NCBI GenBank assembly: GCA_013360215.1
Contig: JABWCP010000005.1
Location: forward strand, 175,575 to 239,574
Reading direction: 5' to 3'
From: a bacterium
GTDB taxonomy: Bacteria > CLD3 > SB21
Length of the DNA: 64,000 bases
Under the pieces are notes generated by a model. It had not been told where the DNA came from and did not search any database. It saw only the letters and a list, made by a program, of their open reading frames with translations. Made by a program: the position numbers and the translations under genes. Of this stretch, positions 1 to 64,000 are shown in pieces. Numbering within the stretch: position 1 is the stretch's first letter; the number at the start of each line of letters is the position of its first letter.

Positions 1-521
1 ACCCGTCGACCTTGGATATCAAAATATTCACGCATAATACCCTCGCGATGAAAACCCAATCGCTCCAGCAAACGTGAAGATGCCATATTTTCGACAGAAC
101 ATTTGGCCTCAACCCGGTACAAACGGGCTTCGTAAAATATTTTTTTCAACACAAGCCGTATCGCTTCCGTCCCGTAACCGCGCCCCTGAAAAACGGTCGC
201 AATACTGTATCCGATTTCACCGATTTCGTGTTCCCAAGAACGTATCGTCAACGTAATCCAACCGATGGGTATACGATCTTCTGTTTTTTCTATGATCCAC
301 TGAAACCGTTCACGGTTATAATCGGGTAAAACATTGGACTGCGAACGTAACAAATCCTGCTCTATCGTATCCACGGTGACCGTACGCAATGGCTGATGCG
401 CTCTTACCGTGGCCTCATTGCGCCATATCACCATCGTCGCCGCATCTTCCGGATAAGGATCGCGCAATACTAAGCGTCCTGACTCACTTTGTGAAGGGGC
501 ATGTTCTGCAAAATCAATCAT
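1..521 (-). CDS. GNAT family N-acetyltransferase (RimJ/RimL type), 3' end cut off by window
   Basis: The minus strand is open from an ATG at 521 to the window edge, giving 173 residues that begin MIDFAEHAPSQSE. It contains the acetyl-CoA binding motif A (ATVFQGRGYGTEAIR) and the motif B region NMASSRLLERLGFHREG. Both are typical of RimJ/RimL-like acetyltransferases, which transfer acetyl from acetyl-CoA to a protein N-terminus or a small amine. The family is usually 170-190 residues, so only a few C-terminal residues lie outside the window. The substrate cannot be read from the sequence. The gene is divergent from the L33 gene and no clear ribosome binding site was seen. Confidence 0.88.
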   Translation of the reverse strand, partial: MIDFAEHAPSQSESGRLVLRDPYPEDAATMVIWRNEATVRAHQPLRTVTVDTIEQDLLRSQSNVLPDYNRERFQWIIEKTEDRIPIGWITLTIRSWEHEIGEIGYSIATVFQGRGYGTEAIRLVLKKIFYEARLYRVEAKCSVENMASSRLLERLGFHREGIMREYFDIQGRR

Positions 522-675
522 CTTTCAGTTACTCAAACCAATTTTGTAAAATGTTAATCCGTCGAAATCTAAAACGCATCAAAAAATACAATTCTATATA
601 ACTAATCGCAAGATTAAGCTTATCAAAATCACCTAAACCCATAAAAAACAGTGCGTGAAAAATCAATATTATTAC

Positions 676-704
676 TTGACAAACGAAAGCTTTTAATATA
701 TATT
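676..704 (+). promoter_or_regulatory. Sigma-70-type promoter for the L33 gene
   Basis: A perfect -35 box TTGACA (676-681) is followed after exactly 17 bases by TATATT (699-704). It lies about 60 bases upstream of the L33 start codon, which has a GGAG Shine-Dalgarno site at 753-756. The form is the classical housekeeping promoter, not the Bacteroidia TAnnTTTG type. This is a sequence match only. Confidence 0.75.
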
Positions 705-764
705 TCTGCCCATTTTGGATAGAATATAATTTTATTATAAACATAGTCTTTTGGAGAGTTCGTC

Positions 765-950
765 ATGGCAAAGTCTAAAGGCAATCGCATCGTGATTACG
801 CTGGAATGCACATCCTGCAAAGACAGCGGTTTGCCCGGTATGTCCCGTTATACCACGGAAAAGAACAAAAAAAATAATACGGAACGCCTTGAAGTAAAAA
901 AATACTGCAATGTAGAACGTAAACATACCCTGCACAAGGAAACCCGTTAA
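765..950 (+). CDS. rpmG: 50S ribosomal protein L33 with incomplete zinc site
   Basis: This 61-residue protein ([18 protein letters not shown]...) is a ribosomal L33 of the large subunit. It has the typical [13 protein letters not shown] and KHTLHKE segments. It carries the insertion SGLPGMSRY, which is known from Bacteroidota-type L33. The first Cys pair (CTSC) is intact. The second pair is reduced to one Cys, because the usual CxxC reads CNVE, so only three of the four zinc ligands remain. The start has a GGAG site 8 bases upstream. A zinc-ribbon-like small gene follows after 28 bases and probably shares the transcript. Confidence 0.95.
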
Positions 951-978
951 TAAGCATTTTTTGTAAAGGAGCTTTGCC

Positions 979-1182
979 ATGGCAAAGAAACAAACATTTG
1001 TTGATAAAACCGCTAAAGTCGCAGCGTATGCTGAAAAAGTAAAATGCGAAGCCTGCAAACAGGAATCTGTCGCATCGTACGCCAAATTCGTAGAATCTAA
1101 AGTATCGGAAAAAACCGGTGCATGGAAATTTTTGGAACGCAAAGTAAAACTCTGCGGTAACTGCGGCACCATGATCGCCTGA
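979..1182 (+). CDS. Small conserved-looking protein with two Cys pairs (zinc-ribbon-like), function unknown
   Basis: The product is a 67-residue basic protein. It carries CEAC in the middle and CGNC near the C-terminus, a spacing that could hold one zinc ion. The residues between are rich in Lys, Ala and Val. An AAGGAG site lies about 8 bases before the ATG. The gene follows L33 and is closed by a strong terminator, so the two probably form a bicistronic unit. That context hints at a ribosome or RNA-related role, but I do not recognise a named family. Confidence 0.75.
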   Translation: MAKKQTFVDKTAKVAAYAEKVKCEACKQESVASYAKFVESKVSEKTGAWKFLERKVKLCGNCGTMIA

Positions 1183-1202
1183 TCTATTCAAATTTAGTTT
1201 TT

Positions 1203-1240
1203 AAAAGCCCGTATCGGTTGACGATATGGGCTTTTTTTTT
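1203..1240 (+). terminator. Rho-independent terminator after the L33 unit
   Basis: A hairpin with arms AAAAGCCCGTATCG and CGATATGGGCTTTT (one G-T pair) and a 5-base loop runs directly into a tract of ten T residues (1231-1240, first base C). It closes the two-gene L33 unit. Confidence 0.85.
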
Positions 1241-1355
1241 AATGCATTGCCGGGTATTTTACTTGCCATTCCTTATACGGCGATCTATATTTTGATGCAC
1301 ATCACATAATTTTATTTTCAATCAACGGTCTTGTACATCAAACAACGAGGTTTAT

Positions 1356-2180
1356 GTGAATTCAGGACTCGCCCGCATCGTGGTCGCGATTGTAGCTTTG
1401 CCTTTTGTCATCGCCGCCATCATTTACGGTTCTTGGTATTTTTTTGCACTGATGGGTACTATACTGCTCATCGGCATATCCGAAATGCTAAATCTGCTTC
1501 GCCACAAAAACAGTAAACCGCAAACTTTCGCTGCTTTTCTTTGGGGATTGATTTTTCTAGGACTCACGTTTTTCGGTAAAACCGAGCTATTATTACCCGC
1601 CTTTTTTATGTTTGCAATATTTGTCATGACTGTGGAATTGTTTCGTAACACCGGCTCGGATATGATGAATATGGCGGCCACATGGATGACCGTTTTTTAT
1701 CCGTCGTTATTGATCGGATCGATGATTTTACTCCGTAATACCGGCGGCGCGGAGAGTCATAGCGGCGCTCAATTAGTGTTTTTGGTTTTTTTGAGCATTT
1801 GGGCATGCGATACATTTGCGTATTATGGTGGCCGAATGATGGGTAAAAATATATTTTTCGAAAGGGTCAGCCCTAAAAAAACATGGGAAGGCGCCATTAC
1901 CGGTTTTTTTGGTGCATTGATCGGCGTATGGCTCGTACGCTACGTATATCTGACGCTTGACATCCCTTTCATTATGAGTTTGCCGCAAACATTGGTAATC
2001 GGTTTTTTGGGCGGTACATTCGGACAGATCGGTGATCTTGCCGAATCTTTGATCAAACGGGATGCCGGCGTCAAAGACAGTGGCGCTCTGCTTCCCGGGC
2101 ACGGAGGCATTCTGGATCGGTTTGACAGTATGATGTTTGTCGCACCGCTCACCTATGTTTATGTCACTTATTTTGTTTAA
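1356..2180 (+). CDS. cdsA: Phosphatidate cytidylyltransferase
   Basis: This 274-residue, very hydrophobic protein has about seven predicted membrane spans. Near its C-terminus (residues ~230-257) it carries the CDP-alcohol synthase signature, readable as SLIKRDAGVKDSG followed by PGHGGILDRFDS. It makes CDP-diacylglycerol from phosphatidic acid and CTP in the inner membrane, the branch point of phospholipid synthesis. The start is taken as the GTG at 1356, because a CGAGG ribosome binding site lies 5 bases upstream. An overlapping ATG at 1354 runs straight into a stop. The lipoprotein gene downstream begins 7 bases after the stop. Confidence 0.95.
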   Translation: MNSGLARIVVAIVALPFVIAAIIYGSWYFFALMGTILLIGISEMLNLLRHKNSKPQTFAAFLWGLIFLGLTFFGKTELLLPAFFMFAIFVMTVELFRNTGSDMMNMAATWMTVFYPSLLIGSMILLRNTGGAESHSGAQLVFLVFLSIWACDTFAYYGGRMMGKNIFFERVSPKKTWEGAITGFFGALIGVWLVRYVYLTLDIPFIMSLPQTLVIGFLGGTFGQIGDLAESLIKRDAGVKDSGALLPGHGGILDRFDSMMFVAPLTYVYVTYFV

Positions 2181-2187
2181 TAACTCT

Positions 2188-3846
2188 ATGCGCCGGTGGC
2201 TGATTGTTTTGGCGATTATCCATCTGACGGGATGTATGCCACACACACCCTCGGACGGCGGAATAGCAACCATCGCTTTGTCATCCGATCCTGAAACGCT
2301 AAGCCCTCTTTTTGCTACGGGTACCAATTCTTCCGCAGTGATTTATTTTTTATACCCGGACTTGGTAGAATACGACTTTAATGAAATCACCGGACGCGAC
2401 ACCAATCTCCCATCATTAGCAAACTCCTGGACTATTTCGGATGACTATTCTACGGTGACTTACCATTTGCATACGCATGCACACTGGCAGGACGGAAAAA
2501 AAATCACGGCGCATGATTTTGCGTACACTTATCGTTTGTACTTCGATCCGCAGATCGGAAGCGCAAGACGAACACGAAGCGATATCGTACAAACCCGTGA
2601 CGACGGTTCGATTGATTGGGAAAATGTAATTCGCACGCCGGATGACTCCACGATCGTATTTCATTTCAAAAAAAACACGCCACATCACCGTATGACCGAA
2701 TGGGCACAACAGACCCCCATTCCCAAACACGTGCTGGATACAATCCCGCCTTCGCGTATTCGTACATCCTGGTTCAATCAGAAACCGGTGAGCGGAAAAC
2801 ATTTTATCTTGGAACGATGGGAACGAAAACAAAACCTGATTCTCAAACGCAATTCGGAATGGACGATACCCGACAAAGCACATCTTGATCAGATAGTGTT
2901 TCGTATTATTCCCGATATGACCACACGCCTTATCGAATTACAATCCGGACGTGTGGATGTCGTCGAAGGTGTTAACCCGTCCGATGCCGCCGAACTGCGC
3001 AAGCAATCCCGTTTTCGAATCGAACGTCAATCCGGGCGCCGCGTCGAATTTGTCGGATGGAATCATATTGATCCATCGCCCTATATTTCCTCCGGAACCA
3101 TAAAACCGCACAAATTTTTTTCCGATCAACGTGTACGCAAAGCTTTGAGTTACGCGATTCATCGCGCAGAGATCACACAAAATTGGTGTGGAGAATATGG
3201 TCAAATAGCATCAGGTCCCGTATCGCCGGTTTTCCGATGGGCATACAACGATCAACTCCCGGAGATGACCTACGACCCGGATTCGGCACGCATTATCCTT
3301 CAAAGTGCAGGATGGGCCGATCATGACGGTGACGGTATTCTAGATAACAACGGAAAGCCTTTTCAATTTACGCTCACCACCAATACCGGCAATCCACGCC
3401 GCGAGTTTATCGCACAAAAAATCCAATCGGATCTTTTGCGCATCGGCATCAAAATAGAAATCCAGATGCTTGAAACGGCGGCCTTCAATGCTGCGCTGCG
3501 TGAGCGAAAATTAGACGCATTCATCACCGGCTACTCGGTCAACATGAATCTTGACCTGCAACCGCAATTCGGTTCCGATCTGAAAAAAAATACATTTAAC
3601 GCATCAGGTTATCAAAGTGCTGAAGCGGATAGTTTACTGAATGTTATCTACAACGCAGCTGATCGTTACTCTGTAGCCGACGCTTATCGCGCATTGCAAT
3701 CCGTTATTTACCGCGATCAACCTGTAACTTTTTTATTTTGGTATGATAATTTGACTGTGTTTAATAATCGTGTCCGCGGCACACACGCAGACATCTATTC
3801 GCCATACCACCGTTTTTGGGAATGGTATATCGAAGAAAATCCATAG
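2188..3846 (+). CDS. ABC transporter substrate-binding lipoprotein, peptide/nickel family (SBP_bac_5)
   Basis: The protein begins MRRWLIVLAIIHLTGC, a lipoprotein signal with an LTGC lipobox, and is 552 residues long. The SBP family 5 fold is recognisable from the LSSDPETLSPLF start, the WQDGKKITAHDFAYTYR segment, and the VRKALSYAIHR and LDAFITGYSV regions. It should capture peptides or similar solutes in the periplasm. The start at 2188 was chosen because it puts the signal peptide at the N-terminus; an in-frame ATG at 2161 would overlap cdsA. No good Shine-Dalgarno is visible at either start. A DHDGDGILDNNG loop near residue 385 resembles a calcium-binding loop. The partner permease starts 4 bases downstream. 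Confidence 0.9.
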   Translation: MRRWLIVLAIIHLTGCMPHTPSDGGIATIALSSDPETLSPLFATGTNSSAVIYFLYPDLVEYDFNEITGRDTNLPSLANSWTISDDYSTVTYHLHTHAHWQDGKKITAHDFAYTYRLYFDPQIGSARRTRSDIVQTRDDGSIDWENVIRTPDDSTIVFHFKKNTPHHRMTEWAQQTPIPKHVLDTIPPSRIRTSWFNQKPVSGKHFILERWERKQNLILKRNSEWTIPDKAHLDQIVFRIIPDMTTRLIELQSGRVDVVEGVNPSDAAELRKQSRFRIERQSGRRVEFVGWNHIDPSPYISSGTIKPHKFFSDQRVRKALSYAIHRAEITQNWCGEYGQIASGPVSPVFRWAYNDQLPEMTYDPDSARIILQSAGWADHDGDGILDNNGKPFQFTLTTNTGNPRREFIAQKIQSDLLRIGIKIEIQMLETAAFNAALRERKLDAFITGYSVNMNLDLQPQFGSDLKKNTFNASGYQSAEADSLLNVIYNAADRYSVADAYRALQSVIYRDQPVTFLFWYDNLTVFNNRVRGTHADIYSPYHRFWEWYIEENP

Positions 3847-3850
3847 CTGT

Positions 3851-4834
3851 ATGTTGAGATTTATATTAAAACGCGTGCGCACGGCGATCCCGATGATTTT
3901 CGGATTGCTCACGGTGACTTTTTTTTTAATACGATTAGCGCCCGGCGATCCGACATCACTTTTTATTGATCCATCGATAGATCCGCAAGCGGCTGCTCAA
4001 CTTAAAGAAAACCTCGGCCTTAATGATCCTTTACCCGTTCAATACGGAAAATGGCTGGGTGTCATACCGCCGTTTGAAGGTTTATTGCAAGGCGAACTGG
4101 GTATTTCATTTAGCAAACAAATACCCGTTGTAGAAGTGATTTCGGAAGCACTAATCAATACGCTGATCCTAACCGTTGCTGCTTTGATTGTGGATATTCT
4201 TGTCGGCGTCGGGCTCGGCGTTATATCGGCGTTACGCAGGGGTACGGCTTTTGACCGAATGACAACTGTCGTAGGTTTATTTTTTTATTCGATGCCGCAT
4301 TTTTGGTTGGCGCTGGTTTTGATTATGATTTTTTCACTTTATTTGGGCTGGTTCCCGGCTTCGCAAATGCATAGCATCGGTTACGAAGTGTGGCCTTTCT
4401 GGACACGCGTGCAGGATTTGCTGGCGCACATGGTGTTACCGGTTTTTGTGTTGGGGATTGCTTCTGCCGCTTCGACGATTCGTTATGTGCGCAGTAGTAT
4501 GTTGGAAGTTTTGCAGCAGGACTATATCCGCACGGCGCGTGCCAAAGGATTGCCGGAGTCTACGGTGATATGGAAACACGGTTTACGCAACGCATTGTTA
4601 CCTTTGATCACGATCATCGGATTATCGTTTCCATTTTTACTGGCGGGCGCTGTCGTTACGGAAGTTGTTTTTGCGTGGCCGGGGATGGGACGGGTTATTA
4701 TTGATGCGATTTTTGCACGGGATTATCCGCTGATCATCGCCAACACCATGATGGCCGGCGTATTAGTTATCCTGGGAAATCTTTTAGCTGATATATTGTA
4801 TGCAGTAGCCGACCCGCGTGCACGTGCGGAATAA
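3851..4834 (+). CDS. ABC transporter inner-membrane permease, DppB/OppB type
   Basis: This 327-residue protein begins MLRFILKRVRTAIPMIFGLL and shows the OppB N-terminal motif (FFLIRLAPGDP) and six likely membrane spans. The ABC permease EAA-loop sequence (DYIRTARAKGLPE) lies near residue 230. It would form half of the membrane channel of a peptide-type ABC importer fed by the adjacent binding lipoprotein. The DppC-type second permease and the two ATPases are absent here; the next gene is on the other strand and unrelated. The ATG at 3851 is preferred over upstream in-frame starts because it gives the normal N-terminus. Confidence 0.9.
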   Translation: MLRFILKRVRTAIPMIFGLLTVTFFLIRLAPGDPTSLFIDPSIDPQAAAQLKENLGLNDPLPVQYGKWLGVIPPFEGLLQGELGISFSKQIPVVEVISEALINTLILTVAALIVDILVGVGLGVISALRRGTAFDRMTTVVGLFFYSMPHFWLALVLIMIFSLYLGWFPASQMHSIGYEVWPFWTRVQDLLAHMVLPVFVLGIASAASTIRYVRSSMLEVLQQDYIRTARAKGLPESTVIWKHGLRNALLPLITIIGLSFPFLLAGAVVTEVVFAWPGMGRVIIDAIFARDYPLIIANTMMAGVLVILGNLLADILYAVADPRARAE

Positions 4835-4841
4835 TATTGCT

Positions 4842-5405
4842 TTAGTGTGCGGTACCCAAAGCCTGAAGTTTTAATGCGATGACTTCCGCTAAATTGGCCG
4901 CCTCCATATTCGGAGCAAACGTATCATCCAATGCCTGAATTCTGTTAACCGCCCCCGGATAATTTCCCAACTGATAATAACAGCTGGCCTGAACCCATAT
5001 CAGATCTTTATGTGTCACGCTGCGATCAAGCGAGAGTTTGAACTCCGGTTTTTTTCGCAACACAAAGGCCGTTTTATCCAATGACTGCAAAAGACTCCCG
5101 GAACCCCACAGCGTAACACTCCAACCGGCATATCCGTCCGGTATCGAATCCAAAGCTGCTTCTGAAAAATATACATTCGCCGTATTCAGATCGTTGAGTC
5201 GCATCGCGGACCAACCCGCACCAACACGCGCCGTCGAACCTTCGGTCGCGATCAAACTTTCATAACGACTTAGTGCTTCTTCATAATCACCGTCTTCAAA
5301 CAACTGTTGCGCCTTTTCGATAGCCGTTTCATCTTTGGACGGGCAACCTGTAATCCAAAAAACGGAAACCAATAAAATCAAATAGCGGATAGATAAAGTT
5401 TTCAT
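4842..5405 (-). CDS. Small TPR-like lipoprotein paired with the repeat surface protein
   Basis: The 187-residue product has a lipoprotein signal (WITGC lipobox) followed by helical repeats of TPR type, such as the segment AIEKAQQLFEDGDYEEALSRY. I do not know a named family. It is clearly related to the lipoprotein at 53952-54539: both share AIEKA near the mature N-terminus, an AGW motif, FVLR, and SVTHxDLIWxQAS. Its ATG overlaps the stop of the upstream surface-protein gene as ATGA (5402-5405), so the two are translationally coupled. It probably sits on a membrane facing the periplasm and helps fold, export or anchor its partner; that role is inference. Confidence 0.85.
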   Translation of the reverse strand: MKTLSIRYLILLVSVFWITGCPSKDETAIEKAQQLFEDGDYEEALSRYESLIATEGSTARVGAGWSAMRLNDLNTANVYFSEAALDSIPDGYAGWSVTLWGSGSLLQSLDKTAFVLRKKPEFKLSLDRSVTHKDLIWVQASCYYQLGNYPGAVNRIQALDDTFAPNMEAANLAEVIALKLQALGTAH

Positions 5406-8400
5406 TTTACTAAAACCATTCTGCGTGTTTGTGTGAATGCGCCCGAACTTAAACGATACAGATATACGCCCGAAGCTACCGCGAGGCCTTTTTCGTTTTT
5501 ACCGTCCCAAATTGTTTCAAAATTTCCAGCCGGTTTATATCCGCTGAAAAGTGTTCGCACTTCCTGCCCGAGCATATTATAAATTTTTAACGTCGTATGT
5601 CCCGGTTGTGAAATCGCAAAACGAATGGTCGTGGACGGATTAAACGGATTTGGATAATTTTGATCAAGGGCAAATGTTTTCGGTTGCACGATATATTCGG
5701 GATCATAAAACACCGCGATACGTACATTTTTATGAATGCGTGTTTCAACCGCGCCAAAGCGACCTTCTCCGGAAAGGCGTTGCCATTGATGATTTTCATA
5801 AGCATAGACACCGATACGCCCTTCATCAAAATTTTCATCCGCCGCACGCAACGCGCTTAGATGATCCTGATATCGGACATGCACGGTAACTTCGGCTGAG
5901 GAAGCCGTATTCAGCACATTCACCGCATCCGAAAGCGGGCGCAACAACATCGGGACATTCCCGGTTTCAGCTTGATCTAAAACAAGATATCCGCGTTGAT
6001 TACCTTCAAAAACAAAATTACTGTAGGTTGTTTTTTTGTCCAAAGAAACTACCGTGTAACTTCGTCGAATCGTATCCTTATTTCCGGCAAGATCAAATAC
6101 TTCACCCACGACCGGTATTACACCGACAGATTCGATGCTGTAGTCGCCGAAATACACTCCGTTGTTTGACTCGATATCAATCACCTGTCCGTTGGCGGTA
6201 AGCGCGGCCGAAGCGATGGTTTCGTTACTTCCCAATGCAAACCGAATACGCTGAAGTAACGGCGAAGATAATGCCGCCAGATATGCCACCGGCGCCGTAT
6301 TGTCCTGCACTACGACACGGAATGTATCCGATACCGTAAATTCACCGTCGGAAGCAATGATGCGTACGGAAACGTTACCAAAAAAATCCGCTGTACTGCG
6401 CAAATACAAGGAATCATTAGAAATCAACGGGTCTACCCCATCGGCAAATTTGACGAACGAAAAAGTCAGCGCGGTATGGTCCGCATCATAAAATACGGTT
6501 GAAAGTTTTTTGATCAGAACCTTACCGAAATTTTGCGGCAGCGTCGTATCCGATATTGTCGCCAAACGCACGGGTCTGTCGTTAACCGGTACAATTTGCA
6601 AGACCAGCGTATCCTTGGCTGACAAATCAGACAGATCCGTAGCTGAGAGATACAATTCCATCGAACCGGTCGAATCCTTTAGCGGCGTAACATACAACGT
6701 ATCGCCGGAAATCGCTGCGACCGATTTGCTATTGGAAAGTAATACACCATACGTGACGGGTTCCAAATCCGGTTCCGAAAAAATCATCGGCAGATACAAA
6801 ATCGCCGTACGGGCCGCATCCTCTTGTACACTCGTATCACGGGCTGCAAATATTCTACTCGGCGCATCATTGGCTGCTGTTACGGTAAAAAAAACAGTGT
6901 CGCGGATTTCCGTGTTGCCATCGGATACACGGATTTCAAGTGAAGCGCTTCCAAAAAAATCTCTATCCCCTTCCACGTACAACGAATCGTTAAGGATATA
7001 ACCCTCGACGCCGGCATTTACTACAAAAGAAGAAAAATCAATCACACCATCATCCGGATCACTATAATAATCTGGCAAATAAACCATCGCACGATACGAA
7101 AAATCCTCCGCAAAACTGGTGTCCCGCAACAGCGACGTACGCGCCGGCGGATCGTTGATCGGAATGATTTGAAGTTGGAATGTGTCGCGATTGCTCAAAG
7201 GCGTGGGATCGGAAGCTTCGATGATGACCTGGCTCTGACCGTTGAGGTTATTTTGTGACAAGGCATACAAACTGTCACCTGAAATACTCAACGCAACAAA
7301 CGGAGACGGCGTATGCACTGAAAATGTCATTGTTTCACCATCCGCTTCATGAAACACCAATGGCAGATAGGCTAACAATTGTTTTCCAAAATCCTCTTGT
7401 AAATTTTTCGGCCCGATCGGAGTAGCTACTTTCGGCGCATCATTTTGTTGCGTTACCGTGACAAGGAGCGTATCGTATGCAAAGTTACCGGAATTATCCT
7501 GCGCTTCAACGATCACTTCAAACAGACCGGATGAATCTTCAGATGAAAAGAACTCCAATGTGTTACCGGTGACCCACGCATCCGCTCCCGATACCAATGT
7601 ACCGGCAGAAAAAGTAAGCGAACTATTTTCCGGATCGGAAAAAATATCATGGAGGTTCGTTATGATCGTACGAGTGCCGCTATCTTCTGCAAATGTAGTA
7701 TCCCGTATCATTTGTATCCGTTCGGGCGAACGGCTCAGCGTCGTCTGTTCACCGACAGCCGCGTCTGTCAAATAATCCGCATCACTCCCCGTGCCGTTAT
7801 ACGTGAAAACAGAAAAATAATATTTTACTCCACGCGATAATCCGCTGATACTCACGGACGTTCCGCTGCCTGCAAAAACAGCGTAGGTATTACCGCCAAG
7901 ATCCGTGCCGCTGCCAAACGTCGAATTCGCTGTAATACTTTGACCGTCATTGGGTGCAAGCTCGATGAGCGCATCGGCGCGGACAAGTACCAAATGATAG
8001 TCGCCGTCACCACCCTGCCAAGCGATGGTCATCGCCGAAGAATCAATCCCGCTAAATACGACATCCGATGGCGGCAATGTCGGTTCACTGAATGCGCACA
8101 AACCCGTTACGGCCAGTGTCTGTGTAACACCGCTTTCATGTACGATCACACTGTCATACGATCCGGTAACCGAGGGCGCAAAACGCACATAAATTGTCGT
8201 AAGCTCAATTACCCCGCCGGTTTCAGGAAGTGTAATATTGGAACCAAACACGCCTCCGCTGGTTGTAGAGATTTCAAATCCATGCGGCGCATGTATTAAT
8301 AAAGAACCGCTCAAACCCGTAGCCGACACGGCATACGAAAACTCATCAGAAATCGCACCGGGCGCTGTAACCGGAAACGGTTGCAGGTCCCCTGAAAGTG

Positions 8401-8479
8401 AAATTTCCTGAGCCGACAGATACGAACGAAGACCGCCCGCAAAAAACATTACAAATAAATACACTCGAATGTAGCGCAT
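5402..8479 (-). CDS. Secreted repeat surface protein with tandem-95 domains and C-terminal sorting domain
   Basis: The protein has 1025 residues. A signal peptide (about residues 1-23, ending YLSAQ) is followed by an Ig-like domain (~25-130) and a fibronectin III-like domain (~135-245). Five tandem ~95-residue cadherin-like repeats come next (~253-730), each opening with a variant of RDTxxxEDFGK and containing DSLY and NDAP marks. A short Ig-like segment and a C-terminal sorting domain (last ~85 residues) follow. The sorting domain starts LDQNYPNPFNPSTTIRF and ends in a basic tail, as in type IX secretion cargo and related FCB proteins. It is likely exported to the cell surface, perhaps for adhesion. 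The lipoprotein gene downstream overlaps its stop codon. Confidence 0.9.
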   Translation of the reverse strand: MRYIRVYLFVMFFAGGLRSYLSAQEISLSGDLQPFPVTAPGAISDEFSYAVSATGLSGSLLIHAPHGFEISTTSGGVFGSNITLPETGGVIELTTIYVRFAPSVTGSYDSVIVHESGVTQTLAVTGLCAFSEPTLPPSDVVFSGIDSSAMTIAWQGGDGDYHLVLVRADALIELAPNDGQSITANSTFGSGTDLGGNTYAVFAGSGTSVSISGLSRGVKYYFSVFTYNGTGSDADYLTDAAVGEQTTLSRSPERIQMIRDTTFAEDSGTRTIITNLHDIFSDPENSSLTFSAGTLVSGADAWVTGNTLEFFSSEDSSGLFEVIVEAQDNSGNFAYDTLLVTVTQQNDAPKVATPIGPKNLQEDFGKQLLAYLPLVFHEADGETMTFSVHTPSPFVALSISGDSLYALSQNNLNGQSQVIIEASDPTPLSNRDTFQLQIIPINDPPARTSLLRDTSFAEDFSYRAMVYLPDYYSDPDDGVIDFSSFVVNAGVEGYILNDSLYVEGDRDFFGSASLEIRVSDGNTEIRDTVFFTVTAANDAPSRIFAARDTSVQEDAARTAILYLPMIFSEPDLEPVTYGVLLSNSKSVAAISGDTLYVTPLKDSTGSMELYLSATDLSDLSAKDTLVLQIVPVNDRPVRLATISDTTLPQNFGKVLIKKLSTVFYDADHTALTFSFVKFADGVDPLISNDSLYLRSTADFFGNVSVRIIASDGEFTVSDTFRVVVQDNTAPVAYLAALSSPLLQRIRFALGSNETIASAALTANGQVIDIESNNGVYFGDYSIESVGVIPVVGEVFDLAGNKDTIRRSYTVVSLDKKTTYSNFVFEGNQRGYLVLDQAETGNVPMLLRPLSDAVNVLNTASSAEVTVHVRYQDHLSALRAADENFDEGRIGVYAYENHQWQRLSGEGRFGAVETRIHKNVRIAVFYDPEYIVQPKTFALDQNYPNPFNPSTTIRFAISQPGHTTLKIYNMLGQEVRTLFSGYKPAGNFETIWDGKNEKGLAVASGVYLYRLSSGAFTQTRRMVLVK
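6290..7720 (-). repeat. Five tandem cadherin-like (tandem-95) repeats inside the 1025-residue surface protein
   Basis: The repeat start motifs are IRDTTFAEDSG, GPKNLQEDFGK, LRDTSFAEDFS, ARDTSVQEDAA and ISDTTLPQNFGK. The average period is about 286 bases or 95 residues. The units are diverged at DNA level, so they are protein-level repeats and not recent duplications. Boundaries are approximate. Confidence 0.8.
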
Positions 8480-8546
8480 GCGAATTAGTTATCCGATTTA
8501 CGACTGTGACAATTATACAAAAAAACAACCTATTCGGGCTAAAAAA

Positions 8547-9500
8547 TTATTTTATCAATTGAAGAACGGCATTAAAATCATCCGGCAGCTCCGAATCAAA
8601 GCGCATTATTTTTTTAGTTGTCGGATGAATAAAACCCAGCGTTTTGGCATGCAGCGCCTGACGTGGTATCAGTTCTAATATATTTTCAGCGTGCTGTTTT
8701 TTCTTTTTTTCTCCGCCCGCCAAATTCGGATTATCTCCGCCATACGTTTTGTCGCCAAGTATCGGATGACCGATATAGTTCATATGCACGCGGATCTGAT
8801 GCGTTCGCCCGGTTTCCAGCTGGCATCGAATCAATGAAACGCTTTCGTACGCCGTTATCAATTCGTAATGCGTGATAGCGTTTTTACCTTCTTTAGTCAC
8901 GGCAAATTTTTTTCGATCCTTCGTACTCCGACCGATCAGAGTTTCAATCGTATCTTTTTTCTTTTTGGGTTTACCCCATACCAGCGCCCAATATTCGCGC
9001 TCGATATTATGATCTTTAAAAAGTTTACTCAGATGACGGTGCGCCCGATCATGTTTGGCAACTAATAAAAGACCGCTGGTGTCTTTATCAATACGATGCA
9101 CTATACCCGGACGCAACTCACCGTTGATACCCGACAAATCCTGCACATGATGCAGTAAGGCATTGACCAGCGTACCGGTATAATTAGCATACGCCGGATG
9201 AACAACCATGCCGGCCGATTTATTAACCACCAAGATATCATCATCTTCATATACCACACGAATAGGAATATCTTCGGCTTGCGCTTCGACTTTTTCCGGC
9301 AAAGGTAATATTACTTCGATCCGATCGCCCGGGCGTATCATATACGATTTGGCAACAAACTTACCGTTGACACTGACCATGTTTTCCGACACCAGCTGTT
9401 GCGCGCGCGAACGTGAAAGATTTTCGATCGCGTGGGTCACAAAGTGATCAAGACGTTTGGGGCGTTCGTTGGCCGGTATATTGAACTGATACTTTCGCAT
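8547..9500 (-). CDS. rluD: Ribosomal large subunit pseudouridine synthase, RluD-like
   Basis: This 317-residue protein has an N-terminal S4 RNA-binding domain (~15-75, RLDHFVTHAIENLSRSRAQQ). A RluA-family catalytic domain follows with the signature HRIDKDTSGLLLVAK, which holds the catalytic Asp, and the ETGRTHQIRVHM motif. It converts uridines of 23S rRNA to pseudouridine. The ATG at 9500 is preferred. A longer reading from 9584 would add 28 residues and overlap the divergent gene at 9578, while family members start close to the S4 domain. Assignment to RluD rather than another RluA-family member rests on the S4 domain and overall shape. Confidence 0.9.
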   Translation of the reverse strand: MRKYQFNIPANERPKRLDHFVTHAIENLSRSRAQQLVSENMVSVNGKFVAKSYMIRPGDRIEVILPLPEKVEAQAEDIPIRVVYEDDDILVVNKSAGMVVHPAYANYTGTLVNALLHHVQDLSGINGELRPGIVHRIDKDTSGLLLVAKHDRAHRHLSKLFKDHNIEREYWALVWGKPKKKKDTIETLIGRSTKDRKKFAVTKEGKNAITHYELITAYESVSLIRCQLETGRTHQIRVHMNYIGHPILGDKTYGGDNPNLAGGEKKKKQHAENILELIPRQALHAKTLGFIHPTTKKIMRFDSELPDDFNAVLQLIK

Positions 9501-9577
9501 GCTTTCAGGAATTCGCCGTTGAATGAATGCCGTTAATTGTGTAACATAGTCAAAACAATTCTGAATTTCAATTTGCT

Positions 9578-10327
9578 GTGGCACATTACCCGGTTTATTT
9601 TTCCGACTCTACCCTTGCGTTACACCGCTCGGATTATCACTCCCTTTTTGGCAATGATGCACCTGTCGTACAGGAAACCGCACGTATCCAGATCGGTGAT
9701 ACGGCCCTCACCGTCGCCGTGACATTATCCGACAGCAATGCGCTGTGTCTTACGCCACAAGATAGTTTTCGATTAAAACTTAATCCCTCTATATTGACAT
9801 CAACCCCGACACCGGATTTTCTAAAAATCATTGTTATGGTACATGCCCGTGGAAAAGAGACCCGCTTTAATGGTACCTTGCAATTGATCGAACGCGAACT
9901 TCTTTTGCAAAAACACGAAATGACACAGCTTAAGCTAATTCCCGGCCAAGTGGTTTTTCTTGCTGCGCGCAAAGGACGTGATACGATTTTTGGCGGTGTG
10001 CGCGTCATCGAAGTCAGCGGCGCCAATCGGGCCAGGATACCACGTGATGAAGCACAAGGCGCTCTTTTACAGGAGAACGATCTGCTTTACCTCACCGGGT
10101 TGGGTACGCCGAATTCTATTCCCGTTTCGGAAACACCGGCTTTACCCGAACGTTTTCTAGCGCTGGATCTGAAACCAGGAAAAAGCGGTACATCATGGAT
10201 TACCGAAAAAGACGTGTGGCAAGCCATTCTCAAACACAAAAAAATCTGGGTCCCCAAAAATGCCCGCCTTACTCCGGCCGCGGCAGATCTCGGCAAATCA
10301 CATCGCATTTTTGAATTTGAAGCATGA
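9578..10327 (+). CDS. PduL-like two-barrel protein, function uncertain
   Basis: This 249-residue soluble protein resembles the phosphate propanoyltransferase PduL at low level. The first half has LALHRSDYHSLFG, like the HLSxxDLExLFG of PduL. The second half (~107-175) has LLLQKHEMTQ, then a KLIPGQVVFLAARKGRD turn and DEAQGALLQENDLLYL, parallel to the RHIHMT and DTDEANAAGL segments. The C-terminal 45 residues (ITEKDVWQAILKHKKIWVP, then NARLTPAAADLG) look like the tail domain found in microcompartment-associated enzymes. The His/Arg pattern of the PduL zinc site is only partly kept, so activity is doubtful. The stop overlaps the pnuC start as ATGA. No shell-protein genes lie nearby. Confidence 0.6.
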   Translation: MAHYPVYFSDSTLALHRSDYHSLFGNDAPVVQETARIQIGDTALTVAVTLSDSNALCLTPQDSFRLKLNPSILTSTPTPDFLKIIVMVHARGKETRFNGTLQLIERELLLQKHEMTQLKLIPGQVVFLAARKGRDTIFGGVRVIEVSGANRARIPRDEAQGALLQENDLLYLTGLGTPNSIPVSETPALPERFLALDLKPGKSGTSWITEKDVWQAILKHKKIWVPKNARLTPAAADLGKSHRIFEFEA

Positions 10328-10908
10328 CGCTTGATTGGTATGAAATTTTCGGATTTGTAACGGGTGTCCTGTGCGTCGCCCTCCTGATCCGTCAGAATAT
10401 CTGGAACTGGCCGGTCGCTATCGGCAATGCCGTGTTCTATATTATCGTATTTTATAATGCACGTTTGTATGCCGATGTGGTGTTGCAGTTTTTTTTCATC
10501 GGCATCAATGCGTATGGTTGGATAGTCTGGCTGCGACGCGGACCTCAAGGTGAGACGCTGCACGTCAACTCAATGGATAAGGTCGCATGGCTTTGGTCTC
10601 TGTTGGCGATAGCGGCAGGCACGACTTCCCTCGGAGCATGGCTCCATTATAATACCGACGCCGCACTGCCGTATGCCGATGCCTTCGGAACGGCCACCAG
10701 TTTGACGGCTCAATTTTTGATGGCCCGAAAAAAATGGGAAAATTGGATTTTGTGGATCGCCATCAATATCTGGTATATCGGTTTATATTTTGTTCGGGAC
10801 CTCTATCTTACCCAAGTCCTTTATGTGATTTATCTCGGCCTTGCCATCGCGGGCTTGATCGAATGGCGACGCGCTTTTCGCAACTCCAAGCAATCCCTTA
10901 CCAACTAA
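10324..10908 (+). CDS. pnuC: Nicotinamide riboside transporter PnuC
   Basis: The 194-residue membrane protein has about seven hydrophobic spans and the PnuC marks WNWPVAIGNAVFY near the N-terminus, KKWENWILWIAINI in the third quarter, and LIEWRR at the end. PnuC proteins move nicotinamide riboside across the inner membrane by facilitated diffusion for NAD synthesis; some relatives move other vitamins. Its ATG overlaps the stop of the PduL-like gene (ATGA), so the two are co-translated. No nadR or kinase gene is present in the window. Confidence 0.92.
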   Translation: MTLDWYEIFGFVTGVLCVALLIRQNIWNWPVAIGNAVFYIIVFYNARLYADVVLQFFFIGINAYGWIVWLRRGPQGETLHVNSMDKVAWLWSLLAIAAGTTSLGAWLHYNTDAALPYADAFGTATSLTAQFLMARKKWENWILWIAINIWYIGLYFVRDLYLTQVLYVIYLGLAIAGLIEWRRAFRNSKQSLTN

Positions 10909-10929
10909 CTGTAACACAGGTACCATCTG

Positions 10930-11502
10930 ATGCGCGAACAACAGTATGACTCGGAATCCTTTGTACAAATTGATTTCACCAAACAACGTATCGCACTGAA
11001 TACCTACGATACCTGCACATTTGAACGATGCGATTTTTCGAAATCGGATTTGGCGGAAGTTTGTTTTTTAGATTGCCGGTTCATCGGTTGTAATTTTACT
11101 TTGTGCAGCGTGGGCAACACCGTCTTCGGTAATGCTGTTTTTCAAGAATGTAAAATGACGGGAATTAATTTCGAAAAAGCCAATACGGCGTTATTCTCCG
11201 CTTCATTTATCCAATGCGACCTCAGTTCATCCCTATTCACCAAAATAAAACTCCGTAAAACACAGTTTGATAACTGCATATTAAAATCGGTTGATTTTAC
11301 GGGATGCGATCTGACCGATGCAAAATTGTCGGCCAGCGATCTAGCGGGAGCGCATTTTGAAAATACCATACTTGAAAAAGCGGATTTACGTACCGCGTTC
11401 AATTATTCGATTGATCCGGATATCAACCGCATACGAAAAGCGCGTTTTTCACAAAGCGGTTTACACGGTTTGCTTGAAAAACACGGAATAGAAGTCAGTT
11501 GA
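10930..11502 (+). CDS. Pentapeptide-repeat protein
   Basis: The 190-residue protein is built of A(D/N)LXX-type five-residue repeats, seen as runs such as CTFERCDFSKSDLAEVCF and VDFTGCDLTDAKLSASDLAG, which fold into a right-handed quadrilateral beta-helix. The C-terminal part (FNYSIDPDINRIRKARFS, then LHGLLEKHGIEV) is the conserved ending seen in Qnr/McbG-like chromosomal proteins. Those relatives can mimic DNA and protect gyrase, but the role here is not proven. It follows pnuC by 21 bases and is followed closely by the DNA glycosylase gene, so it may share a transcript. Confidence 0.9.
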   Translation: MREQQYDSESFVQIDFTKQRIALNTYDTCTFERCDFSKSDLAEVCFLDCRFIGCNFTLCSVGNTVFGNAVFQECKMTGINFEKANTALFSASFIQCDLSSSLFTKIKLRKTQFDNCILKSVDFTGCDLTDAKLSASDLAGAHFENTILEKADLRTAFNYSIDPDINRIRKARFSQSGLHGLLEKHGIEVS

Positions 11503-11525
11503 ATTATTTAACCCGACCGAAAGTT

Positions 11526-12107
11526 ATGACAACAACCTCGAAAACAAAAAAACAACGATGCTGGTGGTGCGGCGACGACCCTTTGTATTGCGAATATCAT
11601 GATAAGGAATGGGGCGTACCAGTACACGATGATCAGAAAATATTTGAGTTTTTAATTCTCGAAGGATTTCAGGCCGGGCTGAGTTGGATAACGATACTGC
11701 GCAAACGCGATAATTTTCGCAAAGCGTTCAAACAATTTGATCCTAAAAAAGTGGCACGCTTCTCAAAAGCGGACGTCAGCCGTCTGATGCAAGACACCGG
11801 TATCGTGCGTAACCGACTCAAAATCGAAGGTGCGATCAACAACGCCAAATGTTTTCTCGAAGTACAAAAAGAATTCGGCACATTTGACCGTTATATTTGG
11901 TCTTTTACCGGGTATAAAACGCTACGCAATCCAAAACGCTCCCGCGAAAATATCATGGCCACTTCGCCGGAATCAGATGCCTTGTCCACTGATCTGAAAT
12001 TGCGCGGTTTTAAATTTGTCGGTTCGACCGTCATTTATGCGCACATGCAAGCTTCCGGAATGGTAGATGATCATGTCAAAGGATGTTGGAAGCACAAAAA
12101 GCGCTAA
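11526..12107 (+). CDS. tag: DNA-3-methyladenine glycosylase I
   Basis: This 193-residue protein has the Tag hallmarks: RCWWCG near the N-terminus and YHDKEWGVP, the active-site region FLILEGFQAGLSWITIL with its Glu, and the C-terminal DDHVKGCWKH. The N-terminal Cys/His and C-terminal His/Cys residues form the structural zinc site. It removes 3-methyladenine from alkylated DNA in base excision repair. The ATG at 11526 was chosen; a TTG at 11499 in the same frame would overlap the stop of the upstream gene and add nine residues foreign to the family. Confidence 0.95.
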   Translation: MTTTSKTKKQRCWWCGDDPLYCEYHDKEWGVPVHDDQKIFEFLILEGFQAGLSWITILRKRDNFRKAFKQFDPKKVARFSKADVSRLMQDTGIVRNRLKIEGAINNAKCFLEVQKEFGTFDRYIWSFTGYKTLRNPKRSRENIMATSPESDALSTDLKLRGFKFVGSTVIYAHMQASGMVDDHVKGCWKHKKR

Positions 12108-12164
12108 AACTTTTTAATCGTTGCACTAACTCCACCTCGACCGGTTAACCCGAAGGTGGGTTAT

Positions 12165-14309
12165 CTATTTCTTATTAACCCAAAAAAATCGCTCGGACGA
12201 AGCCGTCTGACCGGACAACAGATCTTTGACGGTAATCGTCAAAACGCATTCGCCTTCCGGCAATTCGCTGATATCAAATCCCACGTATTCCCGTTCTGTC
12301 GGCAAGGTTCCGGTTTTTTGTGTCACCGACGTGATCGTCGCTTTACTCCTACCAAAAAGTTTACCTACAGCCCGCGTTAAAATATTTCCGCGTTGAACCG
12401 GTGCCAACGTATAACTGATTTCGTAGGATGTCACGCCTTTTAGATCACGTGTCAGATTGTTAATTTCATAATACACCGACAGCGGTTTGCGGCCGGCAAA
12501 GTGATCGCCGGCAAAAGGCACTACACGTATACGTGTATCGGGTTTGATAAATTTATCTTCCAGCGAACCAACCGTCACCGAAACAGCCGGCTGAATATCA
12601 CTGATGGATAAGTCGGCGGCGATAAAATCACGCACCTCCACATCAAAACGATACACCCCTTTGCGCTCGTTGTTATTATTAATCAGCTCAAGTCCTAGAA
12701 TATACGTACCCGGTTGCAATAACGTACGCAACTCGTCTATAACAAAAAGCGGCGCGTCCCGATCGACAACGGCTATTTTAAATTCACGGTGAAGCGTAGT
12801 AATCTCTCTGTAGTTGGTGTCCAAAATACGCGCATTGGCAAATAGAAACGCCGTACTTGAGGAATCAGCTATACGCAAGGTCTGCAACTCACGGATCGGA
12901 ATCATATAATAAAAATCAACGCGAGTAGATTTATTTTTCCCCTTAAAACACGCATACGATGCCGCAAGCGACACCGAAGGAATTTTGTCCAACGTTTCAG
13001 ATTTTTGAAGACCCGGTTTATTCGTACCTTCGCGCCCCAAACGTATTTCAGTTTCACTGATAATATTTCGAAACGCATTACTACGGCTGCGTTCTACGGA
13101 TATTGCATCTTCACGTGCCTGAAGCCGCGCGGCCGTCTGCTCGTAAAACGGGTGCAAGTTGCGACGTGCTTCCATCATCGCTTTAAGTTCCTGAAACTGC
13201 CCAGCCGCACTTCCCGACAGACTCAAAGCATCGGTCAACGGGCGCATTTCATAATAACCGCTGCCCGGATCTACAAAATCAAAATGTGCATTGGCGGATT
13301 CATAAACCCACGATTCGGTCCGGGTATCAGTATAAAAGTGATCGGGTTTGCCCATACGCATAAAAACTAATCCGCGTTCATCATAACCCGGAAAGGTGCG
13401 TCGCGCGTAATAGCGTTTTACATGACGCAAACGTTTATAATTTTCAGCAAGTTTAGCATTAGCCGAGTCGGCAAGATTGGGAGTCCGTTTTGACCAAAAG
13501 CGACGAAGAAAATCTTTTTTTGCATCGAGCGTATTCAATGTATTCCACTGCTCAAGTTCGGTTCGGGCCGCGATCGCCCACGCCTCTTCAAAAAGTTGAT
13601 GTACCTGAGATTCATCCCGCAATGCATCGAGACCTTGAAAAAACAATCGTGTACCGCGTGCTGTTTCACCTGTTTCCAAGGCCACCTGAGCCATCTGAAG
13701 TTCAAACCATCCGCTGCTTTTTTCTGTACCTGCGGCATGGGTTAGAATGGAATTGGCCTCCGTAAAACGCTCCTGATCAATAAGAAGTGTACTATACGCT
13801 GTCCAAACCGATACAAACCAAGGGCCGGAAATGACACGAGGGTTTTTCATCATCCTCCGATAGATATTTTCCGCATAAACCGGTTCATCAGCCAACTTAT
13901 GCACCTCGGCTAAAAAAAGTTGCGCCTCCGCATCTTCCGGATCGCGCTGCATAACGCGGTTAATCAGTTTTTTCTCTTTGGTGTCCGCGCCGCCTAAAAG
14001 CTGTTGCAAAAGTCTGGGCCCGGCTGACTGTGTTTGAAGTTGTTTGATGCGCGCGCCGACATACAGTTTGATCAGGACATTGTTTGTGGATGTATCTTCG
14101 ATCACCGGCTTTATCAAATCAATAATCGCTTCATACGATTGCGTTTCAGTATACGCGCGACCCAAGGCCTCCATAATAGCCTGCGAAGAGGGCTCTCGTT
14201 CGAAGGCTTCCTTCAGCGAATCAATGCGCTGATCCGCCGGATTTTCATTTTGAGCATAGATCGGGGAGCACCACAAAAGCAGAGCCAACACAACAAGTGT
14301 AAAACGCAT
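12165..14309 (-). CDS. Secreted TPR protein with GWxTD-like domain
   Basis: The 714-residue protein begins with a signal peptide (MRFTLVVLALLLWCSPIYAQ) and helical TPR-like repeats up to about residue 230. A GWxTD-type domain follows (~240-400), with FWSKRTPNLADSANA, YYARRTFPGYDERG and LVFMRMGKPDHFYT. The namesake motif is changed here to GYDER. The rest is beta-rich and ends in residues typical of secreted FCB proteins. The biochemical function of GWxTD proteins is not established. The start at 14309 is preferred to upstream in-frame codons because it places the signal peptide first. It is the last gene of a probable three-gene operon with the permease and the Rieske oxygenase. Confidence 0.8.
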   Translation of the reverse strand: MRFTLVVLALLLWCSPIYAQNENPADQRIDSLKEAFEREPSSQAIMEALGRAYTETQSYEAIIDLIKPVIEDTSTNNVLIKLYVGARIKQLQTQSAGPRLLQQLLGGADTKEKKLINRVMQRDPEDAEAQLFLAEVHKLADEPVYAENIYRRMMKNPRVISGPWFVSVWTAYSTLLIDQERFTEANSILTHAAGTEKSSGWFELQMAQVALETGETARGTRLFFQGLDALRDESQVHQLFEEAWAIAARTELEQWNTLNTLDAKKDFLRRFWSKRTPNLADSANAKLAENYKRLRHVKRYYARRTFPGYDERGLVFMRMGKPDHFYTDTRTESWVYESANAHFDFVDPGSGYYEMRPLTDALSLSGSAAGQFQELKAMMEARRNLHPFYEQTAARLQAREDAISVERSRSNAFRNIISETEIRLGREGTNKPGLQKSETLDKIPSVSLAASYACFKGKNKSTRVDFYYMIPIRELQTLRIADSSSTAFLFANARILDTNYREITTLHREFKIAVVDRDAPLFVIDELRTLLQPGTYILGLELINNNNERKGVYRFDVEVRDFIAADLSISDIQPAVSVTVGSLEDKFIKPDTRIRVVPFAGDHFAGRKPLSVYYEINNLTRDLKGVTSYEISYTLAPVQRGNILTRAVGKLFGRSKATITSVTQKTGTLPTEREYVGFDISELPEGECVLTITVKDLLSGQTASSERFFWVNKK

Positions 14310-14349
14310 AAATGATTTTTTGGATAAGATAGATTGAAAGATAATAAAA

Positions 14350-15672
14350 TTACCGACTTCGATGTTGATTCCAATACCCATACAACGGCAATCCGGTTAT
14401 GATAATTCCCACACCGATCAATGATGAACGCAAATCTTCCATGACCGCATTACCGATCAAAAAAGCCGCAAACGCAATAAACACGATCGGAGTCCAGGGA
14501 TAACCCCATGCGCGGTATGGTCTTTCGGTTTGCGGGTCTTTTTTTCTCAACACGATAACCGCCATGCACGCCATCGCATAAAAAAACCATGATGCAAATA
14601 CGACGTACGTGGTGAGTTGCTCGAAAGTACCTGTGAATACTAATCCGCAGGACCAAACGCCCTGTGCGACAATCGATACCGCCGGTGTACCAAAACGCGG
14701 ATGCACATCGCCGATTTTTTCAAAAAAACGACCCTCGCGGGCCATCGCGTAATAAATACGTGCACCGCTGAGGACAAATCCGTTATTGGCACCAAACATG
14801 GAAATCATGACCGATCCCGCGACAAAAGCTGCCCCTTCGGGTCCCATTAAAATTTTAGCCATATCCGATGCGACCAGCGAAGAAGCGCGCAACTGATCCG
14901 CGGGCAAAACATAAAGATACGCCATATTGATCAAAACATAGAGCCCGATGATGAGCGCGGTAGATACGACCAAAGCGCGAGGTACATTTTGTTGCGGATC
15001 ACGCACTTCACCGGCCACATAGGTGATTTCGATCCATCCGTCAAACGCCCACAACACGGCAATCGTGGCAAGACCAAAAGCGCCGATCCAATGACCGGAA
15101 TTTGGGTCAGAAAAAAGCGGCGTGAAATGTTCGACCGATCCGCCGGGCACTACGATCGGAATAATGATCAATATTCCGAGGGAAACAATTTTGAGCAGCG
15201 TCATGAAGTTTTGAACGGCCACACCAAAAAGGATTCCGACAACATTGATGGCGGTGAGAAATATGATGCTGGCAATCGCCACCGCTTTTATTTCATCCGG
15301 TGCAAACGGGATAAAATATCCGAGATACGTCGCAAAACCCACAGCTACGGCTGCAATAGAGCCGGTCATAATCACTGCGAAATTGGCCCATCCGTAAAGA
15401 AAACCCCACATCGGCGAAAAAGCGCGGCTGAGGTATATATAAATTCCTCCGGCCTTTGGCATCATCGCACCCAATTCCGCCAAACACAAGGCACCCAACA
15501 TACTAACCAATCCACCGACGATCCATGCCGTCATGATCCAAACCGAACCCTGAAGATAACCCGCCACGGCCGCCGGTACAATATAAATGCCGGAGCCGAT
15601 CATGCTGCCCGCATTGAGCATGATCGCATCCCACAACGTGATAGATTGTGCGAGTTCTTTTTTTTCTGTCAT
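14350..15672 (-). CDS. APC-family amino acid permease
   Basis: This 440-residue membrane protein has about twelve spans. The APC superfamily N-terminal motif AIMLNAGSMIGSGIYIVPA, followed by GGIYIYLSRAFSP in span 3, places it close to the LAT/basic amino acid subgroup. It would import or exchange amino acids or related amines across the inner membrane; the substrate cannot be told. It starts 21 bases after the Rieske oxygenase stop, so it may import that enzyme's substrate, but this is inference. Confidence 0.9.
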   Translation of the reverse strand: MTEKKELAQSITLWDAIMLNAGSMIGSGIYIVPAAVAGYLQGSVWIMTAWIVGGLVSMLGALCLAELGAMMPKAGGIYIYLSRAFSPMWGFLYGWANFAVIMTGSIAAVAVGFATYLGYFIPFAPDEIKAVAIASIIFLTAINVVGILFGVAVQNFMTLLKIVSLGILIIIPIVVPGGSVEHFTPLFSDPNSGHWIGAFGLATIAVLWAFDGWIEITYVAGEVRDPQQNVPRALVVSTALIIGLYVLINMAYLYVLPADQLRASSLVASDMAKILMGPEGAAFVAGSVMISMFGANNGFVLSGARIYYAMAREGRFFEKIGDVHPRFGTPAVSIVAQGVWSCGLVFTGTFEQLTTYVVFASWFFYAMACMAVIVLRKKDPQTERPYRAWGYPWTPIVFIAFAAFLIGNAVMEDLRSSLIGVGIIITGLPLYGYWNQHRSR

Positions 15673-15693
15673 TCGCAGTTCGACTTAATCGCT

Positions 15694-16821
15694 TTAACGA
15701 GTATCTTGTGAAACCGTTTGATAGTTTTTTTTGAGTAGGTTTTGGAAATGATACACGCCGTTTTCACACTCTACCGAAAATCGACCTCGGTCATACACGT
15801 CCGATAGAAGTCCTTTGTGTACATGTTCGCAAATATCACAATCTTCTTTTTGTACTTTGTCACTATAGGCGATATCATCTTCCGCCACCGCTCGTTTGGC
15901 CTCCGTCGAAAGATCCGCGTAAAAATAGTCAAAGATCACATGACACCGTTCGTGACCGTCGGGTATGATACGATTGACCTGCAAACGTCCCGGTAAAATA
16001 TTGAGCATAAAATTAGGCCAAACAAAATAATACAACGCCTCGCCTTCATTGGTCTTATATACGTTGCCCTCGTCGGAAAAAGGACTGTACTGTATCGAAT
16101 AATATTCATACGTCTCCGTCACATACTGCGCATAGTCAAGCATGGACGTAAGTTCCGGATGAACGAATGGCAAGTGATAACCTTCCAGATAATTATCGGC
16201 ATACACTTTCCAATTGGCGCGCACGGGATACACAATGCGCTTATAAAACGTGAGGTTCGAAAACAAGCGCCGCTCCAAGTCCGCATCATACGGCTTGCGC
16301 GATATGCGCTCTTGTGCACCTTGAAATAACTTGGTGAGCGGCATAGGATTTTTCTCAAGCGAAACGAAGACCAATCCACCCCACACATCCACCTGTAAAG
16401 GCACTAAGCCGTAATCCTTTTTATCAAAAAGATCTACGTAGTTCCACCGCGGGATGCCGCGCAACGATCCGTCGGTTTTATATGTCCATCCGTGATATTG
16501 GCACTGCAGGACTTTATTGCACGTACCGCGCGCATCGGTGACCAGGGGTCCTCCGCGATGGCGGCATACATTATAAAAGCCGCGAAGATTGTTTTCCGTG
16601 TCACGCAAAACCACTACCGGATTATCGGCCACCGTCGCCGTGAGGTATTGGCCCGCTTCCGCCAACTGCGAAACATGACCGACGTACTGCCAGGATTTAG
16701 AAAAAATATATGCACGATCCACAGCGTGAAAACGCGCATCCGTGTACCACGACGACGGTATGGTCGAGGCACGTTCTAAAGGTTCAATTAAGAATTGAGA
16801 GGCATCAAAATCAGGTAACAT
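15694..16821 (-). CDS. Rieske non-heme iron oxygenase, alpha-subunit type
   Basis: The protein has 375 residues. The N-terminal Rieske [2Fe-2S] domain (~40-145) shows both ligand pairs, CRHRGG and CQYHGW. The catalytic domain has the mononuclear iron motif DNYLEGYHLPFVH, and an Asp-rich segment near residue 330 could supply the third ligand. It most resembles choline-monooxygenase and ring-hydroxylating oxygenases, which insert oxygen using electrons from a separate reductase. No reductase or ferredoxin is encoded nearby. The ATG at 16821 gives the usual N-terminus; another at 16848 is possible. The organism therefore likely meets oxygen. Confidence 0.9.
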   Translation of the reverse strand: MLPDFDASQFLIEPLERASTIPSSWYTDARFHAVDRAYIFSKSWQYVGHVSQLAEAGQYLTATVADNPVVVLRDTENNLRGFYNVCRHRGGPLVTDARGTCNKVLQCQYHGWTYKTDGSLRGIPRWNYVDLFDKKDYGLVPLQVDVWGGLVFVSLEKNPMPLTKLFQGAQERISRKPYDADLERRLFSNLTFYKRIVYPVRANWKVYADNYLEGYHLPFVHPELTSMLDYAQYVTETYEYYSIQYSPFSDEGNVYKTNEGEALYYFVWPNFMLNILPGRLQVNRIIPDGHERCHVIFDYFYADLSTEAKRAVAEDDIAYSDKVQKEDCDICEHVHKGLLSDVYDRGRFSVECENGVYHFQNLLKKNYQTVSQDTR

Positions 16822-16957
16822 AGGAAATATCTTTTTTGTGCATGGCAATTATAGAAATGCGGGAATAAAGTACACGGAATCGCGGTTAGTCACAACAGAT
16901 TTTCTTCGCTTCGCTGCATAAATTTTACCCTCTAGAAGTTAAGAAACAAATCAACTC

Positions 16958-16986
16958 TTGTGAAGCGGCTTGTTTTCCTTTATAAT
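16958..16986 (+). promoter_or_regulatory. Sigma-70-type promoter for the diheme cytochrome
   Basis: TTGTGA (16958-16963) and a perfect TATAAT (16981-16986) are separated by 17 bases. The start codon lies 27 bases further on, with GGAGG at 17004-17008, so the leader would be only about 20 bases long. Confidence 0.7.
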
Positions 16987-17012
16987 TGTCGAAATCTTTT
17001 TTCGGAGGTTAC

Positions 17013-17381
17013 ATGAAACGCAGATGGTTTATTTCTGTCATGACCGTACTGATCTTCGGATCGTGGTACGGATTTGTAAGCTGCCAGACCAACCGGCCTA
17101 AAAACATCAAAGTGCTTGATGAACTGAAGGACGCCACCATCGAAGAGATCAAAGAATCCATGCGCTTATACACCCTTTCTATGGGCGTCGAATGCGACTA
17201 TTGCCACAATAAGGATGATTATGCGAGCGATGAAAAAAAGGAAAAAAATATTTCGCGCGATATGATGCGCATGGTCCGGGCGCTCAACGAAAGTACATTT
17301 AAAAACGCCAAAGAAAGTGTTACTTGTTATACATGCCACCGCGGCGCCGTAAAGTTAAAAAACATTCCGCCCGGACTGTAA
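17013..17381 (+). CDS. Diheme c-type cytochrome of the photosynthetic reaction-centre cytochrome-subunit family
   Basis: The product is a 122-residue exported protein with two heme motifs, CDYCH (~residue 64) and CYTCH (~102). The pattern KVLDELKDAT, then YTLSMGVECDYCHN and SVTCYTCHRGA, matches short cytochromes related to the reaction-centre cytochrome subunit, which occur widely in non-phototrophs. The N-terminus has a hydrophobic signal ending FVSC, so it may be a lipoprotein. It should carry electrons in the periplasm. The start is fixed by a GGAGG site five bases upstream. Nothing else in the window suggests phototrophy. Confidence 0.85.
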   Translation: MKRRWFISVMTVLIFGSWYGFVSCQTNRPKNIKVLDELKDATIEEIKESMRLYTLSMGVECDYCHNKDDYASDEKKEKNISRDMMRMVRALNESTFKNAKESVTCYTCHRGAVKLKNIPPGL

Positions 17382-17512
17382 ATTCCAGATCCGATCATTT
17401 GTCAAAAAGTTGTAAAATCGTTTTCCGCTTTTCCGATTTCGCTTGACTTTCCACCCGTTTTACCTAATTTGAATTATAGGTACAGTACTTAAAGTAAAGA
17501 CTTAACCATCGC

Positions 17513-17863
17513 ATGATGCGGACTTTTTTACATACGGCATTTTCCAAAGCGTTGATATTAACGTATATCTTCATCGGATATCTCGCTATTACGACGACGG
17601 ATACGCCGCAGTGTGTGATCTACGCCCAACATGTGATGCAGACCGACCCGACGACTGTCCCTTCATCGGTCACCATCAAGGTCTTTGCGGCACGCCACAT
17701 ACAGCCTGAAAAACAATCACGCTCAATAGCTTACGTCAGTCTTTTTGATTTCGTTATACCGCCGGCATGCGCAACGCTCTTACGTGTTGTTAAATCAACG
17801 CATTTAACGACGTACAACGGATTTTCCATAGAGCAGCCCGCCAGAGCCCCGCCCATCGCATAA
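17513..17863 (+). CDS. Hypothetical protein with N-terminal hydrophobic segment, doubtful
   Basis: An open frame of 116 residues starts with two ATG codons and a hydrophobic stretch (about residues 10-27). The rest is Thr/Ile/Val-rich with no motif I recognise. No Shine-Dalgarno site precedes it, which contrasts with most neighbours. It lies in the 657-base stretch between the diheme cytochrome and the tiny membrane proteins. It could be a real exported peptide or a chance frame within a long leader or regulatory region. Comparison with related genomes would settle it. Confidence 0.35.
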   Translation: MMRTFLHTAFSKALILTYIFIGYLAITTTDTPQCVIYAQHVMQTDPTTVPSSVTIKVFAARHIQPEKQSRSIAYVSLFDFVIPPACATLLRVVKSTHLTTYNGFSIEQPARAPPIA

Positions 17864-18038
17864 TTATTTCCTAAAACCAGCAGTACACAAAACAATCGCT
17901 TTTAAAGTGTGTGCATTCGTGTGTTCGCGATAAGCGACTACACCAATCGACATATTTTAATCGGAGGATATTACCTCATCCGAAAAAAGCCTTTGTGTAC
18001 CGTATTTCATCATCTTTAAAAACACATAAGGAAAGATT

Positions 18039-18149
18039 ATGTCAAACGCAGCTTCAACCCCCAAAACAGGTTATATCGCATTCGGTATTTATGTAGGCAT
18101 CGTTGTTCTCGGTGTCGTGTCTTTTTGGATATTTGCTTTGACACGCTGA
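18039..18149 (+). CDS. 36-residue one-helix membrane protein
   Basis: A short frame from ATG 18039 to TGA 18147-18149 encodes MSNAASTPKTGYIAFGIYVG and then a further hydrophobic run ending FALTR. The layout is a short polar N-terminus, one membrane helix of about 22 residues and a positive C-terminal Arg. An AAGGAAAG Shine-Dalgarno site at 18028-18035 lies at proper distance, which strongly supports translation. The start, length and topology resemble small accessory subunits of membrane complexes, but no family is recognised. A second tiny membrane protein and an NhaD-like transporter follow on the same strand. Confidence 0.7.
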   Translation: MSNAASTPKTGYIAFGIYVGIVVLGVVSFWIFALTR

Positions 18150-18245
18150 CAAACTCAATGATAATCACATATTGCACGCGATCGTACGCCAATATCTTTT
18201 TGACGTACCAATAATCGTGTGCTCATTAAGCCACGAAAGTTCTAT

Positions 18246-18371
18246 ATGAAAACGCATACACAACTTACATCGGAAACCAAACCCAAAAGGGATTATTTAT
18301 TTATTTCACTTATGGCTTTGATCGGCCTAGGTATTCTCTCATTTATTTTACGTTTAGCCGGATTGATTTGA
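18246..18371 (+). CDS. 41-residue one-helix membrane protein
   Basis: The frame from ATG 18246 to TGA 18369-18371 encodes a polar, Lys/Thr-rich N-terminal half (MKTHTQLTSETKPKRDY) and one hydrophobic helix of about 20 residues to the C-terminus. The positive-inside rule suggests a cytoplasmic N-terminus. The ribosome binding site is weak (GAAAG). It ends 46 bases before the start of the NhaD-like transporter, with which it probably shares a message. The family is unknown; a role as accessory peptide of the transporter is inference. Confidence 0.6.
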   Translation: MKTHTQLTSETKPKRDYLFISLMALIGLGILSFILRLAGLI

Positions 18372-18417
18372 TCAACCGCTACATAATACATGAATCATTT
18401 TATCAGGAGAAGAGTGT

Positions 18418-19758
18418 ATGTCTGAGGAATCCAAAGTGAACCGTCTTTTTTCAAGGCCGGTGATGATCGGAATATTTTCCGTTTTACTTTTTATTTCGGC
18501 GCTTTTGTTTGTTCGCGATCCGCTTTTCCAACAATCGTCAAGTGGACAATGGTTGTTTTTGAGCATTCCGGTCGAATTTATTTTGTTTGGCCTTACACTG
18601 CTGTGTGTTGCTCTGTTTCACCATTATGTTTTACAAGTGGCGTTGACAGGGCTTGCCGTCATTTTGACTTACAAATTAAGCTTTACTTCATTTGATGCCG
18701 TCGCGCACATTCATCACGAATGGGCGATTGTCGTTAATTTGCTCGGTTTGCTGGTAGGGTTCGCCATTCTTGCCAAACATTTTGAAGAATCGCATATACC
18801 GGAAATCCTTCCGAAGCACCTTCCCAATGGCATGGCCGGACCGCTGGTATTGCTATGCATCACATTTGTATTATCCTCTTTTCTGGATAATATCGCTGCG
18901 GCAATGATCGGCGGCACGATCGCACTAACGGTTTTTCGCGGTAAAGTGCACATCGGTTTTCTTGCCGCTATCGTCGCTGCAAGCAATGCCGGCGGCGCAG
19001 GAAGTGTTTTGGGCGACACGACCACGACGATGATGTGGATTGACGGCGTCAGCCCGTGGGATGTACTTCATGCATACTATGGCAGTATCGGTGCATTTGC
19101 CTTTTTTGCCATCGTTGCTTCAATACAACAGAACAAATTGCAAACCATCATCCGCGCTGAAGGTTCCGAAAACCATTCGATCGACTGGGGTAAAATCTTA
19201 GTCGTAGCTCTGATATTAGTCGGTGCAATTGCCACCAATATACTTCTTGATTTTCCTGCACTCGGCGTTTGGGTTGCAATTTTTATTGGCGCCTTTATCC
19301 GCAAAACCGCATGGCATGAAATACCCGTCGCGCTCAAAGGCAGCATCTTCCTGGTTTCTTTGGTGCTCAGCGCTTCCATGATGCCTGTTGATCAACTGCC
19401 GCCGGCCGCCTGGTTTACCACATTTATACTTGGATTCGTTTCCTCCGTATTCGACAACATCCCTTTGACCAAACTGGCCTTGGATCAAGGCGGATATGAT
19501 TGGGGGGTTTTGGCTTATGCCGTCGGATATGGCGGATCCATGATTTGGTTTGGTTCTTCGGCGGGTGTGGCCATTTCAGGTATTTTCCCCAAAGCCAAAT
19601 CCGTCGTGTTTTGGCTCAAAGACGGGTGGCATGTCGCTGTCGGTTATGTGATTGGCTTTTTTATTATGCTGGCTTTGTGGGGCTGGGAACCGCATGAAAA
19701 CCACAAAACCGAAAAAAGCGAATCGCTTAAACAACCATCAACCGAACAAACGCATTAG
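18418..19758 (+). CDS. NhaD-like ion transporter of the IT superfamily
   Basis: The 446-residue membrane protein has about 11-12 spans. Two conserved half-loops, SSFLDNIAAAMIGGTIAL and SSVFDNIPLTKLAL, show the inverted-repeat design of the ion transporter superfamily. The segment ASNAGGAGSVLGDTTTTMMW is close to the NhaD sodium/proton antiporter signature. It is likely a cation/proton antiporter or an anion carrier of the citrate-transporter group; the substrate is not certain. An AGGAGAAG site precedes the ATG. Two tiny membrane proteins lie directly upstream and a terminator directly downstream. Confidence 0.82.
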   Translation: MSEESKVNRLFSRPVMIGIFSVLLFISALLFVRDPLFQQSSSGQWLFLSIPVEFILFGLTLLCVALFHHYVLQVALTGLAVILTYKLSFTSFDAVAHIHHEWAIVVNLLGLLVGFAILAKHFEESHIPEILPKHLPNGMAGPLVLLCITFVLSSFLDNIAAAMIGGTIALTVFRGKVHIGFLAAIVAASNAGGAGSVLGDTTTTMMWIDGVSPWDVLHAYYGSIGAFAFFAIVASIQQNKLQTIIRAEGSENHSIDWGKILVVALILVGAIATNILLDFPALGVWVAIFIGAFIRKTAWHEIPVALKGSIFLVSLVLSASMMPVDQLPPAAWFTTFILGFVSSVFDNIPLTKLALDQGGYDWGVLAYAVGYGGSMIWFGSSAGVAISGIFPKAKSVVFWLKDGWHVAVGYVIGFFIMLALWGWEPHENHKTEKSESLKQPSTEQTH

Positions 19759-19780
19759 ATTCCTCTCCTCCTGATTCAGC

Positions 19781-19825
19781 GAATAGTCGGTGTTGCACTC
19801 AGCGCACCGGCTATTCAGCTTTTTG
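19781..19825 (+). terminator. Terminator after the NhaD-like gene
   Basis: A hairpin with 12-base arms (GAATAGTCGGTG and CACCGGCTATTC, one G-T pair) and a 12-base loop is followed within three bases by a T5 run (19820-19824). Confidence 0.75.
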
Positions 19826-19852
19826 TAACACCCCCGTTACATGTAATTTAGC

Positions 19853-19881
19853 TTGAAAACGCCGCCTTACCTGTTTAATTT
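19853..19881 (+). promoter_or_regulatory. Putative sigma-70 promoter for the first TPR gene
   Basis: TTGAAA (19853-19858) and TAATTT (19876-19881) are 17 bases apart, 44 bases upstream of the TPR gene start codon and right after the upstream terminator. Confidence 0.5.
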
Positions 19882-19925
19882 GCATGTGCATTTCCGGTTC
19901 TACACTTCACCGAGGAGTTTTATCC

Positions 19926-21308
19926 ATGAAATCTCGTTTTGATTTTTTCATCATCGTTTTGTGCGTTTGCGGCGTAGTGACTTTGTCCGCTCAATCTGCT
20001 GCCGATTTAGTCCAACAGGCCAATGAAAAATTTTCATCCGCCGGTTCGGAGAAAGAATACAAAGAAGCCGCCGGAATTTATGAGAAAGCGGCCGCCGCCG
20101 ATTCGACCCTGGCTATCGCATGGGCAGGTCTTGCCAAATCGCACGCCATGATCGGCAATATCGCTTCGCTGAACTACAAAGATGATCTGAAAATCAAACA
20201 CTATAAAGAATCCGCTAAATATGCCTCCAAAGCCGGAAAACTGGATAAAGAAAACTCCGATGTGCAGACGGCGCTCGCTATGGTGTACCGCCAACTCAGC
20301 CAACGGGATAACTTGATGCGCGTTGCTCAGAAAGCGGTCGCGCTTGATCCCAAAAACGCCGAAGCTTATGACCTATGGGCTGATGCTTACTCCGAAGATT
20401 ATTTTCCAAAAAACGCTAATATTGATTCTTCCATTCTCATTCGTAAAAAAGCCGTTGAAGCCAATCCGAACTTCGCCAAAGGATATCGCGGCCTCGGCGA
20501 TGACTACGCATCCAAAGGGGATTTGGAACAAGCCGAGTCGTACTTTACCAAAGCTATCGCGATCAATCCGCAACACGCCGGTTCACATGATCGTTTAGGA
20601 AGGCTGTATTATCTACAGGGCGAATTTGAAAAAGCCAAAACCGAATTTAACACGGCTATCAAACTCGATCCGCGCTCGACGTTTGCCTATACCCATCTTG
20701 CGGACGTATTGGCCGACGAAGGAAATTTCAAAGAAGCGTTCCTCAAATTTACTTATGCTGTTGATCTCAATCCCAATGCCGCTTACGCACACGCCAGCCT
20801 TTCATGGATGTATCTGACGGCTAAAGACAAAAGTTTTCGCAATGTCGGGAAAGCCATCGAATACGGCGCTATGGCCGCAGAGTTAACCAATAACACCAAC
20901 CCTGAGTTTTTAGCTGTGGCTGCAGAAGCCTATTACGAAGCCAGTTTTAACAAATCGGAACTCCGTGACTCCGCAACCAATCGTCTCAAAATGGCGTTGA
21001 GCATAGAACCCGACAACTTTGAATATCAGGAAACCTTGGGACGGATGAATGCGAAGGAAAAAAGCCGTGAATATGTTTACGCATGGAAGCGCGGCGAGCG
21101 GCTTTTAAGACATAACCGCATTAATGACGCCATCAATGAATTTATTACGTCCGAAGAAAAGAATGACAAATTCGTACCCAATCTGATCAGCTATGCAAAA
21201 GCGCTGAAGAAAAAAGGCGATGAAGCTACCATGAAAGTATATTTAGAAAAAGCACGCAAGGCGGATAAGGCCGGAAAATACACGGCTTTGATTTCGTCTG
21301 TGCAATAA
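19926..21308 (+). CDS. Exported TPR-repeat protein
   Basis: This 460-residue protein has a signal peptide (about residues 1-23, ending TLSAQS). It consists of roughly nine TPR units, such as GDLEQAESYFTKAIAINPQH and GEFEKAKTEFNTAIKLDPRS. TPR arrays bind other proteins and here would work in the periplasm. The start has a GAGGAG site about ten bases upstream. The next gene encodes a longer paralog: the two share YRGLGxDY, HAGSxDxLG, FAxTHLADVLA and the WxY(L/I)xxKDKxxRN segment. They differ at the N-terminus, where this copy lacks the extra domain. Confidence 0.88.
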   Translation: MKSRFDFFIIVLCVCGVVTLSAQSAADLVQQANEKFSSAGSEKEYKEAAGIYEKAAAADSTLAIAWAGLAKSHAMIGNIASLNYKDDLKIKHYKESAKYASKAGKLDKENSDVQTALAMVYRQLSQRDNLMRVAQKAVALDPKNAEAYDLWADAYSEDYFPKNANIDSSILIRKKAVEANPNFAKGYRGLGDDYASKGDLEQAESYFTKAIAINPQHAGSHDRLGRLYYLQGEFEKAKTEFNTAIKLDPRSTFAYTHLADVLADEGNFKEAFLKFTYAVDLNPNAAYAHASLSWMYLTAKDKSFRNVGKAIEYGAMAAELTNNTNPEFLAVAAEAYYEASFNKSELRDSATNRLKMALSIEPDNFEYQETLGRMNAKEKSREYVYAWKRGERLLRHNRINDAINEFITSEEKNDKFVPNLISYAKALKKKGDEATMKVYLEKARKADKAGKYTALISSVQ

Positions 21309-21356
21309 ACTTATTTCTATGTTCTAGGTTCAGTCTTAAAACAAAAGGTAAACCGT

Positions 21357-23213
21357 ATGCGCGCTTGCATGAATTTGTTTTTTTTCGCCATGATGATTAC
21401 CGCTTCGCTTTGGGCGCAACTCAAAGTAGCTGTGGTTCCGTTTTACAACGGTACCATGCTTTCCAAAAACGAATGGCTTGGTCATGGATTTTGCGAATCG
21501 CTCAACACCGATCTGAGCGAAGAAAAATCTGTCCTGATCATGGATCGCCCCGATGTGCTCGCTGAAATCAAAATGAACGGTTTTAAACTTCTGGACATGC
21601 TGGACGAACAGAAAGCCTTGACGGTTGCCCGTTCGCTGGAAGTGGATAAAATCATTATCGGTTCTTTTGACATTCCGGGTGGTGCAACGCCTTCGATCAA
21701 AGTGCAGGCGCGTTTCATAGACGTCAAAAGCGGTAAAGCGGATACTAAAAACGCTTACACCGCCGAAGGCAAGTATTCCATGACTAATATTTACGCGATG
21801 TACGGGCAGATCGCGGCGCGTGCGCTTGTTAGTTTCGGAAAACGTGCGGCGGATGAAACCGCCATCACCGGTAAAGGTTCGATCAATGTGGACGCTTACG
21901 AGCCATACATCAAAGGTATTTTGCAATATGACGAAAGCAGCACGGTCGAAGATTATTTAGCGTCGATTGCTCTATTACAACAAGCTATCAAAACCGACAG
22001 CAGCTTTGCCATGGCATACGCCGGCATGGCAAAAGCCTATGCCAAAATCGGCCGTATACAGGATATTAATTTTAAAGCTGATGAAAAAACCGAGAGTTAT
22101 AAAAAGGCCTTAGATGCCGGTCTCAAAGCCGCCAAGCTTGATAAAAATCTTGCTGTAGCGTGGACGGCTCTCGCTCTCACGTATCGCGAACTGAAAGAAC
22201 GCGATCAGTTGATCGAAGCGGCCCGCAAAGCCGTCGCACTCAAGCCCAGTCAATATGATGCGTACGATATGCTGGCCGACGCATTCTCTGCCAATTTTTT
22301 CCCCGCTCATAAAAATAACGACTCGTCCGTTTTTTATCGCAAAAAAAGCGTAGAGTACAATAATAAATTTGCCTCCGGATACCGCGGACTCGGGCGCGAT
22401 TATTTCGACAAAGGGGACTACAAAAACGCCGAAGAGGCATACCAACGCGCCATCACACTCAATCCTAAACATGCGGGTTCCCGTGATCTGCTCGGTCAGG
22501 TATACACCATACAAGGCCAATACGAAGAAGCTAAACAGCAATTTCGCGAAGCCATAAAACTCGATGCCAAATCCGCTTTTGCTCATACGCATCTTGCCGA
22601 CGTACTGGCGATGGAAAAAAATTATGCCGAAGCCGTCACTTCCTATCAGTCTGCAATAGCTATCAACGCCAAATTCGCTTTAGCGTACAACGGCTTGGCA
22701 TGGATTTATATCGCGTCTAAAGATAAAACCTTACGTAATCCGGCCAAAGCCGTAGAAAACGCGCAAGCCGCCGTTCAGCATTCTGACAGCAAAAACGCTT
22801 CTTATCTTTACACGTTGTCCGAAGCGCATTTTTCCGCCGGCGCTCATGATGCCGCACTTGAGACTATCGGCAAAGCTCTCGCTCTGGATCCGCATAATAA
22901 CGACTACGCCGAAGCCCAAAGTCGCATTACCAAAAAAGAAAAAAACAGTGATTATGTTTTTACACTGCGACGGGGTATGATGCTGATGAAACAAGGTCGA
23001 CAGGACGAAGGTGTCGTCGAATTTGAAGAAGCGAACAAGCTCAGCCCCCAAAACGTCTACATACTTTTTACGTTAGCTAAATACTACGACAGCAAAAAAG
23101 AATTCAAAAAAGCGTTCGAATATTATTATCGCGCGCGCAGCTGCGACTGGGATAAAAAATATTCGAAATCCATTCAGGAACGAATGAATGAGCTGGCACC
23201 CTACGGAAATTAA
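21357..23213 (+). CDS. Exported TPR protein with N-terminal CsgG/FlgO-like domain
   Basis: The 618-residue protein has a signal peptide (about 1-20, ending SLWAQ). An alpha/beta domain follows (~21-165: LKVAVVPFYNGT, MDRPDVLAEIK, VDKIIIGSF) that resembles the CsgG/FlgO/TolB N-terminal fold used by lipid-exposed assembly proteins. TPR repeats fill residues ~180-600. It is a paralog of the gene 48 bases upstream. A role in periplasmic assembly or as a scaffold is likely but not proven. A strong terminator follows. Confidence 0.85.
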   Translation: MRACMNLFFFAMMITASLWAQLKVAVVPFYNGTMLSKNEWLGHGFCESLNTDLSEEKSVLIMDRPDVLAEIKMNGFKLLDMLDEQKALTVARSLEVDKIIIGSFDIPGGATPSIKVQARFIDVKSGKADTKNAYTAEGKYSMTNIYAMYGQIAARALVSFGKRAADETAITGKGSINVDAYEPYIKGILQYDESSTVEDYLASIALLQQAIKTDSSFAMAYAGMAKAYAKIGRIQDINFKADEKTESYKKALDAGLKAAKLDKNLAVAWTALALTYRELKERDQLIEAARKAVALKPSQYDAYDMLADAFSANFFPAHKNNDSSVFYRKKSVEYNNKFASGYRGLGRDYFDKGDYKNAEEAYQRAITLNPKHAGSRDLLGQVYTIQGQYEEAKQQFREAIKLDAKSAFAHTHLADVLAMEKNYAEAVTSYQSAIAINAKFALAYNGLAWIYIASKDKTLRNPAKAVENAQAAVQHSDSKNASYLYTLSEAHFSAGAHDAALETIGKALALDPHNNDYAEAQSRITKKEKNSDYVFTLRRGMMLMKQGRQDEGVVEFEEANKLSPQNVYILFTLAKYYDSKKEFKKAFEYYYRARSCDWDKKYSKSIQERMNELAPYGN

Positions 23214-23232
23214 AAAGCAGGATATTTAAATA

Positions 23233-23268
23233 AAAAAAAGCTGCCTGAAAACATCAGGCAGCTTTTTT
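23233..23268 (+). terminator. Strong bidirectional-looking terminator after the TPR pair
   Basis: A perfect hairpin, AAAAAAGCTGCCTGA with its complement TCAGGCAGCTTTTTT, surrounds a 5-base loop. A and T tracts on either side would allow it to work in both directions. Confidence 0.9.
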
Positions 23269-23298
23269 AATATAATACATAAAAAAAGAACCAGATCT

Positions 23299-23778
23299 AT
23301 GCACCCCAACGAAGAAATCATAAACCGATTCTACCAAGCATTTCAAAAAAAAGATTTTTCCGTCATGCAACATAGCTACCATAATGACGCTGTTTTTTAC
23401 GATCCGGTGTTTGAACATCTGACGGCGGCGGAAGTGCGGGCCATGTGGGAAATGCTTTGTAAACGCGGAAAAGATCTGGTCTTGGAATATCGTATTATTC
23501 ATGCCGACGACCAAAGCGGCTCCGCGGAATGGATTGCAACATATACATTTTCAGCTACCGGGCGAAAAGTGGTCAATCGTATTCACGCCGATTTCACTTT
23601 CCGCGAAAATAAAATCATGTCGCACAAAGACACGTTTGATCTTTACCGCTGGATAAAACAAGCATTCGGATTTTCCGGTGTTTTATTAGGTTGGACCGGT
23701 TGGATGCAAAATAAAATACGCTCCACCGCAAAAAACAACCTTCAGCGATTCATAGAAAAAAGTAACCCGGTGTCTTAA
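23299..23778 (+). CDS. SnoaL-like / NTF2-fold protein
   Basis: The 159-residue protein begins MHPNEEIINRFYQAFQKKDF and continues with HNDAVFYDPVFEHLTAAEV. This is the usual opening of SnoaL-like polyketide-cyclase or limonene-hydrolase-type NTF2 proteins. The fold makes a small cone-shaped pocket that may bind or isomerise a small molecule. The C-terminal 35 residues (hydrophobic, then KNKIRSTAKNNLQRF-like) go beyond the core domain. It converges on the hydroxyacyl-CoA dehydrogenase gene with only five bases between the stops. Confidence 0.8.
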   Translation: MHPNEEIINRFYQAFQKKDFSVMQHSYHNDAVFYDPVFEHLTAAEVRAMWEMLCKRGKDLVLEYRIIHADDQSGSAEWIATYTFSATGRKVVNRIHADFTFRENKIMSHKDTFDLYRWIKQAFGFSGVLLGWTGWMQNKIRSTAKNNLQRFIEKSNPVS

Positions 23779-23783
23779 AAATA

Positions 23784-24647
23784 TTACTTTTTCACATCGG
23801 GATATTCGTGCACACCCTTACCGGTTTTTCGACCAAGCCGTCCTGCTTTGACATACTGCACCATCAAAGGGCAAGGTTTGTATTTCTCACCGAGCGATTT
23901 ATGCAAATACTCTAAAATCGAAAGCCGCGTATCCAAACCGACTAAATCGACCATTTCAAAAGGTCCCATCGGATGATTGAGCCCGAGCTTTAATGCGGTA
24001 TCAATATCTTTGGCTGAACCGATACCTTCCTGTAGCATATAAAACGCCTCATTTCCGATCAGCGCATTGATACGGCTGGTAATAAATCCAGGCGACTCTT
24101 TGATCGTTACGATTTCTTTACCCATCGCTGTTGCGACATCTTGTGTCGCCTTTATGGTGGCCTCATCCGTTTCCAATGCTTTAATGATTTCGACCAGTTT
24201 CATTTTGTGCACCGGATTAAAAAAATGCATCCCGATACACTTTTGCGGGCGTTGCGTCACGGCCGCTATTTCAGTAATGCTGAGCGAAGACGTATTCGTT
24301 GCAAATATTGTTTCCGGTTTGCAGGTCTTGTCCAGCGTCGTATAAATTTTGATTTTTAAATCAATTTTCTCCGGAACCGCTTCAATAACGAAATCCGAAG
24401 GCGCGACGGCGGCTTCAAGATGCTGCTCGACGGATATACGGCTGAGCGTCGCCTCTTTATCCTGCACCGAGATTTTTCCCAGTTCGATACCTTTATCCAG
24501 GTTTTTGGAAATCGTATTCAGCGCTTTATTCAATGCGTCCAGCGACACATCATGTAAAATGGTTTTATATCCCGCCTGCGCGGCGACATGTGCAATGCCG
24601 TTTCCCATAATACCGGATCCGAGTACGGTGATCGTTTGAACAGCCAT
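23784..24647 (-). CDS. hbd: 3-hydroxybutyryl-CoA dehydrogenase
   Basis: This 287-residue protein shows the NAD-binding motif GSGIMGNGIAHVAAQAGY at the N-terminus, then ATNTSSLSITEIA, the catalytic HFFNPVHKMKLVEI with its His, and the C-terminal domain (LGLNHPMGPFEMVDLVGLD). It oxidises 3-hydroxyacyl-CoA to 3-ketoacyl-CoA in the cytoplasm, or runs in reverse in butyrate or PHB pathways. Single-domain enzymes of this length usually act on short chains. An AGGAGAT site lies before the ATG. No other beta-oxidation gene is in the window. Confidence 0.94.
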   Translation of the reverse strand: MAVQTITVLGSGIMGNGIAHVAAQAGYKTILHDVSLDALNKALNTISKNLDKGIELGKISVQDKEATLSRISVEQHLEAAVAPSDFVIEAVPEKIDLKIKIYTTLDKTCKPETIFATNTSSLSITEIAAVTQRPQKCIGMHFFNPVHKMKLVEIIKALETDEATIKATQDVATAMGKEIVTIKESPGFITSRINALIGNEAFYMLQEGIGSAKDIDTALKLGLNHPMGPFEMVDLVGLDTRLSILEYLHKSLGEKYKPCPLMVQYVKAGRLGRKTGKGVHEYPDVKK

Positions 24648-24740
24648 CGTTTATAATCTCCTATGTAAAATGTTTTTTAAGTGGTGCAATAATAGAACAG
24701 CTTTGTAACGGAAGCAAATAAAATATCTTGAATATTGACT

Positions 24741-24865
24741 GTCATGCCGGCACACTACACCTCCATCTCATTATTATCCCGCATGACTTCCGACATACCC
24801 CCGTGATGCGTCACGTGATATATTATCTCGTAATAAGGCGTTTTTTATGATAGCATTTCAACGCC
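24741..24865. promoter_or_regulatory. Inverted repeats in the divergent region between hbd and the aminotransferase
   Basis: The 259-base divergent gap holds three inverted repeats. GTCATGC (24741-24747) pairs with GCATGAC (24781-24787), CGTGA with TCACG around a 4-base centre (24802-24815), and AGGCGTT with AACGCCT further right (about 24836-24865). The middle one looks like a dyad operator; the last could form a leader hairpin just ahead of the aminotransferase. No standard promoter with good spacing was found. Function is unproven. Confidence 0.4.
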
Positions 24866-24906
24866 TATTTATATATTTTGCCGCGGCTTAAAAAGGAGTG
24901 CTCACA

Positions 24907-26196
24907 GTGACAATCGAACCTTATTTTACGACGGGTCAACACAATCGTTTTTCAGAAATGGCCAAAGGCCTTCTCGGATCGGAGATTCTCAAGATCGCTT
25001 CCGACATTCGTGCTATGGTGGCCAAAGGGCAAAAAATCGGAAATCTCACCGTCGGCGATTTCAGTCCGGCGGAATTTCGTATTCCTCAGTTTATGGAAGA
25101 CGCCATTCGCCGGCATTATGCCCAAGGACAAACCAACTATCCTCCTTCGGACGGTATGCTCGAACTTCGCAACGCAATCGTCGGTTTTTATAAAACATGG
25201 CTTGATGTAGAATATCCGGTTAAGTCTGTTCTCGTAGCCAGCGGTGCGCGACCATTGATCTACAGCCTTTTCCGTGCGATCGTGGACCCGGGCGACAAAG
25301 TCGTTTACCCTGTTCCGACATGGAATAACAATAATTTCGTTCAAATGCTCGGTGCACAGGGCGTTCCGGTACATTGTCATGAAGAGCATGCGTTTTTACC
25401 GACGGTGGATTTGCTGAAACCGCATTTGCACGATGCACGCCTGATATGCCTCAATTCACCGCTCAATCCGTCCGGCACGGCGTTTTCACGTCAGGAACTT
25501 GAGGCCATCTGCGACATGATCCTTGAAGAAAATAAACGCCGTACCATCGAAGACGCTTTGTATCTGATGTATGATCAGGTGTATTGGATGTTGACTTTCG
25601 GTAAAACAGAGCACTTCAACCCCGTACACCTTCGCCCGGAGATCGCTCCCTACACAGTGATGGTGGATGCGGTTTCCAAAGCGTTTGCCGCTACCGGTGT
25701 GCGTGTCGGATGGTGCGTCGGTCCTCCGGATATTATCGAACGTATGTCCGCCATACTCGGCCACGTCGGCGCGTGGGCACCACGTGCGGAACAAATGGCC
25801 ACCGCTGAACTTCTCAACAATAAAGAAGAAATCGTCAAATACCACAGTGTCATGAAAGTAGGCGTGCAGGATCGGCTCAACGCTTTATACGAAGGCCTTT
25901 CCGCAATGGCCAAGGACGGTTTACCCATCAAAACGATCGTACCCATGGGCGCAATTTATCTTTCGGTACAATTCAATTTTCTTGGCCGCAAAAAACCGGA
26001 CGGAACCGTATTCACCAATAGCGAAGAAATCCGCCAGTACCTTTTATTCGAATCACAAATCGGTGTGGTACCGTTTAAAGCTTTCGGATATCAGCATGAT
26101 ACGGGATGGTTTCGCCTGTCGGTTGGCGCCGTTTCCATGAAAGATATCGAAGAGGCGTTGCCGCGATTGCGTCGTATCTTAGAAAAATTAGTCTGA
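24907..26196 (+). CDS. PLP-dependent aminotransferase, class I/II
   Basis: The 429-residue protein has the fold type I aminotransferase marks. These are NYPPSDGMLELRNAI, the NSPLNPSGTAFS region that holds the PLP-ring contact, DQVYWMLTF, and the PLP lysine segment VDAVSKAFAATGVRVGW. It moves amino groups between an amino acid and a 2-oxo acid; the closest group is the aspartate aminotransferase-like family. The GTG at 24907 is preferred because AAGGAG at 24893-24898 then sits eight bases upstream; the in-frame GTG at 24898 overlaps that site. The redoxin gene follows after seven bases. Confidence 0.92.
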   Translation: MTIEPYFTTGQHNRFSEMAKGLLGSEILKIASDIRAMVAKGQKIGNLTVGDFSPAEFRIPQFMEDAIRRHYAQGQTNYPPSDGMLELRNAIVGFYKTWLDVEYPVKSVLVASGARPLIYSLFRAIVDPGDKVVYPVPTWNNNNFVQMLGAQGVPVHCHEEHAFLPTVDLLKPHLHDARLICLNSPLNPSGTAFSRQELEAICDMILEENKRRTIEDALYLMYDQVYWMLTFGKTEHFNPVHLRPEIAPYTVMVDAVSKAFAATGVRVGWCVGPPDIIERMSAILGHVGAWAPRAEQMATAELLNNKEEIVKYHSVMKVGVQDRLNALYEGLSAMAKDGLPIKTIVPMGAIYLSVQFNFLGRKKPDGTVFTNSEEIRQYLLFESQIGVVPFKAFGYQHDTGWFRLSVGAVSMKDIEEALPRLRRILEKLV

Positions 26197-26203
26197 CCGG
26201 TTT

Positions 26204-26878
26204 ATGGATAAAAATAGTATGACCATCAAACCCGGTCTTGCGGCCCCCGAATTGCGCATTTCCGAATGGATACAGGGTACAGCAACCCCGCTTTCCGAAT
26301 TACGAAGGCGTGTCGTAATTATCGAAGTATTTCAGGTCAATTGCCCGGGCTGTTTTCTCTACGGTTTACCCGAAATCTTGGAAATCGCAGCTAAACATAA
26401 AAACGAACCGCTTACCGTGATCGGTCTGGCAACGGCGTTTGAGGATTTTGACATCAATACCAAAGACAATCTTCAAAAACTTTTACAGACCGGTGAATTG
26501 GTCGGTGAAACGGCACGCGTCTTGAAAGAACATGACTGGGCAACCGATAACAAACTGCGTTACACGATTCCGATTCCCGTCGCAATGGATCGCCTGAGTG
26601 AAGGTTCACGCTTAGATACGGTTTCACAAATCGAACGCATCATCGAACGCGATATCACCAATTTTGACCGCCTCAGCTACGGGGAACAAGGACGTATCCG
26701 CGAATCCATATTGAAGTACTTAAATGAACGCACACTGGTTCCCGAAACATTTGATCTCTACAATCTCAGCGGGACACCCTCCAGTATTGTCATTGATAAA
26801 AAAGGCATCCTCCGCCATATCCAATTCGGCTCTACAGGAAATCTGGAAAAAATCATTCGGCCGCTGCTGACTGAATAA
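26204..26878 (+). CDS. Redoxin / thioredoxin-like protein with CPGC motif
   Basis: This 224-residue protein has a thioredoxin-like core. The motif FQVNCPGCFLYGLPE (~residue 45) supplies a CPGC pair, and LSGTPSSIVIDKKG near residue 190 supplies the cis-Pro loop. A helical insertion of about 70 residues separates the two halves, longer than in normal redoxins. No signal peptide is visible, so it is likely cytoplasmic and reduces disulfides or peroxides. It lies seven bases after the aminotransferase and is probably co-transcribed with it. Confidence 0.83.
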   Translation: MDKNSMTIKPGLAAPELRISEWIQGTATPLSELRRRVVIIEVFQVNCPGCFLYGLPEILEIAAKHKNEPLTVIGLATAFEDFDINTKDNLQKLLQTGELVGETARVLKEHDWATDNKLRYTIPIPVAMDRLSEGSRLDTVSQIERIIERDITNFDRLSYGEQGRIRESILKYLNERTLVPETFDLYNLSGTPSSIVIDKKGILRHIQFGSTGNLEKIIRPLLTE

Positions 26879-26967
26879 AAATCTCACGTTATAAAATCTT
26901 CTTCTAAGAACAGATCAAATTTGAAAATAGAGAAGCTATTCTGTCAAAAACTCATTGGAATAAAACA

Positions 26968-27429
26968 ATGAAAACCATTGAAGAAGCATTTATCCATGAA
27001 GGATACTTAAGTATTCCTTTTTCTTACAATGGCGCCGGACACCCTATTATCAAAGTTACTGTTGCGAATGGTTTTCAAACCAACATTCTGCTTGATACGG
27101 GCGCCTCTGCTAATTTACTTGACTTAGAATTCGCAAAAGAAATCGGGCTCAACCCGACACCGACCGGTGAAAAAGGCGGCGGTGCCGGCGGACTCACGCT
27201 GGATGTATTCACCATTGATAACCTTACACTAGAAATCAACGGCAAACATCTTCAATTTACCGATTTCCTTTCGATGGATTTTACGACAATAAAACAATCC
27301 TTGATAACTAACGGTTTAGAAGCTGATTTTCATGGTATTCTGGGTTTTGGATTTTTTAAGAAAACTAAATGTTTTATAGATTACTCTTCAGATAGAATTT
27401 TTATTCAGAACAACTTTTATATCGAATGA
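26968..27429 (+). CDS. Retropepsin-like aspartic protease (clan AA)
   Basis: The 153-residue protein carries the retropepsin active-site motif ILLDTGASANLLD near residue 47 and the matching hydrophobic-hydrophobic-Gly motif GILGFGFF near residue 130, so it is about one monomer long. Such proteins act as homodimers to cut peptides. No signal peptide is seen. The gene and its flanks (26879-27549) look more AT-rich than the neighbours, and no Shine-Dalgarno is visible, so acquisition by transfer is possible. Confidence 0.8.
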   Translation: MKTIEEAFIHEGYLSIPFSYNGAGHPIIKVTVANGFQTNILLDTGASANLLDLEFAKEIGLNPTPTGEKGGGAGGLTLDVFTIDNLTLEINGKHLQFTDFLSMDFTTIKQSLITNGLEADFHGILGFGFFKKTKCFIDYSSDRIFIQNNFYIE

Positions 27430-27549
27430 TATAGCCTTCGATTTACCGTTTTTTTTCGATATACTTCGACTGATTGAATTCCTTGAAGCTAAACGTATCA
27501 TGATGTTTGTAGGCTATGTCATCAAACATATCACCCCATACATTTACCC

Positions 27550-28947
27550 ATGACTTCACTTTACAGACCTCTTGGTAATACAGGATATACTTGCCATCCT
27601 TTAGGTTTCGGCAGCTATCGGATAAACGAGGACAATCCGGCGCATGAACGCGCGTTGCGTTCGTATATCCAGCACGGCGGCAATCTTATTGACACCAGCG
27701 CCAATTATGGCGATGGCGCTTCGGAGACATTGATCGGAAAAATCCTCAGCGATATCAATCGCAGCAAAATGATCGTAGTTTCCAAAGGCGGATACATTCA
27801 AGGGCAGAATCTTGCTTTGGCGCAAAAGCATGATTTTCCGGAAGTCATCAAAGTGCAGGATAATCTCTGGCACTGCATTCATCCTGAGTTTTTGGAAACA
27901 CAGATTGCCCTCTCTCTCCAACGCCTGCAATGTGATTACATGGACATCTATCTCCTGCACAACCCGGAATATTTTATCAATCATCAATCCAATTTCGGTC
28001 CGCTTGACGACACGGTACATGAAGCGTTTTATCGTCGTGTGCGCAGAGCTTTCGAATACCTGGAGTCGCAGGTTGCCCTGGGACGTATCCGATACTACGG
28101 CATAAGCTCCAATAATTTCGGTTATCATGCGCAAGATCGCGCCCGCACGGACGTATCGCGCTGCTGGGCGATGGCAGAAGAAGTTTCACCCCATCATCAT
28201 TTTCGTGTGGTACAAATGCCGATGAATCCGTATGAAGCAGGGGGCGCCATCTATCCCACGCAAAACGGTTTGACGCCGTTGGAATTTTGTATCAAACACA
28301 ACATCGGTGTTTTAATCAATCGTCCTCTGAACGCTTTTTATGATAACCGACTTATTCGAATCGCCGACTATGTGACTCCCGGACAAAATAAACCGGATAT
28401 TTCCACGCTTCGCGACGAAATGCAGCCCCTGATTAATCTTGAAAACGAATTTAAACTGCGCTTCAACGGTACCCCGTTTGGCGATGAAGAGCAGGGCCTT
28501 GTTTCTTATTTGCTGTATATCGCCGATGATCTTCCATCCAAAGAACATTGGAATACGGTGATAGACCGCTACATCGTACCGACGGTTACGCAATGGCTCC
28601 GCGATCAAAGTGCACTCTACAACGATAGTATCGTTTGGAATGCTTGGCAGGAAAATTTTGTCAAAGCCGTCAATCTCGCATTGGATCGCGTCGAAAAGTA
28701 TGTCGCCTACAGCGATCAGAAAGTTTCCGATCGCGTCCGTCAAAGGCTCATGGATTCCGGTTATCCGTCAAGTGATGCGTCGTTGAGCCAAATGGCATTG
28801 TCGCTGCTCATACAAACGCACGGCGTCTCTTGTGTACTCAACGGGATGCGCACCGAATCGTACGTCAAAGATGCCATGGCCGCACTGAATTTGCCTGCGG
28901 TGGATGCCAAATATATTTTAGAACACTTTGATCAATCCATTCGCTAA
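27550..28947 (+). CDS. Aldo/keto reductase, unusually long
   Basis: The 465-residue protein starts with an AKR core: RPLGNTGYTCHPLGFGSYR, then NLIDTSANYGDGASE with catalytic Asp and Tyr, VVSKGG with Lys, and IYLLHNPEY with His. The family is normally 290-340 residues. Here a helical region of about 130 residues (~290-420, with ALYNDSIVWNAWQENFVKA) is inserted before the last part (LSQMALSLLIQTHGVSCVLNGM). It would reduce carbonyls with NADPH. The stop codon directly abuts the sua5 start with no gap. Confidence 0.85.
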   Translation: MTSLYRPLGNTGYTCHPLGFGSYRINEDNPAHERALRSYIQHGGNLIDTSANYGDGASETLIGKILSDINRSKMIVVSKGGYIQGQNLALAQKHDFPEVIKVQDNLWHCIHPEFLETQIALSLQRLQCDYMDIYLLHNPEYFINHQSNFGPLDDTVHEAFYRRVRRAFEYLESQVALGRIRYYGISSNNFGYHAQDRARTDVSRCWAMAEEVSPHHHFRVVQMPMNPYEAGGAIYPTQNGLTPLEFCIKHNIGVLINRPLNAFYDNRLIRIADYVTPGQNKPDISTLRDEMQPLINLENEFKLRFNGTPFGDEEQGLVSYLLYIADDLPSKEHWNTVIDRYIVPTVTQWLRDQSALYNDSIVWNAWQENFVKAVNLALDRVEKYVAYSDQKVSDRVRQRLMDSGYPSSDASLSQMALSLLIQTHGVSCVLNGMRTESYVKDAMAALNLPAVDAKYILEHFDQSIR

Positions 28948-29922
28948 ATGAAAACGCTCAAGCTCAAGCCTACGGATGCAAATATCCGTAAAGCCGCGCG
29001 CATCCTACAGAAAGGCGGTTTGGTCGCACTGCCCACGGAGACGGTGTATGGTCTCGCAGCCAATGCGATGGACGCCAAGGCTGTTCGACGTATTTTCAAA
29101 GCGAAGGGAAGGCCTTCCGATAATCCATTGATCGTACACATCGCCGATCGCCGGATGCTCAGTACTTTGGTGGACACGATCCCGGAACACGCGCGGTTGC
29201 TCATGCGTCATTTTTGGCCAGGACCGCTTACACTTGTACTTCGGCACAATGGTGCATTACCCTTGACCGTAACCGCCGGTTTATCCACGGTCGCTGTACG
29301 TTTACCGGGACTTGCTTTGACACGAAGGATCATTCGCTTATCCGGCGTACCCCTCGCCGCGCCGTCGTCCAATCGCTCCGGGCGACCAAGCCCTACGCAA
29401 TCCGAACATGTACTTCATGATCTTGACGGGCGCATTGAGGCCGTCATCGAAGGAGGCGTTTCCCGCGTCGGTATCGAATCTACAGTCGTAGATGTCACCG
29501 GAAAAATTCCGGTCATACTCCGCCCGGGCCATATCACGATTGAGGATATACGTCGTGTGTGCGGTCATGCCCGTTTGTCACACCACCGTCGGCATACCAG
29601 CGTACGTTCACCGGGTATGAAGTACCGTCATTATGCACCGGATACACCTGTACAAATCATCACACCAGAAAAAATCGAAGCCTATGCTAAACGCAACGCG
29701 CATCTTCGACTTGGTATCATGACCATGCGTCGCGGTTTGCATATACCCAATGCCACTGTGATTTATATCGGTAACACACCGACACGCGCTGCGCGGCATG
29801 TTTTCGCTGCATTGCGAAAATTAGACGGAAAAGTAGATCGTATTGTGTGTGAAGCATTGGAAGAAAAAGGGATCGGCCATGCCGTGATGAATCGCCTGAA
29901 AAAAGCAGCGAGTAAAAAATAA
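28948..29922 (+). CDS. L-threonylcarbamoyladenylate synthase, Sua5 type
   Basis: This 324-residue protein has the YrdC domain (~10-200) with PTETVYGLAANAMD, FKAKGRPSDNPLIVHI and SSNRSGRPSPT. A Sua5 C-terminal domain (~215-324) follows, linked by SPGMKYRHYAP. The longer Sua5 form makes threonylcarbamoyl-AMP for the t6A modification of tRNA. Translation is probably coupled to the aldo/keto reductase since the start follows its stop directly. Confidence 0.94.
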   Translation: MKTLKLKPTDANIRKAARILQKGGLVALPTETVYGLAANAMDAKAVRRIFKAKGRPSDNPLIVHIADRRMLSTLVDTIPEHARLLMRHFWPGPLTLVLRHNGALPLTVTAGLSTVAVRLPGLALTRRIIRLSGVPLAAPSSNRSGRPSPTQSEHVLHDLDGRIEAVIEGGVSRVGIESTVVDVTGKIPVILRPGHITIEDIRRVCGHARLSHHRRHTSVRSPGMKYRHYAPDTPVQIITPEKIEAYAKRNAHLRLGIMTMRRGLHIPNATVIYIGNTPTRAARHVFAALRKLDGKVDRIVCEALEEKGIGHAVMNRLKKAASKK

Positions 29923-29943
29923 ATTATACGACGGAGATAAATC

Positions 29944-30504
29944 ATGCATCGGGAAGCAGCTTGGGCGCTTTTGTGCGAGTACACCAAAGGCGAAAGCCTT
30001 CGTAAACATGCTTTAGCCGTAGAATGTGCGGTTCGGGCTTATGCAGTAAAATTTGGCGAAGATGTTGAGTTGTGGAGTGTCACGGCGCTGTTGCATGATT
30101 TTGATTATGAGATGTTCCCGGATCCGGTTGCACCGAACGGACATCCCTACAAAGGAAACGAAATACTCAAAGACAAAGGTTACCCGGACGATGTGCGTCG
30201 TGCGATCATGTCCCACGCGGATTACACCGGTGTTTCGCGCGACTCTTTGCTGGAAAAAACTCTCTTTGCTTGTGATGAATTGGCCGGTTTCATAACCGCC
30301 GTTGCGTATGTTCGTCCCACAAAGTCGGTAAAAGAAGTCGAGGTAAAATCCGTTCGAAAGAAAATGAAAGACAAGGCCTTTGCGGCCAAAGTCAATCGCG
30401 ATGATATTATCAACGGAGCGGCCGCACTCGGCATAGATCTGGATGAACATATCGCTTTTGTTATTAAAGCCATGCAAGATAATGCGGATTCGTTGGGATT
30501 ATAG
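29944..30504 (+). CDS. HD-domain hydrolase
   Basis: The 186-residue protein contains the HD signature: LRKHALAVE, then ALLHDFDYEMFPD and IMSHADYTG, giving the His/Asp metal ligands. Close relatives are small predicted metal-dependent phosphohydrolases with unknown substrate. A GGAGA ribosome binding site lies upstream. It converges on the propeller kinase gene with nine bases between the stops. Confidence 0.85.
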   Translation: MHREAAWALLCEYTKGESLRKHALAVECAVRAYAVKFGEDVELWSVTALLHDFDYEMFPDPVAPNGHPYKGNEILKDKGYPDDVRRAIMSHADYTGVSRDSLLEKTLFACDELAGFITAVAYVRPTKSVKEVEVKSVRKKMKDKAFAAKVNRDDIINGAAALGIDLDEHIAFVIKAMQDNADSLGL

Positions 30505-30513
30505 CGGATATTA

Positions 30514-33500
30514 TTAAACGGGGTGATGACCCTTTGGTAAAACAGTGCGCATGGTTGTGCCTTTTCCAGTCTCCGATGACACATCAATATGTCCGCCATG
30601 TTTGTGGACGATACCGTATGCCTCCGATAAACCTAATCCCCTCCCCTGACCTACCGGGCGCGTCGTAAAAAACGGGTCAAATATTTTCTTAAGATCATCG
30701 GGTGCGATACCGACACCGTTATCCGTGATGACGATAGATATCCACGCCTGATCGTGCGCCAGAGCCGATGTCGTTTGTACGGAAATAACACCGGAACCAG
30801 AGCGAATCACCGCCTGCGTTTCAGCTTCCCGTATCGCCTGCACCGCATTGGTCAATACATTAAAAAACACCTGATTCATTTCAGAGGCGTTAACATGAGC
30901 AATACAATCTTCGCCCAGTGAGGTATCAATGCGAATGTCATTGTGTTGCTTGACAAACAAATCAATAATGCGGAGTAAATCCGCATTGATATCCGTTTCT
31001 TTGTAACCGCTTTCGCCGATACGGGCAAACTTTCGAAGGTTTTCGACAATATCACGGATGCGGCGCGAACCGGTAATACCATTGTTTATTTGCTCCAATA
31101 GTTCATGCATCCATCCGTGGGTTTCGGACGGAGAAGGAAGCGCTGTAGATTCGAGCGTATCACCACCTGCAGCATACCGGCGACGCATTTTTTCAACACT
31201 GTCTTTCAACCCTTCAAAGTTACCGTAAACGAAGGTTAACGGATTATTGATTTCATGTGCGATGCCGGCTGTCATTTGACCGAGCGAAGCCATTTTTTCA
31301 GATTGTACAAGTTGCGCCTGCGTGTCCCGAAGCCGCACGATCGTATCATTTAGTTCCTGATTGATCTTGGCCAGTTCACGTGCCTTTTCCAGTTCATGAC
31401 GTTTGCGTTCATTTTGAATGCGTATGCGAACAAAAAGCATTAGGCTTAACACAACCAAACCCGTATAAACCGCATAAGCCCACCATGATTGCCACCAGGG
31501 CGGTGTGATACGAATAGTCAGGACACATGTATTTTCATTCCATATTCCATCGTGGTTAGTTGCGCGCACTTGGAATCGGTACGTACCGGGATCCAGATTG
31601 GTGTACGTTGCGATACGACGCCCGGCGTCGATATAATTCCAATCTTCGTCAAAGCCTTCCATTTTATAAGCGTACCTGTTTTTTTCAGGTTGCGTAAATG
31701 TCAATGCAGAGAATTTTAATCCGATTACCGATTCGCGATAGGATAAGACGAGCTCTTCCAATTCGGATATCGCTTTGGGAAGTATAAATCCGTTATACGA
31801 TTTTCCCACTTCTACCGTTTGATTGAATAACTCCAGGCCGGTAATCACGACGGCAAATTTATCCGTATTATCTTTGATGCTGTCCGGATGAAAATAATCC
31901 AACCCATTAATTCCTCCGAAGTAAAACCATCCGTCGTGCGAACGAAAATACGCATTCTGATTGTATTCATTATTGGCTAAACCATCGGTCATATCATAGT
32001 TCCGAAATGACTCCGATTGCGGATCAAATCGTGCGATACCGTAATTGGTACTTAGCCAAAGACGACGTTGTGTATCTTCAAGGATCCCATATATAACATC
32101 ACTGATCAAACCTTGCCGGTGATTGTATAGCCGCAGTGTGGACGAATCCGGATCCCATCTTTGCAAACCGACATCTGTACCGACCCACAAAACACCGTCA
32201 TGATCTTCATAGATCGAACGAACACGATTTCGTGAGTGACTGGAGGATCGCGGTGTGTTTGTCGCGAAATCCAAATCTATAAACCGGCGCTCCGTGGGGG
32301 CAAATGATTTTAATCCCCCGGCGGTGCCAATCCAAAGTTTGCCATCGCGGCCTGTATGCAAAGCTAGCACAGGATCATTGGAAAAATAACCGGGTTCACC
32401 CAAGGCCGGTTGAACTCTCTCAAAATTTTTCTTCTTTTCATCAAAACGACAAAACCCGCCTCCGGTCGTACCAAACCACATAGTACCTTGTGCATCCTCA
32501 GCGATGGACCAGACACCATTATTGGGTAAAGAATTTTCTGACGAGGGATCATGTTTGTATATCGTAATCTTATTTGTCAATGAGTCCATGACGGCCAAGC
32601 CCGCTGCGCTTGTCCCTATCCACAAACGCCCTTTGGTGTCACGGCGAATGATACGGATACGGTTTTCCGGCAACGATGATGCTGCGCTCGGTTCAGACGT
32701 AAAAACAAAAATAGATCCTGTGCGCGAATCTAAACGATTTAGCCCTTTGAATGTTCCGAGCCACATCGTTCCATCCGTATCTTTCCAAATACTACGAACA
32801 CGGTTATCCGAAATGGATGCCGAATTATGAGGGTCATGACGCATCGAACGAAAATCTTTTTTTCGTGTATCAAAAACATTCACTCCGCCGCTATATGTTC
32901 CTATCCACATACGTCCGGACCGATCACAAAAAAACGCATAGAGACTGTTGTCACCTAAACTTGTAGCATCCTTCGCATCGTATTTGTACGAACTCACAAT
33001 ACGGCCCGTACGATCAATCGTGCGAATACCGCTGCCAAATGTTCCGACCCATACCGTTTGATCGGTATTTTCCGTTAAAGCAAAAACGGCTCTGGACGTC
33101 AAGACCGAATCCTGCACGGATCGAAAACGCCCTTGCTCCTGATCGCTGCGATCAAGAATACTCAAACCGTTATACGTGCCAATCCACAACGTACCGTATT
33201 GATCTTCTATAATAGTGCGAATGCGATCATCCGCCAATGATGACGCATTACGAGAATCATGGCGATACACCTGCATCTGCATGGTTTGCGGATCCATACG
33301 ATACAATCCGCCGCCAAAAGTACCGACCCATAGTTTTCCATCCTGCGTCGCACGAAGACTCATGATTTCATTGGATGCAAGCGAAGTATTGCTCGTATCA
33401 TAAATCGTGAAGGCATGCGTAGTTTGATTAAGCATCGCTAGGCCACCACCAATCGTTCCAACCCATAATTTGCCGCGCGCATCTTCGGAGATGGCCCATA

Positions 33501-33936
33501 CTCGACCGTGCGGAAGTGAACCGGGTTTACCTTTTCGTGGCGAATACCGAACAAATGATTGGCTTTGCCTGTCATAACAGTTAAGCCCGTCGCCATCCGT
33601 ACCTATCCATAGTTTTCCGTTTCGGTCTTCATAGATTGTCTGAATCCAGTTATCTGAAATCGAAAGGCTATCTTGCGGATCATGACGAAATATTTTAAAA
33701 CCGTATCCATCATAACGATTAAGCCCATCTTGAGTACCCAACCATATGAACCCCAGTTTATCCTGCAAAAGACAATGGACGGCGCTTTGCGATAAACCTT
33801 CTTCGATAGAAATACGCTTGAACGTGGCCTGTTGACTAAAAACAGAAACAGGTAAACCCGCCAAACTGAACATCATTCCTGCAACGGCAGAAAAGAAAAC
33901 AAAAACCGAACTCCGTTTTTTGGAAGCAAAGGTCAT
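30514..33936 (-). CDS. Two-component propeller sensor histidine kinase
   Basis: This 1140-residue kinase has an N-terminal signal segment. About ten repeats of the regulator-propeller type follow (WIGTxxGLNRYD and relatives, ~35-740), then a Y_Y_Y domain (~750-830), one membrane span, a coiled coil, a HisKA dimerisation part with the His in GIAHEINNPLTF, and a HATPase domain with FDPFFTTRPVGQGRGLGLSE. The periplasmic propeller pair should bind a ligand, often sugars in Bacteroidota. No receiver domain is fused and no response regulator is adjacent. The ATG at 33936 is preferred over a TTG at 33939. A TATAAT lies at 34081-34076 on this strand without a good -35 box. Confidence 0.92.
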   Translation of the reverse strand: MTFASKKRSSVFVFFSAVAGMMFSLAGLPVSVFSQQATFKRISIEEGLSQSAVHCLLQDKLGFIWLGTQDGLNRYDGYGFKIFRHDPQDSLSISDNWIQTIYEDRNGKLWIGTDGDGLNCYDRQSQSFVRYSPRKGKPGSLPHGRVWAISEDARGKLWVGTIGGGLAMLNQTTHAFTIYDTSNTSLASNEIMSLRATQDGKLWVGTFGGGLYRMDPQTMQMQVYRHDSRNASSLADDRIRTIIEDQYGTLWIGTYNGLSILDRSDQEQGRFRSVQDSVLTSRAVFALTENTDQTVWVGTFGSGIRTIDRTGRIVSSYKYDAKDATSLGDNSLYAFFCDRSGRMWIGTYSGGVNVFDTRKKDFRSMRHDPHNSASISDNRVRSIWKDTDGTMWLGTFKGLNRLDSRTGSIFVFTSEPSAASSLPENRIRIIRRDTKGRLWIGTSAAGLAVMDSLTNKITIYKHDPSSENSLPNNGVWSIAEDAQGTMWFGTTGGGFCRFDEKKKNFERVQPALGEPGYFSNDPVLALHTGRDGKLWIGTAGGLKSFAPTERRFIDLDFATNTPRSSSHSRNRVRSIYEDHDGVLWVGTDVGLQRWDPDSSTLRLYNHRQGLISDVIYGILEDTQRRLWLSTNYGIARFDPQSESFRNYDMTDGLANNEYNQNAYFRSHDGWFYFGGINGLDYFHPDSIKDNTDKFAVVITGLELFNQTVEVGKSYNGFILPKAISELEELVLSYRESVIGLKFSALTFTQPEKNRYAYKMEGFDEDWNYIDAGRRIATYTNLDPGTYRFQVRATNHDGIWNENTCVLTIRITPPWWQSWWAYAVYTGLVVLSLMLFVRIRIQNERKRHELEKARELAKINQELNDTIVRLRDTQAQLVQSEKMASLGQMTAGIAHEINNPLTFVYGNFEGLKDSVEKMRRRYAAGGDTLESTALPSPSETHGWMHELLEQINNGITGSRRIRDIVENLRKFARIGESGYKETDINADLLRIIDLFVKQHNDIRIDTSLGEDCIAHVNASEMNQVFFNVLTNAVQAIREAETQAVIRSGSGVISVQTTSALAHDQAWISIVITDNGVGIAPDDLKKIFDPFFTTRPVGQGRGLGLSEAYGIVHKHGGHIDVSSETGKGTTMRTVLPKGHHPV

Positions 33937-34110
33937 CAATAAAACCCGTATGAGTAAAAGGAAATGCTGCGTAATTAAATGAAAACCAAGGCGGCTTAAC
34001 TTAATTCAAACCAATAAGTATCGCTACTACATTTTGCATATAGTTTTTTGCAAATTGCTTTGAAGGGAATGCTTTATTATAGCGTGCATACCGAGGAGAG
34101 AACGTATTAT

Positions 34111-35238
34111 CTATGCATCATCTTCCGGATACAGTTTTTGTACACACTCGGGACAGATGCCATGCGTCAACATAGCTTTTGTGTTCGCTTCAATATAATA
34201 TTCTAACTGATTCCAATAGCCTTTATCATCGCGAATTTTTTTACACGATGCACATATCGGTAAAAGCCCGCTCAGCGTTTTGACTTCGCCCAAGGCCGCT
34301 TGCAATTCGGCAATCAGCTTTTCTCTTTCTTTTTCATGACGTTTACGTTCCATGATATCACGCGCAAACGTGATGATGTACTTTTTATCTTCATGCGTAA
34401 AAACGGATACCGACGCTTCAACATCTACAAAGTCGCCGCTCTTATTACGTATCTGGAAATCATACAACGAAGGTACTTCTTCGCCCAATGAGCGGCGACG
34501 ACCATACTCCAAAAGCCTCGGCAAATCATGCGGTGCAGCCAATTCCGAAAGATGCAAACCCATCAATTCATCTGCGCTCGTTCGCCCAAACAGCCTTGCA
34601 TAGGCCGTATTCATAAAAACAACTTTTTCGTTTTCTTCTACTAAAACACCGTCTCGTGAAGTTTCTAATATTTTGCGAATGTACATTTCACGGCGACGTG
34701 TTTCTTCGTCGGCAATCGTTTTTTCGTTTATCTGCGATTGCATATTCATAAGATGACGACGTAATTCCAATTGATCTTCTACCTGGTGCGCCAATGCGCG
34801 TAAAGCCTCTTTTTGTGCATCGCTCAGATCGCGCGGCTTATTATCTAAAACGCATAGTGAACCCAGCGCAAAACCGTCAAACGAAAAAAACGGCATGCCG
34901 GCATAAAACCGAAGTTGCGTCTCGCCGGTAACCAACGGATGATGTTTGAAACGTTTATCTTCGGACGCATCACGAACGATCAATAGTTCGTCGCCAAGAA
35001 TCGTGTGAGAGCAAAATGCTACGTCGCGCGGTACGTGTACCGGCGGAAAACCTATCGATGATTTGACCCACTGACGATCGCTGTCTATCAATGTGATCAT
35101 CGCGACCGGCGTCCCGCAGATATGGGAAGCCAAACGTGCCAAATCATCAAAACGTTGTTCCGACTCCGTATCCAAGATATGATACGAACGGAGACGTTTT
35201 ACGCGTGCGTTATCGTGGGAGGTCTCTGTGGATTTCAT
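34111..35238 (-). CDS. GAF-PAS sensor protein with C-terminal Cys-rich tail, no output domain
   Basis: The protein has 375 residues: a GAF domain (~10-165, CGTPVAMITLIDSDRQWVKS), a coiled linker, a PAS domain (~195-305, VVFMNTAYARLFGRTSADEL) and a conserved tail (~315-372). The tail holds LLPICASCKKIRDDKGYW and HGICPECVQKLYP, two Cys pairs that could bind zinc. This tail is widespread in bacterial sensor proteins but its role is not established. No kinase, cyclase or receiver part follows. No signal peptide or membrane span is seen, so it is cytoplasmic. Confidence 0.88.
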   Translation of the reverse strand: MKSTETSHDNARVKRLRSYHILDTESEQRFDDLARLASHICGTPVAMITLIDSDRQWVKSSIGFPPVHVPRDVAFCSHTILGDELLIVRDASEDKRFKHHPLVTGETQLRFYAGMPFFSFDGFALGSLCVLDNKPRDLSDAQKEALRALAHQVEDQLELRRHLMNMQSQINEKTIADEETRRREMYIRKILETSRDGVLVEENEKVVFMNTAYARLFGRTSADELMGLHLSELAAPHDLPRLLEYGRRRSLGEEVPSLYDFQIRNKSGDFVDVEASVSVFTHEDKKYIITFARDIMERKRHEKEREKLIAELQAALGEVKTLSGLLPICASCKKIRDDKGYWNQLEYYIEANTKAMLTHGICPECVQKLYPEDDA

Positions 35239-35255
35239 CGTAGCAATATACGATG

Positions 35256-35564
35256 TTAATGTATTGAGAGGGAAGAAATCTTTTTATCACTCCAGTTCCA
35301 CCATTTCAATTTTTCCGGTTCCCGGTCCGGGTGCGATGCATAATAAACGGCACAGCGAAAAACATATAACATACAGCGATCTACGATCTCGCCACGCCGT
35401 GTACAAAAGTCCTCATACAGTTTTTCCGGATTTTTTTTGGCTAATTCGCCTACGGAACGAAAGCCCATATCCCAAAAGTCTTGGGCTATACTTTTGCCCA
35501 CGCCTGGGATTTGCATAAATTCACGTATTACGGATATTCTGTTCGTACGGTGTCGTGTTTTCAT
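35256..35564 (-). CDS. Helix-hairpin-helix protein, Cdd1-like
   Basis: The 102-residue protein has a helix-hairpin-helix in MQIPGVGKSIAQDFWDMGF and the family ending CMLYVFRCAVYYAS followed by EKLKWWNWSD. It belongs to the Cdd1-type 'pathogenicity locus' family, small proteins with predicted DNA-binding HhH motifs and no proven function. It begins six bases after the receptor gene stop, so it is the last gene of that operon. Confidence 0.85.
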   Translation of the reverse strand: MKTRHRTNRISVIREFMQIPGVGKSIAQDFWDMGFRSVGELAKKNPEKLYEDFCTRRGEIVDRCMLYVFRCAVYYASHPDREPEKLKWWNWSDKKISSLSIH

Positions 35565-35570
35565 AACCGA

Positions 35571-37850
35571 TCAAAACTGTATTGACCAACCGATCATATA
35601 ACTCCGTCCGGGCATACGATACCGCTCGATCTCTTCGTATTGCGTATTCGTAATGTTTTGCACTGCTATATACACGCTACATTTGGGTACAAACTCCACG
35701 GAGAGTTTGCCATTCAAAACAAAAAAAGCGTCCGGTTCGCTCCCGGGATAAATGGAAACTTCACGAATGGCGCTGTTATAACGACCATTGAGATTAAGAC
35801 TGACCGGCTCGTAGCCAGCGTCTATGTTAAAATTGAATGAATGTTTGGCTTTGTACGGCAGATCATGATTGCCTGAAGTATAACCGACATCGCGGGTTCC
35901 CGCATCTTTGGATATGTCCCGCGCATCAAGTAATGTATATCCCGCCGAAGCATTGAGATACTGTTTGTAAAAAACGTGGATGCTCGCTTCGACGCCGCGC
36001 ATGCGGGCACGATTGAGATTGACGACTTTGTAATATCCTTGATACGCCACCGCCGTATCGGCAATATACGCGATCATGTTTTTGTATTCATTCCAGAATA
36101 GCGAAATATCGTACGATGTAAAATCTGTGATTTTAAATTTGGTCCCGACTTCAAACGACGCGTAGAGTTTTTCCGATTTGAGATTAGGGTTCTGATGAAA
36201 GTGCAAATTGCCACCCTGTTCGTATTTGATATAACGTTCGGCGATGGACGGGTTACGAAACGCCTGCGCTACCAAAGCACGAACCGACCAATCTTTTTGA
36301 ATTTCATATACGGTTGAAACCTTAGGACTAAAATTACCCTCGCCATATCCATCGACAATTTTGTTGTAATCATAGCGAAGACCGAATGTCGTCGTGAGGC
36401 GATCGCTGAGTTTGATTTCATCTTGAGAATATGCGGCTACATTATACGCTGTATGTTTACCATACAATGTATTGGCCGGCCTTGCATCCACAAAATCCAG
36501 CTGCATTTCCATACCTGAAATCATGTAGTGCCGTTCGGACATATAATAGTCAAACTGTGTTACATTACCGATACGATGATTATTGATCGAAGTCTGGCGG
36601 ATACGTTCGTTACCCATTCGGCTCGAATCTTTCCAAAACGTGTACTCGGAATTATTCGTGTAATAATAGAACCGCGATGAGTATTTCAATTCTGAAGTCG
36701 GTATCGAATAATAATATAAGTCCGTGCTAAATTCGCTCCGTTTCTGGCGATTATCCAGTTTTGCCGGTGCGACATGATACGGCTGTAAAAAACTGAGCCA
36801 CGTGGCCGGATAGTCATTAGCCACATGATTATAATTCATTGCGAGTTGCAGATTTTTATTATTAGCAAAATGATACGCTGTTTTACCGTAAAGATTGATC
36901 ATATCAAATTCTGTATTTTGACGATGGCCGTCGTTGTGGCGGTGACCAGCCTCGATAAGATACGATAAGTTACCGACGCGGCGACTATGTGCTACTTCGA
37001 TTGTGTTAAATGCATTATACGCATCGTAACCGGTCCAGCCGGGAGCTTTCTCATAAAAACCATCTTCGGTATGAATCCGTGTCACAGCAACCGGTGACGG
37101 ATTTTTAGTAATAACATTGATCACACCGCCCATTGCCGATGACCCATACAGCGAGGAATAAGCGCCTTTGACTACTTCAATACGCTCGATGGAGTTGGTC
37201 GGAACCAAATTCCACAACGCACCGCCGGATTCCGGGCTCAACGCAGGTCGTCCGTCTATAAGCAGCAGCACACGGTTGCCGACGCCTGCACCCGCCACTT
37301 CCGATGAGCCGCGAATCGAAACCGCCTGCACATTGGATCCCGAAGAGCGGGTCAATTGTACACTGGGCGCAGACTCAATCGCCTGATCAAAGGTCGAAAT
37401 ATTTTTTTTCTGCATCTCTTCGGCGGTGATCACACCGACGCTGGCCGGCGCCAAATTGGCTGTGGTCTCCTTACGTGTCGCCGACACGACGATCTCTTCA
37501 GATGTGATTTCCGAAACGGCCAAACGTACCTCTATATGCGTCGTTTCACCGGTTTTTACTTTCACATTATCTAAGGCTTTTTTTTCGTATCCGATATACG
37601 TTGCGACGATCGTATAGATCCCTTGGGGCACTTTGATTATTTTAAAAAAACCCTCCGCATCGGAAACGGCACCGAGTATAGTACCGGCCACAGCCACATT
37701 CGCATATGCCAGCGGTGCACCGGAATTTTCTTCTGTTACTCGACCGCTGATTACACCGATCGTTTTGTTCTCGGTCTCGTTACCATTACCGGCAAATATA
37801 CTAGAACAACCAAAAAGAAAGATGATACCTATCCATCGAAACCATTTCAT
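35571..37850 (-). CDS. TonB-dependent outer membrane receptor
   Basis: The 759-residue protein has a signal peptide and a CarboxypepD_reg-like domain (~30-115, ISGRVTEENSGAPLAYANV). A plug domain (~125-240) follows with VLLLIDGRPALS and IERIEVVKGAYSSLYGSSAM, then a 22-strand-type barrel ending in an aromatic residue (MIGWSIQF). It imports a large substrate across the outer membrane using TonB energy. The regulatory-like N-terminus is common in FCB receptors. It starts one base after the M28 peptidase stop, so peptide import is likely. A TonB-family gene is at 47961-48746. Confidence 0.93.
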   Translation of the reverse strand: MKWFRWIGIIFLFGCSSIFAGNGNETENKTIGVISGRVTEENSGAPLAYANVAVAGTILGAVSDAEGFFKIIKVPQGIYTIVATYIGYEKKALDNVKVKTGETTHIEVRLAVSEITSEEIVVSATRKETTANLAPASVGVITAEEMQKKNISTFDQAIESAPSVQLTRSSGSNVQAVSIRGSSEVAGAGVGNRVLLLIDGRPALSPESGGALWNLVPTNSIERIEVVKGAYSSLYGSSAMGGVINVITKNPSPVAVTRIHTEDGFYEKAPGWTGYDAYNAFNTIEVAHSRRVGNLSYLIEAGHRHNDGHRQNTEFDMINLYGKTAYHFANNKNLQLAMNYNHVANDYPATWLSFLQPYHVAPAKLDNRQKRSEFSTDLYYYSIPTSELKYSSRFYYYTNNSEYTFWKDSSRMGNERIRQTSINNHRIGNVTQFDYYMSERHYMISGMEMQLDFVDARPANTLYGKHTAYNVAAYSQDEIKLSDRLTTTFGLRYDYNKIVDGYGEGNFSPKVSTVYEIQKDWSVRALVAQAFRNPSIAERYIKYEQGGNLHFHQNPNLKSEKLYASFEVGTKFKITDFTSYDISLFWNEYKNMIAYIADTAVAYQGYYKVVNLNRARMRGVEASIHVFYKQYLNASAGYTLLDARDISKDAGTRDVGYTSGNHDLPYKAKHSFNFNIDAGYEPVSLNLNGRYNSAIREVSIYPGSEPDAFFVLNGKLSVEFVPKCSVYIAVQNITNTQYEEIERYRMPGRSYMIGWSIQF

Positions 37851-37851
37851 A

Positions 37852-39114
37852 TCAAAACACCACTTTCATATCCAGCGTGTCTTCTCCGCGTTTTATTTTT
37901 ACACTGGTCGTTTCGCCTTTTGTAAATTTTGACAACGCTTGCATGTATGTTTGGATATCAAAAACGACGTGCTCTCCGATTTGAACGATGACATCACCGG
38001 CTTTTAGACCTGCTACAGCCGCCGGTTTTCCGTCTGTGACACCATCCACCCGCATGCCGCCGGTAAACGCGTAATCCGGTAAAATACCAAGTGTTACTTT
38101 AAACCGGGGCGAATCACTTGCGGTAGAATTATTGCGCGTCGCCGTAAAGGCCAATTTAGGCATGGCTTCGACTTTTTCGATAATGCGCTGAATATACTCC
38201 AATACATCTTTTTGACCGTCATAATTTACTTTGTCGGCGTCATCGCTCGGTTTGTGATAATCCGGATGTGATCCTGTGAAAAAATGCAGTACGGGAATAT
38301 TTTTCAAATAAAAACTGGTATGATCCGAGGGCCCAATGCCGCTGGAATCCGTTTTGATTTGAAAATCATGCGATGTATTACGAATAAGATTTTCTAATAC
38401 CGGGCTTGTCCCCGTGCCATATATCATGAGACGTCGAGCCGAATCCAAACGTCCGATCATATCCATATTAATCATAAGATGGACTTTATTGAGATCAATG
38501 CTCGGATTGGCCGTAAACGCCTTTGATCCCAATAAACCAAGTTCTTCGCCGGAGAAGGCGATAAACAAAAAATTATATTTTTCTTTAATTTTGTTCTGCC
38601 TGTAAAAGCGAGCCAATTCAAGCAACCCTGCCGTTCCCGATGCATTATCATCAGCGCCGTTGTGAATTTTTCCTTCCGGGTTGGGATCAAGAGACCCGCC
38701 TTGCCGACCTAGCCCGAGGTGATCGTAGTGCGCGCCGATAATGATCGTATTTTCAGCGCTATTATTCAGATAAGCAATCACGTTATACGCGGATCGTACA
38801 GGTTGCGTAGTATCTATCGCCGCATGGGGATTACTGCTATTACGCGGGCGAAATTCAAACTTTTGAAGAAATCCGTTGTTGGCGCCGTACGCTGTTAAGC
38901 CATAGCGCTTAAATTCCGATGCTATGTAACCTCGTGCTTCGGCTTCACCCGGTTCGCCGGTTCCGCGACCTTCCATTTCATCACCGCTGAGTTTTTGGAC
39001 ATGCCGTCTCAGGATAGATGCGTCGATTTGTGCATATACCGGTTTAATCAAAAAAAACAAAGTTGATGCGATGAGACTGAGACGTAAAATTTTGTTACGA
39101 ATGCGGCGCTTCAT
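37852..39114 (-). CDS. Exported M28-family aminopeptidase with PDZ domain
   Basis: The protein is 420 residues. A signal peptide (about 1-28) precedes an M28 zinc peptidase domain (~30-310) with the metal ligands in GAHYDHLG, ADDNASGTAGLLELA, FIAFSGEELGLLGS, NMDMIGR and IGPSDHTSFY. A C-terminal PDZ domain (~335-420, VTDGKPAAVAGLKAGDVI) follows. It trims N-terminal residues from peptides in the periplasm or outside. The ATG at 39114 has a GGGAGGA site six bases upstream, which fixes the start. It overlaps no gene but starts two bases after the PD40 gene. Confidence 0.93.
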   Translation of the reverse strand: MKRRIRNKILRLSLIASTLFFLIKPVYAQIDASILRRHVQKLSGDEMEGRGTGEPGEAEARGYIASEFKRYGLTAYGANNGFLQKFEFRPRNSSNPHAAIDTTQPVRSAYNVIAYLNNSAENTIIIGAHYDHLGLGRQGGSLDPNPEGKIHNGADDNASGTAGLLELARFYRQNKIKEKYNFLFIAFSGEELGLLGSKAFTANPSIDLNKVHLMINMDMIGRLDSARRLMIYGTGTSPVLENLIRNTSHDFQIKTDSSGIGPSDHTSFYLKNIPVLHFFTGSHPDYHKPSDDADKVNYDGQKDVLEYIQRIIEKVEAMPKLAFTATRNNSTASDSPRFKVTLGILPDYAFTGGMRVDGVTDGKPAAVAGLKAGDVIVQIGEHVVFDIQTYMQALSKFTKGETTSVKIKRGEDTLDMKVVF

Positions 39115-39116
39115 GA

Positions 39117-40172
39117 TCAATCCTCCCAATCGGCGATAAATAAATTAGTATCTCGTGTTCCGTTATTATTACGATTGGACGAAAAAATCAAGCGTTTCCC
39201 GTCCGGCGAAAACATGGGAAATGCATTAAAGATGCTTTCGTGCGTAATGCGCTCCAGTCCGTTGCCGTCGAGATTGATCATATAAAGTTGAAAATCATAG
39301 CCGCGTTGGGAGTGATGATTGGATGAAAAAATTATTTTTTTTCCGGACGGGTGAAAAAACGGCGCCCAGTTGGCCTTACCAAGTTGGGTGATCTGCCGCA
39401 GATCCGAACCATCCACATTGCATGTATAGATTTCCATATTGGTCGGTGCAACCAAACCTTGACTCAAAAGCTCTTTGTACTCTTTGATTTCATCTTCAGT
39501 TTTAGGGCGTGAAGCACGGAAAACCAGTTTTTTCCCGTCCGGCGAAAAAAAGGCCCCGCCGTCGTAACCAAGATCGTGGGTGACTTGTTTGAGTTGCGAA
39601 CCGTCGGTATTCATAGTCCAAAGTTCGAGGTCTCCGGAACGCGTACTGGTAAAAACAATCTTATCACCTTGCGGTGAAACCGTCGCTTCGGCATCATAAC
39701 CCGGCGTTTGTGTCAATGGTTGTAAAATACGCCCCTCGGTATCGGCTACAAAAATGTCATACGTATCAAAAATCTGCCACAGATATTTGCGATCGCTGCG
39801 GGAGGGCGGCGGGGGCGGGCAATCCTTTCCGCCAAGATGCGTCGAAGCATAGACAATGCGCGTATCGCCTTTAAGAAAATAAGAACACGTCGTACGACCT
39901 AATCCTGTACTCAACTGTTTTGGTTTGTACATAGAATCGGCGCTTGCAATATCCATCATAAAAATCTGATCACAGGACATGCCCCACGCCGGATTATTGC
40001 TTTGAAAAGTCAACTTCTTTCCGTCAAAACTAAAATACGCTTCCGCATTGTCTCCGCCAAACGTCAATTGACGCAGGTTTTTAAGATGCTTCTCCGTTGA
40101 CGGCGTTTGCGCCATCACTACGCCCGTAACCGTCAAAAGAACCCATCGCAACAGTGCACTCATTTTTTTCAT
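39117..40172 (-). CDS. Exported PD40 beta-propeller protein (TolB-like)
   Basis: The 351-residue protein has a signal peptide ending VVMAQ. It has about six PD40 blades, recognised by repeats of FSPDGKKLVFRASR, HPSGKKIIFSSN and FSPDGKRLIFSSNR. PD40 propellers bind proteins or peptides; TolB itself works in the cell envelope, but this protein lacks the TolB N-terminal domain. It is the first gene of the operon with the M28 peptidase, receptor and Cdd1-like gene, so it may bind substrate or assist the peptidase. Confidence 0.87.
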   Translation of the reverse strand: MKKMSALLRWVLLTVTGVVMAQTPSTEKHLKNLRQLTFGGDNAEAYFSFDGKKLTFQSNNPAWGMSCDQIFMMDIASADSMYKPKQLSTGLGRTTCSYFLKGDTRIVYASTHLGGKDCPPPPPSRSDRKYLWQIFDTYDIFVADTEGRILQPLTQTPGYDAEATVSPQGDKIVFTSTRSGDLELWTMNTDGSQLKQVTHDLGYDGGAFFSPDGKKLVFRASRPKTEDEIKEYKELLSQGLVAPTNMEIYTCNVDGSDLRQITQLGKANWAPFFHPSGKKIIFSSNHHSQRGYDFQLYMINLDGNGLERITHESIFNAFPMFSPDGKRLIFSSNRNNNGTRDTNLFIADWED

Positions 40173-40189
40173 CCCTGTTTCATATAAAG

Positions 40190-40232
40190 AAAAAAGGCAC
40201 GTGACGACAAAAGAGTCATCGTGCCTTTTTTA
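40190..40232 (-). terminator. Terminator after the lipoprotein gene at 40248
   Basis: Arms GGCACG plus TGAC pair with GTCA plus CGTGCC (one bulged T) around a 9-base loop, with A tracts on the left and T tracts on the right. It lies just downstream of the 40248 stop on the minus strand and upstream of the PD40 gene, so it separates the two units. Confidence 0.75.
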
Positions 40233-40247
40233 AAAATCATATTTATA

Positions 40248-40826
40248 TTAATGGAACCAGCTATTTACAAAACCAAAATCGGCTTTAAAATTGAGCGTCA
40301 ATTCATCACCGGCTTCCACAGTAATTGCCGCCGGTGCAGGGTAATCGTAACCCGGGAAGTAGGGTGGTGCCGGAGCAATGTATATACCGTGGCTTACGCT
40401 ATCCGGCATTTCCCAATGCACTCCGAGTGTTGCGGTTTTTTTGTCGGAGGAAACTGCACGGTTGGTACGAAATCCTACCGCCAACGCCGAGTATGTACCG
40501 GGTTCAACTTCAATTTCGTATTGATATGTCGAGTCACCGGCCACACGGGTAAAGACAACCGGATTATTGGCGTTGTATGGCGCACCATAAGGCACGCGAC
40601 CGCCAGGACCGTTTTTCCATACAGAATCTGCAAAAATCGTAACTTCTACTTCACCGCTGTCTTCGTCAGCTTTGGTAAAACTACCGGATGCTTTCCATAC
40701 GCTTACATTTTTGAAGGTTACGGTTCCTTTGATGGTAGCCGTTGTCGGCTTTTTGTCATCATCGCAGCCGGATAATATCATAATTCCTATGGCAAGGATG
40801 AGACTAAGTAATAACGTTTTTTTCAT
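40248..40826 (-). CDS. Lipoprotein with beta-rich domain, function unknown
   Basis: This 192-residue protein has a clear lipoprotein signal (MKKTLLLSLILAIGIMILSG before the Cys) and an Asp/Lys-rich linker. A beta-rich domain follows that starts TATIKGTVTFKN, as in carboxypeptidase-regulatory-like folds. I do not recognise a specific family. The start at 40826 has an AAGG site; upstream codons in the same frame would bury the signal. It is divergent from the ECF sigma gene and carries its own terminator, so it is a single-gene unit. Confidence 0.8.
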   Translation of the reverse strand: MKKTLLLSLILAIGIMILSGCDDDKKPTTATIKGTVTFKNVSVWKASGSFTKADEDSGEVEVTIFADSVWKNGPGGRVPYGAPYNANNPVVFTRVAGDSTYQYEIEVEPGTYSALAVGFRTNRAVSSDKKTATLGVHWEMPDSVSHGIYIAPAPPYFPGYDYPAPAAITVEAGDELTLNFKADFGFVNSWFH

Positions 40827-41034
40827 AAAATTGCCTTGTATAATGGTAGTAGGTTTAGTGACACTTGCAATATAGAGCCATAGAACACCTCTTGTCAATG
40901 CGACGAACCACCTTTTACAAATATATTACAAACAATGAGATATGATTAAAATTTTTAAATTCTATGACCAAAATCATGGTATTTTTTTAGTCCTTTTGTT
41001 GTGATTTTTTGTATGAAATCTTTACATTACATTT

Positions 41035-41061
41035 AAACTTTGGTACAGCGATCCCGTCTAA
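41035..41061 (+). promoter_or_regulatory. Possible ECF-type promoter ahead of the sigma factor gene
   Basis: AAACTT (41035-41040) and CGTCTAA (41055-41061) are 14 bases apart. This recalls ECF promoters, which usually have an AAC-type -35 and a CGTC/TCTAA-type -10. Autoregulation of ECF factors is common, but the spacing is short, so this is a weak call. Confidence 0.3.
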
Positions 41062-41091
41062 TAGAACACCAGGAGAAGAGAATACCGACGC

Positions 41092-41667
41092 ATGACGGAT
41101 CAGGAAATCATAGCAATATTTCAATCAGCCGAAGGCGCGAAACGTGATCAGGTTTTCGGCGACATCGTGCATCGGTATCGAGAGAGACTGTATGCGATCA
41201 TCATGGGTTTTACCAATGATCATGACGAAACAGATGACTTGCTTCAGGAAACATTTATCAAGGCGTATCAGCACTTGCATACATTTCGCGCCGAAAGTTC
41301 TTTGTACACATGGCTTTGTCGCATCGCAATCAATCTTTCGATTTCATATACGCGCAAAAGAAAATTGCGTCAGTTTTTCAGCGTAGATGCGATGGAAGAA
41401 ATTTTACCATCCGGACAAGATGGGCCGGACGCGACAACGGAAAAAACGGAACTGCGAAAGCATATCAAAAGAGCCGTTGATCAGTTATCGGAAAAACAAA
41501 AAAAGGTTTTTATTTTGCGTTATTATGATGAACTCAGCCATGCTGAAATTGCACAAATAACCGGAAATTCCGAAGGAACAATCAAAGCCAATTTTTTTCA
41601 TGCGATGAATAAAGTACAGGCGTATTTAGAAAAACATTATTTTGAAAAAGGAAAACCCCATGCGTGA
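41092..41667 (+). CDS. ECF-family RNA polymerase sigma factor
   Basis: This 191-residue protein has region 2 (~20-90, DLLQETFIKAYQHL) and region 4 (~125-180, VFILRYYDELSHAEIAQITG followed by SEGTIKANFFHAM), with no region 3. This is the layout of an RpoE-like ECF sigma factor that redirects RNA polymerase to stress genes. An AGGAGAAGAG site lies upstream. Its stop overlaps the next gene by eight bases, and that gene encodes the probable anti-sigma factor. Confidence 0.94.
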   Translation: MTDQEIIAIFQSAEGAKRDQVFGDIVHRYRERLYAIIMGFTNDHDETDDLLQETFIKAYQHLHTFRAESSLYTWLCRIAINLSISYTRKRKLRQFFSVDAMEEILPSGQDGPDATTEKTELRKHIKRAVDQLSEKQKKVFILRYYDELSHAEIAQITGNSEGTIKANFFHAMNKVQAYLEKHYFEKGKPHA

Positions 41668-42244
41668 CGAATGGGTAGCTTACCACAAAAACAAATTGTC
41701 GCCGGACGCGCGACGCCGGTTTGACGAAAACCTAATTTCCGATCCCTCTGAAAACGAGGCCTTTCAGAAATTCAGTCGCGTTGCGGAAGCTTTAGAATCG
41801 GCTCGTCCGGTCACGCCTGAAGGATATTGGCGAAACTTCAACGTACACCTGATGGATAGGATCGCCGAAAAACGTAAACCCCGTTTTTCTTTTTCTTGGA
41901 AACTTGCCATTCCTGCGATAGCGACAGCCGCTTTGGCTGTTTTTTTCCTCGTTCCGCTTAACACAGACGACACAACGGCTGTGCATCCGGACGTGTGGAA
42001 TGATTTAGCGTCTTCACTCGAATCCATGGAAACGTCCTCCGCGTTCGAGTCGGGCGCCGATATACAGATCGCATCCGAAGATGTCGAAGAAACAATGGTG
42101 ACAGCCGACGAATGGCATGATTTTTCAAGTGCTCTGGAATCTATTCGTTTTTCAGTCAATGAAACCAACGCCGACGGCACGGTTTGGGATAAAAGCGCCA
42201 AAGAAGAATTACTCAAAACACTCGATCAAACATCTATAATCTAA
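41660..42244 (+). CDS. Candidate anti-sigma factor, single-span membrane protein without Cys
   Basis: The 194-residue protein has a helical cytoplasmic N-terminal part (~1-80) and one membrane span (~88-106, LAIPAIATAALAVFFLV). An acidic, Ser-rich periplasmic part follows. Unlike zinc-type anti-sigma factors it has no Cys and no HxxxCxxC motif. The periplasmic part holds an internal repeat, VWNDLASSLESME against EWHDFSSALESIR. The start at 41660 has an AAAAGGA site and the gene overlaps the sigma gene, the usual layout for a sigma/anti-sigma pair. Assignment rests on context and topology, not on a signature. Confidence 0.72.
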   Translation: MRDEWVAYHKNKLSPDARRRFDENLISDPSENEAFQKFSRVAEALESARPVTPEGYWRNFNVHLMDRIAEKRKPRFSFSWKLAIPAIATAALAVFFLVPLNTDDTTAVHPDVWNDLASSLESMETSSAFESGADIQIASEDVEETMVTADEWHDFSSALESIRFSVNETNADGTVWDKSAKEELLKTLDQTSII

Positions 42245-42260
42245 TAATTCAATCATAGGT

Positions 42261-42788
42261 ATGCGCATGAAACTTTTTACGATCCTTGGTGTAACTCTGA
42301 TTCTCGGGACTTCAGGTGTATCTCTGCACGCGCAGGAAGACGCTGAGTTCAAAGAACGGATCATCGAAATCAAAAAGAAGAAACTGCTCGAATCCCTTGC
42401 ACTTTCTAAAGACAAGGAAAACCAGTTTCTCAAAGTGTATGACGAATATTTCGATAAGCGCCGCGACCTCAATCGCGAACGTAAGGCCGTTATGAAACGT
42501 ATCGCTCATATGTCACAGCTTCAGGCGGATGACATTCAGGGCGATAAAGTGACCAAAGCTATCGAAGAGCTCGGTTATGTCGAACGTAAAATCGTAGATC
42601 AACGTCAACGCACCGTCGAACAGCTGCGCGGCACTCTGACTGAACCCGAATTAGCAAAATTTGTGATTTTCGAACAGAATTTCCCAATCCGCATGCGGGA
42701 AATGATCTTTGATATCCGCGCCCGGAAACATAAAGACAAGGACATGCGCATGTTTATACCGCCGGGCGAGGACGATTTATTGGATTAA
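42261..42788 (+). CDS. Spy/CpxP-like periplasmic protein
   Basis: The 175-residue protein has a signal peptide ending SLHAQ and a long, charged helical body (~28-150), with LALSKDKENQFLKVYDEYF and repeated Lys/Arg/Glu runs. The layout is like Spy/CpxP envelope chaperones or metal-sensing periplasmic proteins. The LTxxQ motif is only partly seen. It follows the anti-sigma gene by 16 bases and may be a target or feedback regulator of the ECF system; that is inference. Translation could start at 42261 or at the Met two codons later. Confidence 0.72.
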   Translation: MRMKLFTILGVTLILGTSGVSLHAQEDAEFKERIIEIKKKKLLESLALSKDKENQFLKVYDEYFDKRRDLNRERKAVMKRIAHMSQLQADDIQGDKVTKAIEELGYVERKIVDQRQRTVEQLRGTLTEPELAKFVIFEQNFPIRMREMIFDIRARKHKDKDMRMFIPPGEDDLLD

Positions 42789-42963
42789 ATGAGGTAGGTC
42801 ACAACTTATATTTTGGCAGGATAATATCGAGACACAAAAATTACCTTCGCACACTTAACTGAAGGAAATCGAAGCGTAGATGTAAACACAACATCAATCT
42901 ACAATTCACCGTTTTACACCAAAAGCAAAATATCGGGATAAGTATAAAACTGTAATCTAAAAC

Positions 42964-44463
42964 TTATTTCTTGTCGTTATGACAATCGTAACAACTCATT
43001 TCCTGCCACGCTTTATCCACATTAACCGGATGGCGGTAATTCAAACCCTGCATTGAAACCTCTTGTTTGTCATTTTCAAACTTCTGCGCAAGCAACGTGT
43101 GGCAAACATTACAATCCCGTGAAATCACTTTACCATCATCGCTTTTGTGTTTGCCGTCATGACAACGGAAACATCCTGCGGCATACATATGTCCTATATT
43201 ATCCGGATAACCACGCCAGTCAGCACGCATTTCAGGAAAATAATTACGACTGTATATTTTTTGCGTTTCCTGTATCGCTTTATCCACCTTAGCGGATTGA
43301 TGTTTAGAAATATCAGGATAATTTTGACTGTAAAAATCCCGTATCACAATCGCGATGCTGTCCATCGCTCGGGATGTAGATGTATAAGGTATCTCCAACG
43401 CTTTGATAGAAATGTTTTTGGCATACGGCAATGACGGATCAATCCAACCGAGCTGCATATATTGATTGACCTGATTAGCCGGATGGTTGTATTTATGGCT
43501 TGGACGATTGTGGCAATCTATACAATCCATGCGGCGCGTTTCATGGTTTTTCAACTCAGCTTCTGAAATTTTGTTCTCCGTGGATTGATATACAGTTTCT
43601 TTCCCCGTTTTTTTATCGCGAATACGGACCCATGGAATTTCCTGACGTTTGTGATCGGTAGAGACATAGTCCACTTCATTGGCAATATTCATGTGCCAGT
43701 GAATACCGTCGGTGTTACCGGACAGTTCATTGCCACCGCCGATGCGCATAAGTAAATTCAGCGTCCATTTGGTATTGTTCTCATCTGAAACGTAATACGT
43801 AAGGGCGCGTTGCTTTTCACTGAAAAAATGGCGTGGCCAGTGGCACTGTTCGCATGTTTGTTGTGCGGGACGCAGATTCTCAATGGGCGTCGGTATCGGT
43901 TTAGAAAATTTATTAAAAAGCACCGAATATACCTGATACGCACCGGAAATTTTAGCTTTAACAAACCATTCCGCACCGGAGCCTATGTGACACTCGGCAC
44001 ATGGGACGCGTGCATGCGGTGAATGCGCATAGGCCGTATATTCGGGGTGCATGACATTATGGCAAACTTCACCACAAAACTGTACCGAATCCGAATATTC
44101 TAAAACTTCCATACTGCCAAACGCCGATAAACCGAGCAAAATAATCGTTCCGAAAAAAAACACGGCGGTTGCGCGGCGATGACGCGGATCATTGAGGTCT
44201 ATGTGTGGTAGATGTCCTTCGGAGGGTGTTCCGCGCGCAATACGTTTCTTTTCGCGCCATGCGCCATATGCAATCATCAATAAACCGAGTATCAGAAACG
44301 CCGGCGCTACCATGAAAGTAAAAATACCCATGTACGGATTGCTATGATCCGCCGTAAATTCGATAAGAAAAAGGAAAATAAAGACGGCAAAACTAGTAAC
44401 CGACAATGCGGCGCCACTCATACTTACCATATTATAGAGTGACGGAGGAAATAATCGTCTCAT
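42964..44463 (-). CDS. Membrane-anchored multiheme c-type cytochrome, NapC/NirT-like
   Basis: The 499-residue protein has three membrane spans in the first ~125 residues and then seven heme sites. The first is CGEVCH, a CX3CH motif followed by NVMHPEYTAYAHSPHARV. The other six are normal CxxCH (PCAECH, TCEQCH, DCIDCH, CFRCH, DCNVCH and CYDCH). The CGxxCHxVMxPEY part is typical of NapC/NirT-like quinol-oxidising anchors. It would take electrons from menaquinol and pass them to periplasmic partners. It begins 12 bases after the 13-heme gene, with a GGAG site, so both are co-transcribed. No terminal reductase is next to it. Confidence 0.9.
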   Translation of the reverse strand: MRRLFPPSLYNMVSMSGAALSVTSFAVFIFLFLIEFTADHSNPYMGIFTFMVAPAFLILGLLMIAYGAWREKKRIARGTPSEGHLPHIDLNDPRHRRATAVFFFGTIILLGLSAFGSMEVLEYSDSVQFCGEVCHNVMHPEYTAYAHSPHARVPCAECHIGSGAEWFVKAKISGAYQVYSVLFNKFSKPIPTPIENLRPAQQTCEQCHWPRHFFSEKQRALTYYVSDENNTKWTLNLLMRIGGGNELSGNTDGIHWHMNIANEVDYVSTDHKRQEIPWVRIRDKKTGKETVYQSTENKISEAELKNHETRRMDCIDCHNRPSHKYNHPANQVNQYMQLGWIDPSLPYAKNISIKALEIPYTSTSRAMDSIAIVIRDFYSQNYPDISKHQSAKVDKAIQETQKIYSRNYFPEMRADWRGYPDNIGHMYAAGCFRCHDGKHKSDDGKVISRDCNVCHTLLAQKFENDKQEVSMQGLNYRHPVNVDKAWQEMSCYDCHNDKK

Positions 44464-44475
44464 AGTTCGGCTCCG

Positions 44476-46710
44476 TCAGTTTTTAGTATTATTGGTGTTA
44501 TTATCATTGGCCGGAGCGTCGGTTTTAGTATCAGGTACATTTTCCTGCTCAACGCGAATGACTTCATCCTGAGGACGGTTAGCTTCTTCTGATTTTTTGA
44601 TAGCTTCAAGTTCCAACGGATGTTCATGAGCCATTTCTTTTTCAGAGATTTTACCCGTTAACCAAGCTAAACTCATCGGATATACGTCAGGATTGAAAAT
44701 GACAAAGTAAAAGTGCCATACGATGATCGCCAGTGTAGCCAAAATCGCTTCATAGAAGTGAATGATACGTGACACATCCCAGCCCAACTTGGTGATCATG
44801 TCAATGGACTGCACTTCAAACCAAAGAATTGTACCGGTCAAGGCCATCACGATCGTCCCCCACACCAAAGCCCAATATTCGCTCTTTTCGACATAACTGA
44901 AGCGACCCAAGCGTGGTTTGTCTTTACTTATACCAAGATTATATTTGAGAATACCGACAGCATCAGCCCAATCTTTTTTACAGAACCACAGATCTTTGAC
45001 CAACTGGCGTCCGCGCACCGTAAAAATGATATACCAGAGATGGTACAAACTTACGACAACCATCGCGATACCTGCAACGCGGTGCAATATACTGCGTGCC
45101 TCAAAGGCATATTCGCTAAGGCTACGGATGCCAACTACCCACCATGCATCGGGATACCGCAGCATAAAGCCGGTAATCACAAGCATTATGAAACTCAAAG
45201 CCATCGTGCCGTGCTGAAGTCGCTCAGAAGCCGTCATGCGAACATACAGACCCCGACCATGATGTTCTTCTTCATGCAGTTCTCCGCGTTGAATGGCCAG
45301 CTTACGACGCACTTTACGATGGATATCTATGATATTGTGCAGAGCCATACCGCCGACAACCACGAAAATTAAAATCAGATAAATCGTAGCCACATACCAA
45401 AGTAACGGATCATCCGCTTTCTTTTCTTCGGAAGAGTGCACCGACCCGATTGTAAAACGATCGCCGGCACCCGGGTGACACTTGCCGCACGTTTTGACTA
45501 AATTGGCTTTTGAAATCGTGGAAGTCGAATCTTTAGCTTGTTTGATATTATGTGCACCGTGACAACTTGCGCAGTTGACGACTTCCAATGCCCCGCCGCG
45601 TACCGATAGACCGTGATAACTATCGGAGAATGTTTGAAAACGATCCGAAGCGATACCATATTTTTTCGATAGCTTTACCGATGCATGGCAGGTACCGCAC
45701 ACTTGCTGCGAAACATTGCGAGACGATACCGGCGACTTAGGATCATCGTGTTTTAAAATATCGTGTTCACCGTGACAGTCCGTACAACCCGGCGCATCCT
45801 TACTGCCTTTGTGCAACATATTTCCATGAATACTGCTATTATAGTCATTGGCAATATCTTTATGACATTTCGCGCATGTTTCGGGAATATGCATTTTGTT
45901 GACGGGCGAATTATCTACGATGGCCTTATTCATCGTGTGACTGCCGTGGCAATCTACACAGTTGGCCGCCTCCGCTTTTCCATTTTTTAAAGCCTGACCG
46001 TGTACGCTTTTTTCAAAACTGCGAACAAACTGCGCACCGAGCAATGTTTTCGATGAAACTTCCTGATTATCCACGTGACAACTCATACATACCTTGGCTT
46101 GCGCCACTTTGAGTTGTAGCGAATCCATGCCCGCTGCGATGTGCGTAATATTGCTGGAGTGACATTGGATACAAGTCGGCGCATTTTTATCGCCACGCTT
46201 TTGCGCTTCGGCATGAGCGGAATGAATAAAATCTTCTTTTACATCCTTGTGGCACGAACCGCAACCATTGACCAGATTATCTTTATGAAAAATATTTCCC
46301 GGTACTTTTGTCGAAGCCACGTCGTGTGTGCCGTGACATGTTTTACAGTTGGCATCATCGCTCCACCCTGTACCTTTGGTTGCCATGATATTGGGGTGAA
46401 ATGCATGTTTGGTTAATTCTTTATTATGGCAGGAAACACAATTCACCGGCGTGATTTTTTCTTTGTGCGGAATTTCTTCCGGATCAAATCCGGTATGGCA
46501 CGCGATACAGTTGACTTTAGCGTGTGCCGATTTACCTCGGATTTTTTCATCCACAAAAAGCGAAATCTTTTTACCCGCCTTTTTTTTGCTGAGCGACTCG
46601 TCGGAGTGGCATTCCATACAATCATCGTTGGACTGAGCCTTGAGCGAAAAGCCAGCGAATAAAAAAATCACGGTAAGAATGGTGTTTAAAATACGGCGTG
46701 AGAAAACCAT
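44476..46710 (-). CDS. Thirteen-heme cytochrome fused to a cytochrome b-type membrane domain
   Basis: The protein is 744 residues. After a signal peptide, residues ~30-430 hold thirteen CxxCH motifs, from CMECH to CGKCH. A membrane part (~440-690) has about five spans. Its His residues, such as those in LQHGTMALSFIMLVITGF, ILHRVAGIAMVVVSLYHLW and IHFYEAILATLAIIVWHFYF, fit a formate-dehydrogenase/hydrogenase-type cytochrome b. A charged Asn/Asp-rich tail ends it. It thus joins quinone-linked heme b chemistry to a long periplasmic heme wire in one chain. The NapC-like gene follows directly. Confidence 0.9.
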   Translation of the reverse strand: MVFSRRILNTILTVIFLFAGFSLKAQSNDDCMECHSDESLSKKKAGKKISLFVDEKIRGKSAHAKVNCIACHTGFDPEEIPHKEKITPVNCVSCHNKELTKHAFHPNIMATKGTGWSDDANCKTCHGTHDVASTKVPGNIFHKDNLVNGCGSCHKDVKEDFIHSAHAEAQKRGDKNAPTCIQCHSSNITHIAAGMDSLQLKVAQAKVCMSCHVDNQEVSSKTLLGAQFVRSFEKSVHGQALKNGKAEAANCVDCHGSHTMNKAIVDNSPVNKMHIPETCAKCHKDIANDYNSSIHGNMLHKGSKDAPGCTDCHGEHDILKHDDPKSPVSSRNVSQQVCGTCHASVKLSKKYGIASDRFQTFSDSYHGLSVRGGALEVVNCASCHGAHNIKQAKDSTSTISKANLVKTCGKCHPGAGDRFTIGSVHSSEEKKADDPLLWYVATIYLILIFVVVGGMALHNIIDIHRKVRRKLAIQRGELHEEEHHGRGLYVRMTASERLQHGTMALSFIMLVITGFMLRYPDAWWVVGIRSLSEYAFEARSILHRVAGIAMVVVSLYHLWYIIFTVRGRQLVKDLWFCKKDWADAVGILKYNLGISKDKPRLGRFSYVEKSEYWALVWGTIVMALTGTILWFEVQSIDMITKLGWDVSRIIHFYEAILATLAIIVWHFYFVIFNPDVYPMSLAWLTGKISEKEMAHEHPLELEAIKKSEEANRPQDEVIRVEQENVPDTKTDAPANDNNTNNTKN

Positions 46711-46849
46711 AACATGCCTGCTGTCTTTATATTTCAGAATGGATTTTTATGATTACCAAACTACCGTTTTTTATAACGGCAGCTGTTTTTCCAGTACAGG
46801 CTGTTTTCCGATTTGTAAAGTTCAATACGTAGTAAACGGCCTGTTTTTT

Positions 46850-46892
46850 ATAAAAAAAAGAATCTGGCCAAAACGGGTTCGGCCAGATTCTT
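46850..46892 (-). terminator. Terminator after the monoheme cytochrome gene at 46920
   Basis: Perfect arms AAGAATCTGGCC and GGCCAGATTCTT surround an 11-base loop and run into a T tract on the minus strand (46852-46858 on the plus strand are A). It separates this gene from the 13-heme gene. Confidence 0.85.
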
Positions 46893-46919
46893 ATATCGCA
46901 TATATATGAACTGTACGGG

Positions 46920-47288
46920 TTATTGTTTCGTTTTCTGTTCGACCAACCACGCGGCTAATGTCTTCAGTTCGTCTTCCGTACCTTTGAACTTTTTCATGTG
47001 TTTTTTGCCGTTGATGGCTTCAAGTTTTTGAAGATACTTGGCAATAAACTCAGCATCTTTTTCAAGACCGACGCCGGAAAGATCAGGAGCTTTGTTTTCC
47101 TCCGCTTCTTCGCCTTCGGCTTTTTTAGCTTCGATACCTATGTTTTTGACCGCATGGCACGACATACATTTATTGGCTTCAAAAATAGCCTTTCCGTCCG
47201 CAGGTTTGGCCTCTTGTGCATTGATTTGCGCTACATTTACAAACATTACTAATAAACCAAAAGCGGCGATAAATATGAGTTTTTTCAT
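46920..47288 (-). CDS. Periplasmic monoheme cytochrome c, copy 1
   Basis: The protein is 122 residues. A signal peptide ending NAQ is followed by a small class I cytochrome domain with one CMSCH heme motif (~residue 41) and a Met in KKHMKKFKGTEDEL as a possible axial ligand. A Lys/Glu/Ala-rich insertion (IEAKKAEGEEAEENK) follows the heme. It shares most of its sequence with the gene at 47508-47876, so the two are paralogs. It likely shuttles electrons between the membrane cytochromes in this block. The start at 47288 has an AGAGGAG site about 10 bases upstream. Confidence 0.9.
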   Translation of the reverse strand: MKKLIFIAAFGLLVMFVNVAQINAQEAKPADGKAIFEANKCMSCHAVKNIGIEAKKAEGEEAEENKAPDLSGVGLEKDAEFIAKYLQKLEAINGKKHMKKFKGTEDELKTLAAWLVEQKTKQ

Positions 47289-47441
47289 AGTATTGCAAAC
47301 TCCTCTTAAATGTTTTTCTATCAATTAAATATACATTAGTTTCATTGTTCACAGTCATACTATGTAAAAATTATGTAAAGAAACATGATTTTCGTCATCT
47401 TGATAATTTTTGGTATATCTCGTAAGTGCTTAAAAATAAAT

Positions 47442-47464
47442 CGGCTACAGCGAATCTGTAGCCG
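47442..47464 (-). terminator. Hairpin after the second monoheme cytochrome gene
   Basis: Nine-base perfect arms CGGCTACAG and CTGTAGCCG surround a 5-base loop. On the minus strand they are followed by a broken T-rich run (ATTTATTTTTA), so it is a plausible but not ideal terminator. Confidence 0.6.
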
Positions 47465-47507
47465 GATAGGATGGCTAAATGTATGCAAATAATGAAACAG
47501 TAACCGA

Positions 47508-47876
47508 TTATTCTTTCGTTTTTAACTCAGCAAGCCACGACGCCAACATTTTAAGTTCCTCTTCAGTACCTTTAAATTTTTTCATGTGTTTTTTACCTTC
47601 GATCGCTTCGAGCTTCTGAAGGTATTTTACTATAAAATCAGCATCTCGTTTTAACCCTACACCGGATAGATCGGAACCTTTGTTGTCTCCGGCGTCTTCG
47701 CCTTCGGCTTTTTTAGCTTCGATGGCCATGGATTTGATAGCATGACATGATTCACATTTAAAGGACAGAAATACCGCTTTACCGTCCGCCGGTTTAGCTT
47801 CTTGCGCATAAGCCTTGGAAGACAACATAAGAATCGTTGCAAAAAAAGCGATCGCGAAAGCAACTATACTTTTCAT
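47508..47876 (-). CDS. Periplasmic monoheme cytochrome c, copy 2
   Basis: The 122-residue protein has a signal peptide ending AYAQ, the heme motif CESCH and the same KKHMKKFKGTEEEL and Lys/Glu-rich insertion as copy 1. Both mature proteins begin EAKPADGKA. The two copies differ most in the signal peptide. An AAGGAG site five bases before the ATG fixes the start. Each copy has its own terminator, so they may be separately regulated. Confidence 0.9.
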   Translation of the reverse strand: MKSIVAFAIAFFATILMLSSKAYAQEAKPADGKAVFLSFKCESCHAIKSMAIEAKKAEGEDAGDNKGSDLSGVGLKRDADFIVKYLQKLEAIEGKKHMKKFKGTEEELKMLASWLAELKTKE

Positions 47877-47960
47877 AACACTCCTTGATAAGTATTGATT
47901 AATCCGCCACACATGTCCTATGCACGCGACGCCCGTGCGGCGTAGTGAGAATAATTCATT

Positions 47961-48746
47961 TTATTGTGTCGTGCGAAGTCTGAAAATAAATGGATACGAA
48001 ATCCACACTTTGACCGGGCGATTACCATTGATTGCCGGTTTGAAACGCGCCTGCGACAAAGCATTCACCGCGGCTTCTTTAAACATATCATCGCCCTGAA
48101 TGTAAACAACTTTGACAACGACTCCTTCTTCGTTAACCAATGCTTTCAAAAAAACTTTACCTTCAATACCGGCCTGACGAGCAATTTCAGGATATTCGGG
48201 TATTACTTTAGCCAATAATATCGGCGCTTGTTCGACCGGGATAAATTCGTCCATTCCGGGTTCATCGGAACTTTCATTGAGTCCGCGAAGCGATTCACTA
48301 ATATCTACTTTTATTTCGCCTTCGCCGGCATTACCCAGCGAAAAGGACGAAGCGGCGATATTGGTCTTAATTTCTTCCTGAGTTTGTAACGTAACATCCG
48401 AGGGAGCTTCCGCATCTGGCACGACGATGGGAATTCCCGCTATTACCTTTGGTATTTCGTTCATTTGAACATCCACCTTGACTGGTTCGGCCGTTTTTTC
48501 AAGCGGTGCCGCGCTTGTAAGCTCATTGGCATCCACAAAACGAACCGTACGCATGGATATATCTTCTTTGAGAAGAACAGCGCTTACATAGTATGAAGTA
48601 ATAAGTGCCGCATGTAACACAAACGCTATCGAAAGACCCTTCCACAGATTGATGCTGCTGATGTGGATTAGAAAATTACGGCCCGAGTCCGGGTGAAGTC
48701 CAAATCCTTCAAGACTTTCCAAATTGATGACTTTTACATTCATCAT
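47961..48746 (-). CDS. TonB-family energy transducer
   Basis: The 261-residue protein has one membrane span near residue 40 (KGLSIAFVLHAALITSYYV), a linker rich in Glu, Ile and Ala, and a C-terminal TonB domain (~170-261, LLAKVIPEYPEIARQAGIEG). The last part is the usual TonB family ending (ARFKPAINGNRPVKVWISYPFIF). It would pass proton-motive energy from ExbBD to outer membrane receptors such as the one at 35571-37850. No exbB or exbD is nearby. The start at 48746 is set by the strong ribosome binding site; an in-frame GTG further upstream lies inside that site. Confidence 0.9.
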   Translation of the reverse strand: MMNVKVINLESLEGFGLHPDSGRNFLIHISSINLWKGLSIAFVLHAALITSYYVSAVLLKEDISMRTVRFVDANELTSAAPLEKTAEPVKVDVQMNEIPKVIAGIPIVVPDAEAPSDVTLQTQEEIKTNIAASSFSLGNAGEGEIKVDISESLRGLNESSDEPGMDEFIPVEQAPILLAKVIPEYPEIARQAGIEGKVFLKALVNEEGVVVKVVYIQGDDMFKEAAVNALSQARFKPAINGNRPVKVWISYPFIFRLRTTQ

Positions 48747-48752
48747 AGAGCC

Positions 48753-48763
48753 GATCACCTCCT
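48753..48763 (-). promoter_or_regulatory. Exceptionally long Shine-Dalgarno match ahead of the TonB gene
   Basis: The minus strand reads AGGAGGTGATC, an 11-base match to the 3' end complement of typical bacterial 16S rRNA, ending six bases before the ATG at 48746. Such long matches are rare and indicate strong ribosome binding. Confidence 0.65.
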
Positions 48764-48997
48764 GCTACAAGGTAAAACGCAAAAGGCATAGAGAAAATGC
48801 CCGACGTCATCAGCTGTTTTGACTTATGTCAAAGAATAGGCCTTAATAATAAAGATGTTACAACTATCTCGCCGCTAAATTACATTTTGGCAAATAGAGA
48901 AACGATTAAAAACAACACGGCATGGGTGTCGCGTTTTGAGAAAAGAGGGTATAACGAAATCCTTATTTACCCAATGATTTTTTCATGCGGGAAAAGA

Positions 48998-51900
48998 CTA
49001 AACGTTTTCTTTTTTAGGTTGTTCGATAGGAAGTGTGAAAATAAATTCGGTACCTTTACCGGGACTGGTGTCCACATCGATTTTTCCGTTGTGTTTACCC
49101 ACAATCTCATAGGCTAACGCAAGACCCAGCCCTGTGCCTTGACCGACGGGTTTCGTCGTAAAAAACGGATCAAATATTTTTTTCTTCACTTCTTCGCTCA
49201 TTCCCATGCCCGTATCTTTGATGCGCACACGAATATTTTTTTCATCCGCCATTTCTGTCGTTATCGTGATCGTACCCTGGCCTGGTGTCGCTTGTACGGC
49301 ATTGACGATCGTATTCATAAAAACCTGATTGAGTTGACCGGGAAAACACTCGATCTGAGGTATTTCGCCATAGTTTTTTATGATTTCAATCCGGCCTTTG
49401 TATTGGTTTTTAGCGATAACCAAAGCACTATTGATCAGTTTGTGCACATCGGACATACGGTAATCTTTGTGATCGGCTCGGGCAAAATTGAGCAGACCTT
49501 CTACGATTTCACCGATACGCTCGGTAGCCAGTTCGATCGGCGGCACAATCTCTTCTTGTATATTTTCAAGAGCCGCACGCATATCATTCGGATTTTGAGA
49601 TTGAACCGCATCTTGCAATTTGCGATACAAAATAAACACATAATGATCCACCGTTGCCCGCGGCGTATTGACTTCATGTGCAATACCGGCCACCATCTGA
49701 CCTAGGGATGACATTTTTTCGGCTTGAACAAGTTGGGACTGCGTTTTTTGCAGATCTTCCAGCGTTGTTTCAAGCTGTTCGGTTTTTTGGCGAAGTTGCG
49801 ATGTGCGGTCAGCTACTTGTTTTTCTAAAAGCTGCTTCTGATGCAGCAACCTCCGCATACGCTGTTTGTACCACGTCACCGCTGAAAAAATCAACAGCGC
49901 TAAGGCCGCGATACGAAACCACCACGTCTGCCAGAACGGAGGCTGAATAACAATTTTAAGTTCAACGCCTTTTTCATTCCACACCAGATCGTTGTTCGAC
50001 CCTTTGACGCGAAAAACATATGTACCGGGATCGACATTGGTATAATTAGCTTTGCGCTCGGTACCGATATTAACCCATCCGTTATCAAATCCTTCGAGAC
50101 GGTACGCATATTGATTTTTTTCAGAACTGGTATAGTTGAGTGCGGCAAACTCAAATGAGAAAAAATTCTGTTTATACGAAAGCTCAACGACCGGAAGATC
50201 ATTGATATCCTTGCCCAACGCTACCGGTTTTTCGAAAATTTTGAACTGCGTCAGAACCACGTTAGGAATATTGGGATTATCGCTTACGCTGTCGGGATGA
50301 AACCGGTTAAAACCCCGGATACCTCCAAAATACATTTCTCCGTTTTGCGCTTTATACGCCGAACCGTTTCTAAATTCGTTACTTTGTAACCCGTCACTGA
50401 CATCATACACACGAAACACCCCGGATGAACCCGATGCATCAGACGGTATAAAGCGTGTAAGCCCTTTATTCCCGCTTATCCAAAGACGATTTTTAGCATC
50501 ACAAAGCAATCCGTAGATAATATCGCTGGGTAACCCTTCTTTTGTAGTATAGTGCTGAAACGTAGATTGTATGCGATCAAAACGATTGAGCCCGCCGGTC
50601 GTTCCTATCCATAGCGTACCTGACGTGTCTTCCGTAATGGCGCGGATATTATTATGACTGATAGTAGACAGATTGCGCGGATCATGCAAATAGTGACGAA
50701 ACGCCGTTTCACCCGGCAAACGCACACTCAAACCGCCTTGGGTACCCACCCACAATGCACCGCTCCGATCCTGATAAAGCACTTTGGCCACGTTATTACG
50801 TAAAGAAGCCGGATCATCAGGATTGTTTTGATAATGAATAAAACCGTTTTTTTGCGGATCAAACAGATCGAGACCATTCATCGTACCTACCCATATATGC
50901 CCGTCGCGATCTTCGAGTAATGTAATGATTCGATTTTCGATCAGCGACGCGGGATCTACGGAATGTTTATAAGACGCGACAAACCGGCCGCTTGCGCGAT
51001 CAAAACGACGCAAACCGCTGCCGTAACTTCCAACCCATAAATTACCTTTGCTGTCTTCCAGAAGACAGTTATAGCTGTTATCCGCATTATTTTTGAGTGA
51101 CGCATCCGCAAAATAGTTATTAAACGTATTTTTTACGGGATCTAATTGATTGAGTCCGTATTCGGTTGCAACCCATATTTGTTTTTTGACATCCTCATAA
51201 AACGACCAAACTACATTATTGCTTAAGGATGTTTTATTCTTAGCATCGCTCACGTAGAGGGAAAATTTTTGCTGATGCGGATCAAACCGGGACACACCAC
51301 CGCCATAGGTGCCAAACCAAAGACGCTGGGCATTATCTTCAAAAATCGTATTGACATAGCTGTGACTAATACTGCTTTTGTCGGTCGGATCATTGACAAA
51401 ACGCATAAATCGTTTTTCTTCGCGGTCGTAGCGATTAAGCCCGCTTTGGGTACCTACCCAGATCACACCCGCATGATCCTCAAAGACCGACCATACCATG
51501 TTATGGGAAAGACTTGCCGGATCGGAAGGATTATTCGTAAACGTCACAAAACGATCGGTAGCCGGGTCATACATATTAAGCCCTTCTGCCGTGCCAATCC
51601 AAATCATTCCACCATGGTCCTCGCAAAGGCTTAATATGTTTTCGTGAATGATTTTTCCTGTTCCGATCCCGTATTCAAATTTTACTGTTTTTCCTGTCGC
51701 CAATTCGTGCGCTATCAAACCCTTATTCGTTCCTATCCAAATTCGACCTTTGGTGTCAAAAAGCATCGCATTTACTTGGCGCGAGGGTAACGCTTTGCCG
51801 ATGGGTGTTGACTTATCCTGATGGGTAAATACGCCCGTGGTTTTATCAAGCATATCCAAACCGCCGGATGTAGCCAACCACAAATTACCGGACGTATCTT

Positions 51901-52309
51901 CAGCGATGAAGTTTACACGATTGCTGTTGATGGAGTTCGAATTTTTAGAGTCATGACGATATATGACAAATGATTCTTTATCACGATCAAAACGACACAA
52001 TCCTCCGTCGGCCGTACCGATCCATAATAAACCGCTGCGATCTTTGAAAACCTTGAGAATTCGGTTATCCGAGAGTGACGCCGTATCCAAATGGTTGTTT
52101 TTGTAAACGGTAAAGTTGTAACCGTCGTAACGATTCAGACCATCTTGTGTACCAAACCATAAAAAACCCCGGCTATCTTGTACGATGCTATATACTACGG
52201 TTTGCGACAAACCCTGCTCTATCGAAAGTGTCTCAAACGTAATGTTTTGCTGTGCGTGCAGAGCTGACAACCAAAACAGCACCGTACCAATAAAAAACCG
52301 ACGAATCAT
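48998..52309 (-). CDS. Two-component propeller sensor histidine kinase, second copy
   Basis: The 1103-residue protein has the same layout as the kinase at 30514: signal peptide (ending LHAQ), propeller repeats (~20-710, WFGTQDGLNRYDGYNF and similar), a Y_Y_Y domain (~730-800), one membrane span (~815-830), a coiled coil, a His box and a HATPase domain with FDPFFTTKPVGQGTGLGLAL. The His box reads GIAHEVNTPRATVDHYV. The gene lies 12 bases downstream of a response regulator gene, so the pair forms one transcript. Confidence 0.92.
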   Translation of the reverse strand: MIRRFFIGTVLFWLSALHAQQNITFETLSIEQGLSQTVVYSIVQDSRGFLWFGTQDGLNRYDGYNFTVYKNNHLDTASLSDNRILKVFKDRSGLLWIGTADGGLCRFDRDKESFVIYRHDSKNSNSINSNRVNFIAEDTSGNLWLATSGGLDMLDKTTGVFTHQDKSTPIGKALPSRQVNAMLFDTKGRIWIGTNKGLIAHELATGKTVKFEYGIGTGKIIHENILSLCEDHGGMIWIGTAEGLNMYDPATDRFVTFTNNPSDPASLSHNMVWSVFEDHAGVIWVGTQSGLNRYDREEKRFMRFVNDPTDKSSISHSYVNTIFEDNAQRLWFGTYGGGVSRFDPHQQKFSLYVSDAKNKTSLSNNVVWSFYEDVKKQIWVATEYGLNQLDPVKNTFNNYFADASLKNNADNSYNCLLEDSKGNLWVGSYGSGLRRFDRASGRFVASYKHSVDPASLIENRIITLLEDRDGHIWVGTMNGLDLFDPQKNGFIHYQNNPDDPASLRNNVAKVLYQDRSGALWVGTQGGLSVRLPGETAFRHYLHDPRNLSTISHNNIRAITEDTSGTLWIGTTGGLNRFDRIQSTFQHYTTKEGLPSDIIYGLLCDAKNRLWISGNKGLTRFIPSDASGSSGVFRVYDVSDGLQSNEFRNGSAYKAQNGEMYFGGIRGFNRFHPDSVSDNPNIPNVVLTQFKIFEKPVALGKDINDLPVVELSYKQNFFSFEFAALNYTSSEKNQYAYRLEGFDNGWVNIGTERKANYTNVDPGTYVFRVKGSNNDLVWNEKGVELKIVIQPPFWQTWWFRIAALALLIFSAVTWYKQRMRRLLHQKQLLEKQVADRTSQLRQKTEQLETTLEDLQKTQSQLVQAEKMSSLGQMVAGIAHEVNTPRATVDHYVFILYRKLQDAVQSQNPNDMRAALENIQEEIVPPIELATERIGEIVEGLLNFARADHKDYRMSDVHKLINSALVIAKNQYKGRIEIIKNYGEIPQIECFPGQLNQVFMNTIVNAVQATPGQGTITITTEMADEKNIRVRIKDTGMGMSEEVKKKIFDPFFTTKPVGQGTGLGLALAYEIVGKHNGKIDVDTSPGKGTEFIFTLPIEQPKKENV

Positions 52310-52321
52310 GTGGGGAAGCCT

Positions 52322-52720
52322 TTACAAGTTAACCATGGTTTTAGATTTTTCGACTCCGGAGGCAATCGTTTTATACAGAAGTTTAGTGGGACAAGACTTG
52401 GTAAGAAACTCGTTGATAACCTTGGATGCAATCATTTTGATCATGTCTTTTTCCATTTCGGAATAACCGGAATAGATGATCTTATAGTATTGCTTATCGC
52501 CATGCTCTTCTTTAATTTTTTGGAAAAACTCCAGGCCGTTCATTTCCGGCATGCGATGGTCACTGATGATGAGATTGACTTTATGCGTTTTCAAAAGGCC
52601 CAGCGCTTGAAAGGGGCTTGTGGTCGTCAGAACTTCGTAATCATTTTCAAACAACAGTTTGAGTGATTTAAGAATTTCGGCGTCATCGTCAAGACACAAA
52701 ATACAGGGCTTCACAGACAT
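52322..52720 (-). CDS. Single-domain response regulator
   Basis: This 132-residue receiver domain has the acidic pocket CLDDD near residue 11, the phospho-acceptor Asp in LIISDHRMPEMNG (~residue 54), a Ser in YSGYSE as the switch residue and a Lys in FLTKSC. No DNA-binding or enzymatic output is fused, so the effect is probably protein-protein contact, perhaps with the kinase that follows 12 bases downstream. A GGAG site precedes the start. Confidence 0.92.
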   Translation of the reverse strand: MSVKPCILCLDDDAEILKSLKLLFENDYEVLTTTSPFQALGLLKTHKVNLIISDHRMPEMNGLEFFQKIKEEHGDKQYYKIIYSGYSEMEKDMIKMIASKVINEFLTKSCPTKLLYKTIASGVEKSKTMVNL

Positions 52721-52859
52721 GAGACACTCCGTTTGAATAATATATTAATGAATTAATTATCGGTATCAGACAGGCTTTAAAAGAGGCAGCGTTTATGGAT
52801 TTTTTTATAGTGAAACGCGAACAATCTAATCAAAACAAAAGGAAGTCTCAAGAACATTA

Positions 52860-53198
52860 ATGCCCATGAAAGATAAAAATTCAAAAATCGTGTATTCTAC
52901 TGACCCTAACTATACTGATAATGAGCCGCAAGAAGAAAGTTCTTCACCACGCGAAAAAAATTACTTCCTTAAGATGTATCTTGATCGAAAACAACGCGCA
53001 GGTAAAAGTGTTACCGTATTAGAGGGATTCACAGAATCCGCGGATGACATAGCACAGCTTGCCAAGCGTCTGAAAAATTTATGCGCAAGCGGTGGCACAG
53101 CTAAAGATCGTCTTATCGAAATTCAGGGCGATCATCGCGACAAAATCGAAAAAGAAATGACTAAATTAGGTTATAAAATCAAACGCAGCGGTGGGTGA
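52860..53198 (+). CDS. SUI1/eIF1-family translation factor (YciH type)
   Basis: The 112-residue protein has a SUI1 domain (~35-112) with GKSVTVLEGF, LAKRLKNLCASGGTAKD, IEIQGDHRD and GYKIKRSGG. This is the bacterial counterpart of eukaryotic eIF1, reported to affect start-codon fidelity or ribosome stress behaviour. The first ~33 residues are polar and disordered. The start could be 52860 or the Met two codons later, and an AAGGAAG lies rather far upstream. Confidence 0.92.
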   Translation: MPMKDKNSKIVYSTDPNYTDNEPQEESSSPREKNYFLKMYLDRKQRAGKSVTVLEGFTESADDIAQLAKRLKNLCASGGTAKDRLIEIQGDHRDKIEKEMTKLGYKIKRSGG

Positions 53199-53297
53199 CA
53201 TTTAATCGAAATAACTGTTTTATATCATAATTTTGTTATGGCGTACGTTTGTATCACTGTTCACTGAAAAACATTTTCGTCATTTTAAAGCCTGCGG

Positions 53298-53771
53298 TCA
53301 ATTGTGTGAAACCGGATTGCCTTCACTACCGACAAACAACGCCTGCAAATTGAGTGAGGGAGCGCGGCGATTGCTAGCCAGTGCCACATAAGTCTGACCC
53401 AGTCGGTCTTTGGCGGCGCCTAATATAGTACTGACCACACCCAGCGCATGTCCAAGGATAGCCGGATTAATCTTCCCGATGATTCTCTGCCATAATGCTT
53501 CCTCCAGCACATTGATCGCCGTTTGCGTTTCATGAAGATCATAACCCGACTGGAAGCGCTCACCGGCTATGATTTCAATGTGATCCGTGAGGCGCGTCAG
53601 GTTTTTGGAGTGTGCCGCGTCGGCAATCAGATCATAAAGATCTTCCAATCTTTGACGCGACACCACCGCCCCGGCCTGACGGTAATGCGATAAATGCGCT
53701 CGTTCCATCGCGGCCACAGCCTCTTCGATGATTTCAGAACGCTCATCTTCCAACAAAGCTTCGAGTGTCAT
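53298..53771 (-). CDS. RsbRD N-terminal-like helical domain protein
   Basis: The 157-residue protein is all helical. It shows the pattern MERAHLSHYRQAG, RLEDLYDLI, GERFQSGYDLHETQTAIN and EEALWQRI, which resembles the N-terminal helical sensor part of RsbR/RsbRD-type stress regulators. The usual STAS or kinase output is absent, so it is a stand-alone version. A GAGGTGG site lies close to the ATG at 53771. I rate the assignment as likely but low in detail. Confidence 0.65.
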   Translation of the reverse strand: MTLEALLEDERSEIIEEAVAAMERAHLSHYRQAGAVVSRQRLEDLYDLIADAAHSKNLTRLTDHIEIIAGERFQSGYDLHETQTAINVLEEALWQRIIGKINPAILGHALGVVSTILGAAKDRLGQTYVALASNRRAPSLNLQALFVGSEGNPVSHN

Positions 53772-53883
53772 AACCACCTCAAAACTAATAGTTAATAATC
53801 AGCCGATATAACCGGCAATGTAAAATACAAACAAACTCTGTCGCGTAGTATGATGAGGGTCAGGAAAGCGAAGATAGCTCAGT

Positions 53884-53928
53884 TAAAAAGAAGCGCCGAG
53901 CACCATAAGGCATCCCGGCGTTAAAAAA
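53884..53928 (-). terminator. Terminator after the 53952 lipoprotein gene
   Basis: An imperfect GC-rich hairpin (arms with CGCCG and CGGCG plus a short inner stem) lies between the lipoprotein and the RsbRD-like gene. On the minus strand a short T run follows it (plus AAAAA at 53885-53889). Confidence 0.6.
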
Positions 53929-53951
53929 ATTTAGTATAGCAAACACATAGA

Positions 53952-54539
53952 TTAGTATAACCATCGTCGCGCCATAACCTCCGCCGAAAGAGATTCTAAT
54001 TTATCTGAAAGCACGTCGGCGATATTGACGGCGTTGATATCCGTCGTATAATTCGGCTCCAATTCACGAATTTTGGCATAGCATTGCGAATAATTTGACG
54101 CATGCAAATATGAAGACGCCTGATACCAAATCAGATCGCTATGCGTAACGGATGATTTATGTGAAAATGTATAGGCATTATCATGACGAAGCACAAACTG
54201 CGCATACATTATAGCGGATGGATAATCCTCAAGCGACCAACTCACAGCGCACCAACCCGCATACGCATCGCTTAAGCTGTCACCGCTGACGTTCTGAAAA
54301 TATGTATGTGCTGTCGCCGCCTGATTTTCATCTATCGCACACCAACCCAAACCTACAAACGCTTCGGCATTGCCTATGGCGGATTGTTCGGCGAAAATAA
54401 TTTTCGCTTCCGAAACATTTCCTTCCTCGTACAGAGTCCATGCTTTCTCGATCGCATCGGGATCCGCTTCGGCAGGACCACAAGCATTAAATATTAAGGC
54501 ACCGGCAACGAGCCCCATGAATAATTTTGAACGTTTCAT
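53952..54539 (-). CDS. Small TPR-like lipoprotein paired with the giant surface protein
   Basis: The 195-residue product has an N-terminal signal with FNAC as a loose lipobox and helical repeats (AIEKAWTLYEEGNVSEAKI). It is a diverged paralog of the lipoprotein at 4842-5405. Shared marks are AIEKA, DAYAGW, FVLR, SSVTHSDLIWYQASSYL and the ending DVLSDKLESL. It follows the giant protein by 22 bases. In both cases the order is surface protein, then lipoprotein. The role as dedicated helper is inference from this repeated pairing. Confidence 0.82.
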   Translation of the reverse strand: MKRSKLFMGLVAGALIFNACGPAEADPDAIEKAWTLYEEGNVSEAKIIFAEQSAIGNAEAFVGLGWCAIDENQAATAHTYFQNVSGDSLSDAYAGWCAVSWSLEDYPSAIMYAQFVLRHDNAYTFSHKSSVTHSDLIWYQASSYLHASNYSQCYAKIRELEPNYTTDINAVNIADVLSDKLESLSAEVMARRWLY

Positions 54540-54561
54540 ATATGATATCTCCTGTTTTTTC

Positions 54562-57500
54562 TTATTTGATCAACATCATTTTACGTGTGACCAATCCGCT
54601 TTTTGTTTCAAGACGGTAAATATACACACCGCTGGCTGAAAGCTGACCTGCCGCGTTACGGCCATCCCATACGATCTTATGATAACCGGCTTCGCGTTTT
54701 TCGTCCACCAGTGTTTTGACGAGTTGACCTAAAAGATTGTACACCGCGATTTTAACGTTTCCATTTTCCGTAAGGCCAAACTCAATCGTCGTGGACGGAT
54801 TAAACGGATTGGGATAATTTTGCGCGAGTTCCAGACGATCCGGCACAACGACATGCCCTGCGCGATACAGCGCGACGTACGTACCATAGTGAGCGACCTT
54901 TGCACGCACTTCGTATCCGTCCGACTGACCGCCTACGTATTCATATCCCATATCGGTTTTTCGGTAGATACCGATTTGTCGCTTATCAAATTGCGATTGA
55001 ACGGATGCCTCTGCGAACATCTCTTTATCAAGTCGGATCACTAAGTTTAATACATCACTTATTTCTGTCGTACCGTGGATACTTACAGACGTGCTTACCA
55101 ATATTTCGTTTAATTCCTCTTCCGTATTTTCACCCATGAGGATAAATCCATCGGACGACTTCATCCGCCCATTAGACGAAAGAAAAACCGAAGTTGATTT
55201 CAGCGCCAGTGTGTGTGATTTTGAAACTGCAGCAACCTGATAAATTCGCTGAACCGAACGCGTATTGCCGGCCGCATCTTGTGCGTTAATAGCTACAGCA
55301 AGGCTGCCTTCCGTATTCATTTGATACTTACCGGTATAAAGCGTACCCACGCCCACACGCTGGAGTGATACGGTACGATTATCCGTAACCGTATTTGCTG
55401 TGTTTTTCATCGTTACTTGCGCTTGCACGGTTCCGGAGAGCACTTCGCTGGAATAAACCTGTAAATCAATGTATGATTTCAAAATCGGGCCTTGATTGAA
55501 CCAAAGACTAAGCACTGGGCGCTTGGCATCTACCGTAAAACTTTGAACGTTGGACACCGTGTTCCCGCCATGGCCATCATGCGCCGTGATGCGCCAGAAA
55601 TACGACTGTGCGCTGTCCAGATCGGATGCCGGTGTGTAGCTCGTATCGGACGTCGAAGCATTGATCACTGCAGAAGCAAATGTATTATTCGTGGATACCT
55701 CTATCGTGTATGACAGCACATCACCATCCTGATCTATAGCTTTGCGCCAAACAAAAGCAGGACGAAGCGCTGTAAGCAGGCCATTATTTAAAGGCGTGAC
55801 TAAAGTAAACGCCGACGGCGCATCGTTAACAGGATTAATTGTGACGGTAAACGTATCCGAAATCGCTACCAAGCCATCCGAGACCGATACAATAACCTTT
55901 GGCGTACCGCTAAATTGGGAAGTACTTGTAAGGTACAGTGTATCATTTTGTATGGAAGTTGAAACGCCAGCTTCCGCCGTCGCCGTAAAGGTCAACGCAT
56001 CAAGATCCGAATCCGTAAAGAACTGCGTCAAAACACTATGGCGTATGCGCCCAAAATCTTCATTGAGTGTAGTATCGCGCAGCATCTGGGCAAGTACAGG
56101 CGAATGATTGGTAGAAAACACATTGACGATCAAGGTATCGGCAACCGTATATTCGCCGTCAGATGCCGTGACACGTAACGTGGACGCACCTGTAAAACCA
56201 TTTGTACTGATAAGATACAGCGTATCGTTTTGAATCAGACCGTTGACTCCGGCATTGAGCGTCGAAACGGCATAATTGAGCGTTCCATTATCTATGTCAT
56301 TGAAAACTGCCGATAACTTATCTGCGTAGGTTTTACCGAAATCCTGTGCTAAATCCCTGTCTGCGATCTGATTGGTCCGGTTCGGCGCATCATTGACCGG
56401 TGTAACGATCACATTGATCGTGTCGGCGACGCTGTTTCCGTAACTATCTTGCGCCTGGATACGCACGACGGCTGTTCCGTTAAAATCGGCCACTCCGCTA
56501 AGATATAGCGAATCTTGTGCGATGATCGCAGAAACGCCGGAAGAAAGGATATGGGATGAATAACTCAGATTAACATCATCCACATCATTGAAAAAGTCAT
56601 TCAATCGATACATCTGCGTTTTGGCGAAATCCTCAGTGAATGTGGTATCGCGCAAACTTTGAACAAGCGTAGGCTGGAAGTTTTCCGGATTGACGGTGAC
56701 ATAAAATGTATCTGTCACCGAATATTCCGCGTCATGTGCTGTTACAAGAATTCCCACATTACCCACAAAACCACCAACACTGATAATATAAAGACTGTCA
56801 CCGGAAACTTCCGTATTGACACCCGCTTGCAAAGCGGTCGCTGTCATCGTAAGCGCATCATTGTCCGCATCGTTAAACACGTTCGAACTTTTTTCGACAT
56901 ATGATTTTCCAAAATCCACCGTTTTAGTGATGTCCGCTATATGCGCGATGCGTTGCGGCGCATCATTTACATTGGTTATCTCTACAGCCAACGTATCGCT
57001 GACCGATAGCGCACCGTCAGAGGCTATTAGGCGAAGAAGAATATTACCGTAAAAATCTTTTGCACTTTGCAGATACAGGCTATCATTGGTGATTGTCGTT
57101 GTCCCGCTACCGGCGATAACTTGACTACTATAAATAAGCGTCGAAGATTCGACATCTGTGAAGTGCGAATTGAGCTCCGCGATAAAAGTTTTTCCGATAT
57201 CCTCGCTCCACGTCGTATCGCGTAACGACTGCATCACAGTGGGTGTATAGTTGAATGGGACAACGGAAACTGTCAACGTATCTACAAGAGTATATTGGGT
57301 ATCGGAAGCCGTGATCCGCAAAAACGCATCACCGAGGAATCCGGCTACGCTTTCGGCATACAGCGTGTCACCGGAAATATAGGTAACAACATTACCGCTC
57401 ACTACGGACACGGTGTATGAAAGCGCCGCATCATCCGGATCGGAAAAATAGTTCGGTAAATAACCTAAAGCCGTTTTGTCAAAATTTTCCACCAACGTTT

Positions 57501-60500
57501 GGTTATTGAGCGCTGTCGTTTGCACGAGCGGATCATTGACCGGCGTTACATTTACATCAAACGTATCGGATACAGAGTACTGTCCGTCGCTCGCTGTAAT
57601 GCTGAGTGTGGCCGTCGCGGTATGAAAATCTTTAACACTCATCACATATAACGAATCATGCTGTATGTGAGCGGTTACACCTGTGGCGATGGCCGTTATC
57701 ATATAGCTCAACGAGTCAGACTCTACATCCGCAAAATGGTCGGATAGATTGACATAAAAAATTCGCCCAAAATCCTCTGCTAGGGACGTATCTCTGATCG
57801 CGGATGCGACATACGGCGCATCATTTTGCATTGTGACATCCACACTAAAAGTATCACGGATCGTATATTCACCGTCGTTCGCCGTAAGTTCGATCGTTGC
57901 GATACCATTAAACGAAGCAACGCTTAAGAGGTAGAGACTGTCATTGGAAATGTAAGGTGTCGCACCGGATGCGATCGTACTTCCACCGAACGTGAGTCCA
58001 TTGTCCACGTCACCGAAAATATCCAATAAGCGAGCCACATAAACTTTGCCGAAGTCTTCATTGTACGCCGTGTCACGCACCGCCGACAGAATGGTCGGTG
58101 CATCGTTGATATTATTTACCGTGATTTGCAGATAACCGAAGGACTGGCCGCCGTAATTATCCGCCGCATAATACATCACGGTATCTACACCGGCAAAATT
58201 GGAATCCGGTTTGTACGTGATCGTCAGATTACCCGAGTTAATCGTAGCCGTGCCATGCCGCGGTTGGGAAATCGAAGCGATATGGAGCACATGGTTTTCC
58301 GGGTCGGTATCATTATCAAGAACAGCCGATGTAATGCTGCTTTCTTCTGAAATTTCTTCGGTATCCATGACGACAACAGGATTGCTATTATTCTGCGCTT
58401 TTTCCAAAATAATATTATCCAAGCCGGCACTATCCGTCCCTGCTGCATATTCACCACGAATACGCAGAGCGGTAACATTGGACAATACGTTTTGCAATTC
58501 AGATTGTGTCGGAACAGACCCTGATGTTTTTTTCCATCCTGCCGTCTCGTTGAACACCAAACCAAAACTCGTGAATGTAGTACGCGGATTAGCCGGGAAA
58601 TCATAATTTAGCTGAACACCGTTACCGATTAAAATCACATCGGGTTGCGAATTGTCCGTTCCTGCAGGGCTTTGTTTGATATCATAACGCAGCGTTTTAT
58701 CGTAAACGGAACTGAGGTCGCCGAGAAATTTGGAAGGCGCGTTAAAATACCACCAGGCGCCCGTCACGGCATCGGTCGCCGTAAAATAACCACCAGGATT
58801 TCCCCCTGTCGAACGGTATGCGGAGTCCGATACATCGTTGACCGTTGACCAATTTTCCATATCGGTGTCAAATTTACTCCAAGTGACAAGGAATGAATCG
58901 CCGGATGTAACTGCAACAAACATCGTAGCAGAATCCGCCAATGATCCGTCGGAGACATAAAACTTGAAACTATCCACGCCGGTATAATACATGTTTGGTA
59001 TGTACACAACAGAGGAGGATGTACCATCAATCTGTGCGTCACCAAACTTAGGCCGTGATACCGCTGACACCGAGAGTGTTTGATTTTCGGCGTCCGTCGC
59101 TGTTGCCACCACATTGATGCGTACGACATTATATTGCGTGACCGTCGTTGTTGTATCTTTTGCGTCAGGACGATCATTAACACTGTTAACCGTGATTTTT
59201 ACCGCCGCCGTATCCAAACCGCCGCGGCCGTCAGCAATCACATACTGCAAACTATCCGAACCGGAATATTCCGAAGCGGACGTATAAATAATCGTCGTAT
59301 CGCCACTACCATTTACCACGGTTCCGTGATAAGGGAATCCGGAGAGAATTTCGACGATACGAAGCGCGTCACCATTGGTATCCGTATCGTTGCGTAAAAC
59401 AGAAAGCGTAGATGGGACGTCTTCTGAAGCCGTCACGATATCATTGGTCGCTACCGGAGGTGTATTGGACGAATCTGCAGTCACAAGAAAAAGCGCCGTG
59501 TCTCTATACATCGGTACAAAATCATATGGCCCGCCGGTACGCAGTCCCTGTATCGCTCCGAAACCTCCGGACTTACTCGCATAATTCATGATTTTAAACG
59601 TGTCGCCAAGCGCCGGCAAAAATCCATTAAGTAAATTTACATTTACGGTTCCCGCGAGTGTCGCGCTGCCGCTTGCGCGCAATTCATCAAATTGACCAGC
59701 GTTTTTTCCGCTAATCTCGGCATCATAAACGGCCGTACTCTTATTATTGATATTTCCGGTGAAACGTAGTTTGCCGGGCGAAGCGCCGGGACGTATTGTA
59801 CCGTAATTATCAAAACGCGTACCGACATCAAGAACGCCTTTGCCGGTGATAATACCGGTGCTGAAGTTAACAAGACTGTCATAACACAAAATTGTCAACC
59901 CTGAATCAATTTGTAACGTACCGTAATTACTGATTTGATATTCAAAACTCGAAATGCCCGTGCCGCCGGATTTACGCAGCAACCCATAATTGTTTAGATA
60001 CGGTTTGGCAGCTGCAAACATCCAGTTAGAATTCACATCGGTTGCCAATGTCGTCGTCGCACCGGGCATGTTGTTATACACAGCTCCTGCGTCAAACATG
60101 ACAGGATTATTCCAGTTGGCAGTACCGTAGTTGTTGACTATGCGTCGAAAAAGAGTTCCGTTATTATAATCAAAGACTGATGCCGGCGACAAGGTCAGTG
60201 TTTGTGCAGGAGTATTGGAACTCAATGTCCCTGTCAACTGCAAATAATGACGAACAAACCACGGGTTATTTCCACCGACGGTTCCATTAACCAGCAGCGT
60301 ATCTACTTTCAGGGAGTCGGTCGTAATAAAATTTGCCGTACCGCCGGAAACATTCAGTCTATTTCCAACACTCAGGAGATGACCGGACGGCATTCTGAAA
60401 TTAACCGTACCGCCGGTGATGGTTAGCCTGTTGGATGTACTGAATGTGCTGTCAAAATTGACGGTACCTCCACCGATCGTAGTATTGCCAGTAATATTAT

Positions 60501-63500
60501 ATACACCGTCCATCGTAAAATTAGTAGGACTGATGAGTACGGTACCACTCCCTGTGATATTGCTCGACGCGTCAAAAGAGTGATTTCCTCCGGCAAAGTC
60601 AATCGTTGAGCCCGGCGAAAGTATAAAACTACCTCCGGCATGGGTACCGCTGGTTCCAAAAAACAAAGTACCCGACCAAACTTCGATTGTACCATAGTTA
60701 TTCACGTAATATTCGAAGCTTGATATACCGGTACCACCGGACTTTCTAAGTGTTCCGTAATTATTAAAATTATTCGAAGTTCCGGCAAACCAGTTGGTGT
60801 TTCCATCCAGCGGCCAATCGGTCAAAGCCCCCGGCATATTATTATACACTGCGTTCTGGTCAAGTCCCCAAGGTGTTGTCCAAATAGCCGTTCCGTAATT
60901 ATTGAATGTCCTTTTAGAAATACTGCCAGTCCCAAGCCATAAAAATGCCGCCGTAGGAGCGATAATTATTTGCTGGCTTGAATCTGTTCCCACGATAGCG
61001 CTGTTGGTAAATTTAAGAGTATCCTGAATTAGAATTATTGAGGTGCCTCCGAAATTGCCGTTCTGCATCCAAACCTCTTCCAGTTTGGCCGTATCGGATC
61101 TGTCAAAATAAACATTCGTAGCCGCAAACGTATGTCCAATAATGATTCGTTTCGGTAATTTTATGATATGGCCATTCGGTCCGTCAAAATAATATGTGCT
61201 GCCGTACAATATCATCGTAGGCCCTGTAACATTTATTATGCCTCTCAGTCGTATCGTTCCGCCAAACGCATCACCTAAAATCACACCTTTACCTTGTATC
61301 GTACACGAACTGTCATATGTCTGATTAGCTGCGTCGATTTGCCAAGTTGCTGCGGAATCAATGTCAATCACGGCACCTGTAGCGTTATTAACTCCGCCAA
61401 AACGAAGTTTGTTGAGTTTGATTTCAACGCGTGAACCATTGTAGTGGTTGGTCGCAACATTCCATTCCGTATTTGCGCCCGCCGATTTACGGATAGTTCC
61501 GTAGTTTTCAACGCGCGGTACACTTCCCGTTTGATGCCAATAGCTAGATCCTGAGTTGGTTAAAATAATAGCGCCCGGCCGATTGATGAATACCGCCCCG
61601 TTACTAACACGCCATTCGCTCGAAGTCCAGTTTAACGTTCCGTAATTATCAATAGTACGCTTGCTGAAAAAACTCAAACCAGATGCATTCAAAATAGCGC
61701 TTGATCCGATAATCAACGTATTTGTGGAATCCGTACCGGAGAGAGTGCCTCCGGAGAAAGCAAATCTATTATTTATTTTTACTGTAGCCAAACCATTGAG
61801 GATGCCGCCACTCGTGATCGAAAGTACATTGAACTGGAGCGTATCCGGCTGATTAAAATACACTGTTCCTCCGGAGATCGTAACACTATCCACAGAAGGA
61901 ATCCGTGAAGCGACATGTGCTGTACCGCCATTAAAATCCAAAATACCGGAGCCATTGATCGTATTTGAAGTGTCCATGTACTGAGTACCACCGTATATCC
62001 GATACCGTGCACCATTGGATAAATTAAAATTTGTTGTTTTAGATGTATGGTTGGACTGGACTGCTAATGTTCCAGAAGCTACGTTGTAGGTTGCCAAAGA
62101 ATCGTACAGCGGAACATTGATCGTAGTTTGGCCCGCACCGGACGACTTGTGAATAGTCCCGTAGTTATAGATCATCGGATCAGAACCGCCATTCGGAAAA
62201 TTATTCCAATACCAATCTCCGGTGATATTGATCAATGCACCAGGGCGATTGATGAAGATCGCACCGTAATCCCAATCCCAGTGTCCTGCGGTCCAATTGA
62301 TTGTACCATCATTGATAAATGTTCGTTTCTGAACTTGACGGGTATTCACGGTTATATTCACCGTACCGCTGTTGACAAATGTTACGTTAGAATCGCTTCC
62401 ATAAATATATCCGCCGCTCCAATCGTACCGCGTTTTAACACGAATCGGAGAATTACCCGTTATGATACCGCTTGACTGAACCATGCGATCCACAATGACC
62501 GAATCATTGGTGTTAAATGTTGCCGTATTGCTAGTCATGGTCAATCGCGACAAGATCAAAGAGTCTTTGGTGTTCAAGGTTACGTTACCTGAAATGCCGA
62601 GATACGGTCCGAAGCTCGGTGCAGATCCGTTAAATGACACCGTAGCGGAGACGTCCGTGCTGTCTGAAACATCATAGAGTCCGTTGATGGTATAGGTTCC
62701 ACTGGTAAACCGTACTGTTCCCGTTCCACTGATTGACGATGCTGCATCCCACGTTTGCGTTCCGCCCGCATAGATGGCGAAACGGCTATTACTCAAAGTC
62801 CACGGCGTATTGACATTAGTAGCACTGGCGGATACCTGCAACGTTCCCGATTGAATCTGATAGGACGCGTTTGTATTTACGGCATCAACATTGAGGTAGG
62901 CATAACTACTACCGGAAGACACACGAAATGTCCCGTTATTAATAAACTTCGGCGCCGGCGCTGCACCAAAATAATTGATATAGTATCCTGCAGCGGTCGC
63001 ATCTATGATTGCGCCTGATTCATTACGAATAATTGCACCGGTATTATTATCCCAATGTCCCAATGTCCATGAAATCGTTCCTTGGTTGATCAGCGTTCGT
63101 TTAGATAGTGTACGAGTACCCGAGTTAAAGAGGGCTGCCGTCTGGATTATGGTTGCCACGGTTGAATCCGTTGCGGATTGTGTCCCTCCTGACCAATTAA
63201 ACCAATCTTTTATACGTACCGGAGAATTGCCGGTGATCGTACCGTTAACTTGAATCAATGTGTCAATCACCAGTGTATCGTTCATAGTCAAATTGATCGT
63301 ACCGCCGGATTGACGCAAGCTTCGCATAGTGATGTTTTGCGGTGACGTGATGTTTATCGTGCCGCTGGTTATCGAAACGCTATCGCCGAGCGATAGTGAT
63401 TTTCCTGCAGAAGCATTAAATGTCATGCTGGACGAAGTCAAAAAGTACGAAACACCTTTAATATTTACGTCTCCTGTAAACGTAGCCGCTCCGCTGCCTA

Positions 63501-64000
63501 TGGTTAAATTTCCTGCACCACTGATTGATGAATTGGCATCCAACGAAGCGGTCGTACCGGTGAAATACAATGTAGCTCCGGAGGCAATCGTCACATCCGC
63601 ATCCGTTGTTATCAGTGAACGATAGAAATACGTTACCCCAGTTTGAAGGTCAACCGTGGATCCGCTGTATGAATAAATATCTGCATCCACAGTAAAGTTG
63701 GTTGCATTGACCGAACGACGGAATATTCCGTAGTTATTCAAACGTGAAAGCGCTCCATTGATATGATCCAATGCGGGAGATGATGTGTTGATACAATCAA
63801 AGAGATTATTGTTGTTGATAACTGTCCCGGAATCCATTATAAGACTGGACGTACCGCCATAGCTAATCGTACCATTATTCTCCACCGTGATCTTTTGCCA
63901 ACGAAGCGTAGATGTAGGATTGAGCGTAAGCGTCTGACCGCTACCAATCAACAACTTGATCGTCGAATCCGTAGCACGCAATACACCCTGATTCATCGTA
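54562..64000 (-). CDS. Giant secreted surface protein, N-terminus outside the window
   Basis: The open frame continues to the window edge, so more than 3144 residues are seen and the N-terminus with any signal peptide is missing. In order there are six beta-helix-like units (~1-1490) with an autotransporter-type closing part (AEISGKNAGQFDEL). Two tandem-95 units (~1505-1700) come next, then a laminin-IV-like domain (~1700-1868), one more tandem-95 unit and eight cadherin-like ~95-residue repeats (~1965-2730). The protein ends with an Fn3-like domain and a C-terminal sorting domain (last ~90 residues, LAQNYPNPFNPSTTIEF). It is likely displayed on or released from the cell surface for adhesion or biofilm formation. 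Confidence 0.92.
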   Translation of the reverse strand, partial: TMNQGVLRATDSTIKLLIGSGQTLTLNPTSTLRWQKITVENNGTISYGGTSSLIMDSGTVINNNNLFDCINTSSPALDHINGALSRLNNYGIFRRSVNATNFTVDADIYSYSGSTVDLQTGVTYFYRSLITTDADVTIASGATLYFTGTTASLDANSSISGAGNLTIGSGAATFTGDVNIKGVSYFLTSSSMTFNASAGKSLSLGDSVSITSGTINITSPQNITMRSLRQSGGTINLTMNDTLVIDTLIQVNGTITGNSPVRIKDWFNWSGGTQSATDSTVATIIQTAALFNSGTRTLSKRTLINQGTISWTLGHWDNNTGAIIRNESGAIIDATAAGYYINYFGAAPAPKFINNGTFRVSSGSSYAYLNVDAVNTNASYQIQSGTLQVSASATNVNTPWTLSNSRFAIYAGGTQTWDAASSISGTGTVRFTSGTYTINGLYDVSDSTDVSATVSFNGSAPSFGPYLGISGNVTLNTKDSLILSRLTMTSNTATFNTNDSVIVDRMVQSSGIITGNSPIRVKTRYDWSGGYIYGSDSNVTFVNSGTVNITVNTRQVQKRTFINDGTINWTAGHWDWDYGAIFINRPGALINITGDWYWNNFPNGGSDPMIYNYGTIHKSSGAGQTTINVPLYDSLATYNVASGTLAVQSNHTSKTTNFNLSNGARYRIYGGTQYMDTSNTINGSGILDFNGGTAHVASRIPSVDSVTISGGTVYFNQPDTLQFNVLSITSGGILNGLATVKINNRFAFSGGTLSGTDSTNTLIIGSSAILNASGLSFFSKRTIDNYGTLNWTSSEWRVSNGAVFINRPGAIILTNSGSSYWHQTGSVPRVENYGTIRKSAGANTEWNVATNHYNGSRVEIKLNKLRFGGVNNATGAVIDIDSAATWQIDAANQTYDSSCTIQGKGVILGDAFGGTIRLRGIINVTGPTMILYGSTYYFDGPNGHIIKLPKRIIIGHTFAATNVYFDRSDTAKLEEVWMQNGNFGGTSIILIQDTLKFTNSAIVGTDSSQQIIIAPTAAFLWLGTGSISKRTFNNYGTAIWTTPWGLDQNAVYNNMPGALTDWPLDGNTNWFAGTSNNFNNYGTLRKSGGTGISSFEYYVNNYGTIEVWSGTLFFGTSGTHAGGSFILSPGSTIDFAGGNHSFDASSNITGSGTVLISPTNFTMDGVYNITGNTTIGGGTVNFDSTFSTSNRLTITGGTVNFRMPSGHLLSVGNRLNVSGGTANFITTDSLKVDTLLVNGTVGGNNPWFVRHYLQLTGTLSSNTPAQTLTLSPASVFDYNNGTLFRRIVNNYGTANWNNPVMFDAGAVYNNMPGATTTLATDVNSNWMFAAAKPYLNNYGLLRKSGGTGISSFEYQISNYGTLQIDSGLTILCYDSLVNFSTGIITGKGVLDVGTRFDNYGTIRPGASPGKLRFTGNINNKSTAVYDAEISGKNAGQFDELRASGSATLAGTVNVNLLNGFLPALGDTFKIMNYASKSGGFGAIQGLRTGGPYDFVPMYRDTALFLVTADSSNTPPVATNDIVTASEDVPSTLSVLRNDTDTNGDALRIVEILSGFPYHGTVVNGSGDTTIIYTSASEYSGSDSLQYVIADGRGGLDTAAVKITVNSVNDRPDAKDTTTTVTQYNVVRINVVATATDAENQTLSVSAVSRPKFGDAQIDGTSSSVVYIPNMYYTGVDSFKFYVSDGSLADSATMFVAVTSGDSFLVTWSKFDTDMENWSTVNDVSDSAYRSTGGNPGGYFTATDAVTGAWWYFNAPSKFLGDLSSVYDKTLRYDIKQSPAGTDNSQPDVILIGNGVQLNYDFPANPRTTFTSFGLVFNETAGWKKTSGSVPTQSELQNVLSNVTALRIRGEYAAGTDSAGLDNIILEKAQNNSNPVVVMDTEEISEESSITSAVLDNDTDPENHVLHIASISQPRHGTATINSGNLTITYKPDSNFAGVDTVMYYAADNYGGQSFGYLQITVNNINDAPTILSAVRDTAYNEDFGKVYVARLLDIFGDVDNGLTFGGSTIASGATPYISNDSLYLLSVASFNGIATIELTANDGEYTIRDTFSVDVTMQNDAPYVASAIRDTSLAEDFGRIFYVNLSDHFADVESDSLSYMITAIATGVTAHIQHDSLYVMSVKDFHTATATLSITASDGQYSVSDTFDVNVTPVNDPLVQTTALNNQTLVENFDKTALGYLPNYFSDPDDAALSYTVSVVSGNVVTYISGDTLYAESVAGFLGDAFLRITASDTQYTLVDTLTVSVVPFNYTPTVMQSLRDTTWSEDIGKTFIAELNSHFTDVESSTLIYSSQVIAGSGTTTITNDSLYLQSAKDFYGNILLRLIASDGALSVSDTLAVEITNVNDAPQRIAHIADITKTVDFGKSYVEKSSNVFNDADNDALTMTATALQAGVNTEVSGDSLYIISVGGFVGNVGILVTAHDAEYSVTDTFYVTVNPENFQPTLVQSLRDTTFTEDFAKTQMYRLNDFFNDVDDVNLSYSSHILSSGVSAIIAQDSLYLSGVADFNGTAVVRIQAQDSYGNSVADTINVIVTPVNDAPNRTNQIADRDLAQDFGKTYADKLSAVFNDIDNGTLNYAVSTLNAGVNGLIQNDTLYLISTNGFTGASTLRVTASDGEYTVADTLIVNVFSTNHSPVLAQMLRDTTLNEDFGRIRHSVLTQFFTDSDLDALTFTATAEAGVSTSIQNDTLYLTSTSQFSGTPKVIVSVSDGLVAISDTFTVTINPVNDAPSAFTLVTPLNNGLLTALRPAFVWRKAIDQDGDVLSYTIEVSTNNTFASAVINASTSDTSYTPASDLDSAQSYFWRITAHDGHGGNTVSNVQSFTVDAKRPVLSLWFNQGPILKSYIDLQVYSSEVLSGTVQAQVTMKNTANTVTDNRTVSLQRVGVGTLYTGKYQMNTEGSLAVAINAQDAAGNTRSVQRIYQVAAVSKSHTLALKSTSVFLSSNGRMKSSDGFILMGENTEEELNEILVSTSVSIHGTTEISDVLNLVIRLDKEMFAEASVQSQFDKRQIGIYRKTDMGYEYVGGQSDGYEVRAKVAHYGTYVALYRAGHVVVPDRLELAQNYPNPFNPSTTIEFGLTENGNVKIAVYNLLGQLVKTLVDEKREAGYHKIVWDGRNAAGQLSASGVYIYRLETKSGLVTRKMMLIK
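55810..58090 (-). repeat. Eight tandem cadherin-like repeats in the giant protein
   Basis: Each unit is about 95 residues and opens with a variant of RDTxxxEDFGK, for example VRDTAYNEDFGK, IRDTSLAEDFGR, LRDTTWSEDIGK, LRDTTFTEDFAK and LRDTTLNEDFGR. The next ~20 residues follow LxxxFxDxDxxxLxF. Units of the same type occur five times in the protein at 5402-8479. Boundaries are approximate. Confidence 0.8.
58390..58905 (-). other. Laminin-IV (laminin B)-like domain in the giant protein
   Basis: Residues ~1700-1868 read SKFDTDMENWSTVND, then GGNPGGYFTATD, WWYFNAPSKFLGDLSSVYDK, LRYDIKQSP, FNETAGWKK and ALRIRGEYAAGTDSAGLDNI. The order and the marks FxxDxExW, GGNPGGY, WYFxAPxKFLGD and IRGEYxxGxDxxxLDN match the laminin IV type A domain. 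This domain is known mainly from animal basement-membrane proteins and occurs sporadically in bacteria. Confidence 0.8.
59800..64000 (-). repeat. Six beta-helix-like units in the giant protein
   Basis: Each unit of about 230 residues holds a KRTxxNxGTxxW mark, a GAxxxNxPGA mark and an NYGTxRKSxG mark, readable as SKRTLINQGTISW, QKRTFINDGTINW, SKRTIDNYGTLNW, SKRTFNNYGTAIW and RRIVNNYGTANW. A partial first unit lies at the window edge. Boundaries are approximate. Confidence 0.78.

Follow-up and report, generated by a model that had tools for sequence, protein, structure and literature searches.

The analysed window, a 64,000-nt stretch, runs on its right side up to where contig C5 (239,574 bases) stops, and it contains two cassettes in which the gene for a giant T9SS cargo protein is followed on the same strand by that for a small TPR lipoprotein (Table 1). 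The coordinates and frames that a sequence-only reading had assigned to all four genes were confirmed, as were the two junctions it described, a 4-nt ATGA overlap between the cargo 1 and lipoprotein 1 genes (5402-5405) and a 22-nt gap between the cargo 2 gene and that of lipoprotein 2. Pairwise alignment bore out the suggested homology of the two lipoproteins (36% identity over 169 residues, E 9e-35), in which the motifs quoted by that reading are present, and the failure to align that it had named as speaking against a pair was not seen. Both large proteins carry the same type A C-terminal sorting domain (CTD), as had been suggested, with scores of 43.7 and 39.3 bits against TIGR04183 (cut-off 23). 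The tandem-95 model NF012211 also matches both, the smaller one at 77 bits, which is below the 90-bit cut-off. The N-terminus of P0003 is signal-like by eye; that of P0004 is cut off, and a signal peptide is not visible, because the window edge is the contig end.

Table 1. Genes and protein features of the two cassettes, in coordinates of the window.
Feature	Position	Strand	Details
TPR lipoprotein 1 (P0001)	4842..5405	-	187 aa; lipobox ITGC, Cys21; AlphaFold2 TPR superhelix, pLDDT 86
T9SS cargo protein 1 (P0003)	5402..8479	-	1025 aa; signal-like start, Fn3, cadherin/tandem-95 repeats, pre-CTD module, type A CTD
Pre-CTD pairing module, cargo 1 (Ig/PKD-like + second beta domain)	5669..6295	-	P0003 residues 726-940; profile match G000:C5:181243-181869, E 1.6e-56; leave-one-out E 2.8e-22; structure model
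T9SS type A sorting domain, cargo 1, including QNYPNPFNPST motif	5414..5656	-	TIGR04183, 45.8 bits, cut-off 23 (genome-wide search)
TPR lipoprotein 2 (P0002)	53952..54539	-	195 aa; Cys20
T9SS cargo protein 2 (P0004)	54562..63999	-	at least 3145 aa; tandem-95 repeats, Laminin_B, pre-CTD module, type A CTD; frame open at window edge
Pre-CTD pairing module, cargo 2	54829..55521	-	profile match G000:C5:230403-231095, E 1.3e-66; leave-one-out E 3.8e-34
T9SS type A sorting domain, cargo 2	54574..54816	-	TIGR04183, 47.5 bits (genome-wide search)

A search of the genome to which the window belongs (G000, 3.72 Mb) with a profile of the two lipoproteins delineated a discrete family of 14 copies. All 14 lipoprotein genes directly adjoin a T9SS type A cargo gene, 13 of them on the same strand just downstream of the cargo stop codon (-4 to +38 nt) and the remaining one, on contig C45, 5 nt upstream of its cargo gene. 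As there are only 37 TIGR04183 matches in the whole genome, pairing by chance can be excluded (p ~1e-23 for 14 of 14 lying beside one of the 37, with ~3,100 genes assumed). The outward domains of the partners are very diverse; cadherin/tandem-95 repeats are present in five of the 14, and the others have LamG with FG-GAP, FG-GAP with ASPIC/UnbV, an M4 peptidase, a sortilin-like propeller, a NosD beta-helix, LVIVD, LRR or Fn3. Tandem-95, which the sequence-only reading had correctly seen in both large proteins of the window and had made part of the pairing, is therefore ruled out as the paired feature.

Common to all 14 partners in G000 is a region of ~220 aa between the outward domains and the sorting domain, here called the pre-CTD module. 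Each of the 14 modules is found by a profile of the other 13 (leave-one-out E 6e-17 to 2e-39), and none of 20 unpaired sorting-domain proteins was clearly recognised by the module profile (best 0.003). A genome-wide search of G000 with this profile returned exactly the 14 paired genes, so none of the 23 unpaired cargo proteins carries the module. Judged by sequence, the cargo partner is defined by the pre-CTD module and not by tandem-95 repeats. No Pfam family matches the module, and a sequence search of the PDB with it produced no significant match. AlphaFold2 modelling of a fragment spanning module and CTD (overall pLDDT 83.5) predicts an Ig/PKD-like domain at residues 1-88 (Z ~10 to PKD domains), a second beta domain at residues 92-200 and the sorting domain at residues 225-298, the last two joined at QNYPNPFNPST by a linker of low confidence. 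The Ig half weakly resembles the C-terminal Ig domains of SiiE (2yn3/2yn5), but SiiE secretion is type I, unlike that of the T9SS module cargo, and the similarity is that of the common Ig fold only. The sorting domain lies physically between the module and the lipoprotein gene, and no natural fusion of module and lipoprotein was seen in the loci examined.

The lipoprotein occurs in all nine genomes of the phylum that were searched, seven of them from the taxonomic family (5-14 copies per genome, E 1e-12 or better) and two from its sister family (G007 and G008). In the six family genomes other than G000, 41 of the 42 copies examined adjoin a gene with the module and CTD and the remaining copy is cut by a contig end (41/41 evaluable); 39 of these 41 lipoproteins are encoded downstream of the cargo and two in the inverse order, the cargo of one inverse pair being itself cut by a contig end. 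The sister family has weaker lipoprotein copies for which no adjoining CTD gene was found, two of the three being near contig ends. In a sample from other phyla 14 of 17 lipoproteins are paired, and in the phylum of G053, where 33 of 82 genomes have the lipoprotein, pairing was seen at 25 of 28 evaluable loci, and a module could be detected at almost all of these. The partners that initially escaped the module profile proved, on inspection by eye, to have a diverged version of the same layout, and a profile also recovered one of them. Contig G002:C11 (L094) has closely similar lipoproteins in tandem, and pairs duplicate there as cassettes. A search with an alignment of four close members yielded three loci of true relatives and one weak, unrelated-looking match. 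Lipoprotein homologues that do not adjoin a CTD gene were found at L122, L137, L128, L168, L176 and L177, and clear module proteins with no neighbouring lipoprotein are few (L144 and L147). The lipoprotein-like match in G047 (L128), which adjoins a permease-like protein, is probably a different TPR lipoprotein and was rejected. Homologues nearly always adjoin QNYPNPFNPST-ending proteins; the opposite outcome, that they lie mostly elsewhere, had been named as counting against a functional pair and was not seen. With 55 of 55 evaluable copies paired in the taxonomic family, in addition to the counts for other phyla, that lipoprotein and module cargo form a functional pair is well supported.

Distances between lipoproteins follow those between their modules, both among the 14 paralogous pairs of G000 (r = 0.74, Mantel p 2e-4) and among 52 pairs across the taxonomic family (r = 0.87), with contributions from both halves of the module (0.71 and 0.59 in G000; 0.87 and 0.79 in the family). 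Sorting domain distances correlate more weakly with those of the lipoprotein (0.19 and 0.63), but they are themselves noisy (odd/even reliability 0.28 and 0.62), so the weaker correlation is not decisive and the CTD could still be the co-varying part. Co-duplication without contact could also give co-variation, and could account for at least part of the signal. If this held for the whole signal, the lipoprotein would not bind its cargo stably, but would share an operon and a purpose with it or duplicate along with the cargo gene as a hitch-hiker. The duplication of pairs as cassettes (G002:C11, L094) and the fact that nearest neighbours agree in the two sets of distances in only 25 of 52 cases across genomes are consistent with such a history, but we find it improbable given that pairing is kept across phyla and in both gene orders, and that it tracks one module (14/14 versus 0/23) and not CTD cargo generally, which hitch-hiking fails to explain.

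SprA, of the T9SS translocon, is encoded in all 20 genomes checked, above the protein-family cut-off in 19 and at 674 bits over the frame in G000, and PorV-family barrels were found in all eight genomes checked (up to 229 bits); PorP/SprF (TIGR03519) was above cut-off in none of eight. In G065 a PorV-like gene is in one operon with a lipoprotein and a sorting-domain gene, and both lipoprotein copies of this genome have a PorV-like gene adjoining or one gene away (L120 and L158), which would suit a lipoprotein that serves as a carrier subunit, with a PorV-family barrel rather than the cargo module as its main partner. We regard this as very improbable, as the stretches around PorV-family matches in G000 show no adjoining lipoprotein and several of these matches adjoin unpaired CTD genes. 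Canonical PorU is absent from G000 (best 251 bits, cut-off 420) and likewise from all seven family genomes, as well as from G014 (four lipoproteins) and G162 (two lipoproteins; 85% complete). It is present in 13 genomes, each with only one or two lipoproteins, whereas the family genomes that lack it carry 5-14, and its absence goes with a higher lipoprotein count (Mann-Whitney p 7e-5; 0.009 when the family is counted as a single value). The family does have a divergent C25 PorU-like protein that keeps catalytic-type His and Cys, and sortase activity may therefore persist.

A lipobox Cys after a short hydrophobic start is present as a sequence pattern in all 14 G000 lipoproteins and in most homologues, and the residues that follow the lipid Cys show no clear acidic enrichment of the kind that would signal surface export (D/E fractions 0.14-0.30). 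The AlphaFold2 model is an all-alpha TPR superhelix, with pLDDT >90 over most of the mature protein, that aligns to TPR superhelices at Z 14-16, the pilotin PilF among them (Z 14.5), and Pfam TPR models match eight of the 14 G000 copies. Scores fall far short of the cut-offs for the BamD model TIGR03302 (22.2 bits, cut-off 81.4), for the SycD/LcrH T3SS chaperones (TIGR02552; 18.7 and 14.4 bits, cut-off 104.8) and for the PrsT TPR family. The PDB match 9hiv_D (E 5.6e-6) was rejected as a special relative, being from a Bacteroidota BAM complex and most likely its BamD. PilF/PilW pilotins and BamD are likewise small TPR outer-membrane lipoproteins, but they are single-copy assembly factors, unlike the multi-copy family described here. 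In other phyla an Fn3-like domain often stands between the lipid and the TPR part, in the manner of a stalk. The TPR fold is typical of chaperones and pilotins such as PilF, and the T9SS translocon itself contains a TPR lipoprotein, SprE (PMC10994853), both of which lend some credit to the main rival of an anchoring role, namely that the lipoprotein faces the periplasm, binds the module and hands the cargo to the SprA translocon, with no anchoring afterwards. Pairing and co-variation fit a periplasmic escort equally well; however, an escort gives no reason to expect more pairs in genomes that lack canonical PorU, and Fn3 stalks are more usual on surface proteins, and we consider it rather unlikely.

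The lipoprotein is probably a dedicated anchor or export partner of the giant T9SS cargo. Among anchor, chaperone and secretion helper, the roles suggested by the sequence-only reading, we favour an anchor because the lipoprotein co-varies with the module and canonical PorU is absent where pairs are richest. Such an anchor would operate on cargo made with a Sec signal peptide and, as its CTD suggests, taken by that domain through the SprA translocon, the components of which are encoded. The lipoprotein, lipidated at its N-terminal Cys as the lipobox predicts, would sit at the outer membrane with the groove of its predicted TPR fold near the bilayer. Its TPR domain may then bind the ~220-aa module just before the CTD, an interaction to which exclusive co-occurrence and co-variation both point, and binding would tether the exported cargo to the membrane. 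The lipoprotein would thereby do for module-bearing type A cargo what SprF/PorP does for type B cargo and PorU with A-LPS for ordinary type A cargo, and the paralogous pairs would have diversified together, yielding as many as 14 cognate sets that differ in their outward-facing domains. Whether the TPR lipoprotein is indeed a cognate outer-membrane tether that holds module-bearing type A cargo is, in our judgement, evenly poised.

In known T9SS, type A cargo is held at the surface by covalent linkage to A-LPS, to which it is joined by the PorU/PorV/PorQ/PorZ attachment complex, and type B cargo by SprF/PorP barrels. The attachment complex resembles the proposed tether in that it too acts at the surface on cargo with a type A CTD, but it is enzymatic and cargo-general, and the family with the most lipoproteins lacks canonical PorU. 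SprF/PorP barrels have been proposed to hold type B CTD cargo such as SprB and PG1035, and are similar to the present system in that each cargo has its own cognate outer-membrane partner, the genes are clustered, paralogous pairs are numerous and giant repetitive adhesins serve as cargo, of which more than the last 100 residues are needed (PMC9143113, PMC10202324). Gene adjacency and paralogous pairs of the SprF/PorP type are found here as well. However, SprF/PorP proteins are 14-stranded beta-barrels that serve type B CTD cargo, whereas the partner here is an unrelated, soluble-fold TPR lipoprotein of type A CTD cargo (TIGR04183), and its predicted all-alpha structure is at odds with a PorP/SprF beta-barrel (TIGR03519). 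SprE/PorW, a TPR lipoprotein too, belongs to the extended translocon of the T9SS (PMC10994853, PMC8754138), but as a core component with many TPRs it differs from the present family, whose ~190-aa members number up to 14 per genome and each go with a particular cargo gene, and both the length (187-195 aa) and the copy number of the lipoproteins argue against their being SprE/PorW.

A literature search, with most subscription papers outside its reach, found no description of such a cargo-lipoprotein pair. We tentatively suggest that TPR lipoproteins may be a further way of fixing T9SS cargo, via the module beside the CTD, in several little-known phyla, and that they may largely replace PorU/A-LPS in the lineage without canonical PorU. 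For annotation, the module before the CTD together with an adjacent TPR lipoprotein provides a rule for genes whose products would otherwise be annotated simply as TPR or T9SS-sorting-domain proteins, and recognition specificity could be tested on the cognate sets that occur naturally, up to 14 in one genome. If the proposal is right, these lipoproteins, each specific to its cargo and recognising a defined module, would form a new class of T9SS accessory protein. They would also account for the way in which T9SS bacteria that lack canonical PorU may keep giant adhesins and enzymes on their surface.

At loci of other phyla (L183, L184, L189, L126 and L127), the TPR lipoprotein carries an inserted Fn3-like domain that separates its lipid anchor from its TPR region. 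At one locus of genome G002 (L094), two cassettes of cargo and lipoprotein genes lie in tandem. Their lipoproteins are closely similar, and the complete pair seems to have been duplicated recently. The window has two other sets of paralogues: two sensor kinases that both carry repeated IWIGT-like propeller motifs in their translations, and an adjacent TPR-rich pair that found no match in the lipoprotein profile search.

Coordinates of paralogous genes, tandem cassettes and the PorU-like protein
Feature	Location	Strand	Basis or loci
Sensor kinase paralogues (two, ~1100-1140 aa)	window 30514-33939 and 48998-52309	minus, both	translation only
TPR-rich paralogous proteins (two, adjacent)	window 19884-23213	plus	long common stretches by eye
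Tandem cassettes	G002:C11:31770-36363		L094
C25 PorU-like protein (~1740 aa)	G000:C28:22948-27348		L195; also L200, L197

The C25 protein retains His and Cys and is the only PorU-like protein in the taxonomic family of the source genome (G000); in several other genomes its counterpart occurs together with canonical PorU. The second half of the pre-CTD module may by itself belong to a wider beta-domain family, judging from its weak sequence match (E 5e-6) to an M23-like peptidase at L149 (G007:C26).

Two operons of genome G065 (L120 and L158) combine a TPR lipoprotein, a sorting-domain protein and a PorV-like barrel, in differing gene order. Several unpaired sorting-domain proteins of G000, on contigs C28, C12 and C13 (L153, L155 and L157), are adjoined by a PorV-family barrel gene rather than a TPR lipoprotein gene, which suggests a second, barrel-based class of pairing.
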